From the IMG/VR virus record IMGVR_UViG_3300042691_025170, positions 36,579 through 100,578 of that record: DNA of 64,000 nt. The stretch is one strand, 5' to 3'. Positions within the stretch are counted from its first letter, which is position 1; each line of letters starts with the position of its first letter. The position numbers were made by a program, and so were the translations under genes. Origin of the DNA: a virus. This document shows, in pieces, positions 1 to 64,000 of this stretch. The notes under the pieces were generated by a model. The model was not told the DNA's origin. It was given only the letters and a program-made list of their open reading frames with translations, and did not search any database.

Positions 1-1038
1 AAACAAAATCCAGAAATGTACAAGAAAAATGGTTTAAAAGTACACATGACAAATATCTGTTCAGAGATTGTATTACACACCGATGAACAACATTCTTTTG
101 TATGCTGCCTATCATCACTTAACTTAGCTAAGTATGATGAATGGAAAGACACGGATTTGATTTATACAGCTACCATGTTTTTAGATGGTGTATTGGAAGA
201 ATTTATCCAAAGAGCTAAAAATATGAAAGGATTTGAAAACGCAGTTCGTAGTGCTGAACGTGGAAGGGCATTGGGATTGGGTGTATTGGGATGGCACACA
301 TACTTGCAACAAAGAGGTATTCCTTTTGAAGGGTTGTCTGCACAATTTGAAACTCGTAAGATTTTCTCTCAAATGAAGATTGAATCTGAAAGAGCAAGTA
401 GAGACATGGCTAAAGAATATGGTGAACCACTTTGGTGTAAAGATTTTGGAATGAGAAATACTCACCTTCGTGCAATTGCACCCACAGTGTCCAATTCTAA
501 GTTGAGTGGTAATGTAAGTAGTGGTATTGAACCTTGGGCAGCAAATGTATTTACAGAACAAACTGCAAAAGGAACATTCATCCGTAAGAATCCAGAATTG
601 AAAAGAGTCCTAAAGAAAATTGGTCAAGACACTAAAGAAGTGTGGGACAAAATTTTAGAAGATGGTGGTTCTATACAAGGTTTGGATTTCTTAGATGAAT
701 GGTGTTACTTAGATGGTAAACTTGTTGAGTGTAAAGATGTATCAGATGTTGACAGAGATAAATGTTACGCTGTCAAGGAGGTTTATAAAACATTTAAAGA
801 AATAAATCAACTTGACTTAGTTCGTCAAGCAGGAATCCGTCAGCAGTATATTGACCAAGCTGTATCACTTAATTTGGCATTCCCCGCTACAGCATCTCCT
901 AAATGGATTAATCAAGTCCACATGGAAGCATGGAAGCAAGGTGTCAAAACTTTGTACTATATGAGAACAGAATCCGTATTACGTGGTGATATTGCGGCAA
1001 GAGCTATGGATGAAAATTGTGTAAGTTGTGAGGGATAA
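1..1038 (+). CDS. nrdA: Class I ribonucleotide reductase large subunit, 5'-truncated by the window edge
   Basis: C-terminal 345 residues of the catalytic subunit that reduces ribonucleotides to deoxyribonucleotides. The frame is open from base 1, so the true start lies upstream. Seen: the active-site N-x-C-x-E motif (NICSE, Cys codon at 58-60), the redox partner Cys in VCCLSSLNL just after it, the radical-transfer tyrosine pair in TLYYMRTES near the end, and a C-terminal CVSC thiol pair that would be re-reduced by thioredoxin. A thioredoxin-like gene lies about 730 bases downstream. The small subunit is not in the window. The family assignment is secure. Confidence 0.95.
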   Translation, partial: KQNPEMYKKNGLKVHMTNICSEIVLHTDEQHSFVCCLSSLNLAKYDEWKDTDLIYTATMFLDGVLEEFIQRAKNMKGFENAVRSAERGRALGLGVLGWHTYLQQRGIPFEGLSAQFETRKIFSQMKIESERASRDMAKEYGEPLWCKDFGMRNTHLRAIAPTVSNSKLSGNVSSGIEPWAANVFTEQTAKGTFIRKNPELKRVLKKIGQDTKEVWDKILEDGGSIQGLDFLDEWCYLDGKLVECKDVSDVDRDKCYAVKEVYKTFKEINQLDLVRQAGIRQQYIDQAVSLNLAFPATASPKWINQVHMEAWKQGVKTLYYMRTESVLRGDIAARAMDENCVSCEG

Positions 1039-1045
1039 TAAACAT

Positions 1046-1765
1046 ATGACTATGGCAGAAAACGAAAGCAGGAAACACAAGGAGTTAACTGAAAAAATTA
1101 GAGAAGCAAAAGAGGGGCCTAAAAATCCAATCCGTTTCCAACTCCAACTTAATGAAGAACAAAAGTTGGCAAAAGAAATGATAATGAACAACGCCGTAAC
1201 AGTACTAAGTGGTAAAGCAGGTAGTGGTAAAACATTAGTAGCTTGCCAGGTAGCACTTGATATGTTGTTTAAAAAAGCAGTCACTAAAATTATTATTACA
1301 AGACCAACTGTAAGTAAAGAAGAAATTGGTTTTTTACCAGGAGACCTTCGTGAAAAAATGGATCCGTGGGTTCAACCGATTTATTCTAACTTCTATCAGT
1401 TGTATAACAGAGAGAAAATTGAAAGTATTATACAGAATGGACAAGTAGAAATAGTACCTGTTGCATTTATGCGTGGTCGGACTTTCTTGGATAGTTTTGT
1501 AATAGTTGATGAGGCACAAAATTGCACTAACGACCAAATGGAAATGATAGTTTCTCGTTTAGGTATTCGTAGTAAAATGGTAGTATGTGGTGATACTCAG
1601 CAGGTAGATTTGAGAAACAAAAACGAAAGTGGATTCAAGTTTCTTCTTTCGGTAGCTAGGAGAGTTAAAGATATGGACTCAATGACATTAACTATAAATC
1701 ACAGACATTCTATAGTTGATGCAATATTAGATGAATATGAACAATTAAAACAAAACAATAAGTAA
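1046..1765 (+). CDS. phoH: PhoH-like P-loop ATPase
   Basis: 239-residue PhoH-family NTPase, common in large phages; its role in infection is not settled. Walker A is GKAGSGKT (about residues 56-63) and Walker B is VIVDEAQN (about 152-159), as in the helicase-like PhoH core. I chose the ATG at 1046, after the stop of the reductase gene, over the in-frame 1028 start inside it; 1052 is also possible. Transcribed with the reductase and the thioredoxin, one base from the latter. Confidence 0.93.
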   Translation: MTMAENESRKHKELTEKIREAKEGPKNPIRFQLQLNEEQKLAKEMIMNNAVTVLSGKAGSGKTLVACQVALDMLFKKAVTKIIITRPTVSKEEIGFLPGDLREKMDPWVQPIYSNFYQLYNREKIESIIQNGQVEIVPVAFMRGRTFLDSFVIVDEAQNCTNDQMEMIVSRLGIRSKMVVCGDTQQVDLRNKNESGFKFLLSVARRVKDMDSMTLTINHRHSIVDAILDEYEQLKQNNK

Positions 1766-1766
1766 T

Positions 1767-2030
1767 ATGGTAACGGTAAAAAAATTCAGCGCTTCTTGGT
1801 GCGGCCCATGTAAAATGTTAGCACCCATGTTTGAAGATGTTAAAAGTGGATATAATAATGTTATATTTGAAAACATCGATGTAGATGAAAATTTTGAATT
1901 AGCTTCTAAGTATGGTGTACGTGCAGTCCCTCTTGTAGTAATTGAAAAAGATGGAAAAGAAGTACAACGCTTTAGCGGTGTTCAATCAGTTATGACTTAT
2001 AAGAATGCTATCAACGAACATATTAACTAA
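1767..2030 (+). CDS. Thioredoxin-like protein
   Basis: 87-residue single-domain thioredoxin fold. The active site WCGPC sits at residues 11-15 and the cis-proline loop is RAVPLVV. The N-terminus starts directly at the first beta strand, so it is shorter than a typical 105-residue thioredoxin. It starts one base after phoH. Its position behind ribonucleotide reductase suggests that it reduces the CVSC tail of that enzyme; this is inference from context. Confidence 0.92.
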   Translation: MVTVKKFSASWCGPCKMLAPMFEDVKSGYNNVIFENIDVDENFELASKYGVRAVPLVVIEKDGKEVQRFSGVQSVMTYKNAINEHIN

Positions 2031-2034
2031 ACTA

Positions 2035-2066
2035 TTTGTTTTAGGACAAAACATTTGTTATATTCC
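2035..2066 (+). promoter_or_regulatory. Bacteroidetes-type promoter before the small HTH gene
   Basis: TTTG at 2035-2038, 20 bases, then TATATTCC at 2059-2066, eight bases before the ATG at 2074. The same TTTG-N20-TATATT arrangement precedes several other transcription units in this window. Confidence 0.55.
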
Positions 2067-2073
2067 AGTTGTT

Positions 2074-2253
2074 ATGTTAAGACGAGGTGAACAGCATCCT
2101 ATGCACAAACTTACTGAAAAGCAAGTTAATACTATAAGAGAATTATGGAAAATAGGTCATCGCAATGTGCGTGTATTAGCTAAGAATAATGGAGTATCAC
2201 CTACCAACATTAAAAAAATTGTTAAAAACGAAACTTGGACACATATTAATTAG
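2074..2253 (+). CDS. Small helix-turn-helix DNA-binding protein
   Basis: 59 residues. After MLRRGEQHPMH comes a compact HTH reading KLTEKQVNTIRELW, then VLAKNNGVSPTNIKKIV and a terminal WTHIN. This is the arrangement of the small helix-turn-helix found at the C-terminus of phage HNH homing endonucleases, here without any nuclease domain. It may be a free-standing regulator or a homing-endonuclease remnant. I chose 2074 because a promoter-like sequence ends just before it; a longer frame from 2005 would overlap the thioredoxin gene. Confidence 0.65.
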   Translation: MLRRGEQHPMHKLTEKQVNTIRELWKIGHRNVRVLAKNNGVSPTNIKKIVKNETWTHIN

Positions 2254-2255
2254 TT

Positions 2256-3476
2256 ATGAGATTTTGGGATACAGAAGAGGTTAAAGAAGAGTTTGACTTT
2301 GAAAAAAATAAAACAGAGTTTATCCAAAACATGGATATGCTCGCTTCTATGTCAGTAGAGGAGCAAACTCTTTACAAGAAATGGTGTGAATGGAATTTGG
2401 ATGTTCGTGCTAACATGAAAAAACTCCCAATCATTCATTCTTATTATGACCAATTATGGAAACCAAAAGACTTGCAAGATAAGGAACAAACATTAAAAGA
2501 GATTGATGAATTGGAACCGTATCTAGAAGTGGTTGAAGACGCAGCCGGTTCAAGTAAATGGAGTGATATTAGAAAGCTAATTCACACTATGGATTTTCAG
2601 GCTAATCCGGGTCGTAATGTTAAGTTTTATGTTAAAGACCGTGTGACTGAAAAAATACTTGGTCAGATATCATTTGGTTCGGATATTACATCATTGGCTG
2701 TTAGAGATGAATATATTGGCTGGAAAAAAGAAGATAAATTTGAAAACGGAAAATTAAATAACACAACTATTGCAACAACGATAGTATCTACACAACCTTT
2801 TGGTTACAACTTTCTTGGAGGTAAACTAGTAGCAGCACTGGCTACAGCACCGGAAGTCAGAGAATATTGGAAAAAGAAATATGGAAATATTCTTATAGCA
2901 GTTGGAACAACATCATTGTATGGTATCCATTCTCAGTATAATGGTATTCCTCATTTTAAAACATTAGGTGAATCAGCCGGCAAAATCAGTATAAAGCCTG
3001 AAGACAAATATTACGATGTATGGCATGCTTGGTTGAAAGAAAATCGCGAACAATGGTATCGTGAAAATATCAAGCAAGAGGTTGAAGTAGATGGTGTATA
3101 TGTTTCGGCAAATGATAGGTCTGGTCCAGTTACTGGAATTAAACAACGTATACTGGATCGTATATTTAAAGAATTGGGAATCAAATCCGGAAAGTACAAC
3201 CATGGATTCAAACGTGGTGTATACTTTGCGCAAATGTATGAAAATGGAAATGATTTCTTATGTGGTAAAATCACAGAAGACAAACTTGTTTTGAAAGAAA
3301 AATTCGCAGAAGGAAATTCATATACTCTAAAATGGTGGAAGGAAAAAGCAAAACGCCGTTACATTAAATTGTTAGAAGAAGGTCGTATTAAGCCAGAGGT
3401 TCTATTTTATGCAGATGCTATTGGAATGACTTGGGAACAGATGAAAGAAAAATACTTGGGAGAAGTCGGAAGATAA
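2256..3476 (+). CDS. DUF4338 / DruA-like protein
   Basis: 406 residues. The centre (about residues 120-250) has the look of DUF4338, the domain of DruA from the Druantia defence system: GQISFGSDI, then RDEYIGW, a variable segment, then FLGGKLVAALATAPEVREYW and GTTSLYG. The biochemical function of DUF4338 is unknown to me. Here it sits between a small HTH gene and DNA polymerase, with no other Druantia gene nearby, so a role in phage DNA metabolism or counter-defence is possible. It starts two bases after the HTH gene. Family assignment is by motif memory only. Confidence 0.65.
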   Translation: MRFWDTEEVKEEFDFEKNKTEFIQNMDMLASMSVEEQTLYKKWCEWNLDVRANMKKLPIIHSYYDQLWKPKDLQDKEQTLKEIDELEPYLEVVEDAAGSSKWSDIRKLIHTMDFQANPGRNVKFYVKDRVTEKILGQISFGSDITSLAVRDEYIGWKKEDKFENGKLNNTTIATTIVSTQPFGYNFLGGKLVAALATAPEVREYWKKKYGNILIAVGTTSLYGIHSQYNGIPHFKTLGESAGKISIKPEDKYYDVWHAWLKENREQWYRENIKQEVEVDGVYVSANDRSGPVTGIKQRILDRIFKELGIKSGKYNHGFKRGVYFAQMYENGNDFLCGKITEDKLVLKEKFAEGNSYTLKWWKEKAKRRYIKLLEEGRIKPEVLFYADAIGMTWEQMKEKYLGEVGR

Positions 3477-3499
3477 CAATTTATTTCGTATATTCAGTT

Positions 3500-6055
3500 A
3501 TGTATCAAAATATTTTCTATGAAAGAGGTAGAAACCTCATCCACTTGTGGGATGACCAAAGTGGTTATACAACATTTCCGTATCGTAAATACGCATATCG
3601 TAAAGACCCATACGGACAATATCGTTCAATGTATGGTGACAAGTTAGAACGAGTCAGTCGCTGGGAAAAGGATGAAGCTGAAGACCTTTTTGAGGCTGAT
3701 GTTCCTGAGACAACTCGTGTTCTCGTTGATGTTTATGATTCAGACCTACCATCAAAGGGTCATACAGTTCTGACTTTTGATATTGAGGTTGAAATGATTA
3801 CAGGCCTTCCTGATACAAAGGAAGCACAAAATGAAATTACAGCAATAGCTGCACATGATGACAGAAGTGGTCGCTATGAAGTTTTTGTTTTAGATAAACA
3901 CAGAAAAGCAAAAAAGACTAAAAATAATTTTAGCAAGGATGGTCGTGTGGTCGAGGTTCACATTTTTGATAATGAGAGAAATCTTCTGTCATCCTTCATA
4001 AATTATTATGAAGGTGTAATGCCAACCATTCTAACAGGTTGGAACATTGACTTTTTTGACATACCCTATCTTTACAATCGTATCCGAAATGTATTAGGAG
4101 AAAACAATGCTAAGAGACTATCCACAATAGGACAAACTTATTGGTCTCCATATCGTGAAAGATGGAGTTTTGGTGGTGTTAGTATTCTTGATTATTTGAA
4201 ATTATATAAGACTTACAATTATGGTCTTGAAAGTAGTTACACATTGAATCATATTGCTACTAAAGAATTGAAGAGAGGTAAGATTGAATATTCAGGTAAT
4301 CTTGATGAACTATTTGAGACAGACCTTGAAAAGTTTATTGAGTATAACATTGTGGATGTGGAACTTGTTGTAGCAATGGACCAGAAGTTAAAATTTGTTG
4401 ACCTCTGTAGAGCAATATGCCACGCTGGCTTCGTTCCTTATGAAGACTATATGTTCTCATCCAAGTATCTTGAAGGTGCGTGCCTGGCTTATCTAAAGAA
4501 GAAAGGGATGGTAGCACCAAACAAACCAAGAGACCGAAAGGAAAAGATGGCAGCTCTAAATGCTAGTGGTGATGAGAAATTCATCGGAGCATATGTGAAA
4601 GAACCGATTGTTGGAAAGTATGATTGGATATATGACCTTGACCTAACATCACTTTATCCTTCAATCATTATGAGTCTTAACATCAGTCCCGAAACTAAAA
4701 TCGGAAAGATTGATGGTTGGGATCCAGAAGAATGGATTAAGAATATTGATAAGAATTACAAACTAAAAAGTAAAAGTGGAGATGAATATGAATACACTCG
4801 TCAAGAATTGGAAGAAGTTATCAGAGATGGTAACTTATCGGTGGCAGCAAATGGTGTCCTATACAATCAGGACTCTCCGGGTCTTATTGCCGATATTTTA
4901 AGTACATGGTTTGACCAAAGAGTTGAGTTCCGAAAATTAGAAAAGAAATATGGTGAAGCGGGAGATAAAGAGAATTACGAATTCTATGCGAAGAGGCAGT
5001 TGGTTCAAAAGATTCTTCTTAATAGTATGTATGGTGTTCTTGGTCTTCCTGCCTTTCGGTTTTATGATATTGATAATGCAGAGGCGGTCACTATTACTGG
5101 TCAGATTATTATTAAGAAGACTGCGGAAATGGCGAACATGAAATATTGGAAAGAGTTGGGTAACAAAAATGATTATAATGTCTATATTGATACAGACTCA
5201 ATCTATATGCAAGCAGAACCATTAGTTAAGCATCGTTTCCCTGAATACAAAACATTTGACCAAGAAAGAATGGCACAAGAGGTAAACACCATTGCAGAGG
5301 AAACTCAATCATTTCTTAATAAGTTCTATGACATCTTTGCCGAACGATTCTTTTTCATTCCAACTGGTAAGCATCGTTTTGAAATCAAAAAGGAGTACAT
5401 CAGTAAAGCAGGTTTTTGGTTGGCAAAGAAACGATATGCTCAATGGATGATTTTAAAGAATGGTATTCCGTGTGACAAACTTGATGTGAAGGGTCTTGAT
5501 GTGGTAAGGTCATCATTTCCAAAGGCATTCCAAGACTTCATGGCAAAGATGTTGAAAGATATTCTAATGAACAAATCGGCAGACGATATCGGAGCAGACT
5601 TAATATCTTTCAAAACTAACCTTCCAAATCTTCCGATTTCAAAAATCGCAAAGGGTGGGGCTATCAAAGAACTTAGTAAGTACGATGATGGTAAGTGGAA
5701 GCCGGGTATTCCGATTTCAAGTTATGAAAAAGGAACACCTGCCCATGTCAAAGCCGGAATCGCATATAATCGTCTTCTGAAATTCTTCAATTGTCCTTTC
5801 AAACACGAACCGATTCGTGATGGTGACAAAGTGAAATGGGTTTATCTAAGGTCTAATCCACTTGGACTTGAGGGGTTAGCATTCCGTGATTACAATGACC
5901 CGAAAGAGATAATGGATTTCATCACTCAATACATAGACCGAGATGAAATCTATGAATCGGAGTTGGAGAATAAAATCGTAGACTTCTATACAGCATTGGG
6001 TTGGGATAAACCTACTTTGGAAACACAGACAGCCAAGAAGTTCTTTTCATTTTGA
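3500..6055 (+). CDS. DNA polymerase, family B (T4 gp43-like)
   Basis: 851-residue replicative polymerase with 3'-5' exonuclease. Exo I is FDIEVE (about residue 94), Exo II is TGWNIDFFDIPYLYNR, Exo III is YNIVDVELV. Polymerase motif A is DLTSLYPSI (about 381), motif B is KILLNSMYG (about 504) and motif C is YIDTDSIYM (about 562). All catalytic aspartates are present. The C-terminus AKKFFSF resembles the clamp-binding tail of T4 gp43. The ATG at 3500 follows the stop of the previous gene and gives a T4-like N-terminus; the in-frame 3431 start would overlap it. The clamp follows directly. Confidence 0.97.
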   Translation: MYQNIFYERGRNLIHLWDDQSGYTTFPYRKYAYRKDPYGQYRSMYGDKLERVSRWEKDEAEDLFEADVPETTRVLVDVYDSDLPSKGHTVLTFDIEVEMITGLPDTKEAQNEITAIAAHDDRSGRYEVFVLDKHRKAKKTKNNFSKDGRVVEVHIFDNERNLLSSFINYYEGVMPTILTGWNIDFFDIPYLYNRIRNVLGENNAKRLSTIGQTYWSPYRERWSFGGVSILDYLKLYKTYNYGLESSYTLNHIATKELKRGKIEYSGNLDELFETDLEKFIEYNIVDVELVVAMDQKLKFVDLCRAICHAGFVPYEDYMFSSKYLEGACLAYLKKKGMVAPNKPRDRKEKMAALNASGDEKFIGAYVKEPIVGKYDWIYDLDLTSLYPSIIMSLNISPETKIGKIDGWDPEEWIKNIDKNYKLKSKSGDEYEYTRQELEEVIRDGNLSVAANGVLYNQDSPGLIADILSTWFDQRVEFRKLEKKYGEAGDKENYEFYAKRQLVQKILLNSMYGVLGLPAFRFYDIDNAEAVTITGQIIIKKTAEMANMKYWKELGNKNDYNVYIDTDSIYMQAEPLVKHRFPEYKTFDQERMAQEVNTIAEETQSFLNKFYDIFAERFFFIPTGKHRFEIKKEYISKAGFWLAKKRYAQWMILKNGIPCDKLDVKGLDVVRSSFPKAFQDFMAKMLKDILMNKSADDIGADLISFKTNLPNLPISKIAKGGAIKELSKYDDGKWKPGIPISSYEKGTPAHVKAGIAYNRLLKFFNCPFKHEPIRDGDKVKWVYLRSNPLGLEGLAFRDYNDPKEIMDFITQYIDRDEIYESELENKIVDFYTALGWDKPTLETQTAKKFFSF

Positions 6056-6081
6056 AAACACAAATAAATTCACTATATTTA
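6051..6081 (+). promoter_or_regulatory. Promoter for the sliding-clamp operon
   Basis: TTTG at 6051-6054 overlaps the polymerase stop. After 19 bases comes TATATTTA at 6074-6081, 25 bases before the clamp ATG. It matches the Bacteroidetes -33/-7 pattern. Confidence 0.6.
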
Positions 6082-6106
6082 CAAACTAAAACTTAAAAAC
6101 AAAACT

Positions 6107-6820
6107 ATGAACAAAAACAATTTACTCAAATTCATTCAGAAATATTCACTTGGTGGACTGATTGAGTCCGTGGTATGGAAAGCAGAAAAATCAACACTTG
6201 GTGTCCGTTTCATTTCAGATGACAAGACTCTACTCGGTGAGGTTGAATTTAATGCTTATACTGACCAACCATTTAATGTTGGAATTTATACAACGTCACT
6301 ATTTAAGAATATGATTTCTGTATTGGATAATGATTTGTCACTTAAAGTTGAAACAGCAGGTGACAAAGCTGTTAGTCTTAAAGTTTCATCGGAAGAGACT
6401 GAAACTTCGTATCAGTTAGCAGATACTAGCGTTATTCCATCTGTGCCTGATTTAAAAAAACTACCCAACTTTAATGTTGAAATTGAAATGACATCTGCTA
6501 TGGTGGATAAATTCATTAAAGCAAAAGGAGCATTGAGTGACATTGATACATTTACTGTTTTCACAGAGAAAGGTGATTTGAAAATGGCCATCGGTTATTC
6601 TTCAATTTCTACAAACAGAATTACATTCACTTGTAAGAAAGACTTTACAACTGACATTAAACCTATTTCGTTTTCAGCAAAATATTTGAAAGAGGTTCTT
6701 ACTGCAAATAAAGAAGCAACAGCAGCTAAACTTCTCGTGTCAAGTGATGGTCTATGTCATGTTCAATTCCAAGTTGATGACTTTGTTTCAAAGTATTATC
6801 TTGTAGAAATTTCTAACTAA
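6107..6820 (+). CDS. Sliding clamp (T4 gp45-like)
   Basis: 237 residues, close to the 228 of T4 gp45, the homotrimeric processivity clamp. It opens with a gp45-like N-terminus (NLLKFIQKYSLGGLIESVVW), has alternating beta-strand segments and a second-domain helix (TSAMVDKFIKAKGAL), and ends in a beta-rich QFQVDDFVSKYYLVEI. Sequence similarity is modest, as usual for gp45. The gene order polymerase, clamp, dUTPase, clamp loader supports the call. It has its own promoter. Confidence 0.88.
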   Translation: MNKNNLLKFIQKYSLGGLIESVVWKAEKSTLGVRFISDDKTLLGEVEFNAYTDQPFNVGIYTTSLFKNMISVLDNDLSLKVETAGDKAVSLKVSSEETETSYQLADTSVIPSVPDLKKLPNFNVEIEMTSAMVDKFIKAKGALSDIDTFTVFTEKGDLKMAIGYSSISTNRITFTCKKDFTTDIKPISFSAKYLKEVLTANKEATAAKLLVSSDGLCHVQFQVDDFVSKYYLVEISN

Positions 6821-6821
6821 T

Positions 6822-7076
6822 ATGCAAGAAGAAAATTTACAACCAGAGAAAAAATATTTCAATAGAGCAGAGTGGTGTTTTCAATTTTTTGATGGAGATG
6901 TAGTACCTTTTGCTTATAGTAAGGAAGATGGTGACAAGTATCCTTTGACAATAGAAGTACATCCAATAGAAGGTGATGCTGTAACCTTTACATATAAAGG
7001 AATGGAATTCAAAATTTTTGCTAGGGAAATGAGTGAGGAATCAAAAGAAAAACTTAAGAATGAAGGTAAGAATTAA
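6822..7076 (+). CDS. Hypothetical protein between clamp and dUTPase
   Basis: 84 residues, acidic at the start and Lys/Glu-rich at the end, with a central beta-rich part (VVPFAYSKE, AVTFTYKGMEFKIF). I do not recognise it. It starts one base after the clamp stop and overlaps the dUTPase start by 17 bases, so it is co-translated with replication genes. Confidence 0.75.
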   Translation: MQEENLQPEKKYFNRAEWCFQFFDGDVVPFAYSKEDGDKYPLTIEVHPIEGDAVTFTYKGMEFKIFAREMSEESKEKLKNEGKN

Positions 7077-7482
7077 ACGAATGCACTCCTCGGCAATTAT
7101 ACCTAATTATGCTAAGATAGGAGATGCAGCAATAGACTTAACGGTAACATCAATGAAAGATGAAGCATTTCAAGTTACATATGGATTTGGATGGGCAGTG
7201 GAAATACCAGAGGGTCATGTTGGACTAATTTTCCCAAGGTCATCTGTAAAAAATACCGATATTGTTTTGTCAAATTCGGTTGGTGTGATTGACAGTGGTT
7301 ATCGTGGAGAAATTATGGCTGTATTTAAAAAACTCGCAGGTAGTGTCTCAAAAAAATACTACATTGGAGACAGAGCAGCTCAGTTAATTATCATACCATA
7401 TCCTCAACTTGAATTCCAAGTGACAGATGAATTGTCTGAAACCGAAAGAGGAACGGGTGGATTTGGAAGTACAGGAAATTAA
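7060..7482 (+). CDS. dut: dUTP diphosphatase (dUTPase)
   Basis: 140-residue trimeric dUTPase, hydrolysing dUTP to dUMP. All five motifs are visible: GDAAIDL (I), PRSSVKN (II), GVIDSGYRGEI with the catalytic Asp (III), GDRAAQLII (IV) and RGTGGFGSTG (V, the C-terminal arm). I chose the ATG at 7060, inside the end of the preceding gene, which gives the usual short N-terminus; 7033 is in frame but unlikely. Confidence 0.96.
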   Translation: MKVRIKRMHSSAIIPNYAKIGDAAIDLTVTSMKDEAFQVTYGFGWAVEIPEGHVGLIFPRSSVKNTDIVLSNSVGVIDSGYRGEIMAVFKKLAGSVSKKYYIGDRAAQLIIIPYPQLEFQVTDELSETERGTGGFGSTGN

Positions 7483-7496
7483 TAGTATATTACAAC

Positions 7497-8444
7497 ATGA
7501 GTATTTTTGAAAACGATATAAATAAAAGAGAGCATAGTTTGTGGGTTGAAAAATATCGCCCACAAACTCTAGCTGATTATGTTGGAAATGAAACCGTAAA
7601 GGAAACAATCCAACAATACCTTGAAACAAATGATATTCCTCATTTGCTTTTCTATGGTAAAGCGGGAACGGGTAAAACCACTCTTGCAAAACTGATTGTC
7701 AACACCATCAAGTGCGATTGGATGATACTGAACGCATCGGACGAAAATAATGTTGATACGGTTCGGACGAAAGTAAAGAACTTCGCATCATCAGTAGGTT
7801 TCGCAGGTTTTAAAGTGATTATACTTGATGAGTTTGATTACATGACACCAAACGCACAGGCAATCCTTCGTAACTTGATGGAGACATTCAGTAAACATTG
7901 TAGGTTTATTTTGACTTGTAATTATATTGAGAAGATTATTGACCCGATTCAGAGTCGTTGTCAGAGTTTCGCAATCACTCCACCAACTAAAAAAGATGTG
8001 GCAATTCAAGTTGCAAAAATTCTTGATACCGAAGGTGTAAAGTATGACATCAAAAATGTAGCAGACATTATCACATCTTACTATCCTGATATTCGTAGAG
8101 TTATTAATACTTGTCAACTACAGTCCGTTAAAGGTGAGTTGAAAGTGGACAAACAAATAATGGTTGAATCGGATTTCAAAACTAAACTATTAGAATTACT
8201 CAAAGCAAAAGATGACAAGAGGAATACATTTCTGAACATTCGTCAAGCAGTTGCTGACAACAAGTTGAATGATTACTCGGAGATGTATACAATGCTTTAC
8301 GACAAAGTTGATGAGTACGCTACAGGCAATACCGCAAATGTGATTCTAACGATTGCAGATGGTGTGAGTAAAGATGCACTTGTAGTTGACAAAGAAATAG
8401 TATTCATGGCAACAATTATTCAAATTTTAAACATAATAAAATGA
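7497..8444 (+). CDS. Clamp loader large subunit (T4 gp44 / RFC-like AAA+)
   Basis: 315-residue AAA+ ATPase that opens the sliding clamp. It starts with the RFC box WVEKYRPQTLADYVG. Walker A is GKAGTGKT (54-61), Walker B is IILDEFD (about 108-114) and the arginine-finger SRC motif is at 153-155. The helical collar domain follows. The final ATGA is shared with the next gene. Its partner gp62-like subunit lies one gene downstream. Confidence 0.96.
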   Translation: MSIFENDINKREHSLWVEKYRPQTLADYVGNETVKETIQQYLETNDIPHLLFYGKAGTGKTTLAKLIVNTIKCDWMILNASDENNVDTVRTKVKNFASSVGFAGFKVIILDEFDYMTPNAQAILRNLMETFSKHCRFILTCNYIEKIIDPIQSRCQSFAITPPTKKDVAIQVAKILDTEGVKYDIKNVADIITSYYPDIRRVINTCQLQSVKGELKVDKQIMVESDFKTKLLELLKAKDDKRNTFLNIRQAVADNKLNDYSEMYTMLYDKVDEYATGNTANVILTIADGVSKDALVVDKEIVFMATIIQILNIIK

Positions 8445-8731
8445 CAAACGAACAACCAAATAAAACAGACTTTCAAGCAAAAGGTATTTCCTTAAAAGAT
8501 GCTAGAGACATGGCGTGTGATTGTGGAAATGTAATCTTTATGCCGGGATATAGGTTTAAAAAAGTATCAAGGTTACTAACAGGTGCACCAAAAGATTCAT
8601 TAGTACCTATTGAATTATATTTGTGTACATCATGTGGTAAACCTCTTCAAGAACTTTTACCGGAAGAGTTAAAAGGAAAACAAACACCAGAACCACCAAA
8701 AACATCCCTGATTCAAGACCCAAATGGCTAA
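8441..8731 (+). CDS. Zinc-ribbon-like small protein
   Basis: 96 residues with two Cys pairs, CDC near residue 27 and CTSC near residue 67, that could bind one zinc, and a Pro/Lys-rich tail (GKQTPEPPKTS). Inserted between the two clamp-loader genes with a 4-base overlap at the start and an 8-base overlap at the end. The function is unknown; translational coupling suggests a replication-associated protein. Confidence 0.8.
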   Translation: MTNEQPNKTDFQAKGISLKDARDMACDCGNVIFMPGYRFKKVSRLLTGAPKDSLVPIELYLCTSCGKPLQELLPEELKGKQTPEPPKTSLIQDPNG

Positions 8732-9173
8732 GAAATTATTTGACCATCTAAATGCGATAACCGCTGAGCAAGACCCAAAGTATTTTGACAAGTTATCAGA
8801 GGAAGATGTAAAGAGTTGGAGCAACTTTATGATTAATCGTTTCCTATCTATGAAAATAGAATGGATTGAATTGATTGCAGAGTTTCTCCCACTCTCTCAA
8901 ACTCTTTCACCAAAAGAATTATACAAACTATATATTGGTGTTATTCCAAAAGGTAGGCACTATACTAAATATATTAAAGGTAGAGGTGACGAAAAATATG
9001 AGGAGTTCCTCTTGGACTTGATTAAGAAAGATTACCTATGTTCAGAGAAAGAAGCAAAGGAATACGCAGAAATACTTTATGCAACTCGTGATGGTAGAGA
9101 ATGGATGAGAGACCTTTGTGAAAGATATGGTGTACATAAAAAAGAGATTACAAAACTAAAACTTAAACTATAA
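8724..9173 (+). CDS. Clamp loader small subunit (T4 gp62-like)
   Basis: 149-residue, mostly helical protein. The segment LYIGVIPKGRHYTKYIK matches the conserved PRGKRYGKW region of T4 gp62, which joins gp44 in the clamp loader. The length is a little under the 187 of T4. Placement directly after gp44 and the zinc-ribbon gene supports the call. It overlaps the next start by one base. Confidence 0.75.
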   Translation: MAKKLFDHLNAITAEQDPKYFDKLSEEDVKSWSNFMINRFLSMKIEWIELIAEFLPLSQTLSPKELYKLYIGVIPKGRHYTKYIKGRGDEKYEEFLLDLIKKDYLCSEKEAKEYAEILYATRDGREWMRDLCERYGVHKKEITKLKLKL

Positions 9174-10033
9174 TGGGCAGAGTCTCATTCTCACAATATT
9201 CGATGTGGAGCACTTGCCCATATCAGTATAAGTTAGCTTACGTAGATAATCTTTCGGAGTCATCTTCAAACATTCATAGTGTTTTTGGTAGTGCAATGCA
9301 CGAAACACTCCAACAATATCTTGACATATGTCTACGTGTTTCCAAATCACAAGCAGACAAAACTTTCTTTCCAAAAGAGGTTCTGAAAAATAAGATGAGA
9401 GAGATATACCTCAAGGAGTCCGATGGTGGTAAGAATCAAATATGTACAAAGGAAGAACTTGTAGAGTTTTTAGAAGATGGTAATCTAATTATAGATTATT
9501 TTCAAAAGTCAAAAAATTTCAATAAATTTTTTACTCTTAAAGAAGATGAAATAATTGCTATTGAACAACCAATAAACACCAAGATAGCTGATAATGTAAA
9601 CTTTTTGGGATTTATAGATTTGGTAGTTAGAAACAATTATTACAATCGTTATCGTATCATAGACTTCAAAACATCAACCAAAGGATGGAGTGATTATCAG
9701 AAAAAAGATCCTGTAAAAAATGCACAAATACTTCTTTATAAAAAGTTTTATGCAGAACTACTTAGTATATCCGAAGAGCAAATAGATGTTGAGTTTATAA
9801 TTCTGAAAAGAAAAATAAATGAAAATGTAGAATATCCACCACCAAGAATATCAAAACACATTCCTGCAAATGGTAAGCCATCTATAAATAAAGCTTGGGC
9901 TGGATTTAAGGGATTTGTTGATGAGGTATTTGATAAGGATGGTAATTACAAAACTGATATTGTATTTGCCAAGAAACCATCAAAACTTTGTGAATGGTGT
10001 GAATTTTATGGTAAATACTGTGATGGAAAATAA
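9173..10033 (+). CDS. PD-(D/E)XK nuclease, Cas4/RecB-like
   Basis: 286 residues. Core motifs run in the order expected for the RecB/Cas4 nuclease superfamily: an N-terminal Cys (CPYQYKLAY), FGSAMHE, GFIDLVV with the metal-binding Asp, IIDFKTS (the D-x-K), and AQILLYKKFYAE (the QxxxY motif). The C-terminus CEWCEFYGKYC plus the N-terminal Cys could form a Cas4-type iron-sulfur cluster. It is the last gene of the replication operon. It probably acts in recombination or DNA end processing. Confidence 0.88.
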   Translation: MGRVSFSQYSMWSTCPYQYKLAYVDNLSESSSNIHSVFGSAMHETLQQYLDICLRVSKSQADKTFFPKEVLKNKMREIYLKESDGGKNQICTKEELVEFLEDGNLIIDYFQKSKNFNKFFTLKEDEIIAIEQPINTKIADNVNFLGFIDLVVRNNYYNRYRIIDFKTSTKGWSDYQKKDPVKNAQILLYKKFYAELLSISEEQIDVEFIILKRKINENVEYPPPRISKHIPANGKPSINKAWAGFKGFVDEVFDKDGNYKTDIVFAKKPSKLCEWCEFYGKYCDGK

Positions 10034-10073
10034 ATTTGTATATACTTATATATGTAAATAAAATATATAGGTT

Positions 10074-10277
10074 ATGGCAAATTCAGAAAATACAAAACTT
10101 ACAACCGTTAAAATACTAAAAGGTGTCTACGCTTCTTTTAAGAAGATTTCAATAGACACGGAAATAAATTTACAAAAGGTTGTAAATAGAAGTTTAAATT
10201 TGTATATTACAGATGAACTTTTTAGAAACAAAGTTGATAAACATATAGAACTTCAAGTAAGTGGTTCACAATTTTAA
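10074..10277 (+). CDS. Small putative ribbon-helix-helix protein
   Basis: 67 residues. A beta strand (KLTTVKILKGVY) followed by two helices (ASFKKISIDTEI and LQKVVNRSLNLYI) fits a ribbon-helix-helix DNA-binding fold. It comes after a 40-base AT-rich gap and directly before the sugar island, so a transcriptional role is plausible but unproven. Confidence 0.55.
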   Translation: MANSENTKLTTVKILKGVYASFKKISIDTEINLQKVVNRSLNLYITDELFRNKVDKHIELQVSGSQF

Positions 10278-10286
10278 AAATTATTT

Positions 10287-11666
10287 ATGGCAAAGAAAAA
10301 GATATTATTACTATCAGATGATTTAAGAATGAGTAGTGGTGTTGCCACAGTATCACGTCAATTAGTTTTAGGAACAGTTCACAAATATGATTGGGTTCAG
10401 TTGGGAGCAGCTATAAAACATCCAGAAGTTGGTAAAGTATTTGACCTATCGGAAGATATTAGAAATAGAACCGATGTTAAAGATGCTAATGTAAAAGTTA
10501 TTCCATTTGATGGATATGGGAATGCTGATATTATACGTCAGATACTTATGATGGAAAAACCAGATGCAATACTACATTTTACAGACCCAAGATATTGGAT
10601 ATGGTTGTATGATATAGAACATGAAATCCGCCAGTCAGTTCCATTGCTGTTTTATCATATTTGGGATGACCTACCAGATCCTAAATACAACCGTGAGTAT
10701 TATGAAAGTTGTGACTGGATTGGATGTATTTCTAAACAAACTTATGGTATCACCAAACGTGTTTGGAATTGGGATAAAGAACCACATTGGACGCATCCAA
10801 AAGATTGGCAGCTTAGTTATGTACCACATGGAATAGATTCAAAAACATATACACCATGTATAGTTCCTGATGATTTTAGAAAACATATATTAGGTGAAAA
10901 AGAATACGATTTTGTTTTGTTTTGGAACAATAGAAATATTAGGAGAAAACAACCCATAGAAACTATATTAGCTTTCGATGAATTTAGAAAGTCTCTTCCA
11001 AAAGATAAGCAAGACAAGGTATGTTATTTGATGCATACAGAACCAATTGATGAAAATGGTACTGATTTGATAACTGTTAAAAATCACTTAGCTCCAGATT
11101 CAAATATTATATTCACCAAAGGTCGTTGTACAGACGAACAGGTTGGTTGGTTGTACAATCTTGCAGATGTTACAATAAATGTAGCCTCCAATGAAGGATT
11201 TGGATTAGCAACTGCTGAAAGTATAATGTCAGGTACACCAGTTATAGTAAATGTTACAGGTGGTTTACAAGACCAATGTGGTTTTAAAGATAAGCAAACT
11301 GGTAAATTTTTTACAGAAGAAGATTACGTAAATATTGGTTCTTTACATAAACGTGATTGGAAAGACAAATTAACTTGGGGAGAATGGGTAAAGCCAATAT
11401 GGCCAGTTCGATCAGCTGTTGGTTCTGTACCGACTCCGTACATATTTGATGACAGAGTTGATTACGAAGACATAGTACCACTAATTAAAGAATGGTATGA
11501 TACGCCTAAGGAGAAAAGAAAAGAATTCGGCTTGATGGGTAGAGAATGGATGCTTAATGATGGAAAATTAAACAAACAATATATGTGTCAATCTTTGATA
11601 GATGGAATAGAGACTACTTTTAAAAATTGGAAACCACGTAAAAAATATTCACTAATAAAGTTATGA
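10287..11666 (+). CDS. Glycosyltransferase, GT-B fold (GT4-like)
   Basis: 459 residues. The N-terminal Rossmann-like domain begins KKILLLSDDLRMSSGVA. The donor-binding C-domain carries the E-x7-E motif in NEGFGLATAESIMSGTPVI, as in family 4 retaining glycosyltransferases. The first gene of the sugar island; it shares an ATGA with the next, also GT-B. Acceptor and donor sugars cannot be read from the sequence. Confidence 0.9.
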   Translation: MAKKKILLLSDDLRMSSGVATVSRQLVLGTVHKYDWVQLGAAIKHPEVGKVFDLSEDIRNRTDVKDANVKVIPFDGYGNADIIRQILMMEKPDAILHFTDPRYWIWLYDIEHEIRQSVPLLFYHIWDDLPDPKYNREYYESCDWIGCISKQTYGITKRVWNWDKEPHWTHPKDWQLSYVPHGIDSKTYTPCIVPDDFRKHILGEKEYDFVLFWNNRNIRRKQPIETILAFDEFRKSLPKDKQDKVCYLMHTEPIDENGTDLITVKNHLAPDSNIIFTKGRCTDEQVGWLYNLADVTINVASNEGFGLATAESIMSGTPVIVNVTGGLQDQCGFKDKQTGKFFTEEDYVNIGSLHKRDWKDKLTWGEWVKPIWPVRSAVGSVPTPYIFDDRVDYEDIVPLIKEWYDTPKEKRKEFGLMGREWMLNDGKLNKQYMCQSLIDGIETTFKNWKPRKKYSLIKL

Positions 11667-12937
11667 ACAAACCAACACTAATATATCAGGCACCTATAGC
11701 AACACGTAGTGGTTACGGAGACCACGCAAGAGATGTATTGTACTCTTTGAGAGCTCTTGATAAATTTGATATCAAAATAATTAGCACTAGATGGGGAAAT
11801 ACTCCAATGGATGCATTGAGATATGAAAACGAATTTCATCGTTGGATATTTGAAAATGTCATCGGAGGATTTTCTGAGAAACCAGATGTTTTTGTACAAG
11901 TTTCCGTACCAAATGAGTTTCAACCACGTGGAGTATTTAACATAGGAATAACAGCTGGTATAGAAACAACACAATGTGCAGCAGATTGGGTCATAGGTTC
12001 TAATAATATGGACTTAGTTATAGTTCCATCCGAGCACTCTAAGAAAAGTATAGCAGATATAGTTTATAATCAAGCTGACAAGAATACAGGGCAAGTGTTA
12101 GCTCAGCATAAATTTAATAAACAAATTGAGGTTGTATTCGAAGGTTATGATGAAAAAGTTTTTAGAAATGATAATATAGTAAGCATACCTGATTTAGATT
12201 CAATAGAAGAAGATTTTGCCTATTTGTTCGTTGGTCATTGGTTAAAAGGAGATATTGGAGAAGATAGAAAGAATGTAGGAATGATGATTAAGACATTTGC
12301 TATGGCTTTTAAAAACGAAGTAAAAAAGCCAGCTCTTGTATTAAAAACATCATCAGCTACATTCTCGATTAGGGATAGAGAACATATTTTTCGCAAAATA
12401 AAAGAATCGTTAGGTAATGACTTTGGAAAAGTTCCAGTATATTTATTACATGGAGATTTGTCAGATATTGAAATGAATAGTTTGTATCATCACCCAAAAA
12501 TAAAAGCTATGTTAAATTTTACAAAGGGTGAAGGATTTGGAAGGCCATTGTTAGAGTTTAGTTTAACGGGAAAACCAATAATAGTTAGTGGATGGAGTGG
12601 TCATGTTGATTTTTTAAAAGATGGTGCAATTTTATTAGAAGGTGAATTAAAAAATGTACATGATTCTGCAGCAGACCAGTTCTTGTTAAAAGAAGCAAGG
12701 TGGTTTAATGTTAATATTTCTAAATCTCTACCCATTATTAAAGATGTTTTCGTTAACTATGAAAAGTATCTAACAAATAGTAAAAAACTAGCTGACACAA
12801 ACAAAGAAAAATATAGTATTTCAAAAATGACTGATGTACTAAATTCAATTTTTACAAAGTTAGGTGTGTATAACAAGTCACAACCTAAGTTTCAGCAGTT
12901 ACAATTACCAAAACTTAAGATGTTAAATAACGACTAA
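11663..12937 (+). CDS. Glycosyltransferase, GT-B fold (GT4-like)
   Basis: 424 residues. N-terminal APIATRSGYGDHARDVL is typical of GT4-like enzymes. The C-terminal donor site is TKGEGFGRPLLEFSLTGKPII. It overlaps the preceding glycosyltransferase by four bases and is probably its functional partner. A spacer of 14 bases separates it from the next gene. Confidence 0.9.
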   Translation: MNKPTLIYQAPIATRSGYGDHARDVLYSLRALDKFDIKIISTRWGNTPMDALRYENEFHRWIFENVIGGFSEKPDVFVQVSVPNEFQPRGVFNIGITAGIETTQCAADWVIGSNNMDLVIVPSEHSKKSIADIVYNQADKNTGQVLAQHKFNKQIEVVFEGYDEKVFRNDNIVSIPDLDSIEEDFAYLFVGHWLKGDIGEDRKNVGMMIKTFAMAFKNEVKKPALVLKTSSATFSIRDREHIFRKIKESLGNDFGKVPVYLLHGDLSDIEMNSLYHHPKIKAMLNFTKGEGFGRPLLEFSLTGKPIIVSGWSGHVDFLKDGAILLEGELKNVHDSAADQFLLKEARWFNVNISKSLPIIKDVFVNYEKYLTNSKKLADTNKEKYSISKMTDVLNSIFTKLGVYNKSQPKFQQLQLPKLKMLNND

Positions 12938-12951
12938 AGTATAATTGTAAA

Positions 12952-13467
12952 ATGGCAGAGAAAGAAGAAGAATATTTTGATTCTAACGCTAGGAAAAATA
13001 ATGTAAGATATAACAAGTTTGTTGTTTCAAAAGAACTTGTAAAATCTCCATCTACAAATATGGTTCGTGCTAAATTCTATAGAATACGTAAATACCAAGA
13101 TGTAGATGGAACAGAACACACATATAGTGATATACTAGCTCCAATAATATTTACATTGTATGTTTCAAAGAAAAAAGATATTGTACACGCTGTAAAAGTT
13201 TCTGAGATTAAGCCTGAGATGATTAAAAAGTTTTTCTCCAAATTTGTAAATTCAAAAACAGATTTGATAGAGGTAAAGGGTGATTCTAGAACAGTTTATA
13301 GTAAAAAAGTAGTACATACACCAGTTATTATGAAAAATGGTTACAGAACTTATAAATTAAGTGGTATAAAACAAATATTTGAATTGGATATGGATGAAAC
13401 ACAGCTAACGCCAATTAATAAGCAGGCGGTAGGTGTTAATGAAAAATCAAATGTTAAAAATAAATAA
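12952..13467 (+). CDS. Hypothetical phage protein
   Basis: 171 residues, basic, with a beta-rich middle (VRAKFYRIRKYQDVDG, IIFTLYVSKKKDI) and a Lys/Asn-rich tail. I do not recognise a domain. It lies between glycosyltransferase genes and is followed two bases later by a small acidic protein; both look like ordinary phage genes rather than sugar enzymes. Confidence 0.75.
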   Translation: MAEKEEEYFDSNARKNNVRYNKFVVSKELVKSPSTNMVRAKFYRIRKYQDVDGTEHTYSDILAPIIFTLYVSKKKDIVHAVKVSEIKPEMIKKFFSKFVNSKTDLIEVKGDSRTVYSKKVVHTPVIMKNGYRTYKLSGIKQIFELDMDETQLTPINKQAVGVNEKSNVKNK

Positions 13468-13469
13468 AA

Positions 13470-13709
13470 ATGACAGCAGAAGAATTTGTTATTTGGTTTA
13501 AAGGATTTGCACAAGCAGCAAATGCTTATAATATAACCCCAAAACAATGGGAGGATGTTAAAGATAAGTTAGAAACTGTTGAAGATACTAAAGAGTACGA
13601 CTTTGAAGATGAGGAAATTTATTATGATTATGCAACAGTGACTACACCTGACTGGTATGTTGACTTGACATCAGGTTCATTTGATATAAAATATTATAAT
13701 CATACTTGA
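13470..13709 (+). CDS. Small conserved phage protein (MTAEEFVIWFKGF type)
   Basis: 79 residues, very acidic in the second half. The N-terminus EEFVIWFKGFAQAAN followed by TPKQWEDVKDKL resembles a small family I recall from many tailed phages, function unknown. It starts two bases after the previous stop, and the next gene follows after one base. Confidence 0.7.
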   Translation: MTAEEFVIWFKGFAQAANAYNITPKQWEDVKDKLETVEDTKEYDFEDEEIYYDYATVTTPDWYVDLTSGSFDIKYYNHT

Positions 13710-13710
13710 T

Positions 13711-14337
13711 ATGGCGAAAATAAGTTACGCAATAACGGCATGTAATGAATTAGAGGAATTAAAAAAACTGATACCTTTTTTAATTAAACACAAAAGTATT
13801 CATGATGAGATAGTCATATTGTTTGATGAGAAAAATGGTACACGAGAAGTGTTAGACTATTTGTTAGAATTTAATTTATTACCAAACGTACAAACTTGGA
13901 GAAACTTTTTTGAAAACGATTTCGCGGCAGCAAAGAATCGTCTTAATATGTATTGTAAAAATGAGTGGATATATCAGATTGATGCAGACGAAATGATTGA
14001 GGTCGAGTTGATGCAAAATTTAAGTGATATACTTGATAGTAATCCAGATGTTGACCTTATTTTTGTTCCAAGAATTAATATAGTAAACGGAATAACAAAT
14101 GAACATATTAAAAAATGGAAATGGAGAGTAAACGAAAAAGGATGGATTAATTTTCCAGACTTACAGGGTAGAATATATAAAAACAAAAAAGGTATAGAGT
14201 GGATAGGAAAAGTTCATGAAAGAATTGCTGGAGCAACTAACTATACCGCTTTTCCAACGGAAGAAGTTTATTGTATAAAGCATATCAAGGATATTAAAAG
14301 ACAAGAGAGACAGAACGCATACTACAACACTTTATGA
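13711..14337 (+). CDS. Glycosyltransferase family 2-like
   Basis: 208 residues, GT-A fold. The start ISYAITACNELEELKKLIPF matches GT2 N-termini. The metal/nucleotide-sugar motif is IYQIDADEM, and an FFENDFAAAKNRL segment precedes it as in LPS-core GT2 enzymes. The end is VHERI then YCIKHIKD. ATGA overlap with the next gene. Confidence 0.87.
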   Translation: MAKISYAITACNELEELKKLIPFLIKHKSIHDEIVILFDEKNGTREVLDYLLEFNLLPNVQTWRNFFENDFAAAKNRLNMYCKNEWIYQIDADEMIEVELMQNLSDILDSNPDVDLIFVPRINIVNGITNEHIKKWKWRVNEKGWINFPDLQGRIYKNKKGIEWIGKVHERIAGATNYTAFPTEEVYCIKHIKDIKRQERQNAYYNTL

Positions 14338-15197
14338 GGATATTAGTTACAGGCGGATTGGGGTTTGTTGGTAAAAATTTAATAAAAAAATTAGTTAAAG
14401 ATGGCCACGATGTAGTTTGTGTCGACGATTATTCCATAGGTAATGGAGAATCTAAAATAGATGGTTGTCAGTATTACATAGTAGATGTTAACTATATAGA
14501 AAACGCTTTTAAAAATTATGAAATAGATAAAAAGTTTGACATATGTTTTCATCTGGCAGCATTGTCACGGATACAACCATCTTTTAAAAATCCAATTGAG
14601 ACATTCAACGCAAATACAGCTGGATGTTTGGTGATAGCAGAATGGGCAAGGTCTGTTGGTGCAAAGGTAATATATTCAGGCTCTTCATCTCGATGGCATG
14701 ACCCATTTAAATCACCATATGCTTGTTTCAAACACATGGGTGAAGAAATATTCAAACTCTACAAGAAAGTATATGCACTAAACGCAGAAATAGTTAGATT
14801 TTACAACGTGTATGGGCCAGGAGAAATTGTTGATGGAGATTGGGCAGCTGTAATAGGTTTGTGGAGAAGGCAAGTCCGTGAGGGACAACCTATCACAATA
14901 GTTGGCGATGGAGAACAGAGAAGAGACTTTACACATATAGACGATATAGTAGATGGTTTATGTAAAATAGCATTCAGCGATGAAAAGCATGAAGATGCAT
15001 GGGAACTTGGTACAGGTAAAAATTATTCTCTCAACGAAGTGTATGAGATGTTTAAAAATAGATTTGGAGTAGACAAAATAAACTTACCAGACCAACCTGG
15101 AAATTATAGAAAAACCATTCGTGAAAACGATGATAGTTTGATTAGATTACAATGGAATCCTATTGATAAATTAAAAACATATATAAATAATTTGTAA
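14334..15197 (+). CDS. NAD-dependent sugar epimerase/dehydratase (extended SDR)
   Basis: 287 residues. The Rossmann motif is GGLGFVGKNL, the catalytic Tyr and Lys are in PYACFKHMGEE, and the Ser is in YSGSSSRW. RFYNVYGPGE and RDFTHIDDIVDG are typical of UDP-glucose 4-epimerase-like enzymes. The substrate is probably a nucleotide sugar used by the surrounding transferases. It starts inside the stop of the preceding glycosyltransferase. Confidence 0.92.
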   Translation: MRILVTGGLGFVGKNLIKKLVKDGHDVVCVDDYSIGNGESKIDGCQYYIVDVNYIENAFKNYEIDKKFDICFHLAALSRIQPSFKNPIETFNANTAGCLVIAEWARSVGAKVIYSGSSSRWHDPFKSPYACFKHMGEEIFKLYKKVYALNAEIVRFYNVYGPGEIVDGDWAAVIGLWRRQVREGQPITIVGDGEQRRDFTHIDDIVDGLCKIAFSDEKHEDAWELGTGKNYSLNEVYEMFKNRFGVDKINLPDQPGNYRKTIRENDDSLIRLQWNPIDKLKTYINNL

Positions 15198-15205
15198 TAC
15201 AAGAT

Positions 15206-15856
15206 ATGTATAAATTTTCTGTTATAATACCAACTATATGGAAGTGTGATTATTTACTGACAATGTTAGAAAGATATTACGAATGTAACAATATAGACCA
15301 AGTAATATTAATTAATAACAATCGTGAAAAAACTCCAACATTTCCTAAAAGTAAAAAATTACTTTATGTAGAACCACATGAAAACATTTATGTAAATCCT
15401 GCTTGGAACTTGGGAGTAAGAGCAGCTAGTAATGATAATATCATAATTTCCAATGATGATTTAATGTACGATGTTAATGTTTATACTAATGTATTAAATG
15501 CCATAATAGAAAAATTTCAAGGCCTGCAAAATTTGGGAATTATAGGCATGCATGAACAGAACTATAGTATAGAGCAAACATCCAATACTATTGAATTAAA
15601 AGCACATATGGGAAAGCCAGCATGGGCTTGCTTATTAACAACTCATAGAAGTGTTTGGCCAATTATACCAGAGCAATTAAAAATTTATTATGGAGATGAT
15701 TTCTTGAAAAAAAAATTAAGTAACAAAATTTTTGATTTAGTTGGTTTAAAAGTACAAACCATAATGAGCTCTAGTGCAGACACAAAAGTTGATTGGGTAA
15801 AGCGAATTACAGAGAAAGATGCTGAAGAATGGAGTAAAATATTAATAAATGGATAA
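15206..15856 (+). CDS. Glycosyltransferase-like, GT-A fold
   Basis: 216 residues. FSVIIPTIWKCDYLLTML starts a GT2-like Rossmann fold, and NIIISNDDLMYD supplies a DxD-like motif. PAWNLGVRAAS is the conserved asparagine helix of GT2 enzymes. It is shorter than average, so the acceptor domain is small. Confidence 0.8.
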   Translation: MYKFSVIIPTIWKCDYLLTMLERYYECNNIDQVILINNNREKTPTFPKSKKLLYVEPHENIYVNPAWNLGVRAASNDNIIISNDDLMYDVNVYTNVLNAIIEKFQGLQNLGIIGMHEQNYSIEQTSNTIELKAHMGKPAWACLLTTHRSVWPIIPEQLKIYYGDDFLKKKLSNKIFDLVGLKVQTIMSSSADTKVDWVKRITEKDAEEWSKILING

Positions 15857-15863
15857 TTAAAGT

Positions 15864-16472
15864 ATGTTAAGGACTGACATAATAAATCAACTGATTAAAA
15901 AATTTGATTACAAATCCTATTTGGAAATAGGAACACAAAATCCTCATTCAAATTACAATAGAATAAATGTTGCAAAAAAAACTTGTGTAGAACCATTCCC
16001 AATAGCAGGTACAGAAGACAAAATAACATTTATAGGTACATCTGATGAATTCTTTAAATCTATATCAGATGACATATATTTTGACATAATATTCATAGAT
16101 GGATTACATCACTACGATCAGGTTCTTATTGATATAGAGAATTCTTTACAACACCTTAGTGAAAATGGAACAATAGTATGCCACGACTGCTTACCTACTA
16201 CTGAACATATGCAATATAGAGAAAATTTAGGAGGAGAATGGACGGGAGATGTTTGGAAGGCAATTGCAAATCTTCGTGTAGAAAGAATAGACTTGGATAT
16301 AAAAGTTGTAAATACAGATTATGGGTGTGGTATAATACGCAGAGGTACAAATATACCATATTATGATTCTGATGCAAATTATTATACCTATACATACTAT
16401 TCAACAAATTCAAAACGATTATTAAATGTGATATCAATAGAAGATTTTTTGTTATGGAAAAACTCCCTATAA
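15864..16472 (+). CDS. SAM-dependent methyltransferase (class I)
   Basis: 202 residues. The SAM-binding motif I is YLEIGTQN. FDIIFIDGLHHYDQVLIDI and GGTIVCHDCLP-like text (NGTIVCHDC) place it near the Methyltransf_24 group that acts on sugars and small metabolites. The gene overlaps the following glycosyltransferase by 19 bases. It probably O-methylates a sugar of the locus. Confidence 0.87.
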   Translation: MLRTDIINQLIKKFDYKSYLEIGTQNPHSNYNRINVAKKTCVEPFPIAGTEDKITFIGTSDEFFKSISDDIYFDIIFIDGLHHYDQVLIDIENSLQHLSENGTIVCHDCLPTTEHMQYRENLGGEWTGDVWKAIANLRVERIDLDIKVVNTDYGCGIIRRGTNIPYYDSDANYYTYTYYSTNSKRLLNVISIEDFLLWKNSL

Positions 16473-17194
16473 GTGTTGGAATATTGTCTTGGAATAGTGG
16501 ACAAACATTGGTAGATACATTAACTACCTATTACGAAAATGGTTTAGTAAATATTACAGATGATATAACCATTTTGTTTCAAGAATATAATAAAACCGAT
16601 ATTGAAATAGCTAATCATTTTGGGTTTAACTGTATATGTCTTACTAAAAATGTGGGTATAGGTTCCGCGTTTCTAAAGCTAGCTGAAAATGCTAAATACG
16701 ATTTTTTTATAACATTAGAACACGATTGGCATTTGATTGAAAACCAAACAGTAACTTACGATAGACTTAGAAGTGGTTTAGAATTATTAAAGAATGATTA
16801 TGATGTTGTAAGATACAGACACAGAAATAATCCAGGTTATCCTCATTTTTCTTTTAAGCATATTGGAAATGAATTGAATTATTACGATGAATGGCATGAA
16901 TGTACTGCACCACATCTACTTGATTCAATTCACTGGTTAGACCCATCGGAAAAGTTTTCTGACAAAATACAAAAACATGATGATTATTTTGTAACTACAT
17001 CTAGATGGGGTAATTGGACAAACAATCCTTGCTTATATAAAACTAATTTTTACAAAGAAATAATTAGACCATTTATCGGAGAAGGTATTGATTTAGAAAG
17101 AAAAATAGCATATTGGTGGCCCCGGCAAAATTTTAAAATTGCACATGGTGAAGGTTTATTTAAACACATTGATTTACTAAAATACGGAAAATGA
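16454..17194 (+). CDS. Glycosyltransferase-like, GT-A fold
   Basis: 246 residues. PISVGILSWNSGQTLVDTL and a long GT2-like first half with LTKNVGIGSAFLKLAE, then DFFITLEHDWHLI as the acidic donor motif. The last 100 residues (SRWGNWTNNPCLY, WWPRQNFKIAHGEGLF) resemble other sugar-locus transferases. It starts 19 bases inside the methyltransferase gene in a TTATGG context, and ends in an ATGA overlap. Confidence 0.78.
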   Translation: MEKLPISVGILSWNSGQTLVDTLTTYYENGLVNITDDITILFQEYNKTDIEIANHFGFNCICLTKNVGIGSAFLKLAENAKYDFFITLEHDWHLIENQTVTYDRLRSGLELLKNDYDVVRYRHRNNPGYPHFSFKHIGNELNYYDEWHECTAPHLLDSIHWLDPSEKFSDKIQKHDDYFVTTSRWGNWTNNPCLYKTNFYKEIIRPFIGEGIDLERKIAYWWPRQNFKIAHGEGLFKHIDLLKYGK

Positions 17195-18558
17195 CAAAAT
17201 TAATTATCTTTGATTTAGATGGCGTATTGGTCGAAGCCAAAGAAATACATTACAAAACTTTTAATCAAGCTTTGATAGAGATTGATGAAAAATATATCAT
17301 TACGGAATCTGAACATCTTTCAATATATGATGGATTAAAAACAACTCAAAAGCTAGAGTTACTTACAAAGAATAAAGGATTGCCTACGCAATTTTATGAC
17401 AGCATATGGTTTAGAAAACAACATCTAACAATAGAAGCTATATCTCAACTAAAAACGGATGAAAGATTAGTACAATTGTTCAGAGAACTCCGTAACAAAG
17501 GATATCAGTTGGCATGTGCTTCAAACTCAATTAGAAGGTCTGTGTTGGTTATGTTAGCAAAGATAGGTATTATTGAGTACATGGATTTAATCATCTCTAA
17601 TGAGGATGTAAAGAACTCCAAACCACATCCTGAAATGTATTGGAAAGCAATGAGTATGATGGGTGTTTTACCTGAAGAAACTCTTATAGTCGAAGATTCA
17701 CCTCCTGGGTTGTTAGCAGCTAGTAGGAGTAGAGCAAATGTATTGAGAGTTGATTCACCAACCGATTTGACAATTCAAAAAATTTTTACTAAATTAAACC
17801 AAACAAAAAATAGTATGTCTACTCCAAAATGGCAAGGTGGTAAATTAAATGTCCTTATTCCGATGGCGGGAGCAGGATCTAGATTTCAACAAGCTGGCTA
17901 TACATTCCCAAAACCTCTTATAGATGTTAATGGGAAACCCATGATACAAGTAGTAGTTGACAATCTTAACATAGATGCTCAGTATATTTTTGTAGTACAA
18001 AAAGAGCACAGAGTTAAATACAACTTGGACACATTACTTACTTTGATTGTACCGGGTTGTAAAATAGTTGAGGTGGATGGTGTAACAGAAGGAGCTGCTT
18101 GCACAACTTTGTTAGCTAAAGAGTACATCAATAGTGATGTCCCACTTGTGATGGCAAACTCTGACCAATTTATAGAATGGGACTCTAATGAGTTCATGTA
18201 TAAAATGATTGAACAAAAAGTTGACGGAGGTATTCTTACATTCAAAGCAACACATCCAAAATGGTCATTCGCAAAAGTAAATGAATATGGATATGTAACT
18301 GAGGTGGCTGAAAAGAATCCAATATCAGACATAGCAACGGTAGGTGTTTATTATTGGGCAAAGGGAAGTGACTATGTAAAGTACGCAGAACAGATGATAG
18401 ATAAAAATATCAGAACCAATAACGAGTTTTATGTTTGCCCTGTTTTTAACGAAGCAATTGGTGATGGTAAAAAAATCAAAACATTCAACATAGAGAAGAT
18501 GTGGGGTATAGGAACTCCAGAGGACCTGAAATTCTTCTTAGAAAATTATAAGTTATGA
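17191..18558 (+). CDS. Fusion of HAD phosphatase and sugar nucleotidyltransferase
   Basis: 455 residues in two parts. Residues 1-200 are a beta-phosphoglucomutase-like HAD domain: FDLDGV with nucleophile Asp8, ACASNS, and VEDSPPGLLAA. After a linker, residues 219-455 are a nucleotidyltransferase: LIPMAGAGSRFQQAGYTFPK, then NSDQFIEWD as the metal site, and WGIGTPEDLKFFL at the end. An internal ATG at 17815 could yield the second domain alone. The two reactions, phosphate removal or transfer and NDP-sugar formation, would be consecutive steps in activating a sugar. Confidence 0.9.
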   Translation: MTKLIIFDLDGVLVEAKEIHYKTFNQALIEIDEKYIITESEHLSIYDGLKTTQKLELLTKNKGLPTQFYDSIWFRKQHLTIEAISQLKTDERLVQLFRELRNKGYQLACASNSIRRSVLVMLAKIGIIEYMDLIISNEDVKNSKPHPEMYWKAMSMMGVLPEETLIVEDSPPGLLAASRSRANVLRVDSPTDLTIQKIFTKLNQTKNSMSTPKWQGGKLNVLIPMAGAGSRFQQAGYTFPKPLIDVNGKPMIQVVVDNLNIDAQYIFVVQKEHRVKYNLDTLLTLIVPGCKIVEVDGVTEGAACTTLLAKEYINSDVPLVMANSDQFIEWDSNEFMYKMIEQKVDGGILTFKATHPKWSFAKVNEYGYVTEVAEKNPISDIATVGVYYWAKGSDYVKYAEQMIDKNIRTNNEFYVCPVFNEAIGDGKKIKTFNIEKMWGIGTPEDLKFFLENYKL

Positions 18559-18992
18559 TACTAATATCACATAGAGGAAACATAAACGGCAAATTGCCGG
18601 AACTGGAAAATAGTATTGATTATATAAATAATGCAATCAAATTAGGTTACGATGTAGAAATAGATGTATGGATGATTGAAGGTGTATTGTTTCTTGGACA
18701 CGATGAACCTCAATATGGAATAACTCAACATTGGTTAAATGAAAGGTGTACCAAACTTTGGATACATTGTAAAAATATAGAAGCAGTTGAATGGTTTTCA
18801 GACATAGGTGTATTCAATTGGTTTTGGCATGAAACAGATACTATAACTTTAACATCAAACGGATATGTTTGGGCATATCCAGGAAAACAACCTATAAAAA
18901 ATAGTATAGCAGTTATGCCTGAGTTACATAATGATGATGTATCAATGTGTAGTGGGGTTTGTTCAGACTATATTGAAAATTATAAAATATGA
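18555..18992 (+). CDS. Glycerophosphodiester phosphodiesterase-like (GDPD) protein
   Basis: 145 residues. ISHRGN at the start, YDVEIDVW with the two metal-binding acids, and FLGHDEPQYG match the GDPD active site (HRG, E-x-D, GHD). The protein is about half the length of a full GDPD barrel, as in the short forms seen in surface-polysaccharide loci. ATGA overlaps on both sides. The substrate is not known. Confidence 0.82.
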   Translation: MILISHRGNINGKLPELENSIDYINNAIKLGYDVEIDVWMIEGVLFLGHDEPQYGITQHWLNERCTKLWIHCKNIEAVEWFSDIGVFNWFWHETDTITLTSNGYVWAYPGKQPIKNSIAVMPELHNDDVSMCSGVCSDYIENYKI

Positions 18993-19651
18993 AAGTAGCT
19001 TTATTACTAACCGGATTGCCAAGAAAAGTGCAAGAGGGATATGAATATTATTGGAAGCATGTGATAAATTCATATGATACAGATGTATATCTACATTTTT
19101 GGAAAGACGAAGAATATGAAAAAGTATTGGATGTTTATAATCCAGTTAGCTTTATACAACAAAAACCATTTGTATTTACCAATCACAGATTAGGTGTGGA
19201 GTCACCGAATGATGATATGTCTAGACCCATTTCTAGTTATGATGTTGCTGGAAACTTTAGATGCTTACCAATGTTATATAGTTGGCAAATTGGTTACTCA
19301 TTAATTCAAGGTGAATACGATTGTGTGATAAGAAGTAGATATGATTTGGGATCAAACTATCCAATTAACATTAATAGTCTAAATCTTGAAAATGTTAATA
19401 TATCAAATCATCATTGGCCAGACTCACCCATAACCGATGACAATCTGTGTATAACAAACAAAATCAACTCAGATAAAATATTCTCCGATATATTTAATGA
19501 GTTTGTTTACCACATAAAAAAAACTGGTGTTATACATTTTGCTGAGAAAAATTTTATGGAAATTCTTCAAAGAAAAAATATGTATGAAAAAGTGAGAAAA
19601 TGTAATGAATTACCATTTACTCTACTTAGAGAAAATAAACTTTGGTATTAA
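18989..19651 (+). CDS. Putative glycosyltransferase
   Basis: 220 residues. VALLLTGLPRKVQEGYEYYW with DVYLHFW is the opening of a family of sugar-locus proteins with a GT-A-like fold. CVIRSRYDLG is the probable donor-binding region. A relative (223 residues, at 23037-23708) is in the same island: both combine a VYLHFW/VYFYIF strand with a later R-x-R/TRFD segment. The function is inferred from context. Confidence 0.65.
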   Translation: MKVALLLTGLPRKVQEGYEYYWKHVINSYDTDVYLHFWKDEEYEKVLDVYNPVSFIQQKPFVFTNHRLGVESPNDDMSRPISSYDVAGNFRCLPMLYSWQIGYSLIQGEYDCVIRSRYDLGSNYPININSLNLENVNISNHHWPDSPITDDNLCITNKINSDKIFSDIFNEFVYHIKKTGVIHFAEKNFMEILQRKNMYEKVRKCNELPFTLLRENKLWY

Positions 19652-19661
19652 AATTAATAGT

Positions 19662-20852
19662 ATGAAAAAAATAAATTCACCCATTCAATTGTTTAAAGTT
19701 TTTATGAGTCCAACTGCGAAGGTTGAAGTTGGAAAAGTATTAGACAGTGGTTATATAGGTCAAGGCCCAAAAGTAGAGGAGTTGGAAAAAAATGTAGAGC
19801 AATATCTCAATGTAGATAAAGTTCTTTCATTAAATTCGGGAACATCCGCTTTACACTTAGCTCTTCACCTACTAAAAAAACCAAAAGTATTTGCAGCTTC
19901 AGACGGATATTCTTATGTAGAAAATAATTGGCCGGGTATGAAAGATGGAGATGAGGTACTAGCCACGGCAATGACTTGTACCGCTTCAAATTGGCCTATA
20001 CTTGCAAATAATCTTCGTATTAAATGGGTTGACATTGACCCCAAAACTCTTAACATGGATTTGGATGATTTGGAAAGAAAAATTACTCCAAAAACAAAAG
20101 CAATAGTTGCCGTACATTGGGGAGGTTATCCAATTGATTTGGATAGGCTAAAACAGATACAAAACAAAGCATTTCAAATGTATGGATTTAAACCAGCTAT
20201 TATTGAAGATGGTGCACATTCATTTGGATCGGAGTATAAAGGTAAGAAATTGGGAAATCATGGTAACATGGTTATGTATAGCTTACAAGCAATTAAACAC
20301 ATAACAGCCATAGATGGTGGTTTACTTGTATTACCTTATCAAGAACTCTATAACAGAGGAAAACTAATGCGTTGGTATGGTATAGACCGAGATGGAAACA
20401 GAAAAGATTTTAGATGTGAGGCTAACATAGACGAGTGGGGTTTTAAATTTCACATGAATGATGTATGTGCAACTGTTGGTATAGAGAATTTAAAATACGC
20501 TGATGAAATAATCTCTAAACACAGATCTAACGCAGCATTTTATGATAAAACATTATCTAATACAACCGGTGTTACTCTATTAGAAAGAAATGAAAATCAT
20601 AATTCCGCTTTTTGGATTTATAGTATGCTTGTAGAAAATAGAGACGGTTTTTATAAATGGATGAAGGAATGTGGTATAGTAGTTTCACAAGTTCATGAAA
20701 GAAATGATAAGCATACAGCTGTATCAGAGTATAAATGTGCTTTACCTACTTTAGAAAAAACAATCGGTAAAATAGTATCTATACCAGTTGGATGGTGGAT
20801 TACCGATGAGGAGAGAGAATATATTTCCGAATGTATAAAGAAAGGGTGGTGA
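19662..20852 (+). CDS. DegT/DnrJ/EryC1-family PLP aminotransferase
   Basis: 396 residues. VLSLNSGTSALHLALHLL is the cofactor-phosphate segment, IIEDGAHSFG contains the Asp that contacts the pyridine nitrogen, and MYSLQAIKHITAIDGG carries the Schiff-base lysine (about residue 212). It would aminate a keto-sugar nucleotide. I chose 19662, ten bases after the previous stop; the earlier in-frame start at 19605 lies inside that gene. It overlaps the next gene as TGATG. Confidence 0.93.
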   Translation: MKKINSPIQLFKVFMSPTAKVEVGKVLDSGYIGQGPKVEELEKNVEQYLNVDKVLSLNSGTSALHLALHLLKKPKVFAASDGYSYVENNWPGMKDGDEVLATAMTCTASNWPILANNLRIKWVDIDPKTLNMDLDDLERKITPKTKAIVAVHWGGYPIDLDRLKQIQNKAFQMYGFKPAIIEDGAHSFGSEYKGKKLGNHGNMVMYSLQAIKHITAIDGGLLVLPYQELYNRGKLMRWYGIDRDGNRKDFRCEANIDEWGFKFHMNDVCATVGIENLKYADEIISKHRSNAAFYDKTLSNTTGVTLLERNENHNSAFWIYSMLVENRDGFYKWMKECGIVVSQVHERNDKHTAVSEYKCALPTLEKTIGKIVSIPVGWWITDEEREYISECIKKGW

Positions 20853-21319
20853 TGTATTCTATATCTTTTAGAGAAATGGTGTTGGATGATTTACCAACAT
20901 TCTTAGAAATAAGAAATTTATCAAATCAGTACCTGCATAATAATAGTACTTTTTCCATAGACGAAGCAACTAAGTGGTTTAAAGAAACTCAGCCAAAATT
21001 TTTTGTCATAGAGATTGAAAATAAAATTGTTGGATATTTCAGAACATCTAATTGGGATACCAATAGTTTATATATTGGAGCAGACATACACCCCGATTTT
21101 AGAGATAAAGGTATAGGGTATCAATCATATCTTATGTTTATAGATTTTTTGAAGAAGAAATATTCTATAAATAAATTGAAATTAGAAGTACTATCTACTA
21201 ATAAAAGAGCTAAGCATTTATATGAAAAAATTGGCTTTAGTGTTATTGAAATAAAAAGAAATGACATATTTAGAGATGGTGAGTATATTGATAATTTTGT
21301 TATGGAGTTAAAAATTTAA
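20852..21319 (+). CDS. GNAT-family N-acetyltransferase
   Basis: 155 residues. IGADIHPDFRDKGIGYQSY is GNAT motif A with the acetyl-CoA pyrophosphate loop (RDKGIG); LEVLSTNKRAKHLYEKIGF is motif B. It follows an aminotransferase directly (TGATG overlap at 20850-20854), so N-acylation of the amino sugar made by that enzyme is likely. Confidence 0.93.
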   Translation: MYSISFREMVLDDLPTFLEIRNLSNQYLHNNSTFSIDEATKWFKETQPKFFVIEIENKIVGYFRTSNWDTNSLYIGADIHPDFRDKGIGYQSYLMFIDFLKKKYSINKLKLEVLSTNKRAKHLYEKIGFSVIEIKRNDIFRDGEYIDNFVMELKI

Positions 21320-21323
21320 GGTT

Positions 21324-22070
21324 ATGGTAATTGATTTGTTTTCCATATGTTATAATGAAGAGGTAATAATACCTTATTTTTTAAAGCACTACAAACAATT
21401 TGTTAATAACATAACTGTTTATAACAATGAATCCACGGACTCATCAGTTCAACTACTTGAAAACGCAGGCGTTAACATAATTAATTTTTCAACTAATAAT
21501 CAAACTAATGAAATGAAGTTAGTTGATATACGAAACAATTGTTGGAAAAATTCAAAAGCAGATTGGGTAATTGTATGTGACATAGATGAGTTTGTATATC
21601 ATCCCAACATATTGAACATACTTGAAAATACAAAAGCTACGCAAATATATCCAGAAGGATACGAGATGATGTCAGAAAACTTACCAACAACAGAAGGTCA
21701 GATATATAATGAAATCAAAATGGGATATTCTACTGACAATTTTGATACTAATATATACCCAGGTTGGAAAAACACTTATTCAAAAGGATGTGTTTTTAAG
21801 CCAAGTGAAATTGAACCTAATTTTGGACCGGGTTCACACTGGTGTTTTCCTCAAGGTAATTTTATACCGGAAAAAAATAGTGGAATAAAATTATTGCACT
21901 ACAAATACTTAAATAGGGAAATGTTGATTAAAAAATATGACTTATATAGATCAAGACATGGTGATTTTGATAAACAAAATGGATTAGGTAATTATCAAGA
22001 ATGGGGTGCTGAAGAAATAAATAAACAATTTGATAGTTGGCTACCTATATGTAAAAATGTTATAGACTAA
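21324..22070 (+). CDS. Glycosyltransferase, GT2/GT92-like
   Basis: 248 residues. IDLFSICYNEEVIIPYFLKH, VYNNESTDSS and ADWVIVCDIDEFVY form the Rossmann core and D-x-D motif of DUF23/GT92-like enzymes. Residues around GPGSHWCFP and LLHYKYLNRE complete the fold. It is closely similar in layout to the gene at 25694-26455. Confidence 0.87.
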   Translation: MVIDLFSICYNEEVIIPYFLKHYKQFVNNITVYNNESTDSSVQLLENAGVNIINFSTNNQTNEMKLVDIRNNCWKNSKADWVIVCDIDEFVYHPNILNILENTKATQIYPEGYEMMSENLPTTEGQIYNEIKMGYSTDNFDTNIYPGWKNTYSKGCVFKPSEIEPNFGPGSHWCFPQGNFIPEKNSGIKLLHYKYLNREMLIKKYDLYRSRHGDFDKQNGLGNYQEWGAEEINKQFDSWLPICKNVID

Positions 22071-22072
22071 AG

Positions 22073-23053
22073 ATGAAAAGAGCATTAATAACAGGTATAA
22101 ATGGACAGGATGGTTCTTATCTATCTAAATTTTTATTAGATAAAGGATATGAGGTACATGGTCTGTTGAAAAGAAATTCCATAGCTGAAAACCAAACAGC
22201 TAGAATAGATGATAGTACATTTTCAAAATTAAGTTTGCATTATGCTGACATGACGGATATAGCATCATTATTCAGAGTCATAAATAAAATAAAACCAGAT
22301 GAAATATACAATTTAGCTGCACAATCTCATGTTAGAATATCGTTTGACCAACCCATATATACTGCAAATGTTACTGCTATAGGAGTATTAAATTTACTAG
22401 AGGTAGTTAAAGAAGTGTGCCCTAAATCAAAGATATATCAAGCATCTTCTTCGGAAATGTTTGGTAATTCAATAGATGAAGATGGTTATCAAAGAGAAAC
22501 CACACCCATGAACCCAGTATCACCATATGGGTGCTCCAAAGTTTTTGCATACAACATATGTAGAAATTATAGAAATTCATATGGTATGTTTATAGCAAAT
22601 GGTATATTGTTCAATCACGAGTCTCCACTTAGAGGTACTAATTTTGTAACTAACAAAGTAGTAAAGGAAGCGGTAAAAATAAAATTGGGATTGTCTAACA
22701 AATTAGTTTTGGGTAATTTAGAAGCAGCTAGAGATTGGGGACACGCTAAAGACTATGTTGAAGCAATGTGGTTAATACTTCAACAAGATAAGTCAGATGA
22801 CTTTGTATGTGCGACCGGAATATCTCATACTGTTAGAGAATTATGTGAGTATGTATTTTCATCTTTAGGAATGGATTGGAAACAATATGTCATTAATGAT
22901 GAAAAATATTTTAGACCAGAAGAATTGGATGTATTAAAAGGTGATTGCACTAAGCTTAAAAATTTGGGATGGAGTCCACATTATACATTTGAATCTATGT
23001 TAGATGAAATGATTAAATATTGGCTTGATAAATACAATGAAGATAGGCATTAA
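22073..23053 (+). CDS. gmd: GDP-mannose 4,6-dehydratase
   Basis: 326 residues. It converts GDP-D-mannose to GDP-4-keto-6-deoxymannose. GINGQDGSYLSKFLLDKGY is the diagnostic N-terminal NADP-binding sequence of Gmd. SSSEMFG, PYGCSKVFAYN (Tyr, Lys) and LFNHESPLRG are the family's conserved blocks; RDWGHAKDYVEAMWLIL follows. Products could feed the ColD-like enzyme at 24544 or a fucose route ending in the GT11 at 23701. Confidence 0.96.
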   Translation: MKRALITGINGQDGSYLSKFLLDKGYEVHGLLKRNSIAENQTARIDDSTFSKLSLHYADMTDIASLFRVINKIKPDEIYNLAAQSHVRISFDQPIYTANVTAIGVLNLLEVVKEVCPKSKIYQASSSEMFGNSIDEDGYQRETTPMNPVSPYGCSKVFAYNICRNYRNSYGMFIANGILFNHESPLRGTNFVTNKVVKEAVKIKLGLSNKLVLGNLEAARDWGHAKDYVEAMWLILQQDKSDDFVCATGISHTVRELCEYVFSSLGMDWKQYVINDEKYFRPEELDVLKGDCTKLKNLGWSPHYTFESMLDEMIKYWLDKYNEDRH

Positions 23054-23708
23054 TTTAGTTGGAGTATCTTATAATGATAAGAAACACGGAGGCAGATATA
23101 GAAATTATAGGGATGCTATAGATTCTTTTTTCGATAATATAGTTAATCCATTAAGAAATGATGGACATGAAGTGTATTTTTACATATTCAGCTATCATAA
23201 TAAAAAGCAACAAGATATTATAAATGACTACAATCCAGTTAAGTATAATTTTGTAGACCCTATTTATAATAAAATGGGTGGTGGTGATAGACTGGAAAAT
23301 GGAATGAAGATAATGTCTGTTATTTACATCAATAGTTTACAACAACTAATTGATGAAAATTTAGATTTGATAATATCAACAAGATTTGATATAAAATTTA
23401 TAAGAAATCCTTTTATTGATTACAAATTTGATTTTACAAAATGTAACTTTTTATGGAGAGAACCAGAATATGTAGATTTACCTTTAGTAAATGATACATT
23501 CATAGTCTTTCCACACTCAATGACAAGAAATCTAATAGATGCAATTACTACAATGGAATTTAACCCACCGATGGGTATAAATGTAGCTATGCATAATTTA
23601 TATTTACCAATGGTTAATCAAGTTGGTAGAGATAAAGTACAATGGGTTTGTGATGAATTTGTAGATACAATAAATAATAAACTATATACGTTAACTAGAC
23701 ATGAATAA
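23037..23708 (+). CDS. Putative glycosyltransferase
   Basis: 223 residues. IGINLVGVSYNDKKHGG then HEVYFYIFSYH and LDLIISTRFDIKF suggest a GT-A-like enzyme related to the one at 18989-19651. The ATG at 23037 lies inside the end of gmd (17-base overlap); it also overlaps the fucosyltransferase gene by 8 bases. Specificity is unknown. Confidence 0.65.
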   Translation: MKIGINLVGVSYNDKKHGGRYRNYRDAIDSFFDNIVNPLRNDGHEVYFYIFSYHNKKQQDIINDYNPVKYNFVDPIYNKMGGGDRLENGMKIMSVIYINSLQQLIDENLDLIISTRFDIKFIRNPFIDYKFDFTKCNFLWREPEYVDLPLVNDTFIVFPHSMTRNLIDAITTMEFNPPMGINVAMHNLYLPMVNQVGRDKVQWVCDEFVDTINNKLYTLTRHE

Positions 23709-24525
23709 AATATACTCCACAGCTTTTTTAATGGGTGGTTTGGGAAATCAGATGTTCCAAATAGCACATGCTACCGCACAGAGTTGGAAACATGGTGTTG
23801 ATACAATGTTTTACATGGACTCTGAAATACAATATCCGAGTTGGAAGCCGGTTATGTATGTTGATAACATCTTTAAAAAAATTCCATTTACAAATCAGAA
23901 AATAAATGCACATCGTGTGTATGAAGAATCTTGGAATACAGCAAACTTAAATTTTGTTTTTGACAAAACTATAGAGTTTTATGGTTATTTTCAGAGTAGT
24001 AAAAATTTTACAGGCTACGAAAGTAATGTTAAAGATTTATTTTACCCAGATGATAGTATCTATGAAAAACTATCTAAAAAATATCCACAAATAATGTATG
24101 AAAATACTTTATCTGTACATATCAGAAGAGCAGATTATTTCAATGTTAGTAATATACTACCTGTAGTTGACTTGACATATATAAATGAATGTATTAGACT
24201 GCATGGAAACTATGATTATATGTTCATATTTTCAGATGACAAAGATTGGGCAAGAAATGCTCTATCTTACGAGAATAGTGTAGTAGTCGATTCTTTAAAA
24301 ACTGAAGAAGAGATGTGGTTGATGTCAATGTGTAAACATAATGTAATATCCAATTCAACATTTTCTTGGTGGGGTTCTTATCTAAATAAGAACAACGATA
24401 AAAAAATATACGCACCAAGTATTTGGTTCGGCCCAGGTGGCCCGAGTGAGTATAGTAATGTGTATGAAACCTATTGGAATAAAATTGATGTCGTATATAA
24501 AGAAGGTAGATTGATTGTTGCATAA
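23701..24525 (+). CDS. Alpha-1,2-fucosyltransferase-like (GT11)
   Basis: 274 residues. MGGLGNQMFQIAHA is the start of GT11 enzymes, LSVHIRRADYFN is the conserved HxRRxDY motif that binds GDP-fucose, and VISNSTFSWWGSYLN is the third diagnostic block. It transfers a 6-deoxyhexose, usually L-fucose, from its GDP form. The nearby gmd supplies the precursor; no obvious GDP-fucose synthase is in the window. Confidence 0.93.
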   Translation: MNKIYSTAFLMGGLGNQMFQIAHATAQSWKHGVDTMFYMDSEIQYPSWKPVMYVDNIFKKIPFTNQKINAHRVYEESWNTANLNFVFDKTIEFYGYFQSSKNFTGYESNVKDLFYPDDSIYEKLSKKYPQIMYENTLSVHIRRADYFNVSNILPVVDLTYINECIRLHGNYDYMFIFSDDKDWARNALSYENSVVVDSLKTEEEMWLMSMCKHNVISNSTFSWWGSYLNKNNDKKIYAPSIWFGPGGPSEYSNVYETYWNKIDVVYKEGRLIVA

Positions 24526-24543
24526 TAACTTAAATAAATAAAG

Positions 24544-25701
24544 ATGATTAAACTTGTTTCAGATACTATAGATAGAGCTGATATAAACGCATTGATAGAA
24601 TGGTTATCTAAAGAAGAGATTCCAATTCTTACAAAGAATAAATTAACGGTTGAATTGGAAAAAAAATGGGCTGATAAAATTGGAACAAAATATTCAGTTT
24701 TTGTTAACTCAGGTTCATCTGCTATTTTATTAATGTTATTGTCTCTTAAGCAAGGTAATTTCTTAAGAAATAATAAAATAGTATGCCCAGCATTAAGTTG
24801 GGCAACGGATGTTAGTACACCAATAATACTTGGCTTTGATACTATACTATGTGATTGTAATCTAACCGATTTATCGTGTGACCTAACAGAACTTGAAAAA
24901 ATATTTAAGGAAGAAAACCCATCTTGTTTTATATCGGTAGCACCACTTGGTTTGGTTCCTGAAATGGAAAAATTAATTTCACTATGTGAAAAGTATAATG
25001 TTTTATTACTTGAGGATATTTGTGAATCTTTAGGATCTAAGTACAATGGTAAACATCTTGGGTCTTTTGGATTTGCTTCAGTATTTTCCACATATTTTGG
25101 CCACCATATTAGTACGATTGAAGGTGGGTTCATAAATACTAATGATGAGCAACTATATAATATGTTAGTAATGACTAGAAGTCACGGATGGGACAGAGAC
25201 TTGAATGAAACAAATAAAGAAGAACTTAGAAAAAAGTATAATGTATCACGTTTTGATGCGTTGTATACATTTTATGTACCAGGTTTGAATCTCAGATCAA
25301 CAGACTTGCAAGCTTTCATAGGTCTTAGGTCATTAGACAAAATAGACAAATTCTCTAATATAAGAAATACTAATTTTAAATTGTATAAGTCAAAAATAAA
25401 AAATAACAATTTAGACTTACAAGTTCAAAACGATTCATTTGTATCTAATTTTGCATATCCAATTGTTTCTGAAAAGAGAGACGTAATTGTAAATGAATTG
25501 ATAAAAAATGGTGTTGAAGTAAGACCTTTAATTGCTGGAAATATGGCTAATAAACCTTTTTGGTATGAAAGATATGATAGAAAAGAATTTAAAAATGCTA
25601 ACGTCATTGACAGATATGGGTTCTATGTTCCAAATCATCAGGACATGACCAATGAAGATATAGAGTATATTTGTAAAATAATAAATTTACAATATGAATA
25701 A
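24544..25701 (+). CDS. PLP-dependent sugar 3-dehydratase-like (ColD/E1 type, DegT fold)
   Basis: 385 residues. VNSGSSAILLMLLSL and LLLEDICESLGSKYNGKHLG are DegT-fold cofactor segments. At the Schiff-base position the sequence is STYFGHHISTIEGGF: His187-His188 stand where aminotransferases have a lysine. This His substitution marks GDP-4-keto-6-deoxymannose 3-dehydratase (ColD) and the E1 enzyme of 3,6-dideoxyhexose pathways. With gmd two genes upstream, a GDP-3,6-dideoxy sugar such as colitose precursor is the natural guess. Confidence 0.85.
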   Translation: MIKLVSDTIDRADINALIEWLSKEEIPILTKNKLTVELEKKWADKIGTKYSVFVNSGSSAILLMLLSLKQGNFLRNNKIVCPALSWATDVSTPIILGFDTILCDCNLTDLSCDLTELEKIFKEENPSCFISVAPLGLVPEMEKLISLCEKYNVLLLEDICESLGSKYNGKHLGSFGFASVFSTYFGHHISTIEGGFINTNDEQLYNMLVMTRSHGWDRDLNETNKEELRKKYNVSRFDALYTFYVPGLNLRSTDLQAFIGLRSLDKIDKFSNIRNTNFKLYKSKIKNNNLDLQVQNDSFVSNFAYPIVSEKRDVIVNELIKNGVEVRPLIAGNMANKPFWYERYDRKEFKNANVIDRYGFYVPNHQDMTNEDIEYICKIINLQYE

Positions 25702-26455
25702 ATTGGTAACAATATATGTCGTAACTTATAACGAAGAGGCCATGATTGAATTTTTTATCAATCATTACAGAAAAAATTTTCCCGATTGTACAATAAATGT
25801 ATATGACAATTTTTCAACAGATAGAACAAGAGAAATAGCAGAATCAATGGGGTGTGTAGTTCACACTTTTGAAACAGATGGATTTGATGACTCAGCTAAT
25901 GTTGCGTTGAAAAAAGAGAAATGGAAAACCGCAACTACTGATTGGGTGATTGTTTGTGATTGTGATGAGTTGATAGAAATAAATCAAAATGATTTACTCT
26001 TAGAATCTGAATTGGGGTACGAAATCATACTGTTCGAAGGTTACACTCTTATGAACAATAAGACAAAAGAGGTTGATTTAAATAACTTAAAGTATGGGTT
26101 TAGAGATTATTCGTATGACAAATACTATTTGTTTAATAGAAATAAAATAATAGATATAGGATATAATTATGGTTGTCACAGATCCAACAATAATGCACCG
26201 GTTGCTATATCCGGTAATCCAAAAATAGGTTCTTCAAAAGTTTATAAAGCTTATCATTACAAGTATCTTAGTTTAGATTATTGTATAGAAAGAAGAAGAA
26301 TGTTTGCTAAAAGAGTATCTAACTTTAATAAGCAAAGAGGATTTACATTGGAATACCAAAAAACAGAAGAAGAATTAGTATCGGATAAATCCATGGAACA
26401 CTTGAGTTTAAAAAAAATATTCAACGAAACACAACTAATAAAAATAATACAATAA
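25694..26455 (+). CDS. Glycosyltransferase, GT2/GT92-like
   Basis: 253 residues. VTIYVVTYNEEAMIEFFINH, VYDNFSTDRTREIAESMG and DWVIVCDCDELIEI supply the GT-A core and D-x-D. KAYHYKYLSLDYCIERRRMF matches the later part of DUF23-like transferases. Overlaps its upstream neighbour by 8 bases and the downstream one by 1 base. Confidence 0.88.
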   Translation: MNKLVTIYVVTYNEEAMIEFFINHYRKNFPDCTINVYDNFSTDRTREIAESMGCVVHTFETDGFDDSANVALKKEKWKTATTDWVIVCDCDELIEINQNDLLLESELGYEIILFEGYTLMNNKTKEVDLNNLKYGFRDYSYDKYYLFNRNKIIDIGYNYGCHRSNNNAPVAISGNPKIGSSKVYKAYHYKYLSLDYCIERRRMFAKRVSNFNKQRGFTLEYQKTEEELVSDKSMEHLSLKKIFNETQLIKIIQ

Positions 26456-27216
26456 TGAAAAACAGAACATCAATATCAGACTACGACAGATACAAAACTG
26501 TTTGTAAAAATGCTTATGAAAATGAAGAAAGTTTTCGTATATTTAAACAAAATTTAGATTACAAAGTAATACTAGAGCATGTGTCATTTGAACAAGGAGA
26601 TAGATTTATAGATAGAACATTAGAGAATAATAACATAAATTATGATTATATAAATAAATTTAAAGAAAATGATATTTACGGAACGCCAGATTTGTTTACA
26701 TACAGACATCCGTTTGGTTTGATATCTCCGTCCACTTTAAGGTATGTCAAAGTACTTAGTGATTTGATAAAATTTTTTGGAAGTTTAGATAATATGTCAA
26801 TAGTAGAAATAGGAGTTGGATATGGTGGTCAGGCAAAAATTATTATGGACTACTTTAATATAAAGGAATATAACTTCATAGATTTGCCGGAAGTTTGTTC
26901 ATTGACTAAAAAATATTTATCAAAATTTAATTACTCAAATTGTAATTTCTTAGATTTTGAAAATCTTCCGGATAGAAAGTATGATTTGGTAATATCAAAT
27001 TATGCAATAACAGAGTGTACTATGGAAATTCAAAATCTTTATATAGATAAGGTTCTTAAAAATTCTACAAAAGGATATATGATTGGTAACAAAATTTCTC
27101 ATCTGTTCAATATAAATAGTTATAGTAAAGAAGATTGGCAGCAAATTATGCCAAATATAACAATACATGAAGAAGTACCAGCTACAGCGGAAGGTAATTA
27201 TTTAATGATTTTTTAA
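26455..27216 (+). CDS. Putative sugar O-methyltransferase
   Basis: 253 residues. VEIGVGYGGQAKIIMDYF is a SAM-binding motif I, with YNFIDLPEV and DLVISNYAITE as later motifs. The pattern (PFGLISPSTLRYVKVL before motif I) is that of the putative sugar O-methyltransferase family found in polysaccharide loci. It would cap or decorate a glycan chain. Confidence 0.85.
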   Translation: MKNRTSISDYDRYKTVCKNAYENEESFRIFKQNLDYKVILEHVSFEQGDRFIDRTLENNNINYDYINKFKENDIYGTPDLFTYRHPFGLISPSTLRYVKVLSDLIKFFGSLDNMSIVEIGVGYGGQAKIIMDYFNIKEYNFIDLPEVCSLTKKYLSKFNYSNCNFLDFENLPDRKYDLVISNYAITECTMEIQNLYIDKVLKNSTKGYMIGNKISHLFNINSYSKEDWQQIMPNITIHEEVPATAEGNYLMIF

Positions 27217-27224
27217 ATTTATAT

Positions 27225-27998
27225 ATGAGTAAGTTATTAAGTTGTTATTTGTGGGCGTTTAAAAATTACAAAGCGGGTATTAAGTCTGTTAGCACAGTTA
27301 GAAAATTTTATCCAAATGCAGATGTATTTATAAATGTTGATTTTGAGGGTGATTTCGATAACTACACAAGAGAAGGAAATGAAATAAATGCAGTAGTTAC
27401 AAAGAATAATTTTCAACTTGGTTATTGCGGAGACTTCAATAGTATTTATGGTAAAGTTACAGTTGGTAGAGAATGTTGGCCAAGAGAATATACTTTTGAA
27501 TGGTTAAGAGGTGTATATGATGCCTGTCTAAAAACAGATTCCAAATATATCCTTTTACTCGAAGAAGACGATTATGTACTGAAACCAGTTTCAATTTTAC
27601 AAACAGAGTTTTCTATCGCAATACATCCCACAGACCCATCTCCAATTGGAGTTAGAAGAGCTAACTATATACCAAATGAATTTATTATTTATTCATATGA
27701 GCATGGTGGTGTAGCTACATCACCTGGATATGCAGCCGGTGGTGGTACTATTTTTAATAGAGAGCACTTTGTAAAAGCTTGGGAAAAGTCTAAAGATGCT
27801 TTGTGGAAAGACTATGATTATCTTAAGCAAGTAAACAAAATAATAGGTTGGCAAGATTTTGTTTTTCAATTCGTGTTTATGATGGGCGGATATGATGTCA
27901 TACAGAATCATAATCTTTGCGAAGAGTGGGAAGTTAAAGATTGGAAAAATTTTGAAATAGTAACCGGTTTGAAAGACCATACCCTTGTAGAATTATGA
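27225..27998 (+). CDS. Glycosyltransferase-like, GT-A fold
   Basis: 257 residues. LLSCYLWAFKNYKAGIKSVSTVRKF-type opening and YILLLEEDDYVLKP as donor motif (EEDD). AAGGGTIFNREHFVKAW and GWQDFVFQFVFMMGG are compatible with a sugar transferase. ATGA overlap with the next gene. Family level only. Confidence 0.7.
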   Translation: MSKLLSCYLWAFKNYKAGIKSVSTVRKFYPNADVFINVDFEGDFDNYTREGNEINAVVTKNNFQLGYCGDFNSIYGKVTVGRECWPREYTFEWLRGVYDACLKTDSKYILLLEEDDYVLKPVSILQTEFSIAIHPTDPSPIGVRRANYIPNEFIIYSYEHGGVATSPGYAAGGGTIFNREHFVKAWEKSKDALWKDYDYLKQVNKIIGWQDFVFQFVFMMGGYDVIQNHNLCEEWEVKDWKNFEIVTGLKDHTLVEL

Positions 27999-28846
27999 AA
28001 GATGTATTAATTGGATGTATAACAAACTATACTTTTGATAAAGTAAAATACTTTGTAAACTCAATAGATAGGAGTGGATTTACGGGTTATAAAGTAATGA
28101 TTGTATATAATGTACCATTCGAAACAGTTGATGAGTTGCAGAAAAGAAATTGGATAGTAATAGCTTTTAATAAAGATGATGACAAAAAATGGTATACATA
28201 CAAAAGTGATTTCAGAATAATGTGTGATAGACAATTGCATTACCATCAAACATTAGAACAACTCAATAAACAATTTGGAGACTTACGGTATGTGATGGCA
28301 ATAGATCCAAAAGATGTTGTCTTTCAATACAATCCATCCGAATGGTTGGAAAAAAATATGGGTGACAAAAAAATAAATGTTGGATGTGAAAGTCTGAGAT
28401 ATAAAGACGAACCTTGGGGAAAAAATAATCTAACAGAAAGTTTTGGAGAATATGTCTATGATAGATGCAAAGACAATTTAATATTCAATTGTGGTACTGT
28501 AGCTGGTAATTGGAAAACTATGAGTGAATTGTTTCTAAACATATATTTGATGTGTATAGGTAGTCCAAACCAAACACCAGACCAAGCCGCTTTAAATGTT
28601 TTATTATCAATGGACATATATAGGAATATCACTAGATTTACGATGTCAGAAGAAGCGTGGGCTTGTCAAGCTGGTACTACAATAGATGAAAAAGTTCTGA
28701 AGACAAGCAAGGATAAATTAGTCGAACCTCAACCATATTTGGAGGGTGATATAGTTAAAACGAGTAAAGGTATAATATACGCATTAGTTCATCAGTATGA
28801 CAGAATACCTACTTGGAAAGATATAATTGAAAAAAAATATTCTTAA
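27995..28846 (+). CDS. Glycosyltransferase-like protein
   Basis: 283 residues. YVMAIDPKDVVFQYNPSEWL resembles the donor-binding D-x-x-D segment of nucleotide-diphospho-sugar transferases, and FNCGTVAGNWKTMSELF and TPDQAALNVLL fit the later part of that fold. Upstream parts are less typical (IGCITNYTFDKVKYFVNSI). The acceptor is not predictable. Confidence 0.7.
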   Translation: MKDVLIGCITNYTFDKVKYFVNSIDRSGFTGYKVMIVYNVPFETVDELQKRNWIVIAFNKDDDKKWYTYKSDFRIMCDRQLHYHQTLEQLNKQFGDLRYVMAIDPKDVVFQYNPSEWLEKNMGDKKINVGCESLRYKDEPWGKNNLTESFGEYVYDRCKDNLIFNCGTVAGNWKTMSELFLNIYLMCIGSPNQTPDQAALNVLLSMDIYRNITRFTMSEEAWACQAGTTIDEKVLKTSKDKLVEPQPYLEGDIVKTSKGIIYALVHQYDRIPTWKDIIEKKYS

Positions 28847-28847
28847 A

Positions 28848-29339
28848 ATGATAGTTGGAAAAGGAGACATAGCATCTGTACTAAATGATAGGTATGATAT
28901 CATATTTTTTGCATCAGGTGTATCAAACAGTTCTGAAACAAGAGATAGTGAATTTCAAAAAGAAATAGATTTACTATTAAAGCAAGACAAAAGTAAGTGT
29001 GTATATTACTTTAGTTCGATAGCATTAGATATTTCAGATAAGGTAGTAAATAGATATTATTTACACAAGCTTCAAATGGAAGCATTGATAAAATCTAACT
29101 TTGAAAATTATGTGATAATAAGAATAGGGAATATAAATTGGGGTAAAAATCCAAATACATTTCTGAATGCTATGAGAAATAAAATCATGAATAACGAACC
29201 GGTTCACATAGTTGACGAGTACAGATATATTATAAACAAAGAGCAGTTATTATTGATGACAGATAACCTACCATCAAAAGGTCAGCATCAAATATCTGTC
29301 TTTGGTAGAATGGCTAAAGTAAGAGATTTATTAAAATGA
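28848..29339 (+). CDS. Short NAD(P)-binding epimerase-like protein
   Basis: 163 residues, about half an extended SDR. VGKGDIASVL is a minimal nucleotide-binding start, VYYFSSIAL supplies the Ser and RYYLHKLQMEALI the Tyr-x3-Lys pair. The substrate domain is small. It starts one base after the preceding stop. It may be a reductase for a keto sugar or a degenerate relative of the epimerase at 14334. An in-frame ATG at 28827 lies inside the preceding gene. Confidence 0.72.
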   Translation: MIVGKGDIASVLNDRYDIIFFASGVSNSSETRDSEFQKEIDLLLKQDKSKCVYYFSSIALDISDKVVNRYYLHKLQMEALIKSNFENYVIIRIGNINWGKNPNTFLNAMRNKIMNNEPVHIVDEYRYIINKEQLLLMTDNLPSKGQHQISVFGRMAKVRDLLK

Positions 29340-30238
29340 AAGGGTTAATTAGTATATTCGTAATGCCTCAAGAATTAGAGGATTTAGCACAAACACTTGA
29401 TAGATTAAAAAGAAACGCAGCGTTTTTAGATGACTCGGTTAAGTTTAAAATAGACATAACGATGTGTTTATCAGATGAACTGACGGATTGGAATAAATCA
29501 AGACTACCTAAAGAATACATAAAAGAAAGAACAGAAGAATTAGTTGAAAAATATACTGATTGGTGTTCTGAAAGATGTTTAGAATTTGAGATAAATGATA
29601 AAACATTGGGATGTGTATCACAAAGAAGAAAGAGTTGGAAAGAAAATCCAAATGTAGATTTTTTCATTTGGTTGGATACGGATATGTTTTTTAAAGATGT
29701 AACTCTTTACTATTTAGTAGATGCTTTCAAGAGGGTTAAAAATGGTGGTTATGATATGTGTGTTGTAACTCCAGAATTTGTTAAACAATGGGACAACACA
29801 TGGGATGTAATAGTCAATAAAAAGTATCATTATGCACCTCTTGATTACTACAAAACAGTAGATATAGAAAAAGAATCCTTATCAAACAATTCCGAGATAT
29901 CAATAATAGAAATACCAACATTCAAATTTGCAGGAGGATGGTTTACACTTATATCAAAACCATTATTGGACAAGATAGGCGTTCCTGAATCATTTGGACA
30001 CTATGGTTTAGAGGATACTTTTGTAATGGTATGTGCTAATATAATGAAACAATCGGGTAAATTAGTTTCACAATTTGTTTTAGAAAATATCATAGCCGGA
30101 GAAATTCATAAGAATAGAACTAACAGAACAATCAAATCTTTCATTAGTTCTATTGACCGAAAAGATGAATTTAAACAAATAGCACACCAAAATTGGGAAA
30201 AAGAGGTTAAAAGTTTTATAGATTCAATAAAAGTTTGA
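29336..30238 (+). CDS. Glycosyltransferase-like, GT-A fold
   Basis: 300 residues. DFFIWLDTDMFFKD contains the D-x-D metal motif, and FAGGWFTLISKPLLDKIG with FGHYGLEDTFVM matches the acceptor-side segment (G-x-x-D/E-D-T) of GT2/GT7-like enzymes. It is the last gene of the continuous sugar island; a 24-base gap follows. Confidence 0.82.
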   Translation: MKGLISIFVMPQELEDLAQTLDRLKRNAAFLDDSVKFKIDITMCLSDELTDWNKSRLPKEYIKERTEELVEKYTDWCSERCLEFEINDKTLGCVSQRRKSWKENPNVDFFIWLDTDMFFKDVTLYYLVDAFKRVKNGGYDMCVVTPEFVKQWDNTWDVIVNKKYHYAPLDYYKTVDIEKESLSNNSEISIIEIPTFKFAGGWFTLISKPLLDKIGVPESFGHYGLEDTFVMVCANIMKQSGKLVSQFVLENIIAGEIHKNRTNRTIKSFISSIDRKDEFKQIAHQNWEKEVKSFIDSIKV

Positions 30239-30262
30239 TATTTATAGAAAAATTAGAATACT

Positions 30263-30640
30263 ATGAAATTTGAAATAACTCATCCCAAAATTTGGGCTAA
30301 AATATCCGAAAGGAAAATCCCAATGAAGAAAAAATTATCCATATATGAAAAAATGGGTGGAGCGTATCGTTTCGGCAAAGATGGAGGTGAGCAGGTATTC
30401 AATAAACTTACAGAATTAATTAAGTATAAAGCTAAGGTACATAAAGAATCTCAGGATCATGAGGTTTCAATGGCACATGGAAGTTTGGAAGCAATAATGA
30501 AGCATGTTAAAGAATTGATGGGTAAACTTGGTAAAGAAGAAAAAGAAATACCGGGATGGATACAAGACCATATTTCAAAAGCAGAAAGTTTCATACAGCA
30601 GGCAAATGACCAATATCACGAATATAACGGTAAGGACTAA
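30263..30640 (+). CDS. Conserved phage protein, structural-type (unknown)
   Basis: 125 residues. The end, EIPGWIQDHISKAESFIQQANDQY, resembles a short motif (PxWxxxKIxxAxxYI) that recurs in small T4-like phage proteins of unknown function, often encoded near structural genes. The middle is helical and Lys-rich. An internal ATG at 30323 is an alternative start. Confidence 0.65.
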   Translation: MKFEITHPKIWAKISERKIPMKKKLSIYEKMGGAYRFGKDGGEQVFNKLTELIKYKAKVHKESQDHEVSMAHGSLEAIMKHVKELMGKLGKEEKEIPGWIQDHISKAESFIQQANDQYHEYNGKD

Positions 30641-30657
30641 CATATAATTTTATACAA

Positions 30658-30966
30658 ATGGATAACTGGTATTCGGTATTAATAACTATAATTACTATTT
30701 TAGGTGGTACAACCGCATGGAGATTTCTTGAAAAACGTGCTCTAAAGAAAGAAAGAGATGACGAATTTATTAGATTAGATTGCCGAGACAGAATAGCTAA
30801 GTTAGAAGCATTATTGAAAGAAGCAGCAGATGAAAAAGACGAATTAAGACAACTTGTATTGAAATTAACTTCAGAGGTAGCTGAATTACGTGTTAAAGTA
30901 GAATTTCTAACAGAGGAAAATCAAGAATTACTTAGAAAATCAAGAAAGAAATTATTGAATGATTAA
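30658..30966 (+). CDS. Membrane-anchored coiled-coil protein
   Basis: 102 residues. One N-terminal membrane segment (VLITIITILGGTTAW), then a long charged coiled coil (about residues 30-100, heptads through LRQLVLKLTSEVAELRVKV). This topology suits an i-spanin-like or holin-associated protein, but other roles are possible. It overlaps the next gene by 8 bases. Confidence 0.65.
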   Translation: MDNWYSVLITIITILGGTTAWRFLEKRALKKERDDEFIRLDCRDRIAKLEALLKEAADEKDELRQLVLKLTSEVAELRVKVEFLTEENQELLRKSRKKLLND

Positions 30967-31603
30967 GTTAAAAGGATTACTGACAGAAATTTTTACCAAA
31001 CCTTCTACATATGTGTGGAATGGTTATAAAATTCAAACAGGTAAAATATACAATAATCCATTTCATACTGCCTTTAGACCTCTTCAAGAAGCAGATGCAC
31101 CGGTAGGTAAAAAATTGAGAATATTTGATTTTGATGATACTTTAGTTAAAACCAATTCTTTCATATACATAAAACATAAAGATGGTAGAAAATCAAAATT
31201 GACACCTGGTGAATATGCTGTATACGAGCCAAAGGTTGGAGATGAATTTGATTTCTCAGACTTTGATAAAGTTAGTCAACCAAAAGAATTAAGACAAACG
31301 ACTAAAATACTAAAAAGGTTTGTACAATCGGAAGGTGAACGTAAAATTGTCATACTAACGGCAAGGTCTGCTTATAAACCAGTCAAAGATTATTTGAGAG
31401 ATATAGGATTTGATGGTATATATGTGGTAGCATTGGGAGACGCAGACCCACAAAAAAAAGCAGACTGGATTGAAGATAAGATAAAAACAGGATACACGGA
31501 TGTATTTTTTATTGATGATTCTCATAAAAATGTAAAAGCTGTATCGGATTTGAAGAAGAAGTATCCAGATGTGAAGTTTAAAATCCAACAGGCAAAGCAC
31601 TAA
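30959..31603 (+). CDS. HAD-superfamily phosphatase with possible head-targeting leader
   Basis: 214 residues. The HAD motifs are FDFDDTLV (about residue 58), LTARS, and FFIDDSHKN, close to polynucleotide 3'-phosphatase-like HADs of large phages. The first ten residues, MIKLKGLLTE, match in length and ending (L-x-E) the capsid-targeting leaders cleaved by T4-type prohead protease. The substrate is unknown. Confidence 0.85.
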   Translation: MIKLKGLLTEIFTKPSTYVWNGYKIQTGKIYNNPFHTAFRPLQEADAPVGKKLRIFDFDDTLVKTNSFIYIKHKDGRKSKLTPGEYAVYEPKVGDEFDFSDFDKVSQPKELRQTTKILKRFVQSEGERKIVILTARSAYKPVKDYLRDIGFDGIYVVALGDADPQKKADWIEDKIKTGYTDVFFIDDSHKNVKAVSDLKKKYPDVKFKIQQAKH

Positions 31604-31911
31604 TGTTAGATATTATCAACTCTATAATATTTCATCCATATGTATTAGCTCTGTATGGTGTAACTTTATGGCAAATAGAGCAGTGGTTTACTTCTAGAAA
31701 ACCTTTTCTGTCATTTATAAAAGATGCACATAGAAACATAGGTCGTTCTCTCGTTTGGGTTGGTATAGTAGTAGTTTTTGATGATGAGATAATGGCTAAG
31801 TATAATCAATGGGCAGCTGTAGACTACTCTGATATACCTTTGTATTTTTACACCATAGCAGGATTTTTTATAGACTTAATAAGAACAAAAATAATAGACA
31901 AAGTAAAATAA
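31603..31911 (+). CDS. Small membrane protein
   Basis: 102 residues with hydrophobic stretches around residues 9-24, 48-60 and 78-92. It overlaps the HAD gene by one base and the kinase-like gene by one base. It might be a holin; no motif settles it. Confidence 0.6.
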   Translation: MLDIINSIIFHPYVLALYGVTLWQIEQWFTSRKPFLSFIKDAHRNIGRSLVWVGIVVVFDDEIMAKYNQWAAVDYSDIPLYFYTIAGFFIDLIRTKIIDKVK

Positions 31912-32339
31912 TGGCAAAGATATACTGGTTACATGGTCAGCCCGGAAGTGGAAAGACTACAATTGCAAAAAGATTACAAATTTGGTTACAGACAGATAAA
32001 GTAAACTGGAGGAAGACAGTATTTCATATAGATGAATCTGATGTCAATAAATTATATGGAGGTAAAAATGATTTAGAAACGATAATAACTATATCTAAAT
32101 TTTTATTATCCACAAACCATGATGTAGTTGTATCAGCTTGTACACCATCTAAAAAATTTAGAAATAAACTCAAAGAAGAGACAAAAGTTCTTGAGATATA
32201 CTGCCACAGTCGTAATAAAATAGGTAAAGAAAAGCAAATAATACTTGAATACGAAACACCAGACCAAACATTTGTAGACTTAGATACTACTAGTGATACG
32301 GAAACTACTTTTGAAAAATTAATCAAAATGATAGTGTAA
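31911..32339 (+). CDS. P-loop kinase, adenylylsulfate-kinase-like
   Basis: 142 residues. KIYWLHGQPGSGKTTIAKRL is a Walker A typical of APS kinase (CysC), and FHIDESDVNKLYGG corresponds to the CysC LDGDNVR region. It is about 50 residues shorter than CysC, and the FARDAN lid is not evident. It may phosphorylate a nucleotide or small molecule other than APS. Confidence 0.72.
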   Translation: MAKIYWLHGQPGSGKTTIAKRLQIWLQTDKVNWRKTVFHIDESDVNKLYGGKNDLETIITISKFLLSTNHDVVVSACTPSKKFRNKLKEETKVLEIYCHSRNKIGKEKQIILEYETPDQTFVDLDTTSDTETTFEKLIKMIV

Positions 32340-32388
32340 ATTTTTAGTATTATTATACATATACTTAGAATAGTTAAATTCTAACAGT

Positions 32389-32952
32389 ATGGAAAATGAA
32401 GACAGTTACTTACCACCGGAGGGTACAAGAATTACTAAACCCGGCTTAGGATCTAGACCTATATTAGAATCTCAAATAAAAGCAGCTCAATCAAAAGCTA
32501 AGTCTGCATTTGAAGCGGCTAGATTATTAAGAGTATCATATAACACATACAAAAAGTACGCTAGGTTATATGGTATATTTGAGAACTTAAAAAATCCAAC
32601 CGGAATAGGTATAAAGAGAAAGTTTGCAATAAGAAACAAGAAATACAAAATAGATGACCTAATAAATGGTAGAAATTTAAAATACCCACTGCATAAATAC
32701 AAGAACAAATTATTTGATAGTGGATACCTACCAAAAGTATGTGGTAGTTGCGGATTTAGTGAGTCTAGAATAACAGATGGTAAAATGCCATTACTTATTG
32801 ATTTTATAGATGGTAATCTTAATAATAGAAAGTTGGAAAACATTAGACCTTTGTGCTACAATTGTTTCTTTTTATTAGTAGGGGATAGAAACGGAAAAAA
32901 ATGGTATGCTGAACATGGTATACCAGAGGAACCGCAAGATTTGGTAAATTAA
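32389..32952 (+). CDS. HNH-like DNA-binding protein with degenerate active site
   Basis: 187 residues. An N-terminal HTH-like segment (SAFEAARLLRVSYNTYKKYARLYG) is followed by a treble-clef HNH-type fold: CGSCGF, then LLIDFIDGNLNNRKLENI, then LCYNCF. HNH nucleases have His-His before IDGN and a His after the last Cys; here these are Asp-Phe and Phe. The zinc site is kept but the catalytic histidines are gone, so it is more likely a regulator than a nuclease. Confidence 0.75.
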   Translation: MENEDSYLPPEGTRITKPGLGSRPILESQIKAAQSKAKSAFEAARLLRVSYNTYKKYARLYGIFENLKNPTGIGIKRKFAIRNKKYKIDDLINGRNLKYPLHKYKNKLFDSGYLPKVCGSCGFSESRITDGKMPLLIDFIDGNLNNRKLENIRPLCYNCFFLLVGDRNGKKWYAEHGIPEEPQDLVN

Positions 32953-32971
32953 AAAACTTGTACTATATTTG
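32940..32971 (+). promoter_or_regulatory. Promoter before the DUF4494 protein and glutamine synthetase
   Basis: TTTG at 32940-32943, 20 bases, TATATTTG at 32964-32971. The -33 element lies in the end of the HNH-like gene. The next ATG is at 33002. Confidence 0.7.
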
Positions 32972-33001
32972 GTCAATGTTAAACTTAAACAATTAAAATT
33001 T

Positions 33002-33208
33002 ATGGCAAAGTATTACACCGTTAATGTGGCAGTTGATTTTGAAGATGCAAAAGGAAAAGTTAAAAAGAAAAATGAACTTTATCTTGTAGATGCTCTTTCA
33101 GTTACTGAAGCAGAAGCAAAGCTTGTACAAAAGTTTACTAATGATGCAGTAAAACTTGAGTACGAAGTGGTTAAAGTATCAGAGACAAAAATCATTGATG
33201 TCCTCTAA
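33002..33208 (+). CDS. DUF4494-like protein
   Basis: 68 residues. YYTVNVAVDFEDAKGKVKKK, then LYLVDALSVTEAEAKL matches DUF4494, a short family found in Bacteroidetes and their phages; function unknown. I chose 33002 (TTATGG context, just after a promoter) over the in-frame 32969. It sits directly in front of glutamine synthetase. Confidence 0.75.
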   Translation: MAKYYTVNVAVDFEDAKGKVKKKNELYLVDALSVTEAEAKLVQKFTNDAVKLEYEVVKVSETKIIDVL

Positions 33209-33218
33209 TATAAATGAT

Positions 33219-34274
33219 ATGTTGAAACAAACAGAAACATTTCAGTACAAAGTAGAGTATGTATGGTTAGATGGGTACACACCAGAACCCAATCTTCGCT
33301 CTAAAACCAAAATTATTACCATAGAAAAAGAATATTCGCAAGATGATTTCTATACTGATGGATTGCAATTATCAGACCTACCGATTTGGAGTTTTGATGG
33401 TTCTTCTACAAAACAGGCTGAAGGTCATTTTTCCGATTGTCTTCTTAAACCAGTAAAGTTGGTAAGAGATACTCACCGTACATATGATAGTTGGATTGCA
33501 CTTTGTGAAGTTCTAAACGCGGATGGTACACCTCACTCATCAAATAAAAGAGCAACTCTGAAAGATGGAAATGATAACTGGTACGGATTTGAACAGGAGT
33601 ATACATTCGTAAAAGATGGACGGCCCGTTGGATTCCCTAAAGATGGGTATCCCGCTCCACAAGGACAATACTATTGTGGCGTTGGTGGTGGATTGGTTGC
33701 TGAAAGAAAAGCAGTAGAACAACATTTGGATATTTGTCTTTCGGCAGGTCTATCTATTACCGGAATAAATGCAGAGGTTCTATTGGGTCAATGGGAATTT
33801 CAAGTGTTTGGTAAAGGTGCAAAAGATGCATCCGACCAACTTTGGATTGCTAGATATTTCCTTCACAGAATTTCCGAAGAGTACGGATTCAAAGTAGAGT
33901 TTCATCCTAAACCACTAACAGGTGATTGGAATGGTTCTGGTCTCCACACCAATTTCTCTACCAAATCAATGAGAGAGACAGGTGGGAAGGATTTGTTTGA
34001 TAGAATCTTTACGGCATTTAAACAGAGACATAAAGAGCATATAGCAAACTATGGGTCATCCAACGAACAAAGATTGACGGGTAAACATGAGACACAATCA
34101 ATTGATAAATTCAGTTGGGGTATCTCTGATAGAGGTTCATCAATCAGAGTTCCTCTTCAAACTGCAAATGAATGGAAAGGATATGTGGAAGACCGTAGAC
34201 CGGCATCAAACGCAAACCCTTACGATATAGTTAAGGTTATAGAGGATTCATTGGAGATTGCAAAAGCATTCTAA
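33219..34274 (+). CDS. glnA: Glutamine synthetase
   Basis: About 351 residues. It condenses glutamate, ammonia and ATP to glutamine. The beta-grasp N-domain reads YVWLDGYTPEPNLRSKTKI and IWSFDGSSTKQAEGHFSD; catalytic-domain metal ligands are in YGFEQEYTF and NAEVLLGQWEFQV; FHPKPLTGDWNGSGLHTNFS and ISDRGSSIRVP complete the active site. Length and motifs are those of the short eukaryote-like GSII type. 33198 is an alternative start, overlapping the upstream gene. All catalytic blocks look intact, so it may be an active metabolic gene. Confidence 0.96.
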   Translation: MLKQTETFQYKVEYVWLDGYTPEPNLRSKTKIITIEKEYSQDDFYTDGLQLSDLPIWSFDGSSTKQAEGHFSDCLLKPVKLVRDTHRTYDSWIALCEVLNADGTPHSSNKRATLKDGNDNWYGFEQEYTFVKDGRPVGFPKDGYPAPQGQYYCGVGGGLVAERKAVEQHLDICLSAGLSITGINAEVLLGQWEFQVFGKGAKDASDQLWIARYFLHRISEEYGFKVEFHPKPLTGDWNGSGLHTNFSTKSMRETGGKDLFDRIFTAFKQRHKEHIANYGSSNEQRLTGKHETQSIDKFSWGISDRGSSIRVPLQTANEWKGYVEDRRPASNANPYDIVKVIEDSLEIAKAF

Positions 34275-34279
34275 ACGAT

Positions 34280-34525
34280 ATGGAGAAAGAGATTAAGGAG
34301 CAAAAAGAATTAGTCCTTAAAAGAGTACCCCCCGGCGATAGATGGATATTCGCTGAGGGGCGTTCTCCTATTTTTGGATCACTAACCGATGCATTAGAAG
34401 CATGGTATCAAGAACATGGAGATACTAAGTTCTATATGGATGCTCGTAAAGGAACTGTTGAGATAGTCATGGAAGAAGAAGTTGAGGTGCCGGTAAAGAG
34501 ATTTTCTTTGTATGGAGAGGAATAA
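34280..34525 (+). CDS. Hypothetical protein
   Basis: 81 residues, Glu-rich at both ends (EKEIKEQKEL and VIMEEEVEVP-like acidic stretch), with a PPGDRWIFAEGR segment. Not recognised. It follows glutamine synthetase by five bases and is probably in its transcript. Confidence 0.7.
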   Translation: MEKEIKEQKELVLKRVPPGDRWIFAEGRSPIFGSLTDALEAWYQEHGDTKFYMDARKGTVEIVMEEEVEVPVKRFSLYGEE

Positions 34526-34577
34526 TTTTTTTTAAAGAAAGCAATATTTATTTTATATAAACTTAAACAACAAAACT

Positions 34578-34751
34578 ATGGAAGTATTATTTGGAATTTT
34601 AGTAGGTCTTACAATAGCATTCATCTATGTTAATTGGAAAAACATGAACAAACCATCGGATAATAAAACAAACACTACTAACAATGGTGGTGGATATACA
34701 TCTGTAAATGATGGTGTAGCTGGTGAATTGCCCAAAGATAACATCAAATAA
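34578..34751 (+). CDS. Small membrane-anchored protein
   Basis: 57 residues. An N-terminal membrane helix (VLFGILVGLTIAFIYVNW) is followed by a polar Asn/Thr/Gly-rich tail. It starts in an ACTATGG context after an AT-rich leader. Function unknown; the next gene starts seven bases later. Confidence 0.65.
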   Translation: MEVLFGILVGLTIAFIYVNWKNMNKPSDNKTNTTNNGGGYTSVNDGVAGELPKDNIK

Positions 34752-34758
34752 TAGTAAA

Positions 34759-35058
34759 ATGGGATTCATTTCATTTGTAAAAAAATTTTTCGGAGCAAAA
34801 GAAATTGTTACCGAAATAAAACCACAACTTGAAGAGGTTAAACCAACAATACTCAATCCTACGGAAGAGCCAAAAATACTTCCTTCACACGAAACTTTAT
34901 ACATTCAACACTCGGATACGGTTAATAACCAAATAACAGATAGTGTTACTGTAACTAAAGATAATCCTAAAAAAGAAGTTACTAAAAAACGTAAATATTA
35001 TAAACCAAAAAAGAAAGTTACAACAAAGCCAGCTAATAAAAAGCGAGCTACCAAGTAA
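34759..35058 (+). CDS. Lys-rich small protein
   Basis: 99 residues. MGFISFVKKFFGAKE opens an amphipathic N-terminus, an acidic middle follows, and the last 30 residues are nearly all Lys/Arg/Thr/Pro (KKRKYYKPKKKVTTKPANKK). The tail could bind nucleic acid. I chose 34759 over the in-frame 34723, which overlaps the preceding small gene. Confidence 0.65.
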   Translation: MGFISFVKKFFGAKEIVTEIKPQLEEVKPTILNPTEEPKILPSHETLYIQHSDTVNNQITDSVTVTKDNPKKEVTKKRKYYKPKKKVTTKPANKKRATK

Positions 35059-35060
35059 CT

Positions 35061-35195
35061 ATGGCAAAGGTTAATAAAAAAGCCGGTATGAATATCGGCA
35101 AAATCAGTTTCGGAAAACGTAGAAAAGGAGTAGCTAAAAAAAGCTATGGCCCAAAAGAAGAAAAACCTAAAGCTTATAAAGGTCAAGGTAGATAA
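35061..35195 (+). CDS. Very small basic protein
   Basis: 44 residues, strongly basic (GKRRKGVAKKSYGPKEEK). It starts two bases after the preceding Lys-rich gene and ends eleven bases before the next. The spacing supports a real gene. It could bind nucleic acid; function unknown. Confidence 0.6.
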   Translation: MAKVNKKAGMNIGKISFGKRRKGVAKKSYGPKEEKPKAYKGQGR

Positions 35196-35206
35196 TATTA
35201 TCAATC

Positions 35207-36457
35207 ATGAGGAGTCAAAAGTATTATAGAGAGATATACACATTCTTAAATGAAGATGATTCTGATAGATATGTTCATATAGGTTATGGCCGATATAAAG
35301 AAAAGGGTAAAGAAAAAGACAAAGATTCTCAAACTTTTAAAAAAGAAAAATCAGGAAAATTTGTACCAGTAGGTACAGATGAACCGGTTGAAAAACCAAA
35401 AACAATTGGTAAAGACGCAGATGCTACCGATAAAGCAAAAGAACCTGCTAAAGATAAACCTGATGCAAAACCTGAAAAGTCAAAACAAGCAGAACCACAA
35501 AAATTAAAAGCAGCTGACTTTAAAAGTGCAGCAGAAAAAGATGCTGAAGCAGATACTGAGGTAGATGATGAGTGGGAAAAAATGCCATTCAAAGAAAAGT
35601 TAAAAGTTTTAGCTAAAGCTTTTAGTGATTGGTGGGATGATAATAATGCTTGGAAAGAAAAACCAAAAGGTAGTAGACCAGACACGGAAAAAAGTCAAAG
35701 GTCAAAAGATACGGCTAAGTTAAGAGACTTAATGCCGGGCGGAGACTTTACAAAAAGACCACTAAGTTCAATTCCTAAAGTAGAATTAGACAAGGTTGCA
35801 ACAAAAATAGATGACCTTGCTAGGATGGGTAAAGAAGCAAAGGAAAAAGGTGAAAAAGCTCCTAACTATAATCTATGTCAAGTATCTATTCCAGGCACTA
35901 ATTTATATTGTAGTGGAAATAAAGGTATTCCAAGAGCAGAAATGCCGCAATTCAAAGGAACACCTGAACCTGGCTCTCGTGCAGAAAAACTTCCAAAGGA
36001 TAAGAATGGTGAAGTAGATACTGAAGAATTTTTCAAACAAATGTTAGAAAAAGATGGTGTTAAAGTTTCCGAACCAACCGCAGTTCCTCCGGACAGATTG
36101 AAATCAACTCAATCGGAATTAGTTGGTGTAAAAGTTGCAGGTATGTCACAAGTTCTTGACGCCGGTGCAAACCATCCTGCATATGGAGCCATAACGGCAC
36201 CTATATATGTGAGTAATGATGGATATGTATTAGATGGTCACCATCGTTGGGCAGCAGTAGTTGCTCATAATGCAAAAAATCCAGATAATCAAATACCAAT
36301 GAACGTAAGAGTTATTGATGAACCAATAGAACCATTAGTTAAAAGGTCTAACAAATTCGCAGAAGATATTGGAATTAAACCAAAAGCAGCAGATACTGGT
36401 TCCTCAGGCGGGCCAGCACCAATAGCTGAAAAAAAATCAATTCATAGAAGAAAATGA
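35207..36457 (+). CDS. ParB-like domain protein with low-complexity linker
   Basis: 416 residues. Residues 25-120 are a Lys/Asp/Ala/Glu/Pro-rich, probably disordered stretch. The C-terminal third has a ParB/sulfiredoxin-fold nuclease-like motif: VYVSNDGYVLDGHHRWAA-type text (YVLDGHHRWAAVVAH) preceded by STQSELVGVKVAGM. An earlier part (LCQVSIPGTNLYCSGN) may be a separate small domain. In other phages such domains occur in virion-associated or DNA-interacting proteins; here it is unclear. ATGA overlap with the next gene. Confidence 0.7.
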   Translation: MRSQKYYREIYTFLNEDDSDRYVHIGYGRYKEKGKEKDKDSQTFKKEKSGKFVPVGTDEPVEKPKTIGKDADATDKAKEPAKDKPDAKPEKSKQAEPQKLKAADFKSAAEKDAEADTEVDDEWEKMPFKEKLKVLAKAFSDWWDDNNAWKEKPKGSRPDTEKSQRSKDTAKLRDLMPGGDFTKRPLSSIPKVELDKVATKIDDLARMGKEAKEKGEKAPNYNLCQVSIPGTNLYCSGNKGIPRAEMPQFKGTPEPGSRAEKLPKDKNGEVDTEEFFKQMLEKDGVKVSEPTAVPPDRLKSTQSELVGVKVAGMSQVLDAGANHPAYGAITAPIYVSNDGYVLDGHHRWAAVVAHNAKNPDNQIPMNVRVIDEPIEPLVKRSNKFAEDIGIKPKAADTGSSGGPAPIAEKKSIHRRK

Positions 36458-37098
36458 GTGTGTTAAAAGACATAAAAAACATTGCTATATTAATACTTTT
36501 AGCAGTAGTAATTGTTTCACAATTCAAAGGATGTACACCTTCTTGGCCATGGGGAGATAGTAAATCCGATACAACTGTAGTGGTTGATACAACTTATGTT
36601 AAAGTTAAAGAGGAGGTGCCTGTATATGTTCCAAAATGGAGGACAAAATTAAAAACCGATACACTTGAAATTGAAAAAATAAAAGATGTAGATACTGCTG
36701 CAATATTAGCTGACTACTACTCAAAATATCAGTATATAGATACTCTTAAATTATCTTATACAGATAGTTTGGGTAAAAAACTCACATTTGGAACAGGTGT
36801 AGTAACTGATACAATATCAAGAAATACAATTACTGGTAGAAGCATTATATGGAACTATCAGATACCTTATATAACTAAAACAATTACAATATATCCACCG
36901 GCACGTAGACAATTATATGTAGGAGCAGGTACTGCTTTTAATAGAACTAATTTTGTAGACAATGTATCCGGTGGATTGATATATAAGAATAAGGAAGACA
37001 AAATATATCAATTTAGTCTTGGTTTGGGAAATCATGGAGGAGGAGTATCACCATTTGTCGGTGCTGGTATATACTGGAAAATAAAGTTAAAGAAATAA
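36454..37098 (+). CDS. Membrane-anchored periplasmic protein (DUF6808-like)
   Basis: 214 residues. An N-terminal membrane helix (IAILILLAVVIVSQF) ends in a KGCTP cysteine that could be lipidated. VVVDTTYVKVKEEVPVYVPK resembles the DUF6808 proteins of Bacteroidetes phages. The last 70 residues look like beta strands (QLYVGAGTAFNRT, YQFSLGLGNHGGG), as in spanin-like or outer-membrane-interacting parts. Confidence 0.7.
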   Translation: MSVLKDIKNIAILILLAVVIVSQFKGCTPSWPWGDSKSDTTVVVDTTYVKVKEEVPVYVPKWRTKLKTDTLEIEKIKDVDTAAILADYYSKYQYIDTLKLSYTDSLGKKLTFGTGVVTDTISRNTITGRSIIWNYQIPYITKTITIYPPARRQLYVGAGTAFNRTNFVDNVSGGLIYKNKEDKIYQFSLGLGNHGGGVSPFVGAGIYWKIKLKK

Positions 37099-37165
37099 AT
37101 AATATCGTACTCATTTCCTATATTTATTGTGGGTAATTGTTACACTATAAAAATATGTAGCAATT

Positions 37166-37435
37166 ATGAATAATTCAAAAAATGTCATGGGATTTTTAGG
37201 ATCCCTTTTAGTAATGGGTATAGCAATATCCATATTTTTTATGCTTATGTCAAATGAAATGCCAGCTAGTAACAGAGAATTACTGATAGCTTTTGTATCC
37301 GTTTTATTTGGCGCAATGGCTGGTAGTATTAAGAAAATTACCGGAGATGATGATAGTTCTAGCATATTGAGAGAATTGGAAAAGAAAAATGAATATTTAG
37401 AACAAAGAATTAAAGACCTAACTGGAAAAAAATAA
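37166..37435 (+). CDS. Holin-like small membrane protein
   Basis: 89 residues with two membrane helices (about residues 8-26 and 36-54) and a C-terminal charged coiled coil (LRELEKKNEYLEQRIKDL). Class II holins have this size and topology. A possible -7 box TATATTTA is at 37119-37126. One base overlap with the next gene. Confidence 0.65.
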   Translation: MNNSKNVMGFLGSLLVMGIAISIFFMLMSNEMPASNRELLIAFVSVLFGAMAGSIKKITGDDDSSSILRELEKKNEYLEQRIKDLTGKK

Positions 37436-37710
37436 TGAGAACGAGAGACATAATACTATTAGGAATAGGAACTATTGCTATTTTGGTTTTCATTGGAATA
37501 ATGTTTGATTATTATCTTAAGACACAAGAGACTCAGATAATAAAGAAAAATGTATACTACGACTCTTTATTATTAGACGAACAAATTCTCCTAAAAAAGA
37601 AAGATAGTCTGATACAATTGGAAGGCAATCAAATAAAAAACAAACTCGGTAATCACGAGTATAGATTAAAAAAAATAGAAAAAGTTATTGAAAATATGGA
37701 AAAAAAGTAG
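37435..37710 (+). CDS. Membrane-anchored coiled-coil protein (i-spanin-like)
   Basis: 91 residues. One membrane helix (IILLGIGTIAILVFIGIMF) then a Lys-rich coiled coil to the end. Topology and neighbourhood next to a holin-like gene suit an inner-membrane spanin, but proof is lacking. Confidence 0.6.
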   Translation: MRTRDIILLGIGTIAILVFIGIMFDYYLKTQETQIIKKNVYYDSLLLDEQILLKKKDSLIQLEGNQIKNKLGNHEYRLKKIEKVIENMEKK

Positions 37711-37718
37711 TATATTCG
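37687..37718 (+). promoter_or_regulatory. Promoter before the 62-residue membrane protein
   Basis: TTG at 37688-37690, 20 bases, TATATTCG at 37711-37718, 24 bases before the ATG at 37743. It fits the spacing seen at the RNA-gene promoters. Confidence 0.5.
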
Positions 37719-37742
37719 TACTACCTAAAATAAAAAGTTATT

Positions 37743-37931
37743 ATGAAAAAATTTAGTGAGTTTATTACAGCATTGTTAGTATCAATAACTATTGGTCTGG
37801 CAATATCTTATGCGACGATTTTGATACCATTTATGGTAGACATCTCATTTCTTGAAGCTGTGGCTGTGTATCATTTTTGGATACACTTGGCAAACTACTT
37901 AAAGACTTACGAGCAAGTGGAAGAAGAATAA
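37743..37931 (+). CDS. Small membrane protein
   Basis: 62 residues, largely hydrophobic (ITALLVSITIGLAISYATIL, then FLEAVAVYHFWIHLANYL), with an acidic end. Two membrane passes are likely. Function unknown; it has its own promoter-like sequence. Confidence 0.6.
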   Translation: MKKFSEFITALLVSITIGLAISYATILIPFMVDISFLEAVAVYHFWIHLANYLKTYEQVEEE

Positions 37932-37999
37932 TATTATTTTATACTTATTCAATAGTATGTAATAAATTATGTAAAAAACAATTTAAACCCATATAGAAG

Positions 38000-38725
38000 A
38001 TGGTAAGATTATCAGAAAAACTTACAATAGTAATACCATCTAAAGATGAAAAGTGGATTATATTAGATTGTTTAGAACTTATATCGCAGCAAATTGGAAT
38101 AGAAGGCACTAGAGTAATTATAGCTGACAGCTCTGAGATATATTTTTCACAATACATACTTAAGAATTTTTCAAAACGATTCAAGTCAAAACTTAATATT
38201 GACATAATAAGAGGTGGACTACCTTCTGAAGCTAGATTATTTGGTAGTAGATGTGTTACCACTCCGTTTGTCTTGTTTTTGGATGCCGATATATGTTTAT
38301 TGGACAACAAATTGTTACAAAATATATTTGATGAAAAATTTTTAACTGAAGATATAGATTTGTTGACAACCAATATAACAACGGATTCTAAATACGATTT
38401 GTACTACAGAGTTTTTGATTTTATACAAAAAATATCTTTAAAGATTAATTCACCATTTGCGGTAGGGTCTTTTCAGTTATGGAGATTGGAAGCGTATTGG
38501 AATACAGGTGGATTTGTTCCAACACAAAAATTTGCAGAAGACTATTGGCTTTCAAAGCAAGTAAATCCAAAAGCATTTAAAGTTTTTAATACCAACAAGG
38601 TTTGGACTTATCCACGAAGATTCAAGAAAAAATCAAAGTTGTACATGATTAAGATGTTAATAAAATCATACTTAAACAGAAACAATCCATCTTTCTTTGA
38701 TAAAGATCACGACTATTGGAAATAA
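38000..38725 (+). CDS. Glycosyltransferase family 2
   Basis: 241 residues. LTIVIPSKDEKWIILDCLEL, VIIADSS, SEARLFGSRCVTTPFVLFLDADICL is a full GT2 core with the DAD metal motif. FQLWRLEAYWNTGGF and FAEDYWLSKQV fit the acceptor-side E-D-x-x-L-like motif. It lies 7.8 kb beyond the main sugar island among small phage genes. Confidence 0.9.
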   Translation: MVRLSEKLTIVIPSKDEKWIILDCLELISQQIGIEGTRVIIADSSEIYFSQYILKNFSKRFKSKLNIDIIRGGLPSEARLFGSRCVTTPFVLFLDADICLLDNKLLQNIFDEKFLTEDIDLLTTNITTDSKYDLYYRVFDFIQKISLKINSPFAVGSFQLWRLEAYWNTGGFVPTQKFAEDYWLSKQVNPKAFKVFNTNKVWTYPRRFKKKSKLYMIKMLIKSYLNRNNPSFFDKDHDYWK

Positions 38726-38746
38726 TTAAAAGTTTACATATATTTG
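38715..38746 (+). promoter_or_regulatory. Promoter before the Nmad1-like / AAA+ genes
   Basis: TTG at 38716-38718, 20 bases, TATATTTG at 38739-38746, 21 bases before the ATG at 38768. Confidence 0.6.
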
Positions 38747-38767
38747 AAAACAAAAAAGTTATAAATT

Positions 38768-39130
38768 ATGGAAGAGCAAGTAAAATACAATGAATTAGAC
38801 CCTGTAAAATATGTTGAGGCAAAGTACCCAGAAACATGCGCTGAGTATAAAAAAATTATGTTAGAAGGTTATGAAACATTTTGTCGTAAACAAATGAATT
38901 ATGGACCAGATAACATAGCCGTTGGTACATCATTAAAAACCGATGATGACATCAAATTATCACTAACGGGAATTTGGTTTCGTGCAAATGACAAAATTCA
39001 GAGATTAAAAAATTTAGTTGTGTTGGGAAAGCCTGACCAAGTTGGTGAATCCATAGATGATACTCTACAAGACTTGGGAGTATATTCAATTATTGCACAA
39101 ATAGTAAAACGTAAAAAGTGGGCAAAATGA
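38768..39130 (+). CDS. DUF1599 / nucleotide-modification-associated domain 1 protein
   Basis: 120 residues. YETFCRKQMNYGPDNIA, then IWFRANDKIQRLKNLVV and ESIDDTLQDLGVYSIIAQIV match DUF1599 (Nmad1), a small all-helical domain frequent in phages and predicted to act in modified-nucleotide metabolism. It precedes an AAA+ ATPase (4-base overlap) and lies about 1.4 kb before ThyX, which gives a weak link to pyrimidine metabolism. Confidence 0.78.
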   Translation: MEEQVKYNELDPVKYVEAKYPETCAEYKKIMLEGYETFCRKQMNYGPDNIAVGTSLKTDDDIKLSLTGIWFRANDKIQRLKNLVVLGKPDQVGESIDDTLQDLGVYSIIAQIVKRKKWAK

Positions 39131-40338
39131 GAAATATCAAAGTTAAAGAAATGATTAAGGATATAGACATCGATGATTTTTCCAGATATGAAAATAAAGC
39201 ATTTGCCTCAATGAAAAAACAAAATTTTGGTTGGTATCGTCCAGCCGATAATGATGAGTTTCCAGTTGGGACATATATGGAATCAGTAACTGGCCGTGGT
39301 ATAAAATATTACTTCAAAAGTTCTGGCTCATCTAATAATAGATTGTGTCACAATGTTGATGATGCTAACACCATCATAAAAAAATATAACTTTAGTAAAG
39401 TATATGCACAAGACTATTATGAAGATGAGGATAAAATTATCTACTCAAGAAATGTTTACGAGTTAGTTACAGATGATGGTATGTTTGTACTATCTGTATC
39501 CAATGTTCCAAATTTACCTTTTGGTATTAAGGGTAAAAAATCATCCAGCAAGGATAATGTTTATATTGGACTTAGTGGTAACGGAAAAGAAGAGCTGTAT
39601 GAGGAGATAAGAAATGAGATAATATCCAGCTATCGTAAACCGGCAGTTCCTCCAAATAATGTTTACTTGGTAGTTCAATCACATGGTGGTTATGATGTTG
39701 AAATGTTTGATTTACCAAAACAAAAAATTGATATAGAGTTAAATTATGGTTCAGAATTTATACCTATACACAAAAAGATTATAGAAACTCTAAACACACA
39801 GAAGAGTAAAGGTCTTGTCTTGTTACATGGTGAACCTGGAACAGGAAAAACTCACTACTTGAAATACATAGCTAGTAAAGTTAAAGATAAAAAAGTTTTA
39901 TTTATTCCACCATTTCTTGCCGAGTTTATTACTTCACCACAAATGACGCCGTTCTTAATTGATAATGCAAATTCGGTTTTGTTTATAGAAGATGCAGAAC
40001 GAGTAATAACCGACAGAAATGAGAATGGTAGCAATGGTGTATCAAATATTCTTAACATTACCGATGGTATTCTTTCGGACATTCTTAATATTCAAATTGT
40101 TGCAACCTTCAACATGGATAAAAAGAAAATTGACTCTGCTCTACTCCGTAAAGGTCGTCTTATAGCTGAGCATAGATTTGATGCACTATCGGTTGAAGAT
40201 AGTAACAAACTTTTGAAACATTTAGGTTCAGATTACGTTACATCAAAAGAAATGACCTTGACAGAAATATATAATTATAAAGATGAACATTATGTATCTG
40301 AAGAAAAACGTACAGTAATAGGATTTAGACCTCGTTAA
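39127..40338 (+). CDS. AAA+ ATPase
   Basis: 403 residues. The N-terminal 210 residues are unassigned. The AAA+ domain has Walker A GEPGTGKTHYL, Walker B SVLFIEDAE, sensor-1 VATFN and an arginine-rich RKGRL segment, near FtsH/BCS1-type ATPases. Phage relatives may remodel protein or nucleic-acid complexes; the target is unknown. The start shares ATGA with the preceding stop. Confidence 0.88.
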   Translation: MRNIKVKEMIKDIDIDDFSRYENKAFASMKKQNFGWYRPADNDEFPVGTYMESVTGRGIKYYFKSSGSSNNRLCHNVDDANTIIKKYNFSKVYAQDYYEDEDKIIYSRNVYELVTDDGMFVLSVSNVPNLPFGIKGKKSSSKDNVYIGLSGNGKEELYEEIRNEIISSYRKPAVPPNNVYLVVQSHGGYDVEMFDLPKQKIDIELNYGSEFIPIHKKIIETLNTQKSKGLVLLHGEPGTGKTHYLKYIASKVKDKKVLFIPPFLAEFITSPQMTPFLIDNANSVLFIEDAERVITDRNENGSNGVSNILNITDGILSDILNIQIVATFNMDKKKIDSALLRKGRLIAEHRFDALSVEDSNKLLKHLGSDYVTSKEMTLTEIYNYKDEHYVSEEKRTVIGFRPR

Positions 40339-40348
40339 TTACATTCAT

Positions 40349-40540
40349 ATGTCAAATCATAGAGATATAAAACCAGATGAAAAAGTTTGCTTTAATTGCA
40401 AACATATGCTATGGATGGTTGGCATAGGTGCAGGTGTAAGATGTGGTTATGCTGCAGATAGTAAAACACTAATTCCTATGATTCCGCATTTAAAACACAC
40501 ATGCGATAAATTTGAAAATAAAAATGAAAAACAAAGTTGA
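40349..40540 (+). CDS. Small zinc-binding protein
   Basis: 63 residues. CFNC (about residue 14), RCGY and HTCDKFE give four cysteines of the C-x2-C-xn-C-xn-C-x-x-F type common in small phage proteins. The end overlaps the thyX start by 17 bases. Confidence 0.7.
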   Translation: MSNHRDIKPDEKVCFNCKHMLWMVGIGAGVRCGYAADSKTLIPMIPHLKHTCDKFENKNEKQS

Positions 40541-41168
40541 ACTAATAGGACATTATGGGTCTGATGTTACTCACGCACAATCTGCATGGACATCTACAAG
40601 TAGAGACCTCAGTCAAGAAAAAATTGACCGAATACCCAAACTATTGAAGATGTTGGCGGATGAAGGACATGAAACTCCATTTGAAAAGAGTTCATTCCAT
40701 TTCTTGGTTACGGTAGACCAAGCAACTCATATCCACTTATTGAAACACAGAATTGGTGTAAGTATAAATGGAGAGTCTGCTAGATATAAAGAATTGAAAG
40801 AAGACAAGACTTACATACCTGAAGATTGGAAAGATGTTCAATTTAGTCAGAGTTTTTCTGATTGGGCACAAATATTGAAAGCACATTCCGAAACAGCAGA
40901 TAGATTGTATCATCGTGCACTAACAGATTTGACTCCTATCTTAGGAAAAAAGAGAGCAAAAGAAAGTGCCAGATACTTTAAGACATTCAATTCTCAAATC
41001 ACAATGGATGTCATGTTTAATTGGAGGTCTTTTGTACATTTCCATCGGCTTAGAGCAACCGAACACGCACAGAAAGAGGTTAGAGAGTTGGCAATGGAAA
41101 TGATGGATAAGATTAAAAACATAGAAGGCAATCCGTTTAAACATACTATAGAAGCATTTAATCTATAA
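40524..41168 (+). CDS. thyX: Flavin-dependent thymidylate synthase ThyX
   Basis: 214 residues. It methylates dUMP to dTMP with FAD. The ThyX signature is present as LLKHRIGVSINGESARYKEL (canonical RHRxxSxNxxSxRY, with Lys for the first Arg). HETPFEKSSFHF upstream is the family's conserved N-terminal His-x-S/P-x-E region, and SQITMDVMFNWRSFVHFHRL the later FAD-binding part. It complements the dUTPase in supplying dTTP. Confidence 0.95.
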   Translation: MKNKVELIGHYGSDVTHAQSAWTSTSRDLSQEKIDRIPKLLKMLADEGHETPFEKSSFHFLVTVDQATHIHLLKHRIGVSINGESARYKELKEDKTYIPEDWKDVQFSQSFSDWAQILKAHSETADRLYHRALTDLTPILGKKRAKESARYFKTFNSQITMDVMFNWRSFVHFHRLRATEHAQKEVRELAMEMMDKIKNIEGNPFKHTIEAFNL

Positions 41169-41179
41169 AAACAATATTT

Positions 41180-41368
41180 ATGGGAAAGATTGAAAGAAAA
41201 TCTGCAGACAAATGGGAATTAGTAAGTGAGGATAACGCTTGTAAGCAGATTTGGAAGTACGACAAAACAAAAAACAAAAATGGTCCAGTATCCGTAGAAA
41301 CCATTTGGAAAACATGGATATTAGACGAATGGGAAAACAAAAGAAAATATGACAAAGATGACAAGTAG
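41180..41368 (+). CDS. Small hypothetical protein
   Basis: 62 residues, Lys- and Trp-rich (IWKYDKTKNKNGP, TIWKTWILDEW). Not recognised. It overlaps the secreted nuclease gene by 20 bases. Confidence 0.6.
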   Translation: MGKIERKSADKWELVSEDNACKQIWKYDKTKNKNGPVSVETIWKTWILDEWENKRKYDKDDK

Positions 41369-41960
41369 ATTATTCACCACATTATTGGTTTTAATTGGAC
41401 TAACTGCATTTGGACAATTACGAGATTCCATTTATGTAAAGACGGAAATATTTGAAGTAGTTTATTCCGAAGTCTTGGAGCAACCAAAATGGTTGAAATA
41501 CAATTCTACCAATCGTCCTAAAAATGTAGATAGGACAGGGTTGGACTTTTACAAAGTACCCTACATATACACTTCTGATAATGCTGACTACGCTAAAAAT
41601 ACCTTTGATAAAGGACATCTAGCACCCGCGGCATCTTTCGCAGATTCTGAAGAAAACATGAAAGCAACATTCTCATATTTGAATTGTGCACTACAACATC
41701 AAGACTTGAATCGTGGTGAGTGGAGACTACTAGAGGAACAAGAAAGAGCATGGGACTCATCTGAAAACTTAGAAATATTAGTTAAAGTAGTGTTCGGAAA
41801 AGAGTCATATCAGTTACCATCCGGAGCAACAGTTCCTACAAGATTTGAAAAGCATATTTACTTTACCAAGAAAAAAACATGGGCTTGTTATGATTTCCCA
41901 AATGAAAAACCATTAAACAAATGGCCACAATATTTATTCGTATGTCAGATTCACCGATAG
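41349..41960 (+). CDS. Secreted DNA/RNA non-specific endonuclease (NUC family)
   Basis: 203 residues. An N-terminal signal peptide (LFTTLLVLIGLTAFGQ, Bacteroidetes-like cleavage region) precedes an Endonuclease_NS domain: FDKGHLAPAASF carries the catalytic His of the DRGH motif, SYLNCALQHQDLNRGEW the metal-binding Asn. An in-frame ATG at 41358 is an alternative start. Export implies action in the periplasm or outside: degrading other DNA, competitor phages or nucleic acid at lysis. Confidence 0.88.
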   Translation: MTKMTSRLFTTLLVLIGLTAFGQLRDSIYVKTEIFEVVYSEVLEQPKWLKYNSTNRPKNVDRTGLDFYKVPYIYTSDNADYAKNTFDKGHLAPAASFADSEENMKATFSYLNCALQHQDLNRGEWRLLEEQERAWDSSENLEILVKVVFGKESYQLPSGATVPTRFEKHIYFTKKKTWACYDFPNEKPLNKWPQYLFVCQIHR

Positions 41961-41981
41961 GGGTGGGGGTTGGGGGCAAGG
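41960..41981 (+). other. G-rich tract (possible G-quadruplex)
   Basis: Runs of four, five and five G separated by one or two T, followed by CAAGG, lie directly after the nuclease stop. In such an AT-rich genome this is exceptional. It precedes the less AT-rich gene pair at 42014-43253. Confidence 0.5.
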
Positions 41982-42013
41982 TCGTCTCCGTCACCAAAAT
42001 TTTTTGATAGTCT

Positions 42014-42706
42014 ATGTTAAATATAAATATACCAGTTACAGAAGCCTTCATCCGTGGTGAGTTCCTACGAGGTCACACCGATTCGTTTGATAAGCGTTTT
42101 CCGTGTTACATATTCGGAATGGCATCCATACCGGGCCAAGCACCACTATTTCATTTCATAATGGAAGACGGCGGACTTTGGTGGCGTATGCCGATTCATG
42201 CGTTTTGCCATCGTGAGGATGCGCCGGTTCAAGAGTTAGACGAATTGGTACTTTGGGACTCGTTTAGTTATCATCCCACCGCCACTTGTTTTTCTATATT
42301 AAAGAACAAACGGTGTGAGTTTGTGTCTCGCCGGCGAGTGACTTATTCGGGCCGTTATCTATTCACTTTGGATTGGTCGGCATCGGATGATGGTTCACAT
42401 ACCGACTACGGCCTAAGTGAGTTTCCCTCACAACACAAATGTGGTCATGTGATAGCAATGGATAACGGTAATTTTGCCATCCAACCGAATAATCGTCTAC
42501 GCATTCACGACCCGTCATTCACTGTAAAGGAAGACCTCGTGATACACCGAAAATACAACACGACACTTTGGACGGCCGAGCGTAATTCTCGCTGGGTTAC
42601 ACCCGATACTGATGTTATGAATTACGACCATACCGATTTGGGTAATGGTGAGAGTAATGCGGCACGTTCGGCAGAATATAATAAGAAAGATGCGGCTGGT
42701 ATTTGA
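42014..42706 (+). CDS. Hypothetical protein of distinct composition
   Basis: 230 residues. FFHFIMEDGG-like segment (LFHFIMEDGGLWWRMPIHAF) followed by ELVLWDSFSYHPTATCF and RYLFTLDWSASD. I recall related proteins in other phages, without a function. Codon use is visibly richer in G and C (many cgt, ccg, ggc codons) than in the flanking genes. It overlaps the next gene by 17 bases, and the two probably work together. Confidence 0.75.
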   Translation: MLNINIPVTEAFIRGEFLRGHTDSFDKRFPCYIFGMASIPGQAPLFHFIMEDGGLWWRMPIHAFCHREDAPVQELDELVLWDSFSYHPTATCFSILKNKRCEFVSRRRVTYSGRYLFTLDWSASDDGSHTDYGLSEFPSQHKCGHVIAMDNGNFAIQPNNRLRIHDPSFTVKEDLVIHRKYNTTLWTAERNSRWVTPDTDVMNYDHTDLGNGESNAARSAEYNKKDAAGI

Positions 42707-43253
42707 CCACAAACATGGTAGATACGATAACGAAAACAATCTACCTCTAATTTATGTAGAGTGTGTGCGTGAGAACGAGACGACACGAGAATTATTTGAA
42801 ACGGGGTGGTTGCCATGGGGTGACCGATGGTATCAAACTCGTTCCGCAAGATTACGTTCGGGCCGTATTTCAAGTCGGCGTAAAAAGGAATTGTCCGCTA
42901 TTACCATCAAAGAAGGACTTAGCGATACGGAAAATGCCGAATGGGTAAAGAGGTTTGGATTGACGACCGGTTGGGCCGCATATGAAAAATACGGAGTACC
43001 CTATACATTTAGTTTTGATGACCGATTTTGGGGTCTTGCTAAAATCTATGACGACCAATTTTTATACTGCCTTATGTCAACTGACCAATATCCCGAATCA
43101 TATGGCACACTCTCTTATTACTATTTAATGAATAAGTTTGGTGGGGATTTTGAGTATTTATATATAACTGATTATTATGATGAATTTAAGTACAAATCTC
43201 AGCTTTTTGGCTTTGAATATTGGACAGGATTTGAGTGGGTTAAGAAACAATAG
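42690..43253 (+). CDS. Possible aminoacyl-protein transferase-like (ATE/GNAT-type) protein
   Basis: 187 residues. The end of the protein, GTLSYYYLMNKF, FEYLYITDYY, FKYKSQLFGFEYW, resembles the C-terminal GNAT domain of arginyl/leucyl-tRNA-protein transferases (S-L-G, YLYLGYYI, KMxYKxxxxPxE, W). The N-terminal half is basic, and no typical Cys pair is visible, so the resemblance may be only fold-level. The first third retains the less AT-rich composition of its neighbour. I chose 42690, the first in-frame ATG that avoids a long overlap. Confidence 0.5.
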   Translation: MRLVFDHKHGRYDNENNLPLIYVECVRENETTRELFETGWLPWGDRWYQTRSARLRSGRISSRRKKELSAITIKEGLSDTENAEWVKRFGLTTGWAAYEKYGVPYTFSFDDRFWGLAKIYDDQFLYCLMSTDQYPESYGTLSYYYLMNKFGGDFEYLYITDYYDEFKYKSQLFGFEYWTGFEWVKKQ

Positions 43254-43261
43254 TTTACTAT

Positions 43262-43975
43262 ATGAAAATAAAGTTACCAGAAGGAGTAGGAATTTGTATA
43301 CAAGGCCCAACCGACTTTACCGATATTTGTTACTTTTGGAATGGGTTTGATTGTCCGGTGGTTTGGTCTACTTGGGAAACCGAACCTGCTAAGAACATTC
43401 TTAAAATTGAAAGGTCAGGTATAGAAGTGATATTATCACCGAAACCGAATTACAGCGGATACCTTAATTTCAATATGCAGTCGACTTCTACTCGGGTCGG
43501 ATTGACTCGTCTGAAAGAATTGGGAGTCAATCATGCTGTAAAAGTCAGAAGCGATATGATATTTTCGGGAATAGAAACCGTTTGGCAAGAGATAGTCGGT
43601 TGTGATATATCTTTTATGCATTCTTACAATCCTAAGTATTGCCCTGAATTGGCTTATTGCTTGGATGGAATATATCATGTTGGGTTGGACTTTACATTAG
43701 ACCATATCGTGTTTGGAAATATAGATACTATGTTATACGTGTTTGGTGGACATGAACATTGGAATAGACCAATACCACCGGAGTCTATTATATTGAAACG
43801 ATGGTTAGACTATCGCAATTTGGTTCATGATTTTCGTCCTGAGTATCTGAAGCAAAACGGATTGGTTTACTTTGGCCCTATCGCTATGAAACACTCTAAA
43901 CAAGTATTGTGGTTGAAAAACAATTGGGACTTTACAGGTATTATGCACAACGAACCAAATCAAAGAATTTATTAA
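43262..43975 (+). CDS. WavE-like sugar transferase
   Basis: 237 residues. GICIQGPT, VVWSTWE, GIEVILSPKPNYSG, NFNMQSTSTRVGL and HAVKVRSDM follow the order of the WavE lipopolysaccharide-synthesis family. GT-A-like. It lies apart from the main sugar island. Confidence 0.82.
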   Translation: MKIKLPEGVGICIQGPTDFTDICYFWNGFDCPVVWSTWETEPAKNILKIERSGIEVILSPKPNYSGYLNFNMQSTSTRVGLTRLKELGVNHAVKVRSDMIFSGIETVWQEIVGCDISFMHSYNPKYCPELAYCLDGIYHVGLDFTLDHIVFGNIDTMLYVFGGHEHWNRPIPPESIILKRWLDYRNLVHDFRPEYLKQNGLVYFGPIAMKHSKQVLWLKNNWDFTGIMHNEPNQRIY

Positions 43976-44014
43976 AATGAAATATGTATTGTTGTTACAC
44001 TAAAACTAATTATT

Positions 44015-44254
44015 ATGAATAAGTTAGCAGAAATATTCAAAGCTTGGAACATTGCGTTTAATCCAAACGAACCACAATCGGAATTGGCAGGTAAAAGATT
44101 GACTATATGTAATTCATGCGAGTTTCGTGCCGATACACCATTTAAAAGATGTACAGTCTGTGGATGTGCTCTTAAAGCTAAAGTGTTCAGTCCTGTTAAG
44201 AATGCTTGTCCAAAAGGTTTTTGGGCAGAAACAGATCGTGAACTGCCGGATTGA
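44015..44254 (+). CDS. Small zinc-finger protein
   Basis: 79 residues. ICNSCEF, RCTVCGCALKAKV and NACPKGFW supply two Cys pairs and a final Cys as in the widespread phage family R-x-x-x-C-x-x-C...R-C-x-x-C-G-C-x-L...C-P-x-x-x-W. Function unknown. Confidence 0.78.
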   Translation: MNKLAEIFKAWNIAFNPNEPQSELAGKRLTICNSCEFRADTPFKRCTVCGCALKAKVFSPVKNACPKGFWAETDRELPD

Positions 44255-44268
44255 TATATTTATAAGGG

Positions 44269-44601
44269 ATGAAAACACTTTTAACGATTTTACTTTTATT
44301 ATTCGGTGTACCACAAGAAAGAGTGGTGTATAAGATTGAATATTATGACCCACTAAATGGCGCACAGATAGGATTGGTTCTTAACAAGATGATTGGACAA
44401 TTTAGTCCAAATTGTAGACCAAATTCTTTAACCGTGGGTTCATCAGGTACTATTCTTTATTTCAGTAGTCCGTGTATAAGTGGTGAGGAATTAAAGAATG
44501 TCTCATTAAGAACTATACCCGATGCCCGTGTAAGAAGGATTTATCGTAATGGTGGAATCATATGGCCTACACCACCCCTTAGTGATAAGAAAACAAAATG
44601 A
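44269..44601 (+). CDS. Small exported protein
   Basis: 110 residues. A short signal sequence (LLTILLLLFGVP) precedes a beta-rich part (RVVYKIEYYDPLNGAQIG). It shares ATGA with the next gene. Function unknown. Confidence 0.65.
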   Translation: MKTLLTILLLLFGVPQERVVYKIEYYDPLNGAQIGLVLNKMIGQFSPNCRPNSLTVGSSGTILYFSSPCISGEELKNVSLRTIPDARVRRIYRNGGIIWPTPPLSDKKTK

Positions 44602-45074
44602 TACGACTCAAGGATATATTGAAAGAATCCGAAACACAACGTAACATTGCTATGGTTACAGGTGTTGCCGAAATACTTCGTGGGGTGATTGACCTTGCTA
44701 ATCGTAGGGATTTGGCATATGAAATGTTGGATAAATTTAAGAGTGAAGGTATTTCAGTCAATGAACAGCAATTTCTTTCCATGTGTGGATTGACTTCTGC
44801 TAAAATTCCTTCGTTTACAATGGCAGTTCAAAACGAAGCTGATAGTCCTACCGAACGTACACGTAGATACAATCGTAAGAATAAGAAGAAGGTTCGTGCA
44901 TATCTTCGTAAAACACAAGACGACCGTGTTGCACGCAATGGTGACCGTGCCAAAGCAGTTAAAAAACATGGTAAATCAAAAATGCGTAACCATGATGTAC
45001 ATCATCCCAACGGCCCGCAAAATGGTGGAGCACGTTTGGCTAAAAAAGACCACGGACCAGATAAGAAAAAGTAA
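44598..45074 (+). CDS. Basic protein with possible head-targeting leader
   Basis: 158 residues. The first ten, MIRLKDILKE, fit a T4-type capsid-targeting leader (10 residues ending in L-x-E). The second half is rich in Arg/Lys (TRRYNRKNKKKVRAYLRK) and ends HDVHHPNGPQNGGARL followed by basic residues, reminiscent of a truncated HNH-type turn. It may bind DNA in the head. Overlaps at both ends. Confidence 0.65.
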   Translation: MIRLKDILKESETQRNIAMVTGVAEILRGVIDLANRRDLAYEMLDKFKSEGISVNEQQFLSMCGLTSAKIPSFTMAVQNEADSPTERTRRYNRKNKKKVRAYLRKTQDDRVARNGDRAKAVKKHGKSKMRNHDVHHPNGPQNGGARLAKKDHGPDKKK

Positions 45075-45364
45075 TGAATAAATTGTTTACGATTGTTACT
45101 CTAATTCCATGCATATCACTTGCTCAACCCGACTGGCGTGAACAGCCCGTTTTCTTTGGAGTTGGAGTGGGTGTTGGAATAGGTATGGGTGACAGAGTTA
45201 GACCCGAAAGATTAGCATTTGGTTTAGGCATTGGAAAGATGGCACATGATAATCTCAGAGGTTATCCCATGGATCCGTTTACAATATCATTTGGGGCATT
45301 TGTAGCAGGTAGAGTTGGTAAAGAAATCCGTGAAAGAAGAAGATTAAAAAGAGGATTAAAGTAG
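45074..45364 (+). CDS. Small exported Gly-rich protein
   Basis: 96 residues. Signal sequence LFTIVTLIPCISLAQ, then a Gly/Val-rich hydrophobic run (FFGVGVGVGIGMGD) and an Arg-rich end. Possibly membrane-active. It overlaps its upstream neighbour by one base. Confidence 0.65.
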   Translation: MNKLFTIVTLIPCISLAQPDWREQPVFFGVGVGVGIGMGDRVRPERLAFGLGIGKMAHDNLRGYPMDPFTISFGAFVAGRVGKEIRERRRLKRGLK

Positions 45365-45365
45365 T

Positions 45366-45662
45366 ATGTTTTCAGAAGGTGGATGGTTCATGATTTTTGG
45401 AATATTATTGGGACTCTCAATAATGATTTCTTCTTTGTATTTCGTAAATAAACTTTTCATAGTAGCTACTCAAGACATTCTTGTCAAATTCATTTTGCTT
45501 GTTTTCACATCTCTAGTTGCACTATACATAGTTGATAAATTGATAGCCTTTCGTATAAATCTTTTACCAGAAGAACAGAACAAAGAGTTATTTGATTTGA
45601 TTAAAACGCTGGTACTTATGATATTTTCTTATTATTTTGGAACTAAATCTAACAAATCATGA
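45366..45662 (+). CDS. Small membrane protein (holin candidate)
   Basis: 98 residues with three hydrophobic segments (about residues 8-28, 39-60 and 80-93) and a charged end. Size and topology suit a class I holin. ATGA overlap with the next gene. Confidence 0.6.
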   Translation: MFSEGGWFMIFGILLGLSIMISSLYFVNKLFIVATQDILVKFILLVFTSLVALYIVDKLIAFRINLLPEEQNKELFDLIKTLVLMIFSYYFGTKSNKS

Positions 45663-46225
45663 TACTAAAAAATTTAAACAAAATAATCGCGGTTTTAACA
45701 ATCATATTAGTAATCGTATTGATATGGAAAGCTCTACAACCGGAGGAACATTACAGCAAGGTAGAACTAGTTAATACAAACTTTATAGTGAATGATAGTC
45801 AGTTACCATTCATAGATACCACACTTGCTGTCGGACTTAATTTAGCAGGAGTAAATTTCACATCGGTGGTAGTGAAAGACCTAACCGGTGAGATACAATC
45901 CAAATTTAGACAAGACAATGTTGGAGTTGAATTATACGCGGCAATAATTGGAAATCGTTCACAATTTATACTTTACATAAGAGATGTATCTCGCAGAGAG
46001 TCTATAAAAATAATAGCACATGAAATCATACATCTTCTTCAATATAAGTCTGGTAGATTATCTGTGATGCCACCCGATAAAATATTTTGGCAAGGTGACA
46101 CTTTAACAAATGATGACTTATATAATATGACTTATGTAGATCGTCCATGGGAACGTGAAGCGTTTGATGGTGAAGATGGATTGGCTGATAAAATGGAAGA
46201 AATCCTTTACGGAAAAAATATGTAA
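45659..46225 (+). CDS. Membrane-anchored zinc metallopeptidase-like protein
   Basis: 188 residues. An N-terminal membrane helix (IIAVLTIILVIVLIWKAL), then a domain with AHEIIHLLQY (H-E-x-x-H) and a downstream RPWEREAF that could supply the third zinc ligand Glu. The protein would face the periplasm and might cut envelope proteins during lysis. Confidence 0.78.
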   Translation: MILKNLNKIIAVLTIILVIVLIWKALQPEEHYSKVELVNTNFIVNDSQLPFIDTTLAVGLNLAGVNFTSVVVKDLTGEIQSKFRQDNVGVELYAAIIGNRSQFILYIRDVSRRESIKIIAHEIIHLLQYKSGRLSVMPPDKIFWQGDTLTNDDLYNMTYVDRPWEREAFDGEDGLADKMEEILYGKNM

Positions 46226-46282
46226 AGATATTTATACCTGTCAATTGGGGTTACATATTAGTTATTTTCACTTTAAACTAAT

Positions 46283-46549
46283 ATGAATATGAAAAACTTT
46301 TTTAAACAACTTTTTAGCGATGACAATCAAATCAACGAAAAATCATTCGTTGGATTTTTAGCTTTCTTATGCATGGTGACTACACTAATAGCTGATGTGG
46401 CAACCGGTATAATGGGTAAAAATATGCCGATACATGAATTTGTATTTGATGGATTCATGGTAATTGTATTGGGTTCATTTGGAATCGGTTCAATTGATAA
46501 ATTTATAAACGCAAGAAAAGATAAACAAGCAGAAGGAGAAACAGAGTAA
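46283..46549 (+). CDS. Small membrane protein (holin candidate)
   Basis: 88 residues with two membrane helices (FVGFLAFLCMVTTLIADV and FMVIVLGSFGIGSI). Related in layout to the next gene, with which it overlaps by one base. Lies after a 57-base gap and before the endolysins. Confidence 0.62.
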   Translation: MNMKNFFKQLFSDDNQINEKSFVGFLAFLCMVTTLIADVATGIMGKNMPIHEFVFDGFMVIVLGSFGIGSIDKFINARKDKQAEGETE

Positions 46550-46833
46550 TGAAAGATTTCTTAGAAGGCGTCGGTATTAATATAGCCCTTTCCGTTGCCG
46601 GGTTCTTTGGTAGTCTTCTTATGATTGGTAAGAATGCAGCTACAGATTTAAGAACCACATTTATGTCAATTATTGGTGGAGTCGCTTCGGCTAACTATAT
46701 GACGCCTGCTATAGTTGATATGCTCAGATTATCAGATTCTGAATATATATTATCAATAGCATTCCTCATAGGATTTATGGGGTTAAAGCTTGTAGAAGTT
46801 ATAAGTAAAAAATTGTTTAAAAATGTACAATGA
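46549..46833 (+). CDS. Small membrane protein (holin-like)
   Basis: 94 residues, three hydrophobic segments (INIALSVAGFFGSLLMI, FMSIIGGVASANY, ILSIAFLIGFMGL). A holin of the phage-holin type is the most likely role. ATGA overlap with the next. Confidence 0.65.
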   Translation: MKDFLEGVGINIALSVAGFFGSLLMIGKNAATDLRTTFMSIIGGVASANYMTPAIVDMLRLSDSEYILSIAFLIGFMGLKLVEVISKKLFKNVQ

Positions 46834-47120
46834 TGATTACTATTAATCTTATCGCAAATGTAATGGTTATGATTTCCGTTACATTCTTTATTATTGGCGT
46901 ATTTGGCAGACGTAGCCAGACAATAGAAAAAATGCCACTATCTGAACAATACTTTTTAAGAATTTCCTTGTCTGTTTTAGCAGCTGGTTCATTATTAAAT
47001 ATATTAACTGTTTCAACACCGCATGCAACTGAAGTTATTTTAAATGTAGGCGTTGGATTGTTATTTACATGGGCAGCATGGTTTCATTGGAAATATTTTG
47101 TCAAAAAATCAAACAAATAG
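46830..47120 (+). CDS. Small membrane protein
   Basis: 96 residues, three membrane segments (IANVMVMISVTFFIIGVF, ISLSVLAAGSLLNIL, VILNVGVGLLFTWAAW). Third in a run of small membrane proteins immediately in front of the endolysin. It could be a holin, antiholin or accessory protein. Confidence 0.6.
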   Translation: MMITINLIANVMVMISVTFFIIGVFGRRSQTIEKMPLSEQYFLRISLSVLAAGSLLNILTVSTPHATEVILNVGVGLLFTWAAWFHWKYFVKKSNK

Positions 47121-47123
47121 ATT

Positions 47124-47717
47124 ATGAATTTAGAAAAATTAAAAGGACACATTCCAGATTCGGTAATAGCACAAATTCCGTCTGTTGCTGAAAAATTCAA
47201 AATTGATACACCTTTAAAACTTGCACATTTTCTTGCACAATGTGGACACGAATCTGGTGGCTTTAAAGTTGTAAATGAAAACCTAAATTATTCTGCAAAA
47301 GGTCTTATGGGAATATTCAAAAAGTATTTTCCAACTGAAGAATTGGCAAAGCAATACGAAAGAAAGCCAGAGAAAATTGCAAATAAAGTATATGCCAATC
47401 GTATGAATAATGGTGATGAAGCGAGTGGTGATGGTTGGAAATTCAGAGGCCGGGGATATATACAATTGACAGGTAAAGCAAATTATACTGCGTTTGGTCA
47501 ATCTATAAATGAAGATATTACAGCAAATCCTGATAAGGTATCTACGGCATATCCATTATTATCTGCAGCATGGTTTTTCTCTAAGAATTGTTTAGCAAAA
47601 TGTACATCTCCAACGGTTGAAGCAGTAACAGCAGTAACAAAATGTGTTAATGGTGGTACTATTGGTTTAGAAGACCGTAAGAAACATTTTGAAGAGTATT
47701 TTAAACTTTTATCTTAA
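47124..47717 (+). CDS. Endolysin, glycoside hydrolase 19 type
   Basis: 197 residues, a single GH19 (chitinase-like lysozyme) domain. The catalytic Glu is in CGHESGGF, NLNYSAKGLMGIFKKYF follows, and YANRMNNGDEASGDGWKFRG and GRGYIQLTGKANY are the family's hallmark sequences. It cuts the glycan strand of peptidoglycan. No signal peptide, so release needs a holin. Confidence 0.95.
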   Translation: MNLEKLKGHIPDSVIAQIPSVAEKFKIDTPLKLAHFLAQCGHESGGFKVVNENLNYSAKGLMGIFKKYFPTEELAKQYERKPEKIANKVYANRMNNGDEASGDGWKFRGRGYIQLTGKANYTAFGQSINEDITANPDKVSTAYPLLSAAWFFSKNCLAKCTSPTVEAVTAVTKCVNGGTIGLEDRKKHFEEYFKLLS

Positions 47718-47725
47718 CAAAAGTT

Positions 47726-48496
47726 ATGCTTATCCGAAAGGGCGATGTTGGAGATAATGTAAAAGCATTACAACTCAAACTAGGATTAGTTACAGATGGT
47801 ATATTCGGAGAATCATTAGAAGCATCTGTTAAAACATTCCAAACTAAAAATGGATTAGTTGCAGATGGCATAGTTGGAAACAAAACTTGGAATGCCATAT
47901 TAACTCTTGGAATATTACAATCAAATTATAAATACTCAAAGGAAAAAATTGAAAAAGCAGTAAAATCAAAGGGTTATACATGGTTTGAAGATAAACTTAA
48001 TATAGTTGGAGTAAGAAATTCTGATACAAACAATCAAGTTACAAATGCATTTGACGATAAAATTACTGTATCTAAAAATGATAATGGGATTTGGAAATAT
48101 TATGAATGGACTATTACAACAGATCCAGGTAAAAAAGGAGTTATTCAATTCGGTAACCCAGCAGGAGTGGCTAGAATGGTTCCGGGTCAATATACAGAGT
48201 CCCATGCTTTAGGACTTCACAAAGGACAATATCAGGCATTGAGACAGCAGAAACCAGTAAAAGTTTATAGGGACGCAAATAGAGATTTAACTTATGATGA
48301 AACAACTATTCAAGAAGGATTATTTGGAATCAATATTCATAAAGCTGGTGTGGATAGCACTCTTGTGGAGAACTGGTCAGAGGGATGCCAAGTCTTTAAA
48401 ACGGCAGCACACTTTGAAGCGTTTATGGAACTTTGTCGCAACTCCGGTCAAAGGGCTTTTACCTACACATTGGTAGAAAGCAGAGATATTGTTTAA
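47726..48496 (+). CDS. Peptidoglycan-binding protein with L,D-transpeptidase-like catalytic part
   Basis: 256 residues. Residues 1-58 are a PG_binding_1 domain (RKGDVGDNVKALQLKLGL, DGIFGESLEASVKTFQ, GLVADGIVGNKTW). The rest ends in GINIHKAG and NWSEGCQVF, giving the His and Ser/Cys pattern H-x-G ... S-x-G-C of L,D-transpeptidase-fold enzymes. A second lytic or wall-remodelling enzyme next to the endolysin. Confidence 0.85.
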   Translation: MLIRKGDVGDNVKALQLKLGLVTDGIFGESLEASVKTFQTKNGLVADGIVGNKTWNAILTLGILQSNYKYSKEKIEKAVKSKGYTWFEDKLNIVGVRNSDTNNQVTNAFDDKITVSKNDNGIWKYYEWTITTDPGKKGVIQFGNPAGVARMVPGQYTESHALGLHKGQYQALRQQKPVKVYRDANRDLTYDETTIQEGLFGINIHKAGVDSTLVENWSEGCQVFKTAAHFEAFMELCRNSGQRAFTYTLVESRDIV

Positions 48497-48534
48497 TAGC
48501 CAAAAATAAAGTTACAAATATCAAATTTTTTTAG

Positions 48535-48542
48535 TATATTTG
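48535..48542 (+). promoter_or_regulatory. -7 element before the tRNA cluster
   Basis: TATATTTG, nine bases before tRNA-Ala. The -33 region has only a weak match (GTTA at 48511). Confidence 0.5.
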
Positions 48543-48550
48543 GGAACATT

Positions 48551-48624
48551 GGGGGTATAGCTCAGCTGGCTAGAGCATCTGCTTTGCAAGCAGAGGGTCA
48601 TCGGTTCGAATCCGTTTACCTCCA
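48551..48624 (+). tRNA. tRNA-Ala (TGC)
   Basis: Cloverleaf: acceptor GGGGGTA/TACCTCC including the G3-U70 wobble that identifies alanine, D-arm GCTC/GAGC, anticodon loop TTTGCAA on a TCTGC/GCAGA stem, T-loop TTCGAAT. CCA is not encoded. Confidence 0.95.
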
Positions 48625-48628
48625 CAAT

Positions 48629-48702
48629 GGTCTCATAGCTCAATTGGATAGAGCAATTGCCTTCTAAGCAATAGGTTTCGTGTTCGAGTCACGATGGGAC
48701 TA
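48629..48702 (+). tRNA. tRNA-Arg (TCT)
   Basis: Acceptor GGTCTCA/TGGGACT, D-stem GCTC/GAGC, anticodon stem ATTGC/GCAAT with loop CTTCTAA (anticodon TCT), T-loop TTCGAGT. It reads AGA, a frequent codon in this AT-rich genome. Confidence 0.94.
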
Positions 48703-48707
48703 CTGAT

Positions 48708-48739
48708 TTTGTAATATCAAAAAAAAAGTCGTATATTTG
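48708..48739 (+). promoter_or_regulatory. Promoter before tRNA-Ile
   Basis: TTTG at 48708-48711, exactly 20 bases, TATATTTG at 48732-48739, nine bases before the tRNA. Confidence 0.75.
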
Positions 48740-48748
48740 TAATATCAT

Positions 48749-48822
48749 AGTCCGGTGGCGCAATTGGTTGGCGCAGGATGCTTATACCATCAAGGATGTT
48801 GGTTCAAGTCCAACCCGGACTA
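48749..48822 (+). tRNA. tRNA-Ile (TAT)
   Basis: Acceptor AGTCCGG/CCGGACT, D-arm GCGC/GCGC, anticodon loop CTTATAC (TAT, reading AUA), T-loop TTCAAGT. The top pair of the anticodon stem is a G-A mismatch; otherwise canonical. Confidence 0.88.
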
Positions 48823-48823
48823 C

Positions 48824-49075
48824 AATGAGAGGCAGACGAAAGCTCAGGCGTAAGTAAGGGATGCATACTCTTACGGCGGCAAGTAGACACACGAAGAGCG
48901 TAATTAACTCTTCCCTCATTTTGCTAACCGGGCAATAGTACGATGCAGGCTCATCCCGGCGGGATACAAGGTGACGGTCAGGAAAGACTGACAACATAGT
49001 CAGGAGCGTAATGAGGCGTGGCTAGCCAAATCCCTAAAGGGTTGCACATTGCAGGTTCAAATCCTGTCCTGACTA
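48824..49075 (+). ncRNA. Structured non-coding region with a tRNA-like 3' end
   Basis: About 250 bases without a plausible gene. Seen: hairpins CGTAAG/CTTACG (about 48849-48875), a perfect GAAGAG/CTCTTC (about 48893-48913), CCGGG/CCCGG (about 48928-48959), GTCAG/CTGAC (about 48977-48992). The end has a perfect 7-bp acceptor-like pair AGTCAGG (48998-49004) with CCTGACT (49068-49074) and a canonical T-arm (GCAGG, TTCAAAT, CCTGT), 78 bases in all, but no proper anticodon arm. It may be a degenerate or unusual tRNA plus an upstream structured RNA, or one larger RNA. Confidence 0.5.
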
Positions 49076-49088
49076 CAAAATAAAAACT

Positions 49089-49571
49089 ATGAAAACAAAT
49101 GTAAGAAACACTATTTTTTTTGAACTGAAAATCATAAAAGAATATTGGCAGATAACTTCTATACTTGCAACTATTATATTTTTCTGCGTTTACTTTTGGC
49201 TACAAAGTAAGGAAGCAAATGAAAGAGTTGAAGAATTGAGTATTACTAACAAAGAACTAAAAGACAGAATAAGTCGTTTGGAAGGACAAGTGGATGTAAT
49301 CAATAGTAATATGGTTTTATTTGTGGAAAGAAATCCAGGTCTGACAACATATCGTTTGGAAATGTTGGAAGAAGCAATGGATGTTCAACAGGTTTTGAAT
49401 AGTCTTAATAGGAGAAACGAAACCGAAATTAAAATAGTTCAAATACCTACACCTGTGCCGGTATTTAATCCATCTCTCACACCGCCAACATATAATCCGA
49501 CTCAAATTCAAAGGTCAGATTCAAAAGTAAGTGTTCCGCAAAAGAAAAAGAGTTTGTTTAAAAATAATTAA
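49089..49571 (+). CDS. Membrane-anchored coiled-coil protein
   Basis: 160 residues. One membrane helix (ITSILATIIFFCVYFWLQ, about residues 22-39), a coiled coil to about 80, a linker, and a Pro-rich end (PTPVPVFNPSLTPPTYNP) with a Lys-rich tip. Spanin-like topology is one option. It lies between RNA genes. Confidence 0.65.
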   Translation: MKTNVRNTIFFELKIIKEYWQITSILATIIFFCVYFWLQSKEANERVEELSITNKELKDRISRLEGQVDVINSNMVLFVERNPGLTTYRLEMLEEAMDVQQVLNSLNRRNETEIKIVQIPTPVPVFNPSLTPPTYNPTQIQRSDSKVSVPQKKKSLFKNN

Positions 49572-49584
49572 ATTTGTATATTGT
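49553..49584 (+). promoter_or_regulatory. Promoter before tRNA-Met and tRNA-Ser
   Basis: TTTG at 49553-49556 within the end of the upstream gene, 20 bases, TATATTGT at 49577-49584, seven bases before tRNA-Met. Confidence 0.6.
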
Positions 49585-49591
49585 AGAATAA

Positions 49592-49665
49592 GGGCCCTTA
49601 GCTCATTCGGTTAGAGCAAATGACTCATAATCATTAGGTGGTTGGTTCGATCCCAACAGGGCCCA
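49592..49665 (+). tRNA. tRNA-Met (CAT)
   Basis: Acceptor GGGCCCT/AGGGCCC fully paired, D-stem GCTC/GAGC, anticodon stem AATGA/TCATT with loop CTCATAA (CAT), T-loop TTCGATC. The fully paired acceptor makes it an elongator tRNA-Met, or a tRNA-Ile read through lysidine. Confidence 0.93.
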
Positions 49666-49671
49666 CAAAAA

Positions 49672-49756
49672 GGAGAGGTGGCAGAGCGGTTGAACGCGGC
49701 GGTCTTGAAAACCGTTTTACTGAAAAGTAACGGGGGTTCGAATCCCTCCCTCTCCG
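49672..49756 (+). tRNA. tRNA-Ser (TGA)
   Basis: 85 bases with a long variable arm (ACTGAAAAGT). Acceptor GGAGAGG/CCTCTCC, anticodon loop CTTGAAA (TGA), T-loop TTCGAAT, discriminator G as usual for Ser. A T-rich run follows. Confidence 0.94.
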
Positions 49757-49791
49757 CATTTTTTTCTTTTTCTTATATTTAATCATAAATT

Positions 49792-49983
49792 ATGGAGTAT
49801 AAGTGGAAAGGAATAAATCTATATTCAGAAGAAAATAATAAAAAGATTAGTCGGATTATTCAAATAGAATGGAAAATAACTGAAGCAATCCGAAACGGAC
49901 ACAAATCGTATTGGGGAGACCAATTTAGAGAAGAAAGAAATGAAATGTTACAATTAAGAAAAGAGATACTAGGAGAAAAATAA
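49792..49983 (+). CDS. Small hypothetical protein
   Basis: 63 residues, helical and charged (SRIIQIEWKITEAIRNGHKS, QFREERNEMLQLRKEIL). A -7-like TATATTTA at 49774-49781 and a TTATGG start support it. Not recognised. The stop is four bases before tRNA-Leu. Confidence 0.65.
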   Translation: MEYKWKGINLYSEENNKKISRIIQIEWKITEAIRNGHKSYWGDQFREERNEMLQLRKEILGEK

Positions 49984-49987
49984 ATAA

Positions 49988-50069
49988 GCCCATATGGCGT
50001 AATTGGTAGCCGCGCTAGACTTAGGATCTAGTGAAGTGATTCGTGGGGGTTCGAGTCCCTCTATGGGCA
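49988..50069 (+). tRNA. tRNA-Leu (TAG)
   Basis: 82 bases. Acceptor GCCCATA/TATGGGC, anticodon stem CTAGA/TCTAG with loop CTTAGGA (TAG, reading CUA/CUG), a long variable arm, T-loop TTCGAGT. Confidence 0.94.
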
Positions 50070-50095
50070 CATTTAGAAATTAAAAAACATATATT

Positions 50096-50103
50096 TATAT
50101 TTG
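50096..50103 (+). promoter_or_regulatory. -7 element before the coiled-coil membrane gene
   Basis: TATATTTG, 20 bases before the ATG at 50124; TTTA at 50072-50075 could be a weak -33 at the usual distance. Confidence 0.5.
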
Positions 50104-50123
50104 TAAACATTAAACAATTAGTT

Positions 50124-50633
50124 ATGACAGAATTTTCATTTTTTGTAATGGGTGTTATAGGAACACTACTTACATCTACAATAGTTAGTATGATAGATTT
50201 TAAATTAACTCTCAATAATTTGAAGAGGTCTTTGACTGACATAAAATCGGTCAGAGAAAAACGAGAGGAATTACTTGATAAAAAAATAGATTCGGAAAAA
50301 GAAAACTTGATTAAGTTTTTGAAATCAAATGTAGAACATCTAAATTCCAATTTGGAAGTTTTGCAAAAAAGACAAAGTGAAACTTTTGAAAAATTAAATA
50401 CTGATTCTATAAATGGTTTTGATAAGATACATAATAGAACTACATTTGAAGTTGATAAATTATGGAATAGAATCACGGATGAAGTTAATGTATTAAGAAA
50501 TCAAATTGCTTCTAGACAAATTCAAAACTATGATGACTCTCATATTATTAATAAAATGTCAGAGTTGGAAAAAAAATTAGATTATTTTATAACATTAGTT
50601 TCTAATATTGATTCGAAAAAGACTAGAAAGTAG
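50124..50633 (+). CDS. Membrane-anchored coiled-coil protein
   Basis: 169 residues. N-terminal membrane helix (FSFFVMGVIGTLLTSTIVSM), then almost entirely charged coiled coil (DIKSVREKREELLDKKID and onwards). I chose 50124 because the upstream in-frame ATG at 50043 lies in tRNA-Leu. Function unknown. Confidence 0.72.
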   Translation: MTEFSFFVMGVIGTLLTSTIVSMIDFKLTLNNLKRSLTDIKSVREKREELLDKKIDSEKENLIKFLKSNVEHLNSNLEVLQKRQSETFEKLNTDSINGFDKIHNRTTFEVDKLWNRITDEVNVLRNQIASRQIQNYDDSHIINKMSELEKKLDYFITLVSNIDSKKTRK

Positions 50634-50634
50634 T

Positions 50635-50666
50635 TTTGTAAAAGTCAAAAATAATACTTATATTTG
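50635..50666 (+). promoter_or_regulatory. Promoter of the tmRNA
   Basis: TTTG at 50635-50638, 20 bases, TATATTTG at 50659-50666. tmRNA sequence begins 18 bases later. Confidence 0.75.
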
Positions 50667-50684
50667 TAATGTTCTTTGAAATAT

Positions 50685-51080
50685 GGGGGTGAATAGAATT
50701 GATTGGTAACATAGTTCATTTCCTGCAAGTGGTGTTAGATGGAAACACTTAAATCCTCTATCAACAAACAAACGGAGAGCAAATCTCTACCTTCACCTTC
50801 GCAGATGCTATGGCATTTGTAGGTGCAGAAGAATACGCACTAGCTGCCTAGTCTTATCCCGTATCACTCATGGGATGTGTCAAAAAGAAGTGAGCCAGTT
50901 TTCTTGGTAGTCACAAAACCAAGTGGTGGATCCCGGATTTCCGGAGCCCAGTATGGCGTAGTAGCCAAGTCTAACTACTACCACCGTCATTCCGAAGCGG
51001 TGTGAGAATTTCGGAATAAACTTGTGAGTGAAGGAATGGGTTAGTTAAACAAGACGGGAGTGCGAATCTCCCCACCTCCA
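50685..51080 (+). ncRNA. ssrA: tmRNA (SsrA), complete
   Basis: 396 bases. The tRNA-Ala-like ends pair GGGGGTG (50685-50691) with CACCTCC (51073-51079), including the G3-U70 alanine signal, and the T-arm is GGGAG, TGCGAAT, CTCCC. The tag reading frame ends with the codons for EEYALAA and the stop TAG at 50849-50851, the classical proteolysis tag. The frame is open back to about 50755, so the tag is longer than usual; the exact resume codon is not certain. Several GC-rich stems between 50870 and 51040 fit pseudoknots. It frees stalled ribosomes and tags the nascent protein. Confidence 0.93.
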
Positions 51081-51089
51081 CTAAAAATA

Positions 51090-51121
51090 TTTGTAAACTT
51101 GTAAAAGTTTTCATATATTTG
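51090..51121 (+). promoter_or_regulatory. Promoter before the second CAT tRNA
   Basis: TTTG at 51090-51093, 20 bases, TATATTTG at 51114-51121, eight bases before the tRNA. Confidence 0.72.
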
Positions 51122-51128
51122 TATAAAT

Positions 51129-51200
51129 CGCGGGATAGAGCAGTGGTAGCTCACTTGGCTCATAACCAAAAAGTCGTAGGTTCGAATCCTACTCCCGCTA
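51129..51200 (+). tRNA. tRNA with CAT anticodon (Met or Ile2)
   Basis: 72 bases. Acceptor CGCGGGA/TCCCGCT with a C1-U72 mismatch, D-stem GAGC/GCTC, anticodon loop CTCATAA, T-loop TTCGAAT. A 1-72 mismatch is a feature of initiator tRNA, but the anticodon stem lacks the three G-C pairs of initiators. It may be an initiator-like tRNA or tRNA-Ile2. Confidence 0.88.
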
Positions 51201-51221
51201 CGAAAGATGTTATTTGAAATA

Positions 51222-51505
51222 AACAAATGTGGCCGAATAACCACTAATCAGGTGGTAAGGCATTCTCAATGTGGGCTGAAAAGCCCCAATGGAGTTGTCG
51301 TGACGATGAGATAAAATCACCATCACTAGGGATTAGGCCAATCCTATTAGTGCTCTGGATACACCGAAGAAATTGCATCTATGATTGCAGGTGTTGTTGG
51401 TAACCAATCCAATCGTTCATTAACAAACGGAGTCGCTATCCGTTTGGAGCGTGGGTGAAAAGGGGTCGTCAGTTGACTTGTGAGTAAATGTGAGTCTCAC
51501 CATTT
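51222..51505 (+). ncRNA. Unassigned structured non-coding region
   Basis: No supported gene in about 285 bases. Visible hairpins: ACCAC/GTGGT (about 51239-51255), GGGCT-GAAA-AGCCC (about 51273-51286), CACTA..GGATT/AATCC..TAGTG (about 51324-51352), TTGG-TAA-CCAA (about 51399-51409), AACGGA/TCCGTT (about 51426-51444), GTGAG/CTCAC (51480-51500) followed by a run of T. The density of stems near tRNA genes suggests a functional RNA. I could not match it to a known family. Confidence 0.45.
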
Positions 51506-51509
51506 TTTT
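51480..51509 (+). terminator. Possible intrinsic terminator
   Basis: GTGAG (51480-51484) pairs with CTCAC (51496-51500), followed by CA and seven T. It would end the structured RNA before it. The stem is short. Confidence 0.4.
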
Positions 51510-51526
51510 ATTTCATTATAGTATTT

Positions 51527-51620
51527 GGGTGTATAAAGCTTTCTAACCGAAAGGTCAGTAGGGAATAGTTGATGGCAAACTATTGGAGAGATAATGAGAG
51601 AGCTTAGTCATTTACACCTA
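51527..51620 (+). ncRNA. Structured leader or small RNA
   Basis: 94 bases closed by GGGTGTA (51527-51533) with TACACCT (51613-51619). A second helix AAGCTTTCT (51536-51544) pairs with AGAGAGCTT (51596-51604), and inside are ACC-GAAA-GGT and a perfect AATAGTT/AACTATT. It ends 33 bases before the ATG at 51654, so a cis-regulatory leader is possible; a separate small RNA equally so. Confidence 0.45.
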
Positions 51621-51653
51621 AAAATTTTTGTCCAATATGGGAAATTGATTGTT

Positions 51654-51974
51654 ATGGAAAATATAGTACTACCGATGTGTATACTCGGTATTTTTTTATT
51701 TATGTATGGGTACAGAAAAAAATACCTAAATTATGAAGAATATCCTTCTGCCCCTGTATCTAAACTGATACCTCATTGGTATGAGATTAAGTCATGCCTA
51801 AATGACAGTATAAAATATACTGGCCCTTTTATATTCACTCCTTTTATGAAAGGTGATGTGGTGGTAGATGAGGATGGTCAGAAATATGAAGTTGGTAATA
51901 GAGTAAGAGAAAATCCGAAAGATAACATAATAGTAGTTTCAAAAACAATACGATGGAGATGCGAACCCCAATAG
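51654..51974 (+). CDS. Small membrane-anchored protein
   Basis: 106 residues. N-terminal membrane helix (IVLPMCILGIFLFMYGYR), then a soluble part with FMKGDVVVDEDGQKYEVGNRV, which looks like a small beta-barrel. I chose 51654 (TTATGG) over 51594, which lies in the structured leader. The end overlaps the cupin gene by 22 bases. Confidence 0.7.
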   Translation: MENIVLPMCILGIFLFMYGYRKKYLNYEEYPSAPVSKLIPHWYEIKSCLNDSIKYTGPFIFTPFMKGDVVVDEDGQKYEVGNRVRENPKDNIIVVSKTIRWRCEPQ

Positions 51975-52354
51975 TCTTTAATGCTAAAGAATGTAAAGAG
52001 TGTAATGTCCCAAAAGGTTGGGGACATGAAATCATTTTTGAAAACAATGAACTTTATTGTGGAAAACTTTTGTGTTTCAAGAAGGGAGCAAAGTTTTCTA
52101 TGCACTATCATCTGATTAAAGATGAAACTTGGTATGTGAAAGAAGGTGAGTTCATCTATCGTTGGATTAATACAGTAACAGCGGAGGTAAAAGAAGTCCT
52201 ACTAAAAGAGGGAGATACCGTCAGACAATTACCTGGCCAACCACATCAATTGGAAGCATTAACAGAGGGTGTTATATTTGAAGTATCCACACAACATTTT
52301 GATTCCGACTCTTACAGAGTTTGGAAAGGAGATGGTCAAATAACTAAAATATGA
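51953..52354 (+). CDS. Cupin-fold sugar-phosphate protein
   Basis: 133 residues. A single cupin domain: GWGHEIIFENNELYCGKLL, then KFSMHYHLIKDETWYVKEGEF with His residues and a Glu as metal ligands, and LPGQPHQLEAL as the second motif. Resembles the cupin half of mannose-6-phosphate isomerases. It overlaps the heptose nucleotidyltransferase gene by four bases, so it probably acts on a sugar phosphate in that pathway. 51959 is an alternative start. Confidence 0.85.
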   Translation: MEMRTPIVFNAKECKECNVPKGWGHEIIFENNELYCGKLLCFKKGAKFSMHYHLIKDETWYVKEGEFIYRWINTVTAEVKEVLLKEGDTVRQLPGQPHQLEALTEGVIFEVSTQHFDSDSYRVWKGDGQITKI

Positions 52355-52749
52355 AAATTTGGGTGAACGGAACATTTGATGTCCTACACATAGGACACAT
52401 TAGACTATTAAAGTATGCGGCATCTTTAGGTGAATTGCGTGTTGGTATAGACACCGATGAAAGAGTTAAACGATTGAAAGGTGATGGCAGACCTTTTAAC
52501 AATTTAGGTGAACGTATAGAGTTTCTAGCCTCTTTGAAATTTGTAAAAGATGTCGTAACTTATACCACAGATGAAGAACTGGAAAATCACATAAAAAACT
52601 ATAAACCAGATATTATGGTGAAAGGTTCGGATTGGAAAGGCGGAAATATAATAGGTGGACGATATGTGAATGATATTCGTTTCATAGATATGGTAGAAGG
52701 TAAATCAACAACAAAAATTTTAAACTATGAAAGTAACGGTAATAGGTGA
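52351..52749 (+). CDS. Heptose-1-phosphate adenylyltransferase-like (HldE C-domain type)
   Basis: 132 residues. VNGTFDVLHIGHIRLL contains the HxGH motif of the cytidylyltransferase fold. GDGRPFNNLGERIEFLASL, PDIMVKGSDW and KSTTKIL match the RfaE domain II that forms ADP-heptose from heptose-1-phosphate and ATP. Encoded separately from the kinase. The end overlaps the kinase start by 23 bases. Confidence 0.92.
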   Translation: MKIWVNGTFDVLHIGHIRLLKYAASLGELRVGIDTDERVKRLKGDGRPFNNLGERIEFLASLKFVKDVVTYTTDEELENHIKNYKPDIMVKGSDWKGGNIIGGRYVNDIRFIDMVEGKSTTKILNYESNGNR

Positions 52750-53464
52750 GATATGTGAAGATATATTTGTATATGGTGAGTCCAAAAGATTAAGCCCAGA
52801 AGTACCTGTTCCTGTTTTTGTACCCAAGCGTTCATCTGCTAATAAAGGAATGGCAGGTAATGTAGTACAAAATTTACTAGCTATAAATCCAAGTTGTGAT
52901 GTTATTGGTTTTCATCAAAGTCGTTCAATAAAGAAAACAAGATATGTACATGATAAAACAAACCATATGTTTTTACGAGTTGATGAAGGTGAAGTAGTTG
53001 AAAATTTTGTAATGACTGAACATATCTTAAAACGAATCATAGAATCTGATATTGTTATTATCAGCGATTATGACAAAGGATATTTGGACAAGCATGATAT
53101 TCGTTCTATATCATCAAATAGTAAATTGTGTATTCTTGATTCTAAAAAAGTGTTGGATACCTATACTATAAAATCCGTAAGGTTTGTCAAACTAAACGAA
53201 ACCGAGTTTCAAAATAATAAATTTGACGATTCCGATATTAGTAAAATTATTATCACACGTGGTATAGATGGTACTGATTATATGGGTAATAATTATCCCT
53301 CACCCAAACCTATCCAAACTATGGATGTTAGTGGAGCTGGCGATACATTTACCGCCGCCTTTGCTATAAAGTATTTTGAAACAAAGGAAACTAAACAATC
53401 AATCATTTATGCCAATGAAATGGCAAGTATTGTAGTATCTAAAAGAGGAGTAGCAACACCATGA
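52727..53464 (+). CDS. Heptose-7-phosphate kinase-like (PfkB family, HldE N-domain type)
   Basis: 245 residues. VTVIGEICEDIFVYGESKRLSPEVPVPVF-type start and KGMAGNVVQNLLAI are RfaE domain I features; DIVIISDYDKGYLD follows, and DVSGAGDTFTAAFA is the PfkB catalytic motif with the base Asp. It is shorter than the usual 310 residues. ATGA overlap with the epimerase gene. Confidence 0.92.
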   Translation: MKVTVIGEICEDIFVYGESKRLSPEVPVPVFVPKRSSANKGMAGNVVQNLLAINPSCDVIGFHQSRSIKKTRYVHDKTNHMFLRVDEGEVVENFVMTEHILKRIIESDIVIISDYDKGYLDKHDIRSISSNSKLCILDSKKVLDTYTIKSVRFVKLNETEFQNNKFDDSDISKIIITRGIDGTDYMGNNYPSPKPIQTMDVSGAGDTFTAAFAIKYFETKETKQSIIYANEMASIVVSKRGVATP

Positions 53465-54288
53465 AAAATGTAATAATTACAGGTACAAAAGGATTTATTG
53501 GTGGCAGACTATTGAATAGACTAAAGGGTGAATTCAATTGTTATGAAATAAACGAAGACATATTTGATAGTTCTGATTTGACAAAGGAAATAGATAACAT
53601 CATGTTTAATGTGAATCCGGTAGCCGTGTTTCATGTTGGAGCATGTTCCAATACATTAGAAACTGATGTAAACTATATGATGAGTAGAAATTTTGAATTC
53701 ACCAAAATACTATCAGATCAATGCACTTTGTATAAACATAACATACCATTTGTATATTCTTCTTCCGCTGCAAATTATGGTATAGACGGAACTAGTCCTT
53801 CAAATCTATATGGATGGAGTAAATATGTAGCTGAACAATATGTTACACTAAATGGTGGTGTAGCTCTACGCTACTTTAATGTGTACGGACCAGGCGAAGA
53901 ACATAAAGGTAAAATGTCATCAGTTGCTTTTCAAATGTGGAAAAAGTATAAAAGAGGTGATATTATAAAAATATTTCCTGGCAAACCTCAGCGAGATTTT
54001 GTTTACATTGAAGATGTAATAGAAGCTAATATTGAAGCATATAAAAATTATGACGAATACCATTTCCACTGGTTTGATGTTGGTTATGGTGAGTCAAGAA
54101 CATTTGAAGATGTTTTGGATATAATGGCAATACCATTTGAATACACGGATGAAAACGATATTCCAAAAGGATATCAGTTTTTCACAAAGAGTAATCCCGA
54201 TAAGTGGATGAGTGGATGGAAGCCAAAATATCCAATAGAAGTTGGATTAACCGAATATAAAAAATATCTTGAAAATGGAAAATTCTAA
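53461..54288 (+). CDS. hldD: ADP-glyceromanno-heptose 6-epimerase
   Basis: 275 residues. It epimerises ADP-D-glycero-D-manno-heptose to the L-glycero form. Rossmann motif GTKGFIGGRL; HVGACSNTLE; YSSSAANYG; LYGWSKYVAE (Tyr, Lys); and the HldD-specific RYFNVYGPGEEHKGKMSSVA and RDFVYIEDVIEA. FFTKSNPDKWMSGW matches the family end. The last gene of the heptose set. Confidence 0.95.
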   Translation: MKNVIITGTKGFIGGRLLNRLKGEFNCYEINEDIFDSSDLTKEIDNIMFNVNPVAVFHVGACSNTLETDVNYMMSRNFEFTKILSDQCTLYKHNIPFVYSSSAANYGIDGTSPSNLYGWSKYVAEQYVTLNGGVALRYFNVYGPGEEHKGKMSSVAFQMWKKYKRGDIIKIFPGKPQRDFVYIEDVIEANIEAYKNYDEYHFHWFDVGYGESRTFEDVLDIMAIPFEYTDENDIPKGYQFFTKSNPDKWMSGWKPKYPIEVGLTEYKKYLENGKF

Positions 54289-54454
54289 AATAGATAAAGT
54301 AATAGAGTTACTAATAGAAATCCGTGACCTATTAAAAAATCAGTCACCACAACCTCAGACAAAAATAACGGTTGTCGGAAATCGTTCTGCCAATTCAGCA
54401 GGAAGGCCACCAAAGACTGCCGGACTCAATACTAACGAGGATTTTACCCTATAG
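54275..54454 (+). CDS. Small hypothetical protein
   Basis: 59 residues. A short helix (KIDKVIELLIEIRDLLKNQ) then a Pro/Thr/Asn-rich tail (GNRSANSAGRPPKTAG). It overlaps hldD by 14 bases in another frame. Not recognised. Confidence 0.6.
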   Translation: MENSKIDKVIELLIEIRDLLKNQSPQPQTKITVVGNRSANSAGRPPKTAGLNTNEDFTL

Positions 54455-54455
54455 C

Positions 54456-54744
54456 ATAACTACTTGATTATCAATGGTTTATAACTACTTGATTATCAAT
54501 CAGTTATAAGCGTGTTTCCTATGTCCTAAAGGGTATTTATAACTGTTTGATTATCAATCAGTTATAAAATATTTTGTAACTGTCTGATTATCAGGGGGAA
54601 AGATTTCAAAAAAAGTTCCCCAAAATGTAACCTTTCAGCCCCAATTCCGTTTAATAGTTTGACTCCATCAGTCTAGCCGTACTATTGTGCAACTGACTGA
54701 TAATCAACGAGTTACACAATTATCTGATAATCAACAAGTTACAA
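54456..54744. repeat. Cluster of six palindromic repeats
   Basis: Copies at 54456-54484, 54481-54509, 54539-54567, 54576-54593 (half), 54689-54716 and 54716-54744. The core is TGATTATCA or TGATAATCA, flanked by TAACT upstream and AGTTA downstream, so each unit is an imperfect palindrome (AACT..TGATTATCA..AGTT). The first two share four bases. A GGGGAA/TTCCCC stem (54595-54621) lies between copies four and five. No gene fits in these 290 bases. The last copy ends two bases before the next ATG. Origin iterons or operators are the main options. Confidence 0.9.
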
Positions 54745-54746
54745 CT

Positions 54747-55028
54747 ATGGCAATTATTGACCTCAAAACCAAAAAATACATCGTCATCGGTGGTGTTATC
54801 CATGTGTCCGAAAGGGAAGTTCCTTTTGATACGAAGTATGATGTTATCAGTCCAAAGACAGGTGTTCAGAAACGATTTCATTTTAAGGAATCAACGGGTT
54901 CTGAGTTTGACCCAAAGACAGAATGGGTTTTCAAATCAGACGATGGATATGAGTTCAGAGTTTGTAACGATAAACGAATGACCAAGTGGGCAGCAGAAAA
55001 TTATTTGAATCATAAATTACAAAACTAA
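54747..55028 (+). CDS. Hypothetical protein downstream of the repeats
   Basis: 93 residues, beta-rich (KYIVIGGVIHVSEREVPF, EWVFKSDDGYEFRVC) with a helical end. The ATG at 54747 follows the last repeat; an upstream in-frame ATG (54687) lies within the repeats and gives a low-complexity leader, so I reject it. One base overlap with the next gene. Confidence 0.7.
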   Translation: MAIIDLKTKKYIVIGGVIHVSEREVPFDTKYDVISPKTGVQKRFHFKESTGSEFDPKTEWVFKSDDGYEFRVCNDKRMTKWAAENYLNHKLQN

Positions 55029-55384
55029 TGAAACCGATTGTAAATTTCAACCAACGATTGGAACAAGAACAGATAGTAGTCAATGGTAAATATTTTAGGT
55101 TGTCACCCGATATTCCCACTTTGACAAATTGGTCGGTAGTTAGTATATGGCCCGATTGTGAAGAGAAAGTATTGATTCATCACAAATTAGAAATTGATTG
55201 GACTAATATGTGTTTCCGATTTTATCGTGTTAGGAGACGAGAGGGATTTATATCTTATAAGAGAACAGAAATCCTTTATGGTACTTTTGACCTAATAGAT
55301 TGTAGAGACCATATTGTGTTTATGAATAATGTGATATGTCGTAATATAGATAAACTGATGAGCGATGGTACATACTATTACTAA
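55028..55384 (+). CDS. Hypothetical protein, first member of a small paralogous group
   Basis: 118 residues. KPIVNFNQRLEQEQIVVNGKYFRL at the start parallels the genes at 57772, 58149, 58478 and 58810, which share a MK-x-I-x-N-F-x-K-L opening followed by beta strands and a C-terminal helix. No known fold recognised. Confidence 0.7.
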   Translation: MKPIVNFNQRLEQEQIVVNGKYFRLSPDIPTLTNWSVVSIWPDCEEKVLIHHKLEIDWTNMCFRFYRVRRREGFISYKRTEILYGTFDLIDCRDHIVFMNNVICRNIDKLMSDGTYYY

Positions 55385-55508
55385 GTCCCGTAAACGCAGA
55401 CTGCAAGTAGAACAAGGTGCGTATGATGGTCGGTATCGTCAAAAGATGGTGACCGACAAAAAGAAGAAGTGGAATAAAACAATTTGTAGAAAGAAAGTAG
55501 AGTTATGA
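55365..55508 (+). CDS. Very small basic protein
   Basis: 47 residues, very basic (KSRKRRLQVEQGAYDGRYR, DKKKKWNKTICRKK). It overlaps the end of the preceding gene by 20 bases and shares ATGA with the next start at 55505, which supports translation. Possibly RNA- or DNA-binding. Confidence 0.6.
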   Translation: MVHTITKSRKRRLQVEQGAYDGRYRQKMVTDKKKKWNKTICRKKVEL

Positions 55509-55726
55509 GTGTATTAAAAGTCAAGTTCCGTTCCGAGTTTCAGATAGGTGTAATCAAACACGAGTTGGAACAGAAGTATGGTTGTCGTATTCGTCCCCGT
55601 GGTCGTCACTCTAATCGTAAAGCAGTATTAGGTTGGAGATGGTGTAAAGGTGCACAAAACGACATACCGTGGAGGTTAGCAGAGACGGTAGCGTTTTATC
55701 AGATAAATAATTGTAAACAAAAATAA
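55505..55726 (+). CDS. Small basic protein
   Basis: 73 residues, Arg-rich middle (YGCRIRPRGRHSNRKAVLG). A nucleic-acid-binding role is plausible. Not recognised. Confidence 0.68.
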   Translation: MSVLKVKFRSEFQIGVIKHELEQKYGCRIRPRGRHSNRKAVLGWRWCKGAQNDIPWRLAETVAFYQINNCKQK

Positions 55727-55732
55727 AGAGTT

Positions 55733-56017
55733 ATGTTTAAGAGTACACAAAACAGAGGATTTCAAATCACATTCGCAAATGGTTACACAATCTCCGTACA
55801 ATGGGGCGTGGGTAATTATGGCGACCACCGAACCGGAAAAGTAGGTGAGGAAATGAAACACCACACATGGCAATCCGAAACTGCCGAAGTTGCGGTATGG
55901 GATGAGAATGGTGATTGGGTAAGACCGGTAGGTGGGGCTGATGATGTGAAAGCATATCAGACACCCGAAGAAGTAGCAGAGGCAATTGAACGAGTAAGTA
56001 AATGGAAAGCAGTATGA
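55733..56017 (+). CDS. Conserved phage protein (FKSTQNRGFQITFANGYT type)
   Basis: 94 residues. The start FKSTQNRGFQITFANGYTIS, then VQWGVGNYGDHR, AEVAVWDENGDW, and a C-terminal helix TPEEVAEAIERV recall a small protein frequent in large phages of several hosts, function unknown. ATGA overlap with the next. Confidence 0.8.
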   Translation: MFKSTQNRGFQITFANGYTISVQWGVGNYGDHRTGKVGEEMKHHTWQSETAEVAVWDENGDWVRPVGGADDVKAYQTPEEVAEAIERVSKWKAV

Positions 56018-56121
56018 CGAAGAAAGAGAAGAAGTTTTTAGACAAGAAGTTGGAGAACTTTATGAAGAGGTTGGAGAAACCCGAAATCAAAAAAGTATTC
56101 GTAAGATTAAAAGACAGATGA
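56014..56121 (+). CDS. Very small Lys-rich protein
   Basis: 35 residues (KKEKKFLDKKLENFMKRLEK), a single charged helix. It starts in an ATGA overlap and ends one base before the next gene. The tight packing is the main support. Confidence 0.5.
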   Translation: MTKKEKKFLDKKLENFMKRLEKPEIKKVFVRLKDR

Positions 56122-56122
56122 T

Positions 56123-56389
56123 ATGAAGAAAATCAGAATCAAAACCAAAATGGAAATGACCGAGTGTAAAAGTTGTGGTGGTGAGATGCCACTCCTTCGT
56201 AAGACACTCTATGGTTACAAGAATTGTATCAAGTGTAGTGACATCAAACCTTATGGGTGTGCTCATGTTACCAATCACAAGACAGGTAACGAGATTCAAA
56301 TCCTACCACACGATGTAGCAGAACGACACAATCGTATCGCAGCACGACAAGGGTATGGTGTATCTAACGGAATGAAATTTACTGATTAA
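56123..56389 (+). CDS. Small zinc-ribbon protein
   Basis: 88 residues. CKSCGGEMPLLRKTLYGYKN and CIKC give a four-Cys zinc ribbon, followed by PYGCAHVTNHKTGNEIQ. Reminiscent of DksA/TraR-like zinc parts but without their coiled coil. Function unknown. Confidence 0.7.
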   Translation: MKKIRIKTKMEMTECKSCGGEMPLLRKTLYGYKNCIKCSDIKPYGCAHVTNHKTGNEIQILPHDVAERHNRIAARQGYGVSNGMKFTD

Positions 56390-56407
56390 AAATCAAAAAC
56401 AAAATTT

Positions 56408-56716
56408 ATGAAAAATCAATTAAAAAAAATGAGTCTGAATGAGATGAAGACTCTCCATCGCTCTTTAGAATCCGCTATTTACGATAAGGAATGTGAGCTT
56501 CGTAAATCCGTTAAGTGTAACAAAATTAAAGGACATTTCATATTGGAGTTCGGTGGTAAGAAGTGGGGAGTTTATGTAAATAATCGTAATGGTCGTGGTG
56601 GTTGGGATGTTCACAAAATATCTAATGGTAAGAAGGGAATGTTAGTGTGTAAGGAATGGCATTGGGGTATTAATATGTTGAGATTGAGAATAGCTAATGG
56701 TGACAAAATTAAGTAA
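56408..56716 (+). CDS. Hypothetical protein
   Basis: 102 residues, basic, with an N-terminal helix (NEMKTLHRSLESAIYDKECEL) and a beta-rich second half (GKKWGVYVNNRNGRGGW). Not recognised. Confidence 0.68.
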   Translation: MKNQLKKMSLNEMKTLHRSLESAIYDKECELRKSVKCNKIKGHFILEFGGKKWGVYVNNRNGRGGWDVHKISNGKKGMLVCKEWHWGINMLRLRIANGDKIK

Positions 56717-56717
56717 T

Positions 56718-57086
56718 ATGGCAAGAGCAAAGAAAGTAATTGATTGGGTAGAGTTATCCGATAGTTTTCAGAAAGGTGTAATCGTTTCTGTTAAAGTGGT
56801 AGTAGGTAATAATACATCCACAAAAACGGGATTGAAAATTACCAACCTCAACAAGAAGACGATGACGGTTATGGAAGTTGACAGAACCAATAAGAAGAAC
56901 ATCTTCCGAAAGTTTCTCCGAACCGATATCGTTCAGATTGAGGGGTTTGAACTTACCTTACGAAAAGATGTGCTCCCTCGTAAAGAGGAAAGTGATTGGG
57001 GCAGTATCGGACAAGGTAGATACCAAAGGAGAGCATATAGTAACCACTCCAAAGGTTGGAGTTCAAACGCACCACAATACAGATGA
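56718..57086 (+). CDS. Hypothetical basic protein
   Basis: 122 residues, Lys/Arg-rich. VIVSVKVVVGN-like beta strands, then TVMEVDRTNKKNIFRKFLR. The ATG at 56718 follows the previous stop by one base. ATGA overlap with the next. Confidence 0.68.
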   Translation: MARAKKVIDWVELSDSFQKGVIVSVKVVVGNNTSTKTGLKITNLNKKTMTVMEVDRTNKKNIFRKFLRTDIVQIEGFELTLRKDVLPRKEESDWGSIGQGRYQRRAYSNHSKGWSSNAPQYR

Positions 57087-57406
57087 GAAAGATAACAGAA
57101 AAATCAGTTAGAAACTTTTTAGATGGAGTTCCGTTTAAGAATGGAAACATGGAAGTTTGTAGAGAGGGTAGTATTTATTATCTCAAACTACATGGTAATA
57201 AGATTGCTGCCAAAACTACCAATGGTGACATTTGGATTAGTAACGCCGGATGGTTTAGCCGAACAACAAAAGAGAGACTGAACGCATTGCCGGGTGTTTC
57301 CATCATACAGAAAAAAAGGTTGTGGTATCTTAACGGAAACCCTTGGAACGGAAGACCAATTTGTGTTGTAGATAAAAAAAATTTATTAGGTTATGTTAGT
57401 TTATGA
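57083..57406 (+). CDS. Hypothetical protein
   Basis: 107 residues. Beta-rich (GSIYYLKLHGNKIAAKTTNG, DIWISNAGWFSRTT) with a LNALPGVSIIQKK segment. Not recognised. The start shares ATGA with the previous stop. Confidence 0.68.
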   Translation: MRKITEKSVRNFLDGVPFKNGNMEVCREGSIYYLKLHGNKIAAKTTNGDIWISNAGWFSRTTKERLNALPGVSIIQKKRLWYLNGNPWNGRPICVVDKKNLLGYVSL

Positions 57407-57743
57407 AACAAAAGTCGGAGAGTATTTCAAAACCAATAAGGTTGTTGAGAAATTCGTTCAAGAAGTAGACAAGAAGATTTGCGAGTATTACGATGAAAAG
57501 TTGTCCAATCTACCTCACCCAATGATAAAGGTAGAGTTAGGTAACAAGTTCATCAAGATTGTCTCTGATAGTAGTTGTTGGGGATTCATCTCTCGTGTAG
57601 ATGATGTTCATAAAGGTTCACCGATTCGGAAGGGTGACCTACTGAAACCCGCATCATACAAAGCACCCGCACGACACGCAAGAGGTAACATCATTGATGG
57701 AACTGCGAAGTGGGGAGTATATGGGCCAGAGTATATAAAGTAA
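57393..57743 (+). CDS. Conserved phage protein (KPASYKAPARHARGN type)
   Basis: 116 residues. The end, GDLLKPASYKAPARHARGN, then IIDGTAKWGVYGPEYI, resembles a small family I recall from phages of several hosts; function unknown. It overlaps the preceding gene by 14 bases. Confidence 0.72.
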   Translation: MLVYETKVGEYFKTNKVVEKFVQEVDKKICEYYDEKLSNLPHPMIKVELGNKFIKIVSDSSCWGFISRVDDVHKGSPIRKGDLLKPASYKAPARHARGNIIDGTAKWGVYGPEYIK

Positions 57744-57771
57744 TCGGCGTTTTATCACAAACAATCACACT

Positions 57772-58146
57772 ATGAACATAAAAGGTTTTCACAAGTTACA
57801 AGGTCAAAAGATTAAAGTATTCGGCCGAGAGTTTAGATTGGACTTACAACAGACATCGGATACAGACAAGATGGATGTGTGGGTGTTTGAAAGTACTCCA
57901 TCTACGTTATCAAAAAGCACCTACAATGCCCTCCTTCTAACGGTTGATTTTTCTCATGCTACAAAATTACCAATTGAAACTCGTGTCTGTTTTCGTGGTA
58001 GGGGTGATGAAGCACCAAAGGGTTGGTATAATAGAGAATTAAATCCACCCGGCTGGGCATTTAACAGACTTGATAATTTCTGTGATTGGATTGCTGACCA
58101 CATGGAATTTGATTTAGGTGAAGATTGGTTTATATCCAAACAATAG
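57772..58146 (+). CDS. Paralogous small protein (group at 55028-59172)
   Basis: 124 residues. NIKGFHKLQGQKIKVFGREF, a beta-rich middle (VWVFESTPSTLSKST), RVCFRGRGDEAPKGW and a C-terminal helix (LDNFCDWIADHMEFD). Similar in length and layout to the next three genes; probably arisen by duplication. Confidence 0.68.
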   Translation: MNIKGFHKLQGQKIKVFGREFRLDLQQTSDTDKMDVWVFESTPSTLSKSTYNALLLTVDFSHATKLPIETRVCFRGRGDEAPKGWYNRELNPPGWAFNRLDNFCDWIADHMEFDLGEDWFISKQ

Positions 58147-58148
58147 TT

Positions 58149-58481
58149 ATGAAGTTGACCATTAAGAATATCAATAAGTTGAAAGACAAAATCTATCAAC
58201 CTTATGCGGAAGAGTGGCAATTAGTTCGTATTGCAGAATACGATACGCAATATCGTTTTCACTTTAACAATAACAGAGACCAAACACTATCTTGTATGAT
58301 AACATTAGAGAGATGGCCTTCGGGTAAACCTCGGACTATATATCATCAACCTAAGTATGTAATTGAACTACACGAATGTGGCATCAGACAATACGAATTG
58401 TATCACCAAGACATTAGATTTATCAATACATTCCGAGTCCTACTTGAATCTGTATTAGAAGGTAAAACCCCATATCAATGA
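58149..58481 (+). CDS. Paralogous small protein (group at 55028-59172)
   Basis: 110 residues. KLTIKNINKLKDKIYQPY, then beta strands QLVRIAEYDTQYRFHF and a C-terminal helix (FINTFRVLLESVLEG). 58149 follows the previous stop; the 58125 ATG lies inside the preceding gene. ATGA overlap with the next. Confidence 0.68.
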   Translation: MKLTIKNINKLKDKIYQPYAEEWQLVRIAEYDTQYRFHFNNNRDQTLSCMITLERWPSGKPRTIYHQPKYVIELHECGIRQYELYHQDIRFINTFRVLLESVLEGKTPYQ

Positions 58482-58813
58482 AACCTATAAAGAATTTTCA
58501 AAAGTTGTGTGATGTACTAAGTGTCTTCAACCTAAATGGTGAGAAATGTAGATTTCAGATGTATGACACGACTGAATTTTGGATAGAACCTATTAGAAAA
58601 GATTTGCAAAATGCAAATATATACTCCATGGTATTCAGACCTGATTGGGAAAACGAAACGATTAGGATGCGTGTTATATCAGATGCTCGGATTCCCGATA
58701 TGATTTACCCGATTCCTCCATTTGTAAGAAGCAATCCGCAGGATTGGGTATCATGGATTTTTGATTTAGTATCTTCACAACAAGACAAAATATACAAGCG
58801 ACAGATAATATGA
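58478..58813 (+). CDS. Paralogous small protein (group at 55028-59172)
   Basis: 111 residues. KPIKNFQKLCDVLSVF start, beta strands (CRFQMYDTTEFWIEPI), SMVFRPDWENETIRMRV and a C-terminal helix WVSWIFDLVSSQQ. The N-terminus is especially close to that at 55028. ATGA overlaps on both sides. Confidence 0.7.
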   Translation: MKPIKNFQKLCDVLSVFNLNGEKCRFQMYDTTEFWIEPIRKDLQNANIYSMVFRPDWENETIRMRVISDARIPDMIYPIPPFVRSNPQDWVSWIFDLVSSQQDKIYKRQII

Positions 58814-59172
58814 AACAACCAACGAACTTTTACAAGGTCAACAAGAAAAGATTTGTCGCGCGCGATGGTAAAGAATACGCCGTCAGTCTTGACTCCTATG
58901 ATGGTGATGCATTATTCGTCATACCCAATGGAGAATATATCAATTGTATCCATATGGTTATTCCGTGGCATGAGTGGACGGCAGAATCTATAATGATAAT
59001 GATTGGTATAGTACCATCGGGTATGGGAAAGTCATATCACGCACAATATGCAGTCATCTTGAGTAGGAAACACATTCAGAGTTTAGACCATTTTGTAGAT
59101 TGGTTAGACAATGAAGTTATTAGAATTTGTAAAAAAGAACTTGAAACGAAACTTGAAGGAAAACGAATATGA
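58810..59172 (+). CDS. Paralogous small protein (group at 55028-59172)
   Basis: 120 residues. KQPTNFYKVNKKRFVARDGK, beta strands (LFVIPNGEYINCIHMVIPW), ESIMIMIGIVP, and a C-terminal helix SLDHFVDWLDNEVIRI. ATGA overlap with the SWIM gene. Confidence 0.7.
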   Translation: MKQPTNFYKVNKKRFVARDGKEYAVSLDSYDGDALFVIPNGEYINCIHMVIPWHEWTAESIMIMIGIVPSGMGKSYHAQYAVILSRKHIQSLDHFVDWLDNEVIRICKKELETKLEGKRI

Positions 59173-59501
59173 AACAACTAAGAATTGAAAGTCACTTACC
59201 CGCAATTAGTTTTGAACTCGGTGATAAGTATTGGATTGCGTGTGGCGCACAATGGATGGAAGTAGACCGAGTTTATACGCCCGAAGAACTCAAAAAGATT
59301 TGGGTAAAGACTGAAAGAAAAGTAGAGGTTCAACCGAAACAAAAGGTAGAGAAAGCGAAAATATATTCCGTTACAGGTAGTAAAGGTAAGACTTACAAAG
59401 TAAAACAACAAGGTAACTCTTGGACTTGTAATTGTCCCGCTTCTACTTTCCGCCGTTGGGAAGAATGTAAACACATTACACAAATAAAAAACAACAAATA
59501 A
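59169..59501 (+). CDS. SWIM zinc-finger protein
   Basis: 110 residues. WTCNCPASTFRRWEECKHI is a C-x-C-xn-C-x-H SWIM motif, which binds zinc and often nucleic acid. The first 45 residues (PAISFELGDKYWIACGAQW) form a separate small part, with a Lys-rich linker between. Confidence 0.85.
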   Translation: MKQLRIESHLPAISFELGDKYWIACGAQWMEVDRVYTPEELKKIWVKTERKVEVQPKQKVEKAKIYSVTGSKGKTYKVKQQGNSWTCNCPASTFRRWEECKHITQIKNNK

Positions 59502-59505
59502 ATTT

Positions 59506-59679
59506 ATGAAAAAGAGTAGAACTGTAAAACCAAAATCGTTATTCAAACCAATTCTTGGGGAGGATATTTTTATCCGTGAACAACATCCCGATAAGAGAAC
59601 AAATCTTCAATGGGTAAAATTTATGAACAAAAAGTTTGACCTACATTGGGGTATGAGAAAGAAAGACATTAAAGATTAA
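59506..59679 (+). CDS. Small basic protein
   Basis: 57 residues (SRTVKPKSLFKPILGEDIF, RTNLQWVKFMNKKFDLHW). It has a TTATG start four bases after the SWIM stop and is three bases from the next gene. Not recognised. Confidence 0.62.
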   Translation: MKKSRTVKPKSLFKPILGEDIFIREQHPDKRTNLQWVKFMNKKFDLHWGMRKKDIKD

Positions 59680-59682
59680 TTT

Positions 59683-59826
59683 ATGATATACATTATAATA
59701 GCATTTTTTATTTGGATGGCTTATGAAATTTGGAGAGCGCCGATAATAAGAGAAATCGGAGATGACCAATATAAAATTGTTCGTAAAGAAAAAAAGTTTG
59801 GTGATATATTTAAATTTAAAAAATAA
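59683..59826 (+). CDS. Very small membrane protein
   Basis: 47 residues. An N-terminal hydrophobic helix (IYIIIAFFIWMAYEIW) and a charged tail (DDQYKIVRKEKKFG). First of four consecutive tiny membrane proteins. Confidence 0.6.
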   Translation: MIYIIIAFFIWMAYEIWRAPIIREIGDDQYKIVRKEKKFGDIFKFKK

Positions 59827-59829
59827 CTT

Positions 59830-60024
59830 ATGGAAGCATTGTATATTATTGGAATAATTCTCATCATCTCAGGTTTCATATCATGGGCATGGGTACAAGG
59901 TATAGACCGAGCAATGAGAGACTTTCCGGATTATAAAGGTGAAGACCTATTTGATGAAGTTCCCAAAAAGAAAGAACAATGGGATGACAACAAACAACAT
60001 ACAGAACAAAACTTTAAGATATGA
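59830..60024 (+). CDS. Very small membrane protein
   Basis: 64 residues. Membrane helix ALYIIGIILIISGFISWAWV, then an acidic and Lys-rich tail (EDLFDEVPKKKEQWDDNK). It shares ATGA with the next gene. Confidence 0.62.
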   Translation: MEALYIIGIILIISGFISWAWVQGIDRAMRDFPDYKGEDLFDEVPKKKEQWDDNKQHTEQNFKI

Positions 60025-60143
60025 TTTCTATTTTAGGTAAATTAGCATTGACACTTATATTAGTGTCTGTTTTGATAGCATTTGTATATGCTTTTATTAA
60101 AGAAACAATTGATAATTATAAAAACAAAAAACCAAAGTTATGA
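60021..60143 (+). CDS. Very small membrane protein
   Basis: 40 residues. LALTLILVSVLIAFVYAFI is a membrane helix, followed by a Lys/Asn tail. ATGA overlaps at both ends. Confidence 0.58.
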   Translation: MISILGKLALTLILVSVLIAFVYAFIKETIDNYKNKKPKL

Positions 60144-60280
60144 ACGTATTTGATATATTTTTACAATACCTTTTTGGTGGAATGTTGATTACAACTGTAC
60201 TGATGTTGGTATATGCTGTAATCAAGGAATTAATTAGTGATTTTATATATTATAGAGACAAGTACTTTAACAAAAAATAA
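60140..60280 (+). CDS. Very small membrane protein
   Basis: 46 residues. FLQYLFGGMLITTVLMLVYA is a membrane helix with a basic end (YYRDKYFNKK). It shares the VYAxIKE pattern with the preceding gene (VYAFIKE and VYAVIKE), so the two are probably duplicates. Confidence 0.6.
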   Translation: MNVFDIFLQYLFGGMLITTVLMLVYAVIKELISDFIYYRDKYFNKK

Positions 60281-60281
60281 T

Positions 60282-60803
60282 ATGGTAGGTAAGGTAATAT
60301 TCATTGATATTGACGGCCCCCTTGCATGGGGAACTTGGACTGATGGTTCGGTAAAAATCACGGAGGGAACTCAACAAGAATTTACCATACCATATTCTTG
60401 GGTTAAAGAAGATTGTGATGCACTTGCTGAGATTATCAAACGGACTAATGCAAATCTTGTGGTGTCATCTGATTGGAAAAAGCACTATGGTATATTCCAA
60501 CTCAAAAGAATATTTGAGCATTACGAGATTGGTGGGTGGTCTGTATTAGACACGACTACACATTTCAATCCTGTTAGAAAGCTTAGTTCACCTCCTGAGT
60601 GGGACAGAGCCTGTGAGATTAAGACATGGGTTAAATCGTTCCGACCAAAACATTGGATTACGATTGATGATATGCCACTCAATATTTCCTTCAAACGATT
60701 GGGTATTCCACAATGGAGGCATGTTCAAGTTGATGGTGACTTTGGAATGGGTGGCAGACTCCGCGACAAAATTGAAGAGTGTGTTAATAAACTAAACAGA
60801 TAA
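60282..60803 (+). CDS. HAD-like protein (Swiss-army-knife RNA-repair HAD type)
   Basis: 173 residues. VIFIDIDGPLAWGT contains the HAD nucleophile region, LVVSSDWKKHYG motif II, and HWITIDDMPLN motif IV. The short form without a cap suits the HAD_SAK group, linked to RNA 3'-end repair. I chose 60282 (TATGG, one base after the previous stop) over 60237. Confidence 0.82.
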   Translation: MVGKVIFIDIDGPLAWGTWTDGSVKITEGTQQEFTIPYSWVKEDCDALAEIIKRTNANLVVSSDWKKHYGIFQLKRIFEHYEIGGWSVLDTTTHFNPVRKLSSPPEWDRACEIKTWVKSFRPKHWITIDDMPLNISFKRLGIPQWRHVQVDGDFGMGGRLRDKIEECVNKLNR

Positions 60804-60806
60804 TAT

Positions 60807-61079
60807 ATGACACAAGTAGTAGAACAGATTGATGTTGACCAACTTTTAGAAAATGTGCTTGAAAAGCAGATTATAGTTTACAATGATAATGTAAACACTT
60901 TTGATTGGGTTATACTTTCGTTTATGGAAGTTTTAGAGCATACCTTACATCAGGCTGAACAATGTGCTATGATTATTCATAACAGAGGAAAGTGTAGTGT
61001 AAAAGTTGGTAACCAAGATGAACTGAAACCATATCGTGACGCACTGACTGAACGAGGTATCAACGCAAAAATTGAATAA
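60807..61079 (+). CDS. clpS: ClpS-like protease adaptor
   Basis: 90 residues. IIVYNDNVNTFDWVILSFME contains the N-D-x hinge of ClpS that binds N-degrons, HTLHQAEQCAMIIHNRGKC the QAxxxxxxVHxxG block with the ligand-binding His, and an ending (ELKPYRDALTERGINAKI) is typical of Bacteroidetes ClpS. ClpS delivers substrates with bulky N-terminal residues to ClpAP-type proteases. The flexible N-terminal extension is present (about 18 residues), which is needed for delivery in E. coli. Confidence 0.92.
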   Translation: MTQVVEQIDVDQLLENVLEKQIIVYNDNVNTFDWVILSFMEVLEHTLHQAEQCAMIIHNRGKCSVKVGNQDELKPYRDALTERGINAKIE

Positions 61080-61096
61080 ACAAAATCATAAAATCT

Positions 61097-61390
61097 ATGA
61101 AACTTGACATTAAAAACTTTGGTAATATTGCCGTCTATTTTGAAGACACAAATTATGAAGTAAGGGCGTTTAGTGAATCTACAAAAGATTACTCAATAAC
61201 ACTCCTACATCACCCATACGGCGACCGATATGTATTCATTATTGATAGAAAGGGCTACCTTACGGGTGGTGAGTGGCATTATAGTACTCATGTAGAAGGG
61301 CATCAAAACGCGGGTTGTGTAACTTGGAAATTTATGAAAGACCCGACAAACTTTGTGAATCACATCATCGTTAGTATTGAAGGAAAATAA
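61097..61390 (+). CDS. Hypothetical protein
   Basis: 97 residues, beta-rich (NIAVYFEDTNYEVRAF, DRYVFIIDRKGYLTGG) with a short helix near the end. Layout recalls the paralog group at 57772-59172, but the similarity is weak. Not recognised. Confidence 0.68.
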   Translation: MKLDIKNFGNIAVYFEDTNYEVRAFSESTKDYSITLLHHPYGDRYVFIIDRKGYLTGGEWHYSTHVEGHQNAGCVTWKFMKDPTNFVNHIIVSIEGK

Positions 61391-61401
61391 AAATTGGAAA
61401 T

Positions 61402-61602
61402 ATGAAAAAGAAATGGTACATTAGGGAAGCAGAAAATGTGACCCACTATTGGGAATATGAAGTTGAAGCAGATACCGAATCGGAAGCGGAAGAGATTGTA
61501 AGAAATGGAGATGTAGAACCATACAATCATTATGATGAATATGCGCTAGGTAATCAACCTAATCCGGAAATCATTGAAGTTAGTTTAATTGATGAAGAAT
61601 AA
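61402..61602 (+). CDS. Small acidic phage protein
   Basis: 66 residues. KKWYIREAENVTHYWEYEVE followed by TESEAEEIVRNGD looks like a small beta-alpha phage protein family (W-x-V ... Y-x-V-E-A-E-S-E-E-E-A). Function unknown. Confidence 0.7.
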   Translation: MKKKWYIREAENVTHYWEYEVEADTESEAEEIVRNGDVEPYNHYDEYALGNQPNPEIIEVSLIDEE

Positions 61603-61603
61603 T

Positions 61604-61813
61604 ATGAGAATCTTAGAAAGAGACCAATGGTTGTCAGACCCGATATTAAAAGATTGGCGATTTAAGTCTGCCGCGTCTGACAAAAAATGCGAATGTCGTG
61701 ACAAAGAAAATTGGGTTGAGTTGATTGACCACGAATCATGTATCATTGGACGAATAGATACGATTGTCTGTACAAAGTGTAATGAAGTAGAATCATTTAG
61801 AATAATCCGATGA
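61604..61813 (+). CDS. Small zinc-binding-like protein
   Basis: 69 residues. CEC near residue 30 and CTKC near residue 57 could bind zinc. The ATG at 61604 follows the preceding stop. ATGA overlap with the next gene. Confidence 0.66.
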   Translation: MRILERDQWLSDPILKDWRFKSAASDKKCECRDKENWVELIDHESCIIGRIDTIVCTKCNEVESFRIIR

Positions 61814-62013
61814 ACAAAAATTTTGTAGAATGGTTACAGAGTTTAGAGACTCAAACCTTGACCGATGAGTTGAAGGCAGATATTATTGACCGATTCAGAG
61901 ACGAGATAGAAACCGCAGTGAATAATAGTGGTGGATTTATTGATGAAGTATTTTGGGAAGAGCAATATACCTACACAAAAGGTGAGCAGTATTACAATAA
62001 AAGATTTAATTAA
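61810..62013 (+). CDS. Small hypothetical protein
   Basis: 67 residues, mostly helical and acidic (LTDELKADIIDRFRDEIETA) with a Tyr-rich end. Not recognised. Confidence 0.66.
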   Translation: MNKNFVEWLQSLETQTLTDELKADIIDRFRDEIETAVNNSGGFIDEVFWEEQYTYTKGEQYYNKRFN

Positions 62014-62020
62014 GATTGAT

Positions 62021-62443
62021 ATGGCATATAGTAGATGGAGTAAAGATTCGGTATGGTATTGTTTCTGGTCGGCAATTGGGCCCAATAATACATACAAGTG
62101 GCCGACCAAAAAATTGAAAGAAGCTCAAGTATTTGAGGTTTGTGGTTTCCCTTCCGCGCATGTTACCTATGGTGAATTGAAACGGGATTTCAAAGCCTGT
62201 GTAAAGTATATAGAAGAGACCTATTCCAAATCTGATGAATTAGAATTGGAAGACAATACAGTAGAGTGGAAACCATTGAAACCCACATTTCAACAGATGA
62301 CAGAGATGAGAGGTTATCTGTTAAGATTTATGTCGGATGTAGATGAACATTTTAAGTGGAAAACATTCTTCTTACATGAATGGTATTATCCTATTCGTAA
62401 TGAAATAGTTTGGAAATGGAAAGAGTTAATAAAAAAAGTATGA
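62021..62443 (+). CDS. Hypothetical phage protein (MAYSRWSKDSVWYCFW type)
   Basis: 140 residues. The N-terminus AYSRWSKDSVWYCFWSAIG resembles a short motif I recall from other phage proteins; the second half is helical. I chose 62021 over the 61928 ATG, which lies inside the preceding gene. ATGA overlap with the next. Confidence 0.68.
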   Translation: MAYSRWSKDSVWYCFWSAIGPNNTYKWPTKKLKEAQVFEVCGFPSAHVTYGELKRDFKACVKYIEETYSKSDELELEDNTVEWKPLKPTFQQMTEMRGYLLRFMSDVDEHFKWKTFFLHEWYYPIRNEIVWKWKELIKKV

Positions 62444-62946
62444 AAGACATAGTAGTATTTAAAGGTTACAAAGACAAAGGAGGATTTGTGCATTTCAGAG
62501 ACATCACATTGGGTGATATTCGTGCCGTGTTCTTTCCTAAGAACTATCACGAAAAATACTCATACTTGGGTTCAGTACCATCTGAAACGGAAGGTGACTT
62601 CTTCAAAGCAATGGAGCCTCTTGTGATATTCATGGACTACAAAGCAAGACCTTGGTGGTGTCCTCGTTTTGTTCTGAGGTTTCTACATCTGTTTGGTATG
62701 GACAATTCATTAGTCCGAGTTCGTAACCGATGGATGGCAAACCTTCTGGCCCGGTTAACAAAGGGCATCCTTCTATTTGATTGGAAGACCAAATGGGAAT
62801 GGTATGACCTACGCATCAGCATCCATGGTACTGACCAAATGTGGTGGTTGGCAGACGCAATTGAAGGACACTACTACCGAGAAGGTAAAAGAAAAGAAGA
62901 GGAAGAAAATAAAAAATCAGACGATAGTGTATATGAGTACAAATAA
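62440..62946 (+). CDS. Conserved phage protein, unknown
   Basis: 168 residues. RPWWCPRFVLRFLHLFGMDN, then RVRNRWMANLLARLTKG and KTKWEWYDLRISIHG. I recall this arrangement in small proteins of other phages, with no known function. A Glu/Lys-rich tail follows. Confidence 0.7.
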   Translation: MKDIVVFKGYKDKGGFVHFRDITLGDIRAVFFPKNYHEKYSYLGSVPSETEGDFFKAMEPLVIFMDYKARPWWCPRFVLRFLHLFGMDNSLVRVRNRWMANLLARLTKGILLFDWKTKWEWYDLRISIHGTDQMWWLADAIEGHYYREGKRKEEEENKKSDDSVYEYK

Positions 62947-63136
62947 AGAAACAGCAGTTGATTACCTATACAAAATTATACAGATGGGTCATCACATTGG
63001 TAAAGCAGATTGGGATAAAGCCAAACAAATGGAGAAGGAGCAGATAATGAAGGCAGTATACGATAGTATGGGAACTAACTTTGACCCTAACTGGGGAAGA
63101 GCAGAGCTATACTACAACGAAACCTATGGAAAATAA
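62933..63136 (+). CDS. Small phage protein (AKQMEKEQI ... YYNETYG type)
   Basis: 67 residues. DWDKAKQMEKEQIMKAVYDS and the C-terminal AELYYNETYGK are typical of a small protein family of Bacteroidetes phages, function unknown. I chose 62933, near the end of the preceding gene; the far longer in-frame start at 62777 is a shadow of that gene. Confidence 0.72.
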   Translation: MSTNKETAVDYLYKIIQMGHHIGKADWDKAKQMEKEQIMKAVYDSMGTNFDPNWGRAELYYNETYGK

Positions 63137-63138
63137 CT

Positions 63139-63372
63139 ATGACACCAAAAGAAAAAGCAAAAGAAATTTACTGCAAATACACAGACGCTCTTGATATCCG
63201 TGATTTACGAACAACCGCAAATCCATTTGCCAAGCGATGCGCCTTAATAGCAGTAGATGAGATAGAACAAGCACTTACTGATTACGGTAGAGGAGATTCA
63301 CTTGAACTTCAAAATATGGACTCTACCTTTCGGTATTGGCAAGAAGTAAAACAAGAAATAGAAAACCTATGA
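63139..63372 (+). CDS. Small phage protein
   Basis: 77 residues. EKAKEIYCKYTDAL, then AKRCALIAVDEIEQAL is the conserved pattern of small proteins frequent in Bacteroidetes phages (K-A-x-E ... C-A-L-I-x-V-D-E-I). Function unknown. ATGA overlap with the next. Confidence 0.72.
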   Translation: MTPKEKAKEIYCKYTDALDIRDLRTTANPFAKRCALIAVDEIEQALTDYGRGDSLELQNMDSTFRYWQEVKQEIENL

Positions 63373-63602
63373 AACTATACACCGAAGAACAAGTCAAGCA
63401 GATAGTAGAGAAAAGCAGAGAAACAGGTTTAACTGCCGAGTACTTAATGCTCACCACTACACCGATAGAACTATACACAGAGGAAGACATTCAAAAGACA
63501 TGGAACGCTGCTTACATAGATGCTTTGAAGATAGACGAAGAGGACTATAAACCTCTCTTTTACCAATACTTTCTTGAGCAGTTAAAACAAAGTAAAGTAT
63601 GA
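63369..63602 (+). CDS. Small phage protein
   Basis: 77 residues. KLYTEEQVKQIVEKSRETGL begins it, and a helical acidic second half follows. A second TEEDIQK echoes the first TEEQVKQ. ATGA overlaps at both ends. Confidence 0.68.
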   Translation: MKLYTEEQVKQIVEKSRETGLTAEYLMLTTTPIELYTEEDIQKTWNAAYIDALKIDEEDYKPLFYQYFLEQLKQSKV

Positions 63603-63646
63603 AACTAACGGCAGAGGAATACTACAACGAAAACTATAAACAATAA
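63599..63646 (+). CDS. Possible 15-residue micro-ORF
   Basis: MKLTAEEYYNENYKQ. It starts in an ATGA overlap with the preceding stop. The AEEYYNENY segment repeats the C-terminal AELYYNETY of the protein at 62933-63136, so it may be a decayed copy or a real micropeptide. Confidence 0.35.
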   Translation: MKLTAEEYYNENYKQ

Positions 63647-63651
63647 ACACT

Positions 63652-63957
63652 ATGGGATTAGATTCATATTTTTTCAAAACGAAAGCAGAGTTCAAAGACA
63701 ACATTGGTATGGATATGACAAATGTCCTAACTGAAGACCTTTACTATTGGAGAAAGAATTGGGATGTACATTCATATATGGAAACTCTGTATATAGGAAG
63801 AGGTGGTAAGGGTGATTTCAATTGCGAACCGATAGTGTTGGATGAATTAGACCTAAGAGGACTATCAGTTCAGTTTCCATCTGAAACCGAGTCGGTTGAG
63901 AAAGCGTTGGAAGCAATGCGAGAAGGATATACAATCATTTACGATTCATGGTGGTAA
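63652..63957 (+). CDS. Small conserved phage protein (MGLDSYF type)
   Basis: 101 residues. MGLDSYFFKTKAEFKDN start, DLYYWRKNWDVHSYMETLY and an acidic C-terminal half with SVEKALEAMREGYTIIYDSWW. The MGLDxY...YWRKxxxxHxx pattern is shared by many small phage proteins; function unknown. Confidence 0.75.
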   Translation: MGLDSYFFKTKAEFKDNIGMDMTNVLTEDLYYWRKNWDVHSYMETLYIGRGGKGDFNCEPIVLDELDLRGLSVQFPSETESVEKALEAMREGYTIIYDSWW

Positions 63958-63966
63958 ACAAAACTT

Positions 63967-64000
63967 ATGAAAGAAAAAGACTTAAAGGAACTTGGGTTTA
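63967..64000 (+). CDS. Start of a further small gene, cut by the window edge
   Basis: Eleven codons (MKEKDLKELGF) from an ATG in a TTATG context, open at the window end. No more can be said. Confidence 0.4.
   Translation, partial: MKEKDLKELGF

Follow-up and report, generated by a model that had tools for sequence, protein, structure and literature searches.

In a large aquatic bacteriophage, four overlapping genes would, on the reading we favor with modest confidence, allow synthesis of ADP-heptose, mainly for heptosylation of the phage’s own fibers by a GT4-TibC fusion protein, with a cupin standing in for the isomerase GmhA. By the sequence evidence, the phage probably sugar-coats its own collagen-like fibers. 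The cassette itself is already known from phages; what is new is the TibC-type sink and the cupin as candidate for the missing isomerase. The window analyzed is a stretch of 64,000 nucleotides from a 100.6-kb source record, itself an incomplete genome (Table 1). In the proposed route, the cupin would take over the role of GmhA and convert sedoheptulose 7-phosphate to D-glycero-D-manno-heptose 7-phosphate. The short kinase would add the 1-phosphate, and the 7-phosphate would be removed by host GmhB, another HAD protein, or a mini-HAD encoded in the portion of the genome that the record lacks. The nucleotidyltransferase would then give ADP-D,D-heptose, and the HldD-like enzyme would give ADP-L,D-heptose. 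As the main sink, the GT4-TibC fusion would move heptose onto serines of the phage’s Ser/Thr-rich collagen-like fibers; the glycan may then be lengthened by its GT4 half and methylated by the neighboring FkbM-type methyltransferases. The observations are of homology, motifs, operon structure, gene fusions, and co-occurrence; from them we infer every catalytic step, the cupin reaction, and the acceptor.

Table 1. Cassette genes and other features of the record; positions are those of the window except where marked as record coordinates
Feature	Position	Strand	Remarks
Cupin	51953..52354	+	133 aa; PHROG 7851; proposed sedoheptulose-7-phosphate isomerase, unrelated replacement for GmhA
HldE-C/RfaE-II-like nucleotidyltransferase	52351..52749	+	132 aa; PHROG 7878
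Short HldA/RfaE-I-like heptose-7-phosphate kinase	52727..53464	+	245 aa; PHROG 8133; viral mini family, about 245 aa
HldD-like ADP-heptose 6-epimerase	53461..54288	+	275 aa; HldD PDB match and motifs
Ser/Thr-rich collagen-like fiber genes	495-1787 and 2705-5125 (record)		Upstream of TibC gene
GT4-TibC fusion protein	10606-12747 (record; outside window)		TIGR04414
beta-PGM-type HAD fused to NTP_transferase	17191-18558		Pfam
HAD-like protein	30959-31603		Pfam match to DUF2608 only
HAD_SAK_2 protein	60237-60803		Pfam

Each neighboring pair of cassette ORFs shares 4-23 bases, all four start with ATG, and sequence comparison found the catalytic motifs intact across the genes. The initial annotation had described a cupin, an RfaE-II-like protein, an RfaE-I-like protein, and HldD as overlapping neighbors at 51953-54288, and the ORFs, family searches, and recurrence of the module all agree with it. 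The same module was seen in cyanophages and in tens of IMG/VR loci, so the arrangement is not a product of chance. With clustered homologs of GC304, 305, 307, and 308, the cassette falls under the definition of T4-GC 304-308. T4-like cyanophages (P-SSM2, S-SM2, S-SSM7, S-CAM3, and P-TIM68) have a homologous clustered nucleotidyltransferase, short kinase, cupin, and HldD-like epimerase, but their cassette also includes GC306, a mini-HAD misannotated as “phosphoheptose isomerase,” which is absent from the present record. The cyanophage genes T4-GC 304/305/307/308 have been called “LPS genes” of unknown purpose, and Sullivan et al. (2010) left the functionality and role of such phage genes open (PMC3037559). 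Relative to the ADP-heptose pathway with a SIS-fold GmhA, the same reaction order is implied, and kinase, adenylyltransferase, and epimerase are homologous; however, the phage has a cupin instead of GmhA, its kinase and nucleotidyltransferase are separate and shortened, and all score below the curated equivalog cut-offs. The ADP-heptose pathway proposed initially holds up. The cassette is not peculiar to this phage, given its presence in cyanophages (PMC3037559), and we depart from the initial annotation in its leaving GmhA to the host and treating the use of the sugar as not decidable from the sequence alone.

We propose that the cupin replaces GmhA as sedoheptulose-7-phosphate isomerase. In the Pfam search, it matched Cupin_2 with 29.6 bits (cut-off 27.2) and Lyx_isomer (PF07385) with 20.8 bits, exactly the Pfam gathering cut-off. 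The metal ligands H51, H53, E58, and H98 are invariant in 29 viral homologs, and the AF2 model (pLDDT 90) had its best Foldseek match in 7nzp, a D-lyxose isomerase (E 4.5e-8). Cupins that act as D-lyxose isomerase or mannose-6-phosphate isomerase are aldose-ketose isomerases yielding 2,3-cis (manno) aldoses, the stereochemistry that GmhA needs. The phage protein shares with them the cupin fold and the His/His/Glu/His metal site but has only ∼20% identity and is found in heptose operons and fusions; its activity on phosphate sugars is putative. It does not have the SIS fold (PF13580/TIGR00441) of the GmhA family, and the proposal is one of functional replacement only.

Gene context argues for this role. 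No GmhA was found near the viral cassettes in 100 kinase loci. In Woesearchaeota, cupin homologs are fused to a heptose kinase or to GmhB plus an HldE-C nucleotidyltransferase, and no GmhA match was found in the genomes with these archaeal fusions. Of 29 cupin genomes positive for RfaE, 23 lack GmhA; in a class sample, it was lacking in 13 of 13 strict-cupin genomes vs. 28 of 85 others (p 3e-6). The initial annotation had left the GmhA step to the host, but the cupin is a good candidate for it. It is nonetheless quite possible, if somewhat doubtful, that the cupin is not this isomerase but a mannose-6-phosphate isomerase, a nucleotide-sugar keto-isomerase/epimerase, or a regulator, with host GmhA supplying heptose 7-phosphate. 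Cupins are functionally diverse, and CapF and oxalate decarboxylase came close to D-lyxose isomerase in the Foldseek search. Some relatives of the cupin are encoded apart from heptose genes (in Poseidonibacter, and beside gmd in Binatia), which leaves room for a role as mannose-6-phosphate isomerase; such cellular relatives adjoin gmd or a coaD-like gene, and the present phage also encodes gmd. We had considered the Poseidonibacter cupin and its nucleotidyltransferase as a heptose pair and rejected it, since that genome is without RfaE kinase and the nucleotidyltransferase resembles coaD. Against these other roles, the cupin accompanies the mini-HAD in 28 of 30 viral mini-HAD loci, and its archaeal fusion partners are exclusively heptose-pathway enzymes. 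If the cupin does act as a GmhA, a missing step of ADP-heptose synthesis in DPANN archaea, Binatia-type bacteria, and phages would be accounted for, and the annotation of the phage “phosphoheptose isomerase,” a HAD-like protein, would be corrected. The cupin gene may represent an unrecognized enzyme type for the first step of a widespread pathway; the literature searched, mostly without subscription papers, gave no previous description of a cupin-type GmhA.

The candidate sink lies 77 kb from the cassette. The TibC domain of the GT4-TibC protein scored 301.4 bits with TIGR04414, above the equivalog cut-off of 200, and matched TibC (4rap) with E 6.8e-54. Alignments and motif counts showed that it retains Asp-110, Thr-226, Lys-230, Trp-305, and the four iron-finger Cys, which are key residues of TibC (PMC4358343). 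However, Arg-286 is replaced by Ala, and the same exchange in TibC abolished or largely diminished activity (PMC4358343); membership of the phage protein, therefore, rests on the overall score, and its activity is uncertain. In TibC and AAH, the residue at position 300 determines D,D vs. L,D selectivity (PMC4358343). All five TibC cassettes that include HldD have Ser there, as do AAH and the phage protein, and all 26 that lack HldD have Gly. The phage version thus resembles TibC and AAH (the BAHT family) in its family score and its catalytic Asp, Thr/Lys, Trp, and iron-finger Cys but differs from them in the Arg-286 exchange, in its fusion to GT4, and in lying beside collagen-like fibers instead of autotransporters. 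FkbM-type methyltransferase genes adjoin it. The known acceptors of TibC-family enzymes are passenger domains of autotransporters rather than collagen-like repeats. The literature searched, again mostly without subscription papers, held no previous description of a phage TibC.

The phage fiber contains 139 Gly-X-Y triplets without interruption, along with an S74 chaperone domain. Few phage records include TibC (4 of 50,697), but it is above the cut-off in 14 of the 41 IMG/VR records carrying the kinase, and the kinase lies within 7 kb at 25 of 80 TibC loci. Related viruses have overlapping TibC-cupin-nucleotidyltransferase-kinase operons, many beside Ser-rich collagen fibers; at least 20 Gly-X-Y triplets were found at 28 of 80 TibC loci vs. 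5 of 79 viral cupin loci. In the isolate Mel-JY01, a Ser-rich structural gene lies immediately upstream of one encoding a GT4-methyltransferase-TibC protein. The idea that TibC is always paired with the cassette was rejected: of 25 larger TibC records that have no kinase nearby, just one has it elsewhere. This, together with the absence of TibC, present in the studied phage, from the five cassette-carrying cyanophages tested, indicates that TibC and the cassette can live apart. With a TibC-type transferase beside Ser-rich fiber genes and, in relatives, in the heptose operon itself, the initial statement that sequence alone does not decide the use was too cautious.

The absence of TibC from those cyanophages, whose cassette sits in “LPS” clusters (PMC3037559), would also fit a use of ADP-heptose at the host surface, where phage glycosyltransferases would heptosylate LPS or capsule, masking receptors or excluding other phages. 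The studied phage does have a second glycan cluster, which spans 13.7-30.2 kb of the window and includes GT2, GT11, gmd, and DegT genes. We consider this use unlikely for the studied phage, as the cassette is separate from that cluster, the one match to the heptosyltransferase family PF01075 in the record is the TibC domain, and the relatives’ operon holds TibC rather than an LPS heptosyltransferase. The link between TibC and Ser-rich fibers offers a concrete answer for one branch of these phages, glycosylated virion fibers, that mass spectrometry can test; such glycosylation could affect adsorption, stability, or recognition. More tentatively, and a little short of even confidence, many aquatic phages might have a self-contained protein O-heptosylation system, in which a shortened ADP-heptose pathway begins with a new, cupin-type sedoheptulose-7-phosphate isomerase shared with GmhA-less archaea and bacteria, long Ser/Thr-rich collagen-like virion fibers are coated, and one residue of the transferase corresponds to the stereochemistry of the donor.

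The remaining enzymes point to heptose as the sugar. The best NCBIfam model for the kinase was by far TIGR02198 (rfaE_dom_I; 118.8 bits), under the equivalog cut-off of 345 (PfkB in Pfam, 51.8 bits), and we treat the protein, on its sequence, as a divergent short HldA/HldE-N relative rather than an equivalog. Catalytic and RfaE signature motifs are conserved (RLSPEVPVPV, GMAGN, SDYDKG, and GAGDTF), and with the AF2 model (pLDDT 94) the top seven Foldseek matches were all Burkholderia HldA chains (E 3.7e-18; ribokinase, 4e-13). The nucleotidyltransferase (CTP_transf_like in Pfam, 56.7 bits) has 39-43% identity to its homolog T4-GC 304 and retains the HxGH (HIGH) and STTxI motifs. Its best NCBIfam model was TIGR02199 (rfaE_dom_II; 108.5 bits, cut-off 181.5), and the runner-up among single-domain models was glycerol-3-phosphate cytidylyltransferase at 58.7 bits. 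The epimerase (Epimerase in Pfam, 92 bits) matched TIGR02197 (heptose_epim) best, with 174.7 bits against a cut-off of 274.6; its four best PDB matches were all HldD, led by E. coli HldD 1eq2 (E 1.9e-31). When it was aligned with 1eq2 and viral homologs, the Rossmann GxxGxxG, SSA, YxxxK, and HKGxMxSVAF matched, with the catalytic Ser/Tyr/Lys and the HKGxM lysine kept.

It is improbable that these enzymes, though of heptose descent, have changed substrate and make a different activated sugar. Such a change would fit the scores of all three under the NCBI equivalog cut-offs, a kinase ∼70 aa shorter than HldA/HldE-N (one stretch of ∼26 residues missing after GGAANV, plus several short ones), and a nucleotidyltransferase whose best PDB match by sequence is ethanolamine-phosphate cytidylyltransferase. 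Structure and profile rankings are nevertheless led by HldA, RfaE-II, and HldD, the HKGxM motif of HldD is retained, and the TibC heptosyltransferase shares an operon with the heptose genes in relatives. Neither of the grounds that the initial annotation had named against its reading was found: placement of the kinase and nucleotidyltransferase in unrelated sugar families, or active-site loss in HldD or the kinase. In the tree, the short kinases of viruses group in a separate clade (support 100/99) apart from full-length cellular kinases, so that recent acquisition of the gene from a host is not supported. That the genes are nonfunctional filler or transient cargo, as in the “stuffer DNA” raised for such cyanophage genes by Sullivan et al. 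(PMC3037559), is very improbable, as intact motifs, overlapping genes, the deep viral kinase clade, and operons recurring across many phages indicate selection.

For the phosphatase step, the initial annotation had suggested that a HAD protein of this phage could replace GmhB. No GmhB-like phosphatase was found in the incomplete 100.6-kb record, and a mini-HAD profile search of the record came back empty. Among the HAD proteins in Table 1, the HAD-NTP_transferase protein is a possible candidate. In related phages, the mini-HAD is part of the cassette. We rejected it as a GmhB ortholog (hhalign probability 1.5%, alignment limited to DxDGT), but its operon position and the nucleotidyltransferase-HAD fusions in loci L048 and L071 argue for a functional role.

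We examined the window as bases 36579-100578 of a linear virus record of 100,578 b that carries T4-like genes and has a GC content of 34%. Its DNA polymerase is closest to that of Microcystis phage Mel-JY01 (48% identity), followed by those of cyanophages (about 30%). The cassette of four overlapping genes at 51953-54288, proposed in the initial annotation, was borne out, with every start an ATG, and profiles name the products a cupin, an RfaE-II-like nucleotidyltransferase, an RfaE-I-like kinase, and an HldD-like epimerase. The nucleotidyltransferase, kinase, and epimerase each have a heptose model as their top NCBIfam match, yet each scores below the equivalog cut-off; the cupin, nucleotidyltransferase, and kinase fall in PHROGs phage families 7851, 7878, and 8133. 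Profiles did not move the kinase or nucleotidyltransferase to unrelated sugar families, the outcome that would have spoken against the ADP-heptose reading: RfaE-I and RfaE-II models ranked best.

The top four PDB matches of the epimerase are all HldD (best 1eq2, E 1.9e-31), and its SSA, YxxxK, and HKGxM motifs line up with those of HldD. The kinase keeps the motifs RLSPEVPVPV, GMAGN, SDYDKG, D-KK, and GAGDTF, which are conserved across viral homologues. A structural search with its AlphaFold2 model (pLDDT 94) gave Burkholderia HldA for each of the seven best matches (E 3.7e-18), with weaker matches to ribokinases (E about 4e-13). The protein is ∼70 aa shorter than HldE-N, one loss accounting for 26 residues. 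Because the viral short kinases form their own clade (support 100/99), separate from full-length cellular kinases, we regard them as an old viral family. The nucleotidyltransferase, whose best PDB match is an ethanolamine-phosphate cytidylyltransferase and whose best profile is RfaE-II, is by sequence the least certain of the heptose assignments. Overall, the cassette probably belongs to the heptose pathway.

The cassette itself is already known from cyanophages. A tblastn search with the kinase matched 32 phage records, nearly all cyanophages, and in P-SSM2, S-CAM3, S-SSM7, P-TIM68, and S-SM2 its neighbours are drawn from the T4-GC clusters GC304-GC308. Of these, GC304 is the nucleotidyltransferase, GC305 the kinase, GC307 the cupin, and GC308 the epimerase; Sullivan et al. 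(2010; PMC3037559) noted the co-occurrence of 304, 305, 307, and 308 and raised the question of whether these genes are functional. GC306 is annotated as 'phosphoheptose isomerase'; because it shows DIDGTIC, TAR, K, and DDK motifs, we consider it a HAD-like mini-protein and not a SIS isomerase. It was not found in the record of this phage. In P-SSM2 it lies at L008:7719-8060, and homologues are fused to a nucleotidyltransferase in two other loci (L048, L071). Among 100 distinct viral records that carry the kinase, the flanks as fetched contained the nucleotidyltransferase in 65, the cupin in 41, the mini-HAD in 30 (28 of them also with the cupin), and HldD in 22, and E. coli seeds detected neither GmhA nor GmhB in them. 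In a cupin-seeded viral sample, a kinase, nucleotidyltransferase, or mini-HAD adjoins the cupin in 31 of 42 long-flank loci.

The cupin is a new, testable candidate for replacing GmhA. Its model (pLDDT 90) best matches D-lyxose isomerase with bound D-fructose, other cupins scoring close behind. D-lyxose isomerase converts a ketose to a 2,3-cis aldose, the stereochemistry of GmhA. A cupin profile scan of 84,980 prokaryote species gave 69 loci. In Woesearchaeota, one locus encodes an HldE-N kinase-cupin fusion followed by a GmhB gene (L145:7050-8357) and another a single GmhB-cupin-HldE-C protein with a kinase upstream (L149:7425-8849); neither genome gave a SIS_2/GmhA match. The RfaE-I kinase was present in 29 of 40 cupin genomes tested, and 23 of these 29 lacked a GmhA-like protein of at least 80 bits, although one of the 23 (G006) does encode a different type of SIS_2 protein with a strong match. 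Virus-like cupin loci are found in half of the six exceptions (G037-G039). GmhA was absent from only 14 of 91 other RfaE-positive genomes in a phylum sample (p 4e-10 vs cupin genomes). Among 98 genomes sampled by class, it was absent from 13/13 with a strict cupin (at least 147 bits) and present in 57/85 others (p 3e-6). Both p values are only indicative, since most of these genomes are MAGs and they are related by descent. Part of the cupin family may act instead as mannose-6-phosphate isomerase, a reading left open by the cupin relatives that adjoin gmd in Binatia. The order HldE-gmd-cupin occurs in two MAGs (L099, L156) that gave no match to GmhA. In Poseidonibacter and other Campylobacterales (L141, L146, L151, L154), the same cupin family lies beside a coaD-like gene; no RfaE-I kinase was found in these genomes, where the cupin probably has a role outside heptose synthesis.

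A heptosyltransferase search of the whole record, suggested by the initial annotation, found a TibC-family protein outside the window, 77 kb from the cassette. NCBIfam assigns it to TIGR04414, the autotransporter O-heptosyltransferase model, at 301 bits (cut-off 200), and it matches TibC 4rap (E 6.8e-54). Its gene is downstream of both collagen-like fibre genes. GT4/FkbM methyltransferase genes at record 5190-10640 adjoin it, and the group is flanked by the fibre genes and a tail-sheath-like protein.

Coordinates of glycan-related, HAD, and fibre genes
Feature	Coordinates	Remarks
Collagen-like fibre gene 1	record 495-1787	59 uninterrupted Gly-X-Y triplets; Ser/Thr-rich
Collagen-like fibre gene 2	record 2705-5125	139 uninterrupted Gly-X-Y triplets; Ser/Thr-rich; C-terminal S74 chaperone
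GT4-TibC fusion, 713 aa (L004)	G000:C1:10606-12747 (whole record)	Pfam GT9 at C-terminus; TIGR04414
Second SDR	window 14334-15197	second glycan cluster
Beta-phosphoglucomutase-type HAD fused to NTP_transferase domain	window 17191-18558	
DegT aminotransferase	window 19605-20852	second glycan cluster
GDP-mannose 4,6-dehydratase	window 22073-23053	second glycan cluster
DegT aminotransferase	window 24544-25701	second glycan cluster
HAD_SAK_2 domain protein	window 60237-60803	RNA-repair type HAD

Comparison across viruses suggests a new, testable link of the cassette to collagen-like fibres and to a protein O-heptosyltransferase encoded by the phage. A tblastn search detected TibC in only 4 of 50,697 phage records. 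One of them is Mel-JY01, in which the gene immediately upstream of a GT4-methyltransferase-TibC protein encodes a Ser-rich structural protein. In IMG/VR, TibC exceeds the cut-off in 14 of 41 kinase-bearing records, counting this phage, and a kinase lies within 7 kb in 25 of 80 TibC loci. The overlapping order TibC-cupin-NTase-kinase recurs in three loci (L026, L032, L211) and a similar order in two more (L030, L045), but without a detected nucleotidyltransferase. Collagen-like genes adjoin these operons and encode as many as 2,000 aa, and 28/80 TibC loci contain 20 or more Gly-X-Y triplets, vs 5/79 viral and 0/69 cellular cupin loci. The association is frequent, not obligatory, because cyanophages, unlike this phage, carry the cassette without TibC, and of the larger TibC records in which no kinase lies nearby, most lack one elsewhere as well; host ADP-heptose or other acceptors are probably used in such cases.

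In TibC, Pro-300 determines the choice of ADP-D,D-heptose, and AAH, which has Ser-294 at the corresponding position, can use either donor (PMC4358343). This position is Ser in all five TibC cassettes with HldD (this phage, L017, L019, L347, L350), fewer than five independent cases because L017 and L350 are closely related, and Gly in 26/26 without HldD in the fetched stretch; in two further cassettes it is Thr and unreadable, respectively. The split fits a donor-matched TibC, although Arg-286, needed in TibC, is Ala in the protein of this phage, which counts against the fit.

The window also holds a second glycan cluster (13711-30238) that includes GT2 and GT11 genes, and the HAD-NTP_transferase fusion is a possible source of the missing phosphatase.
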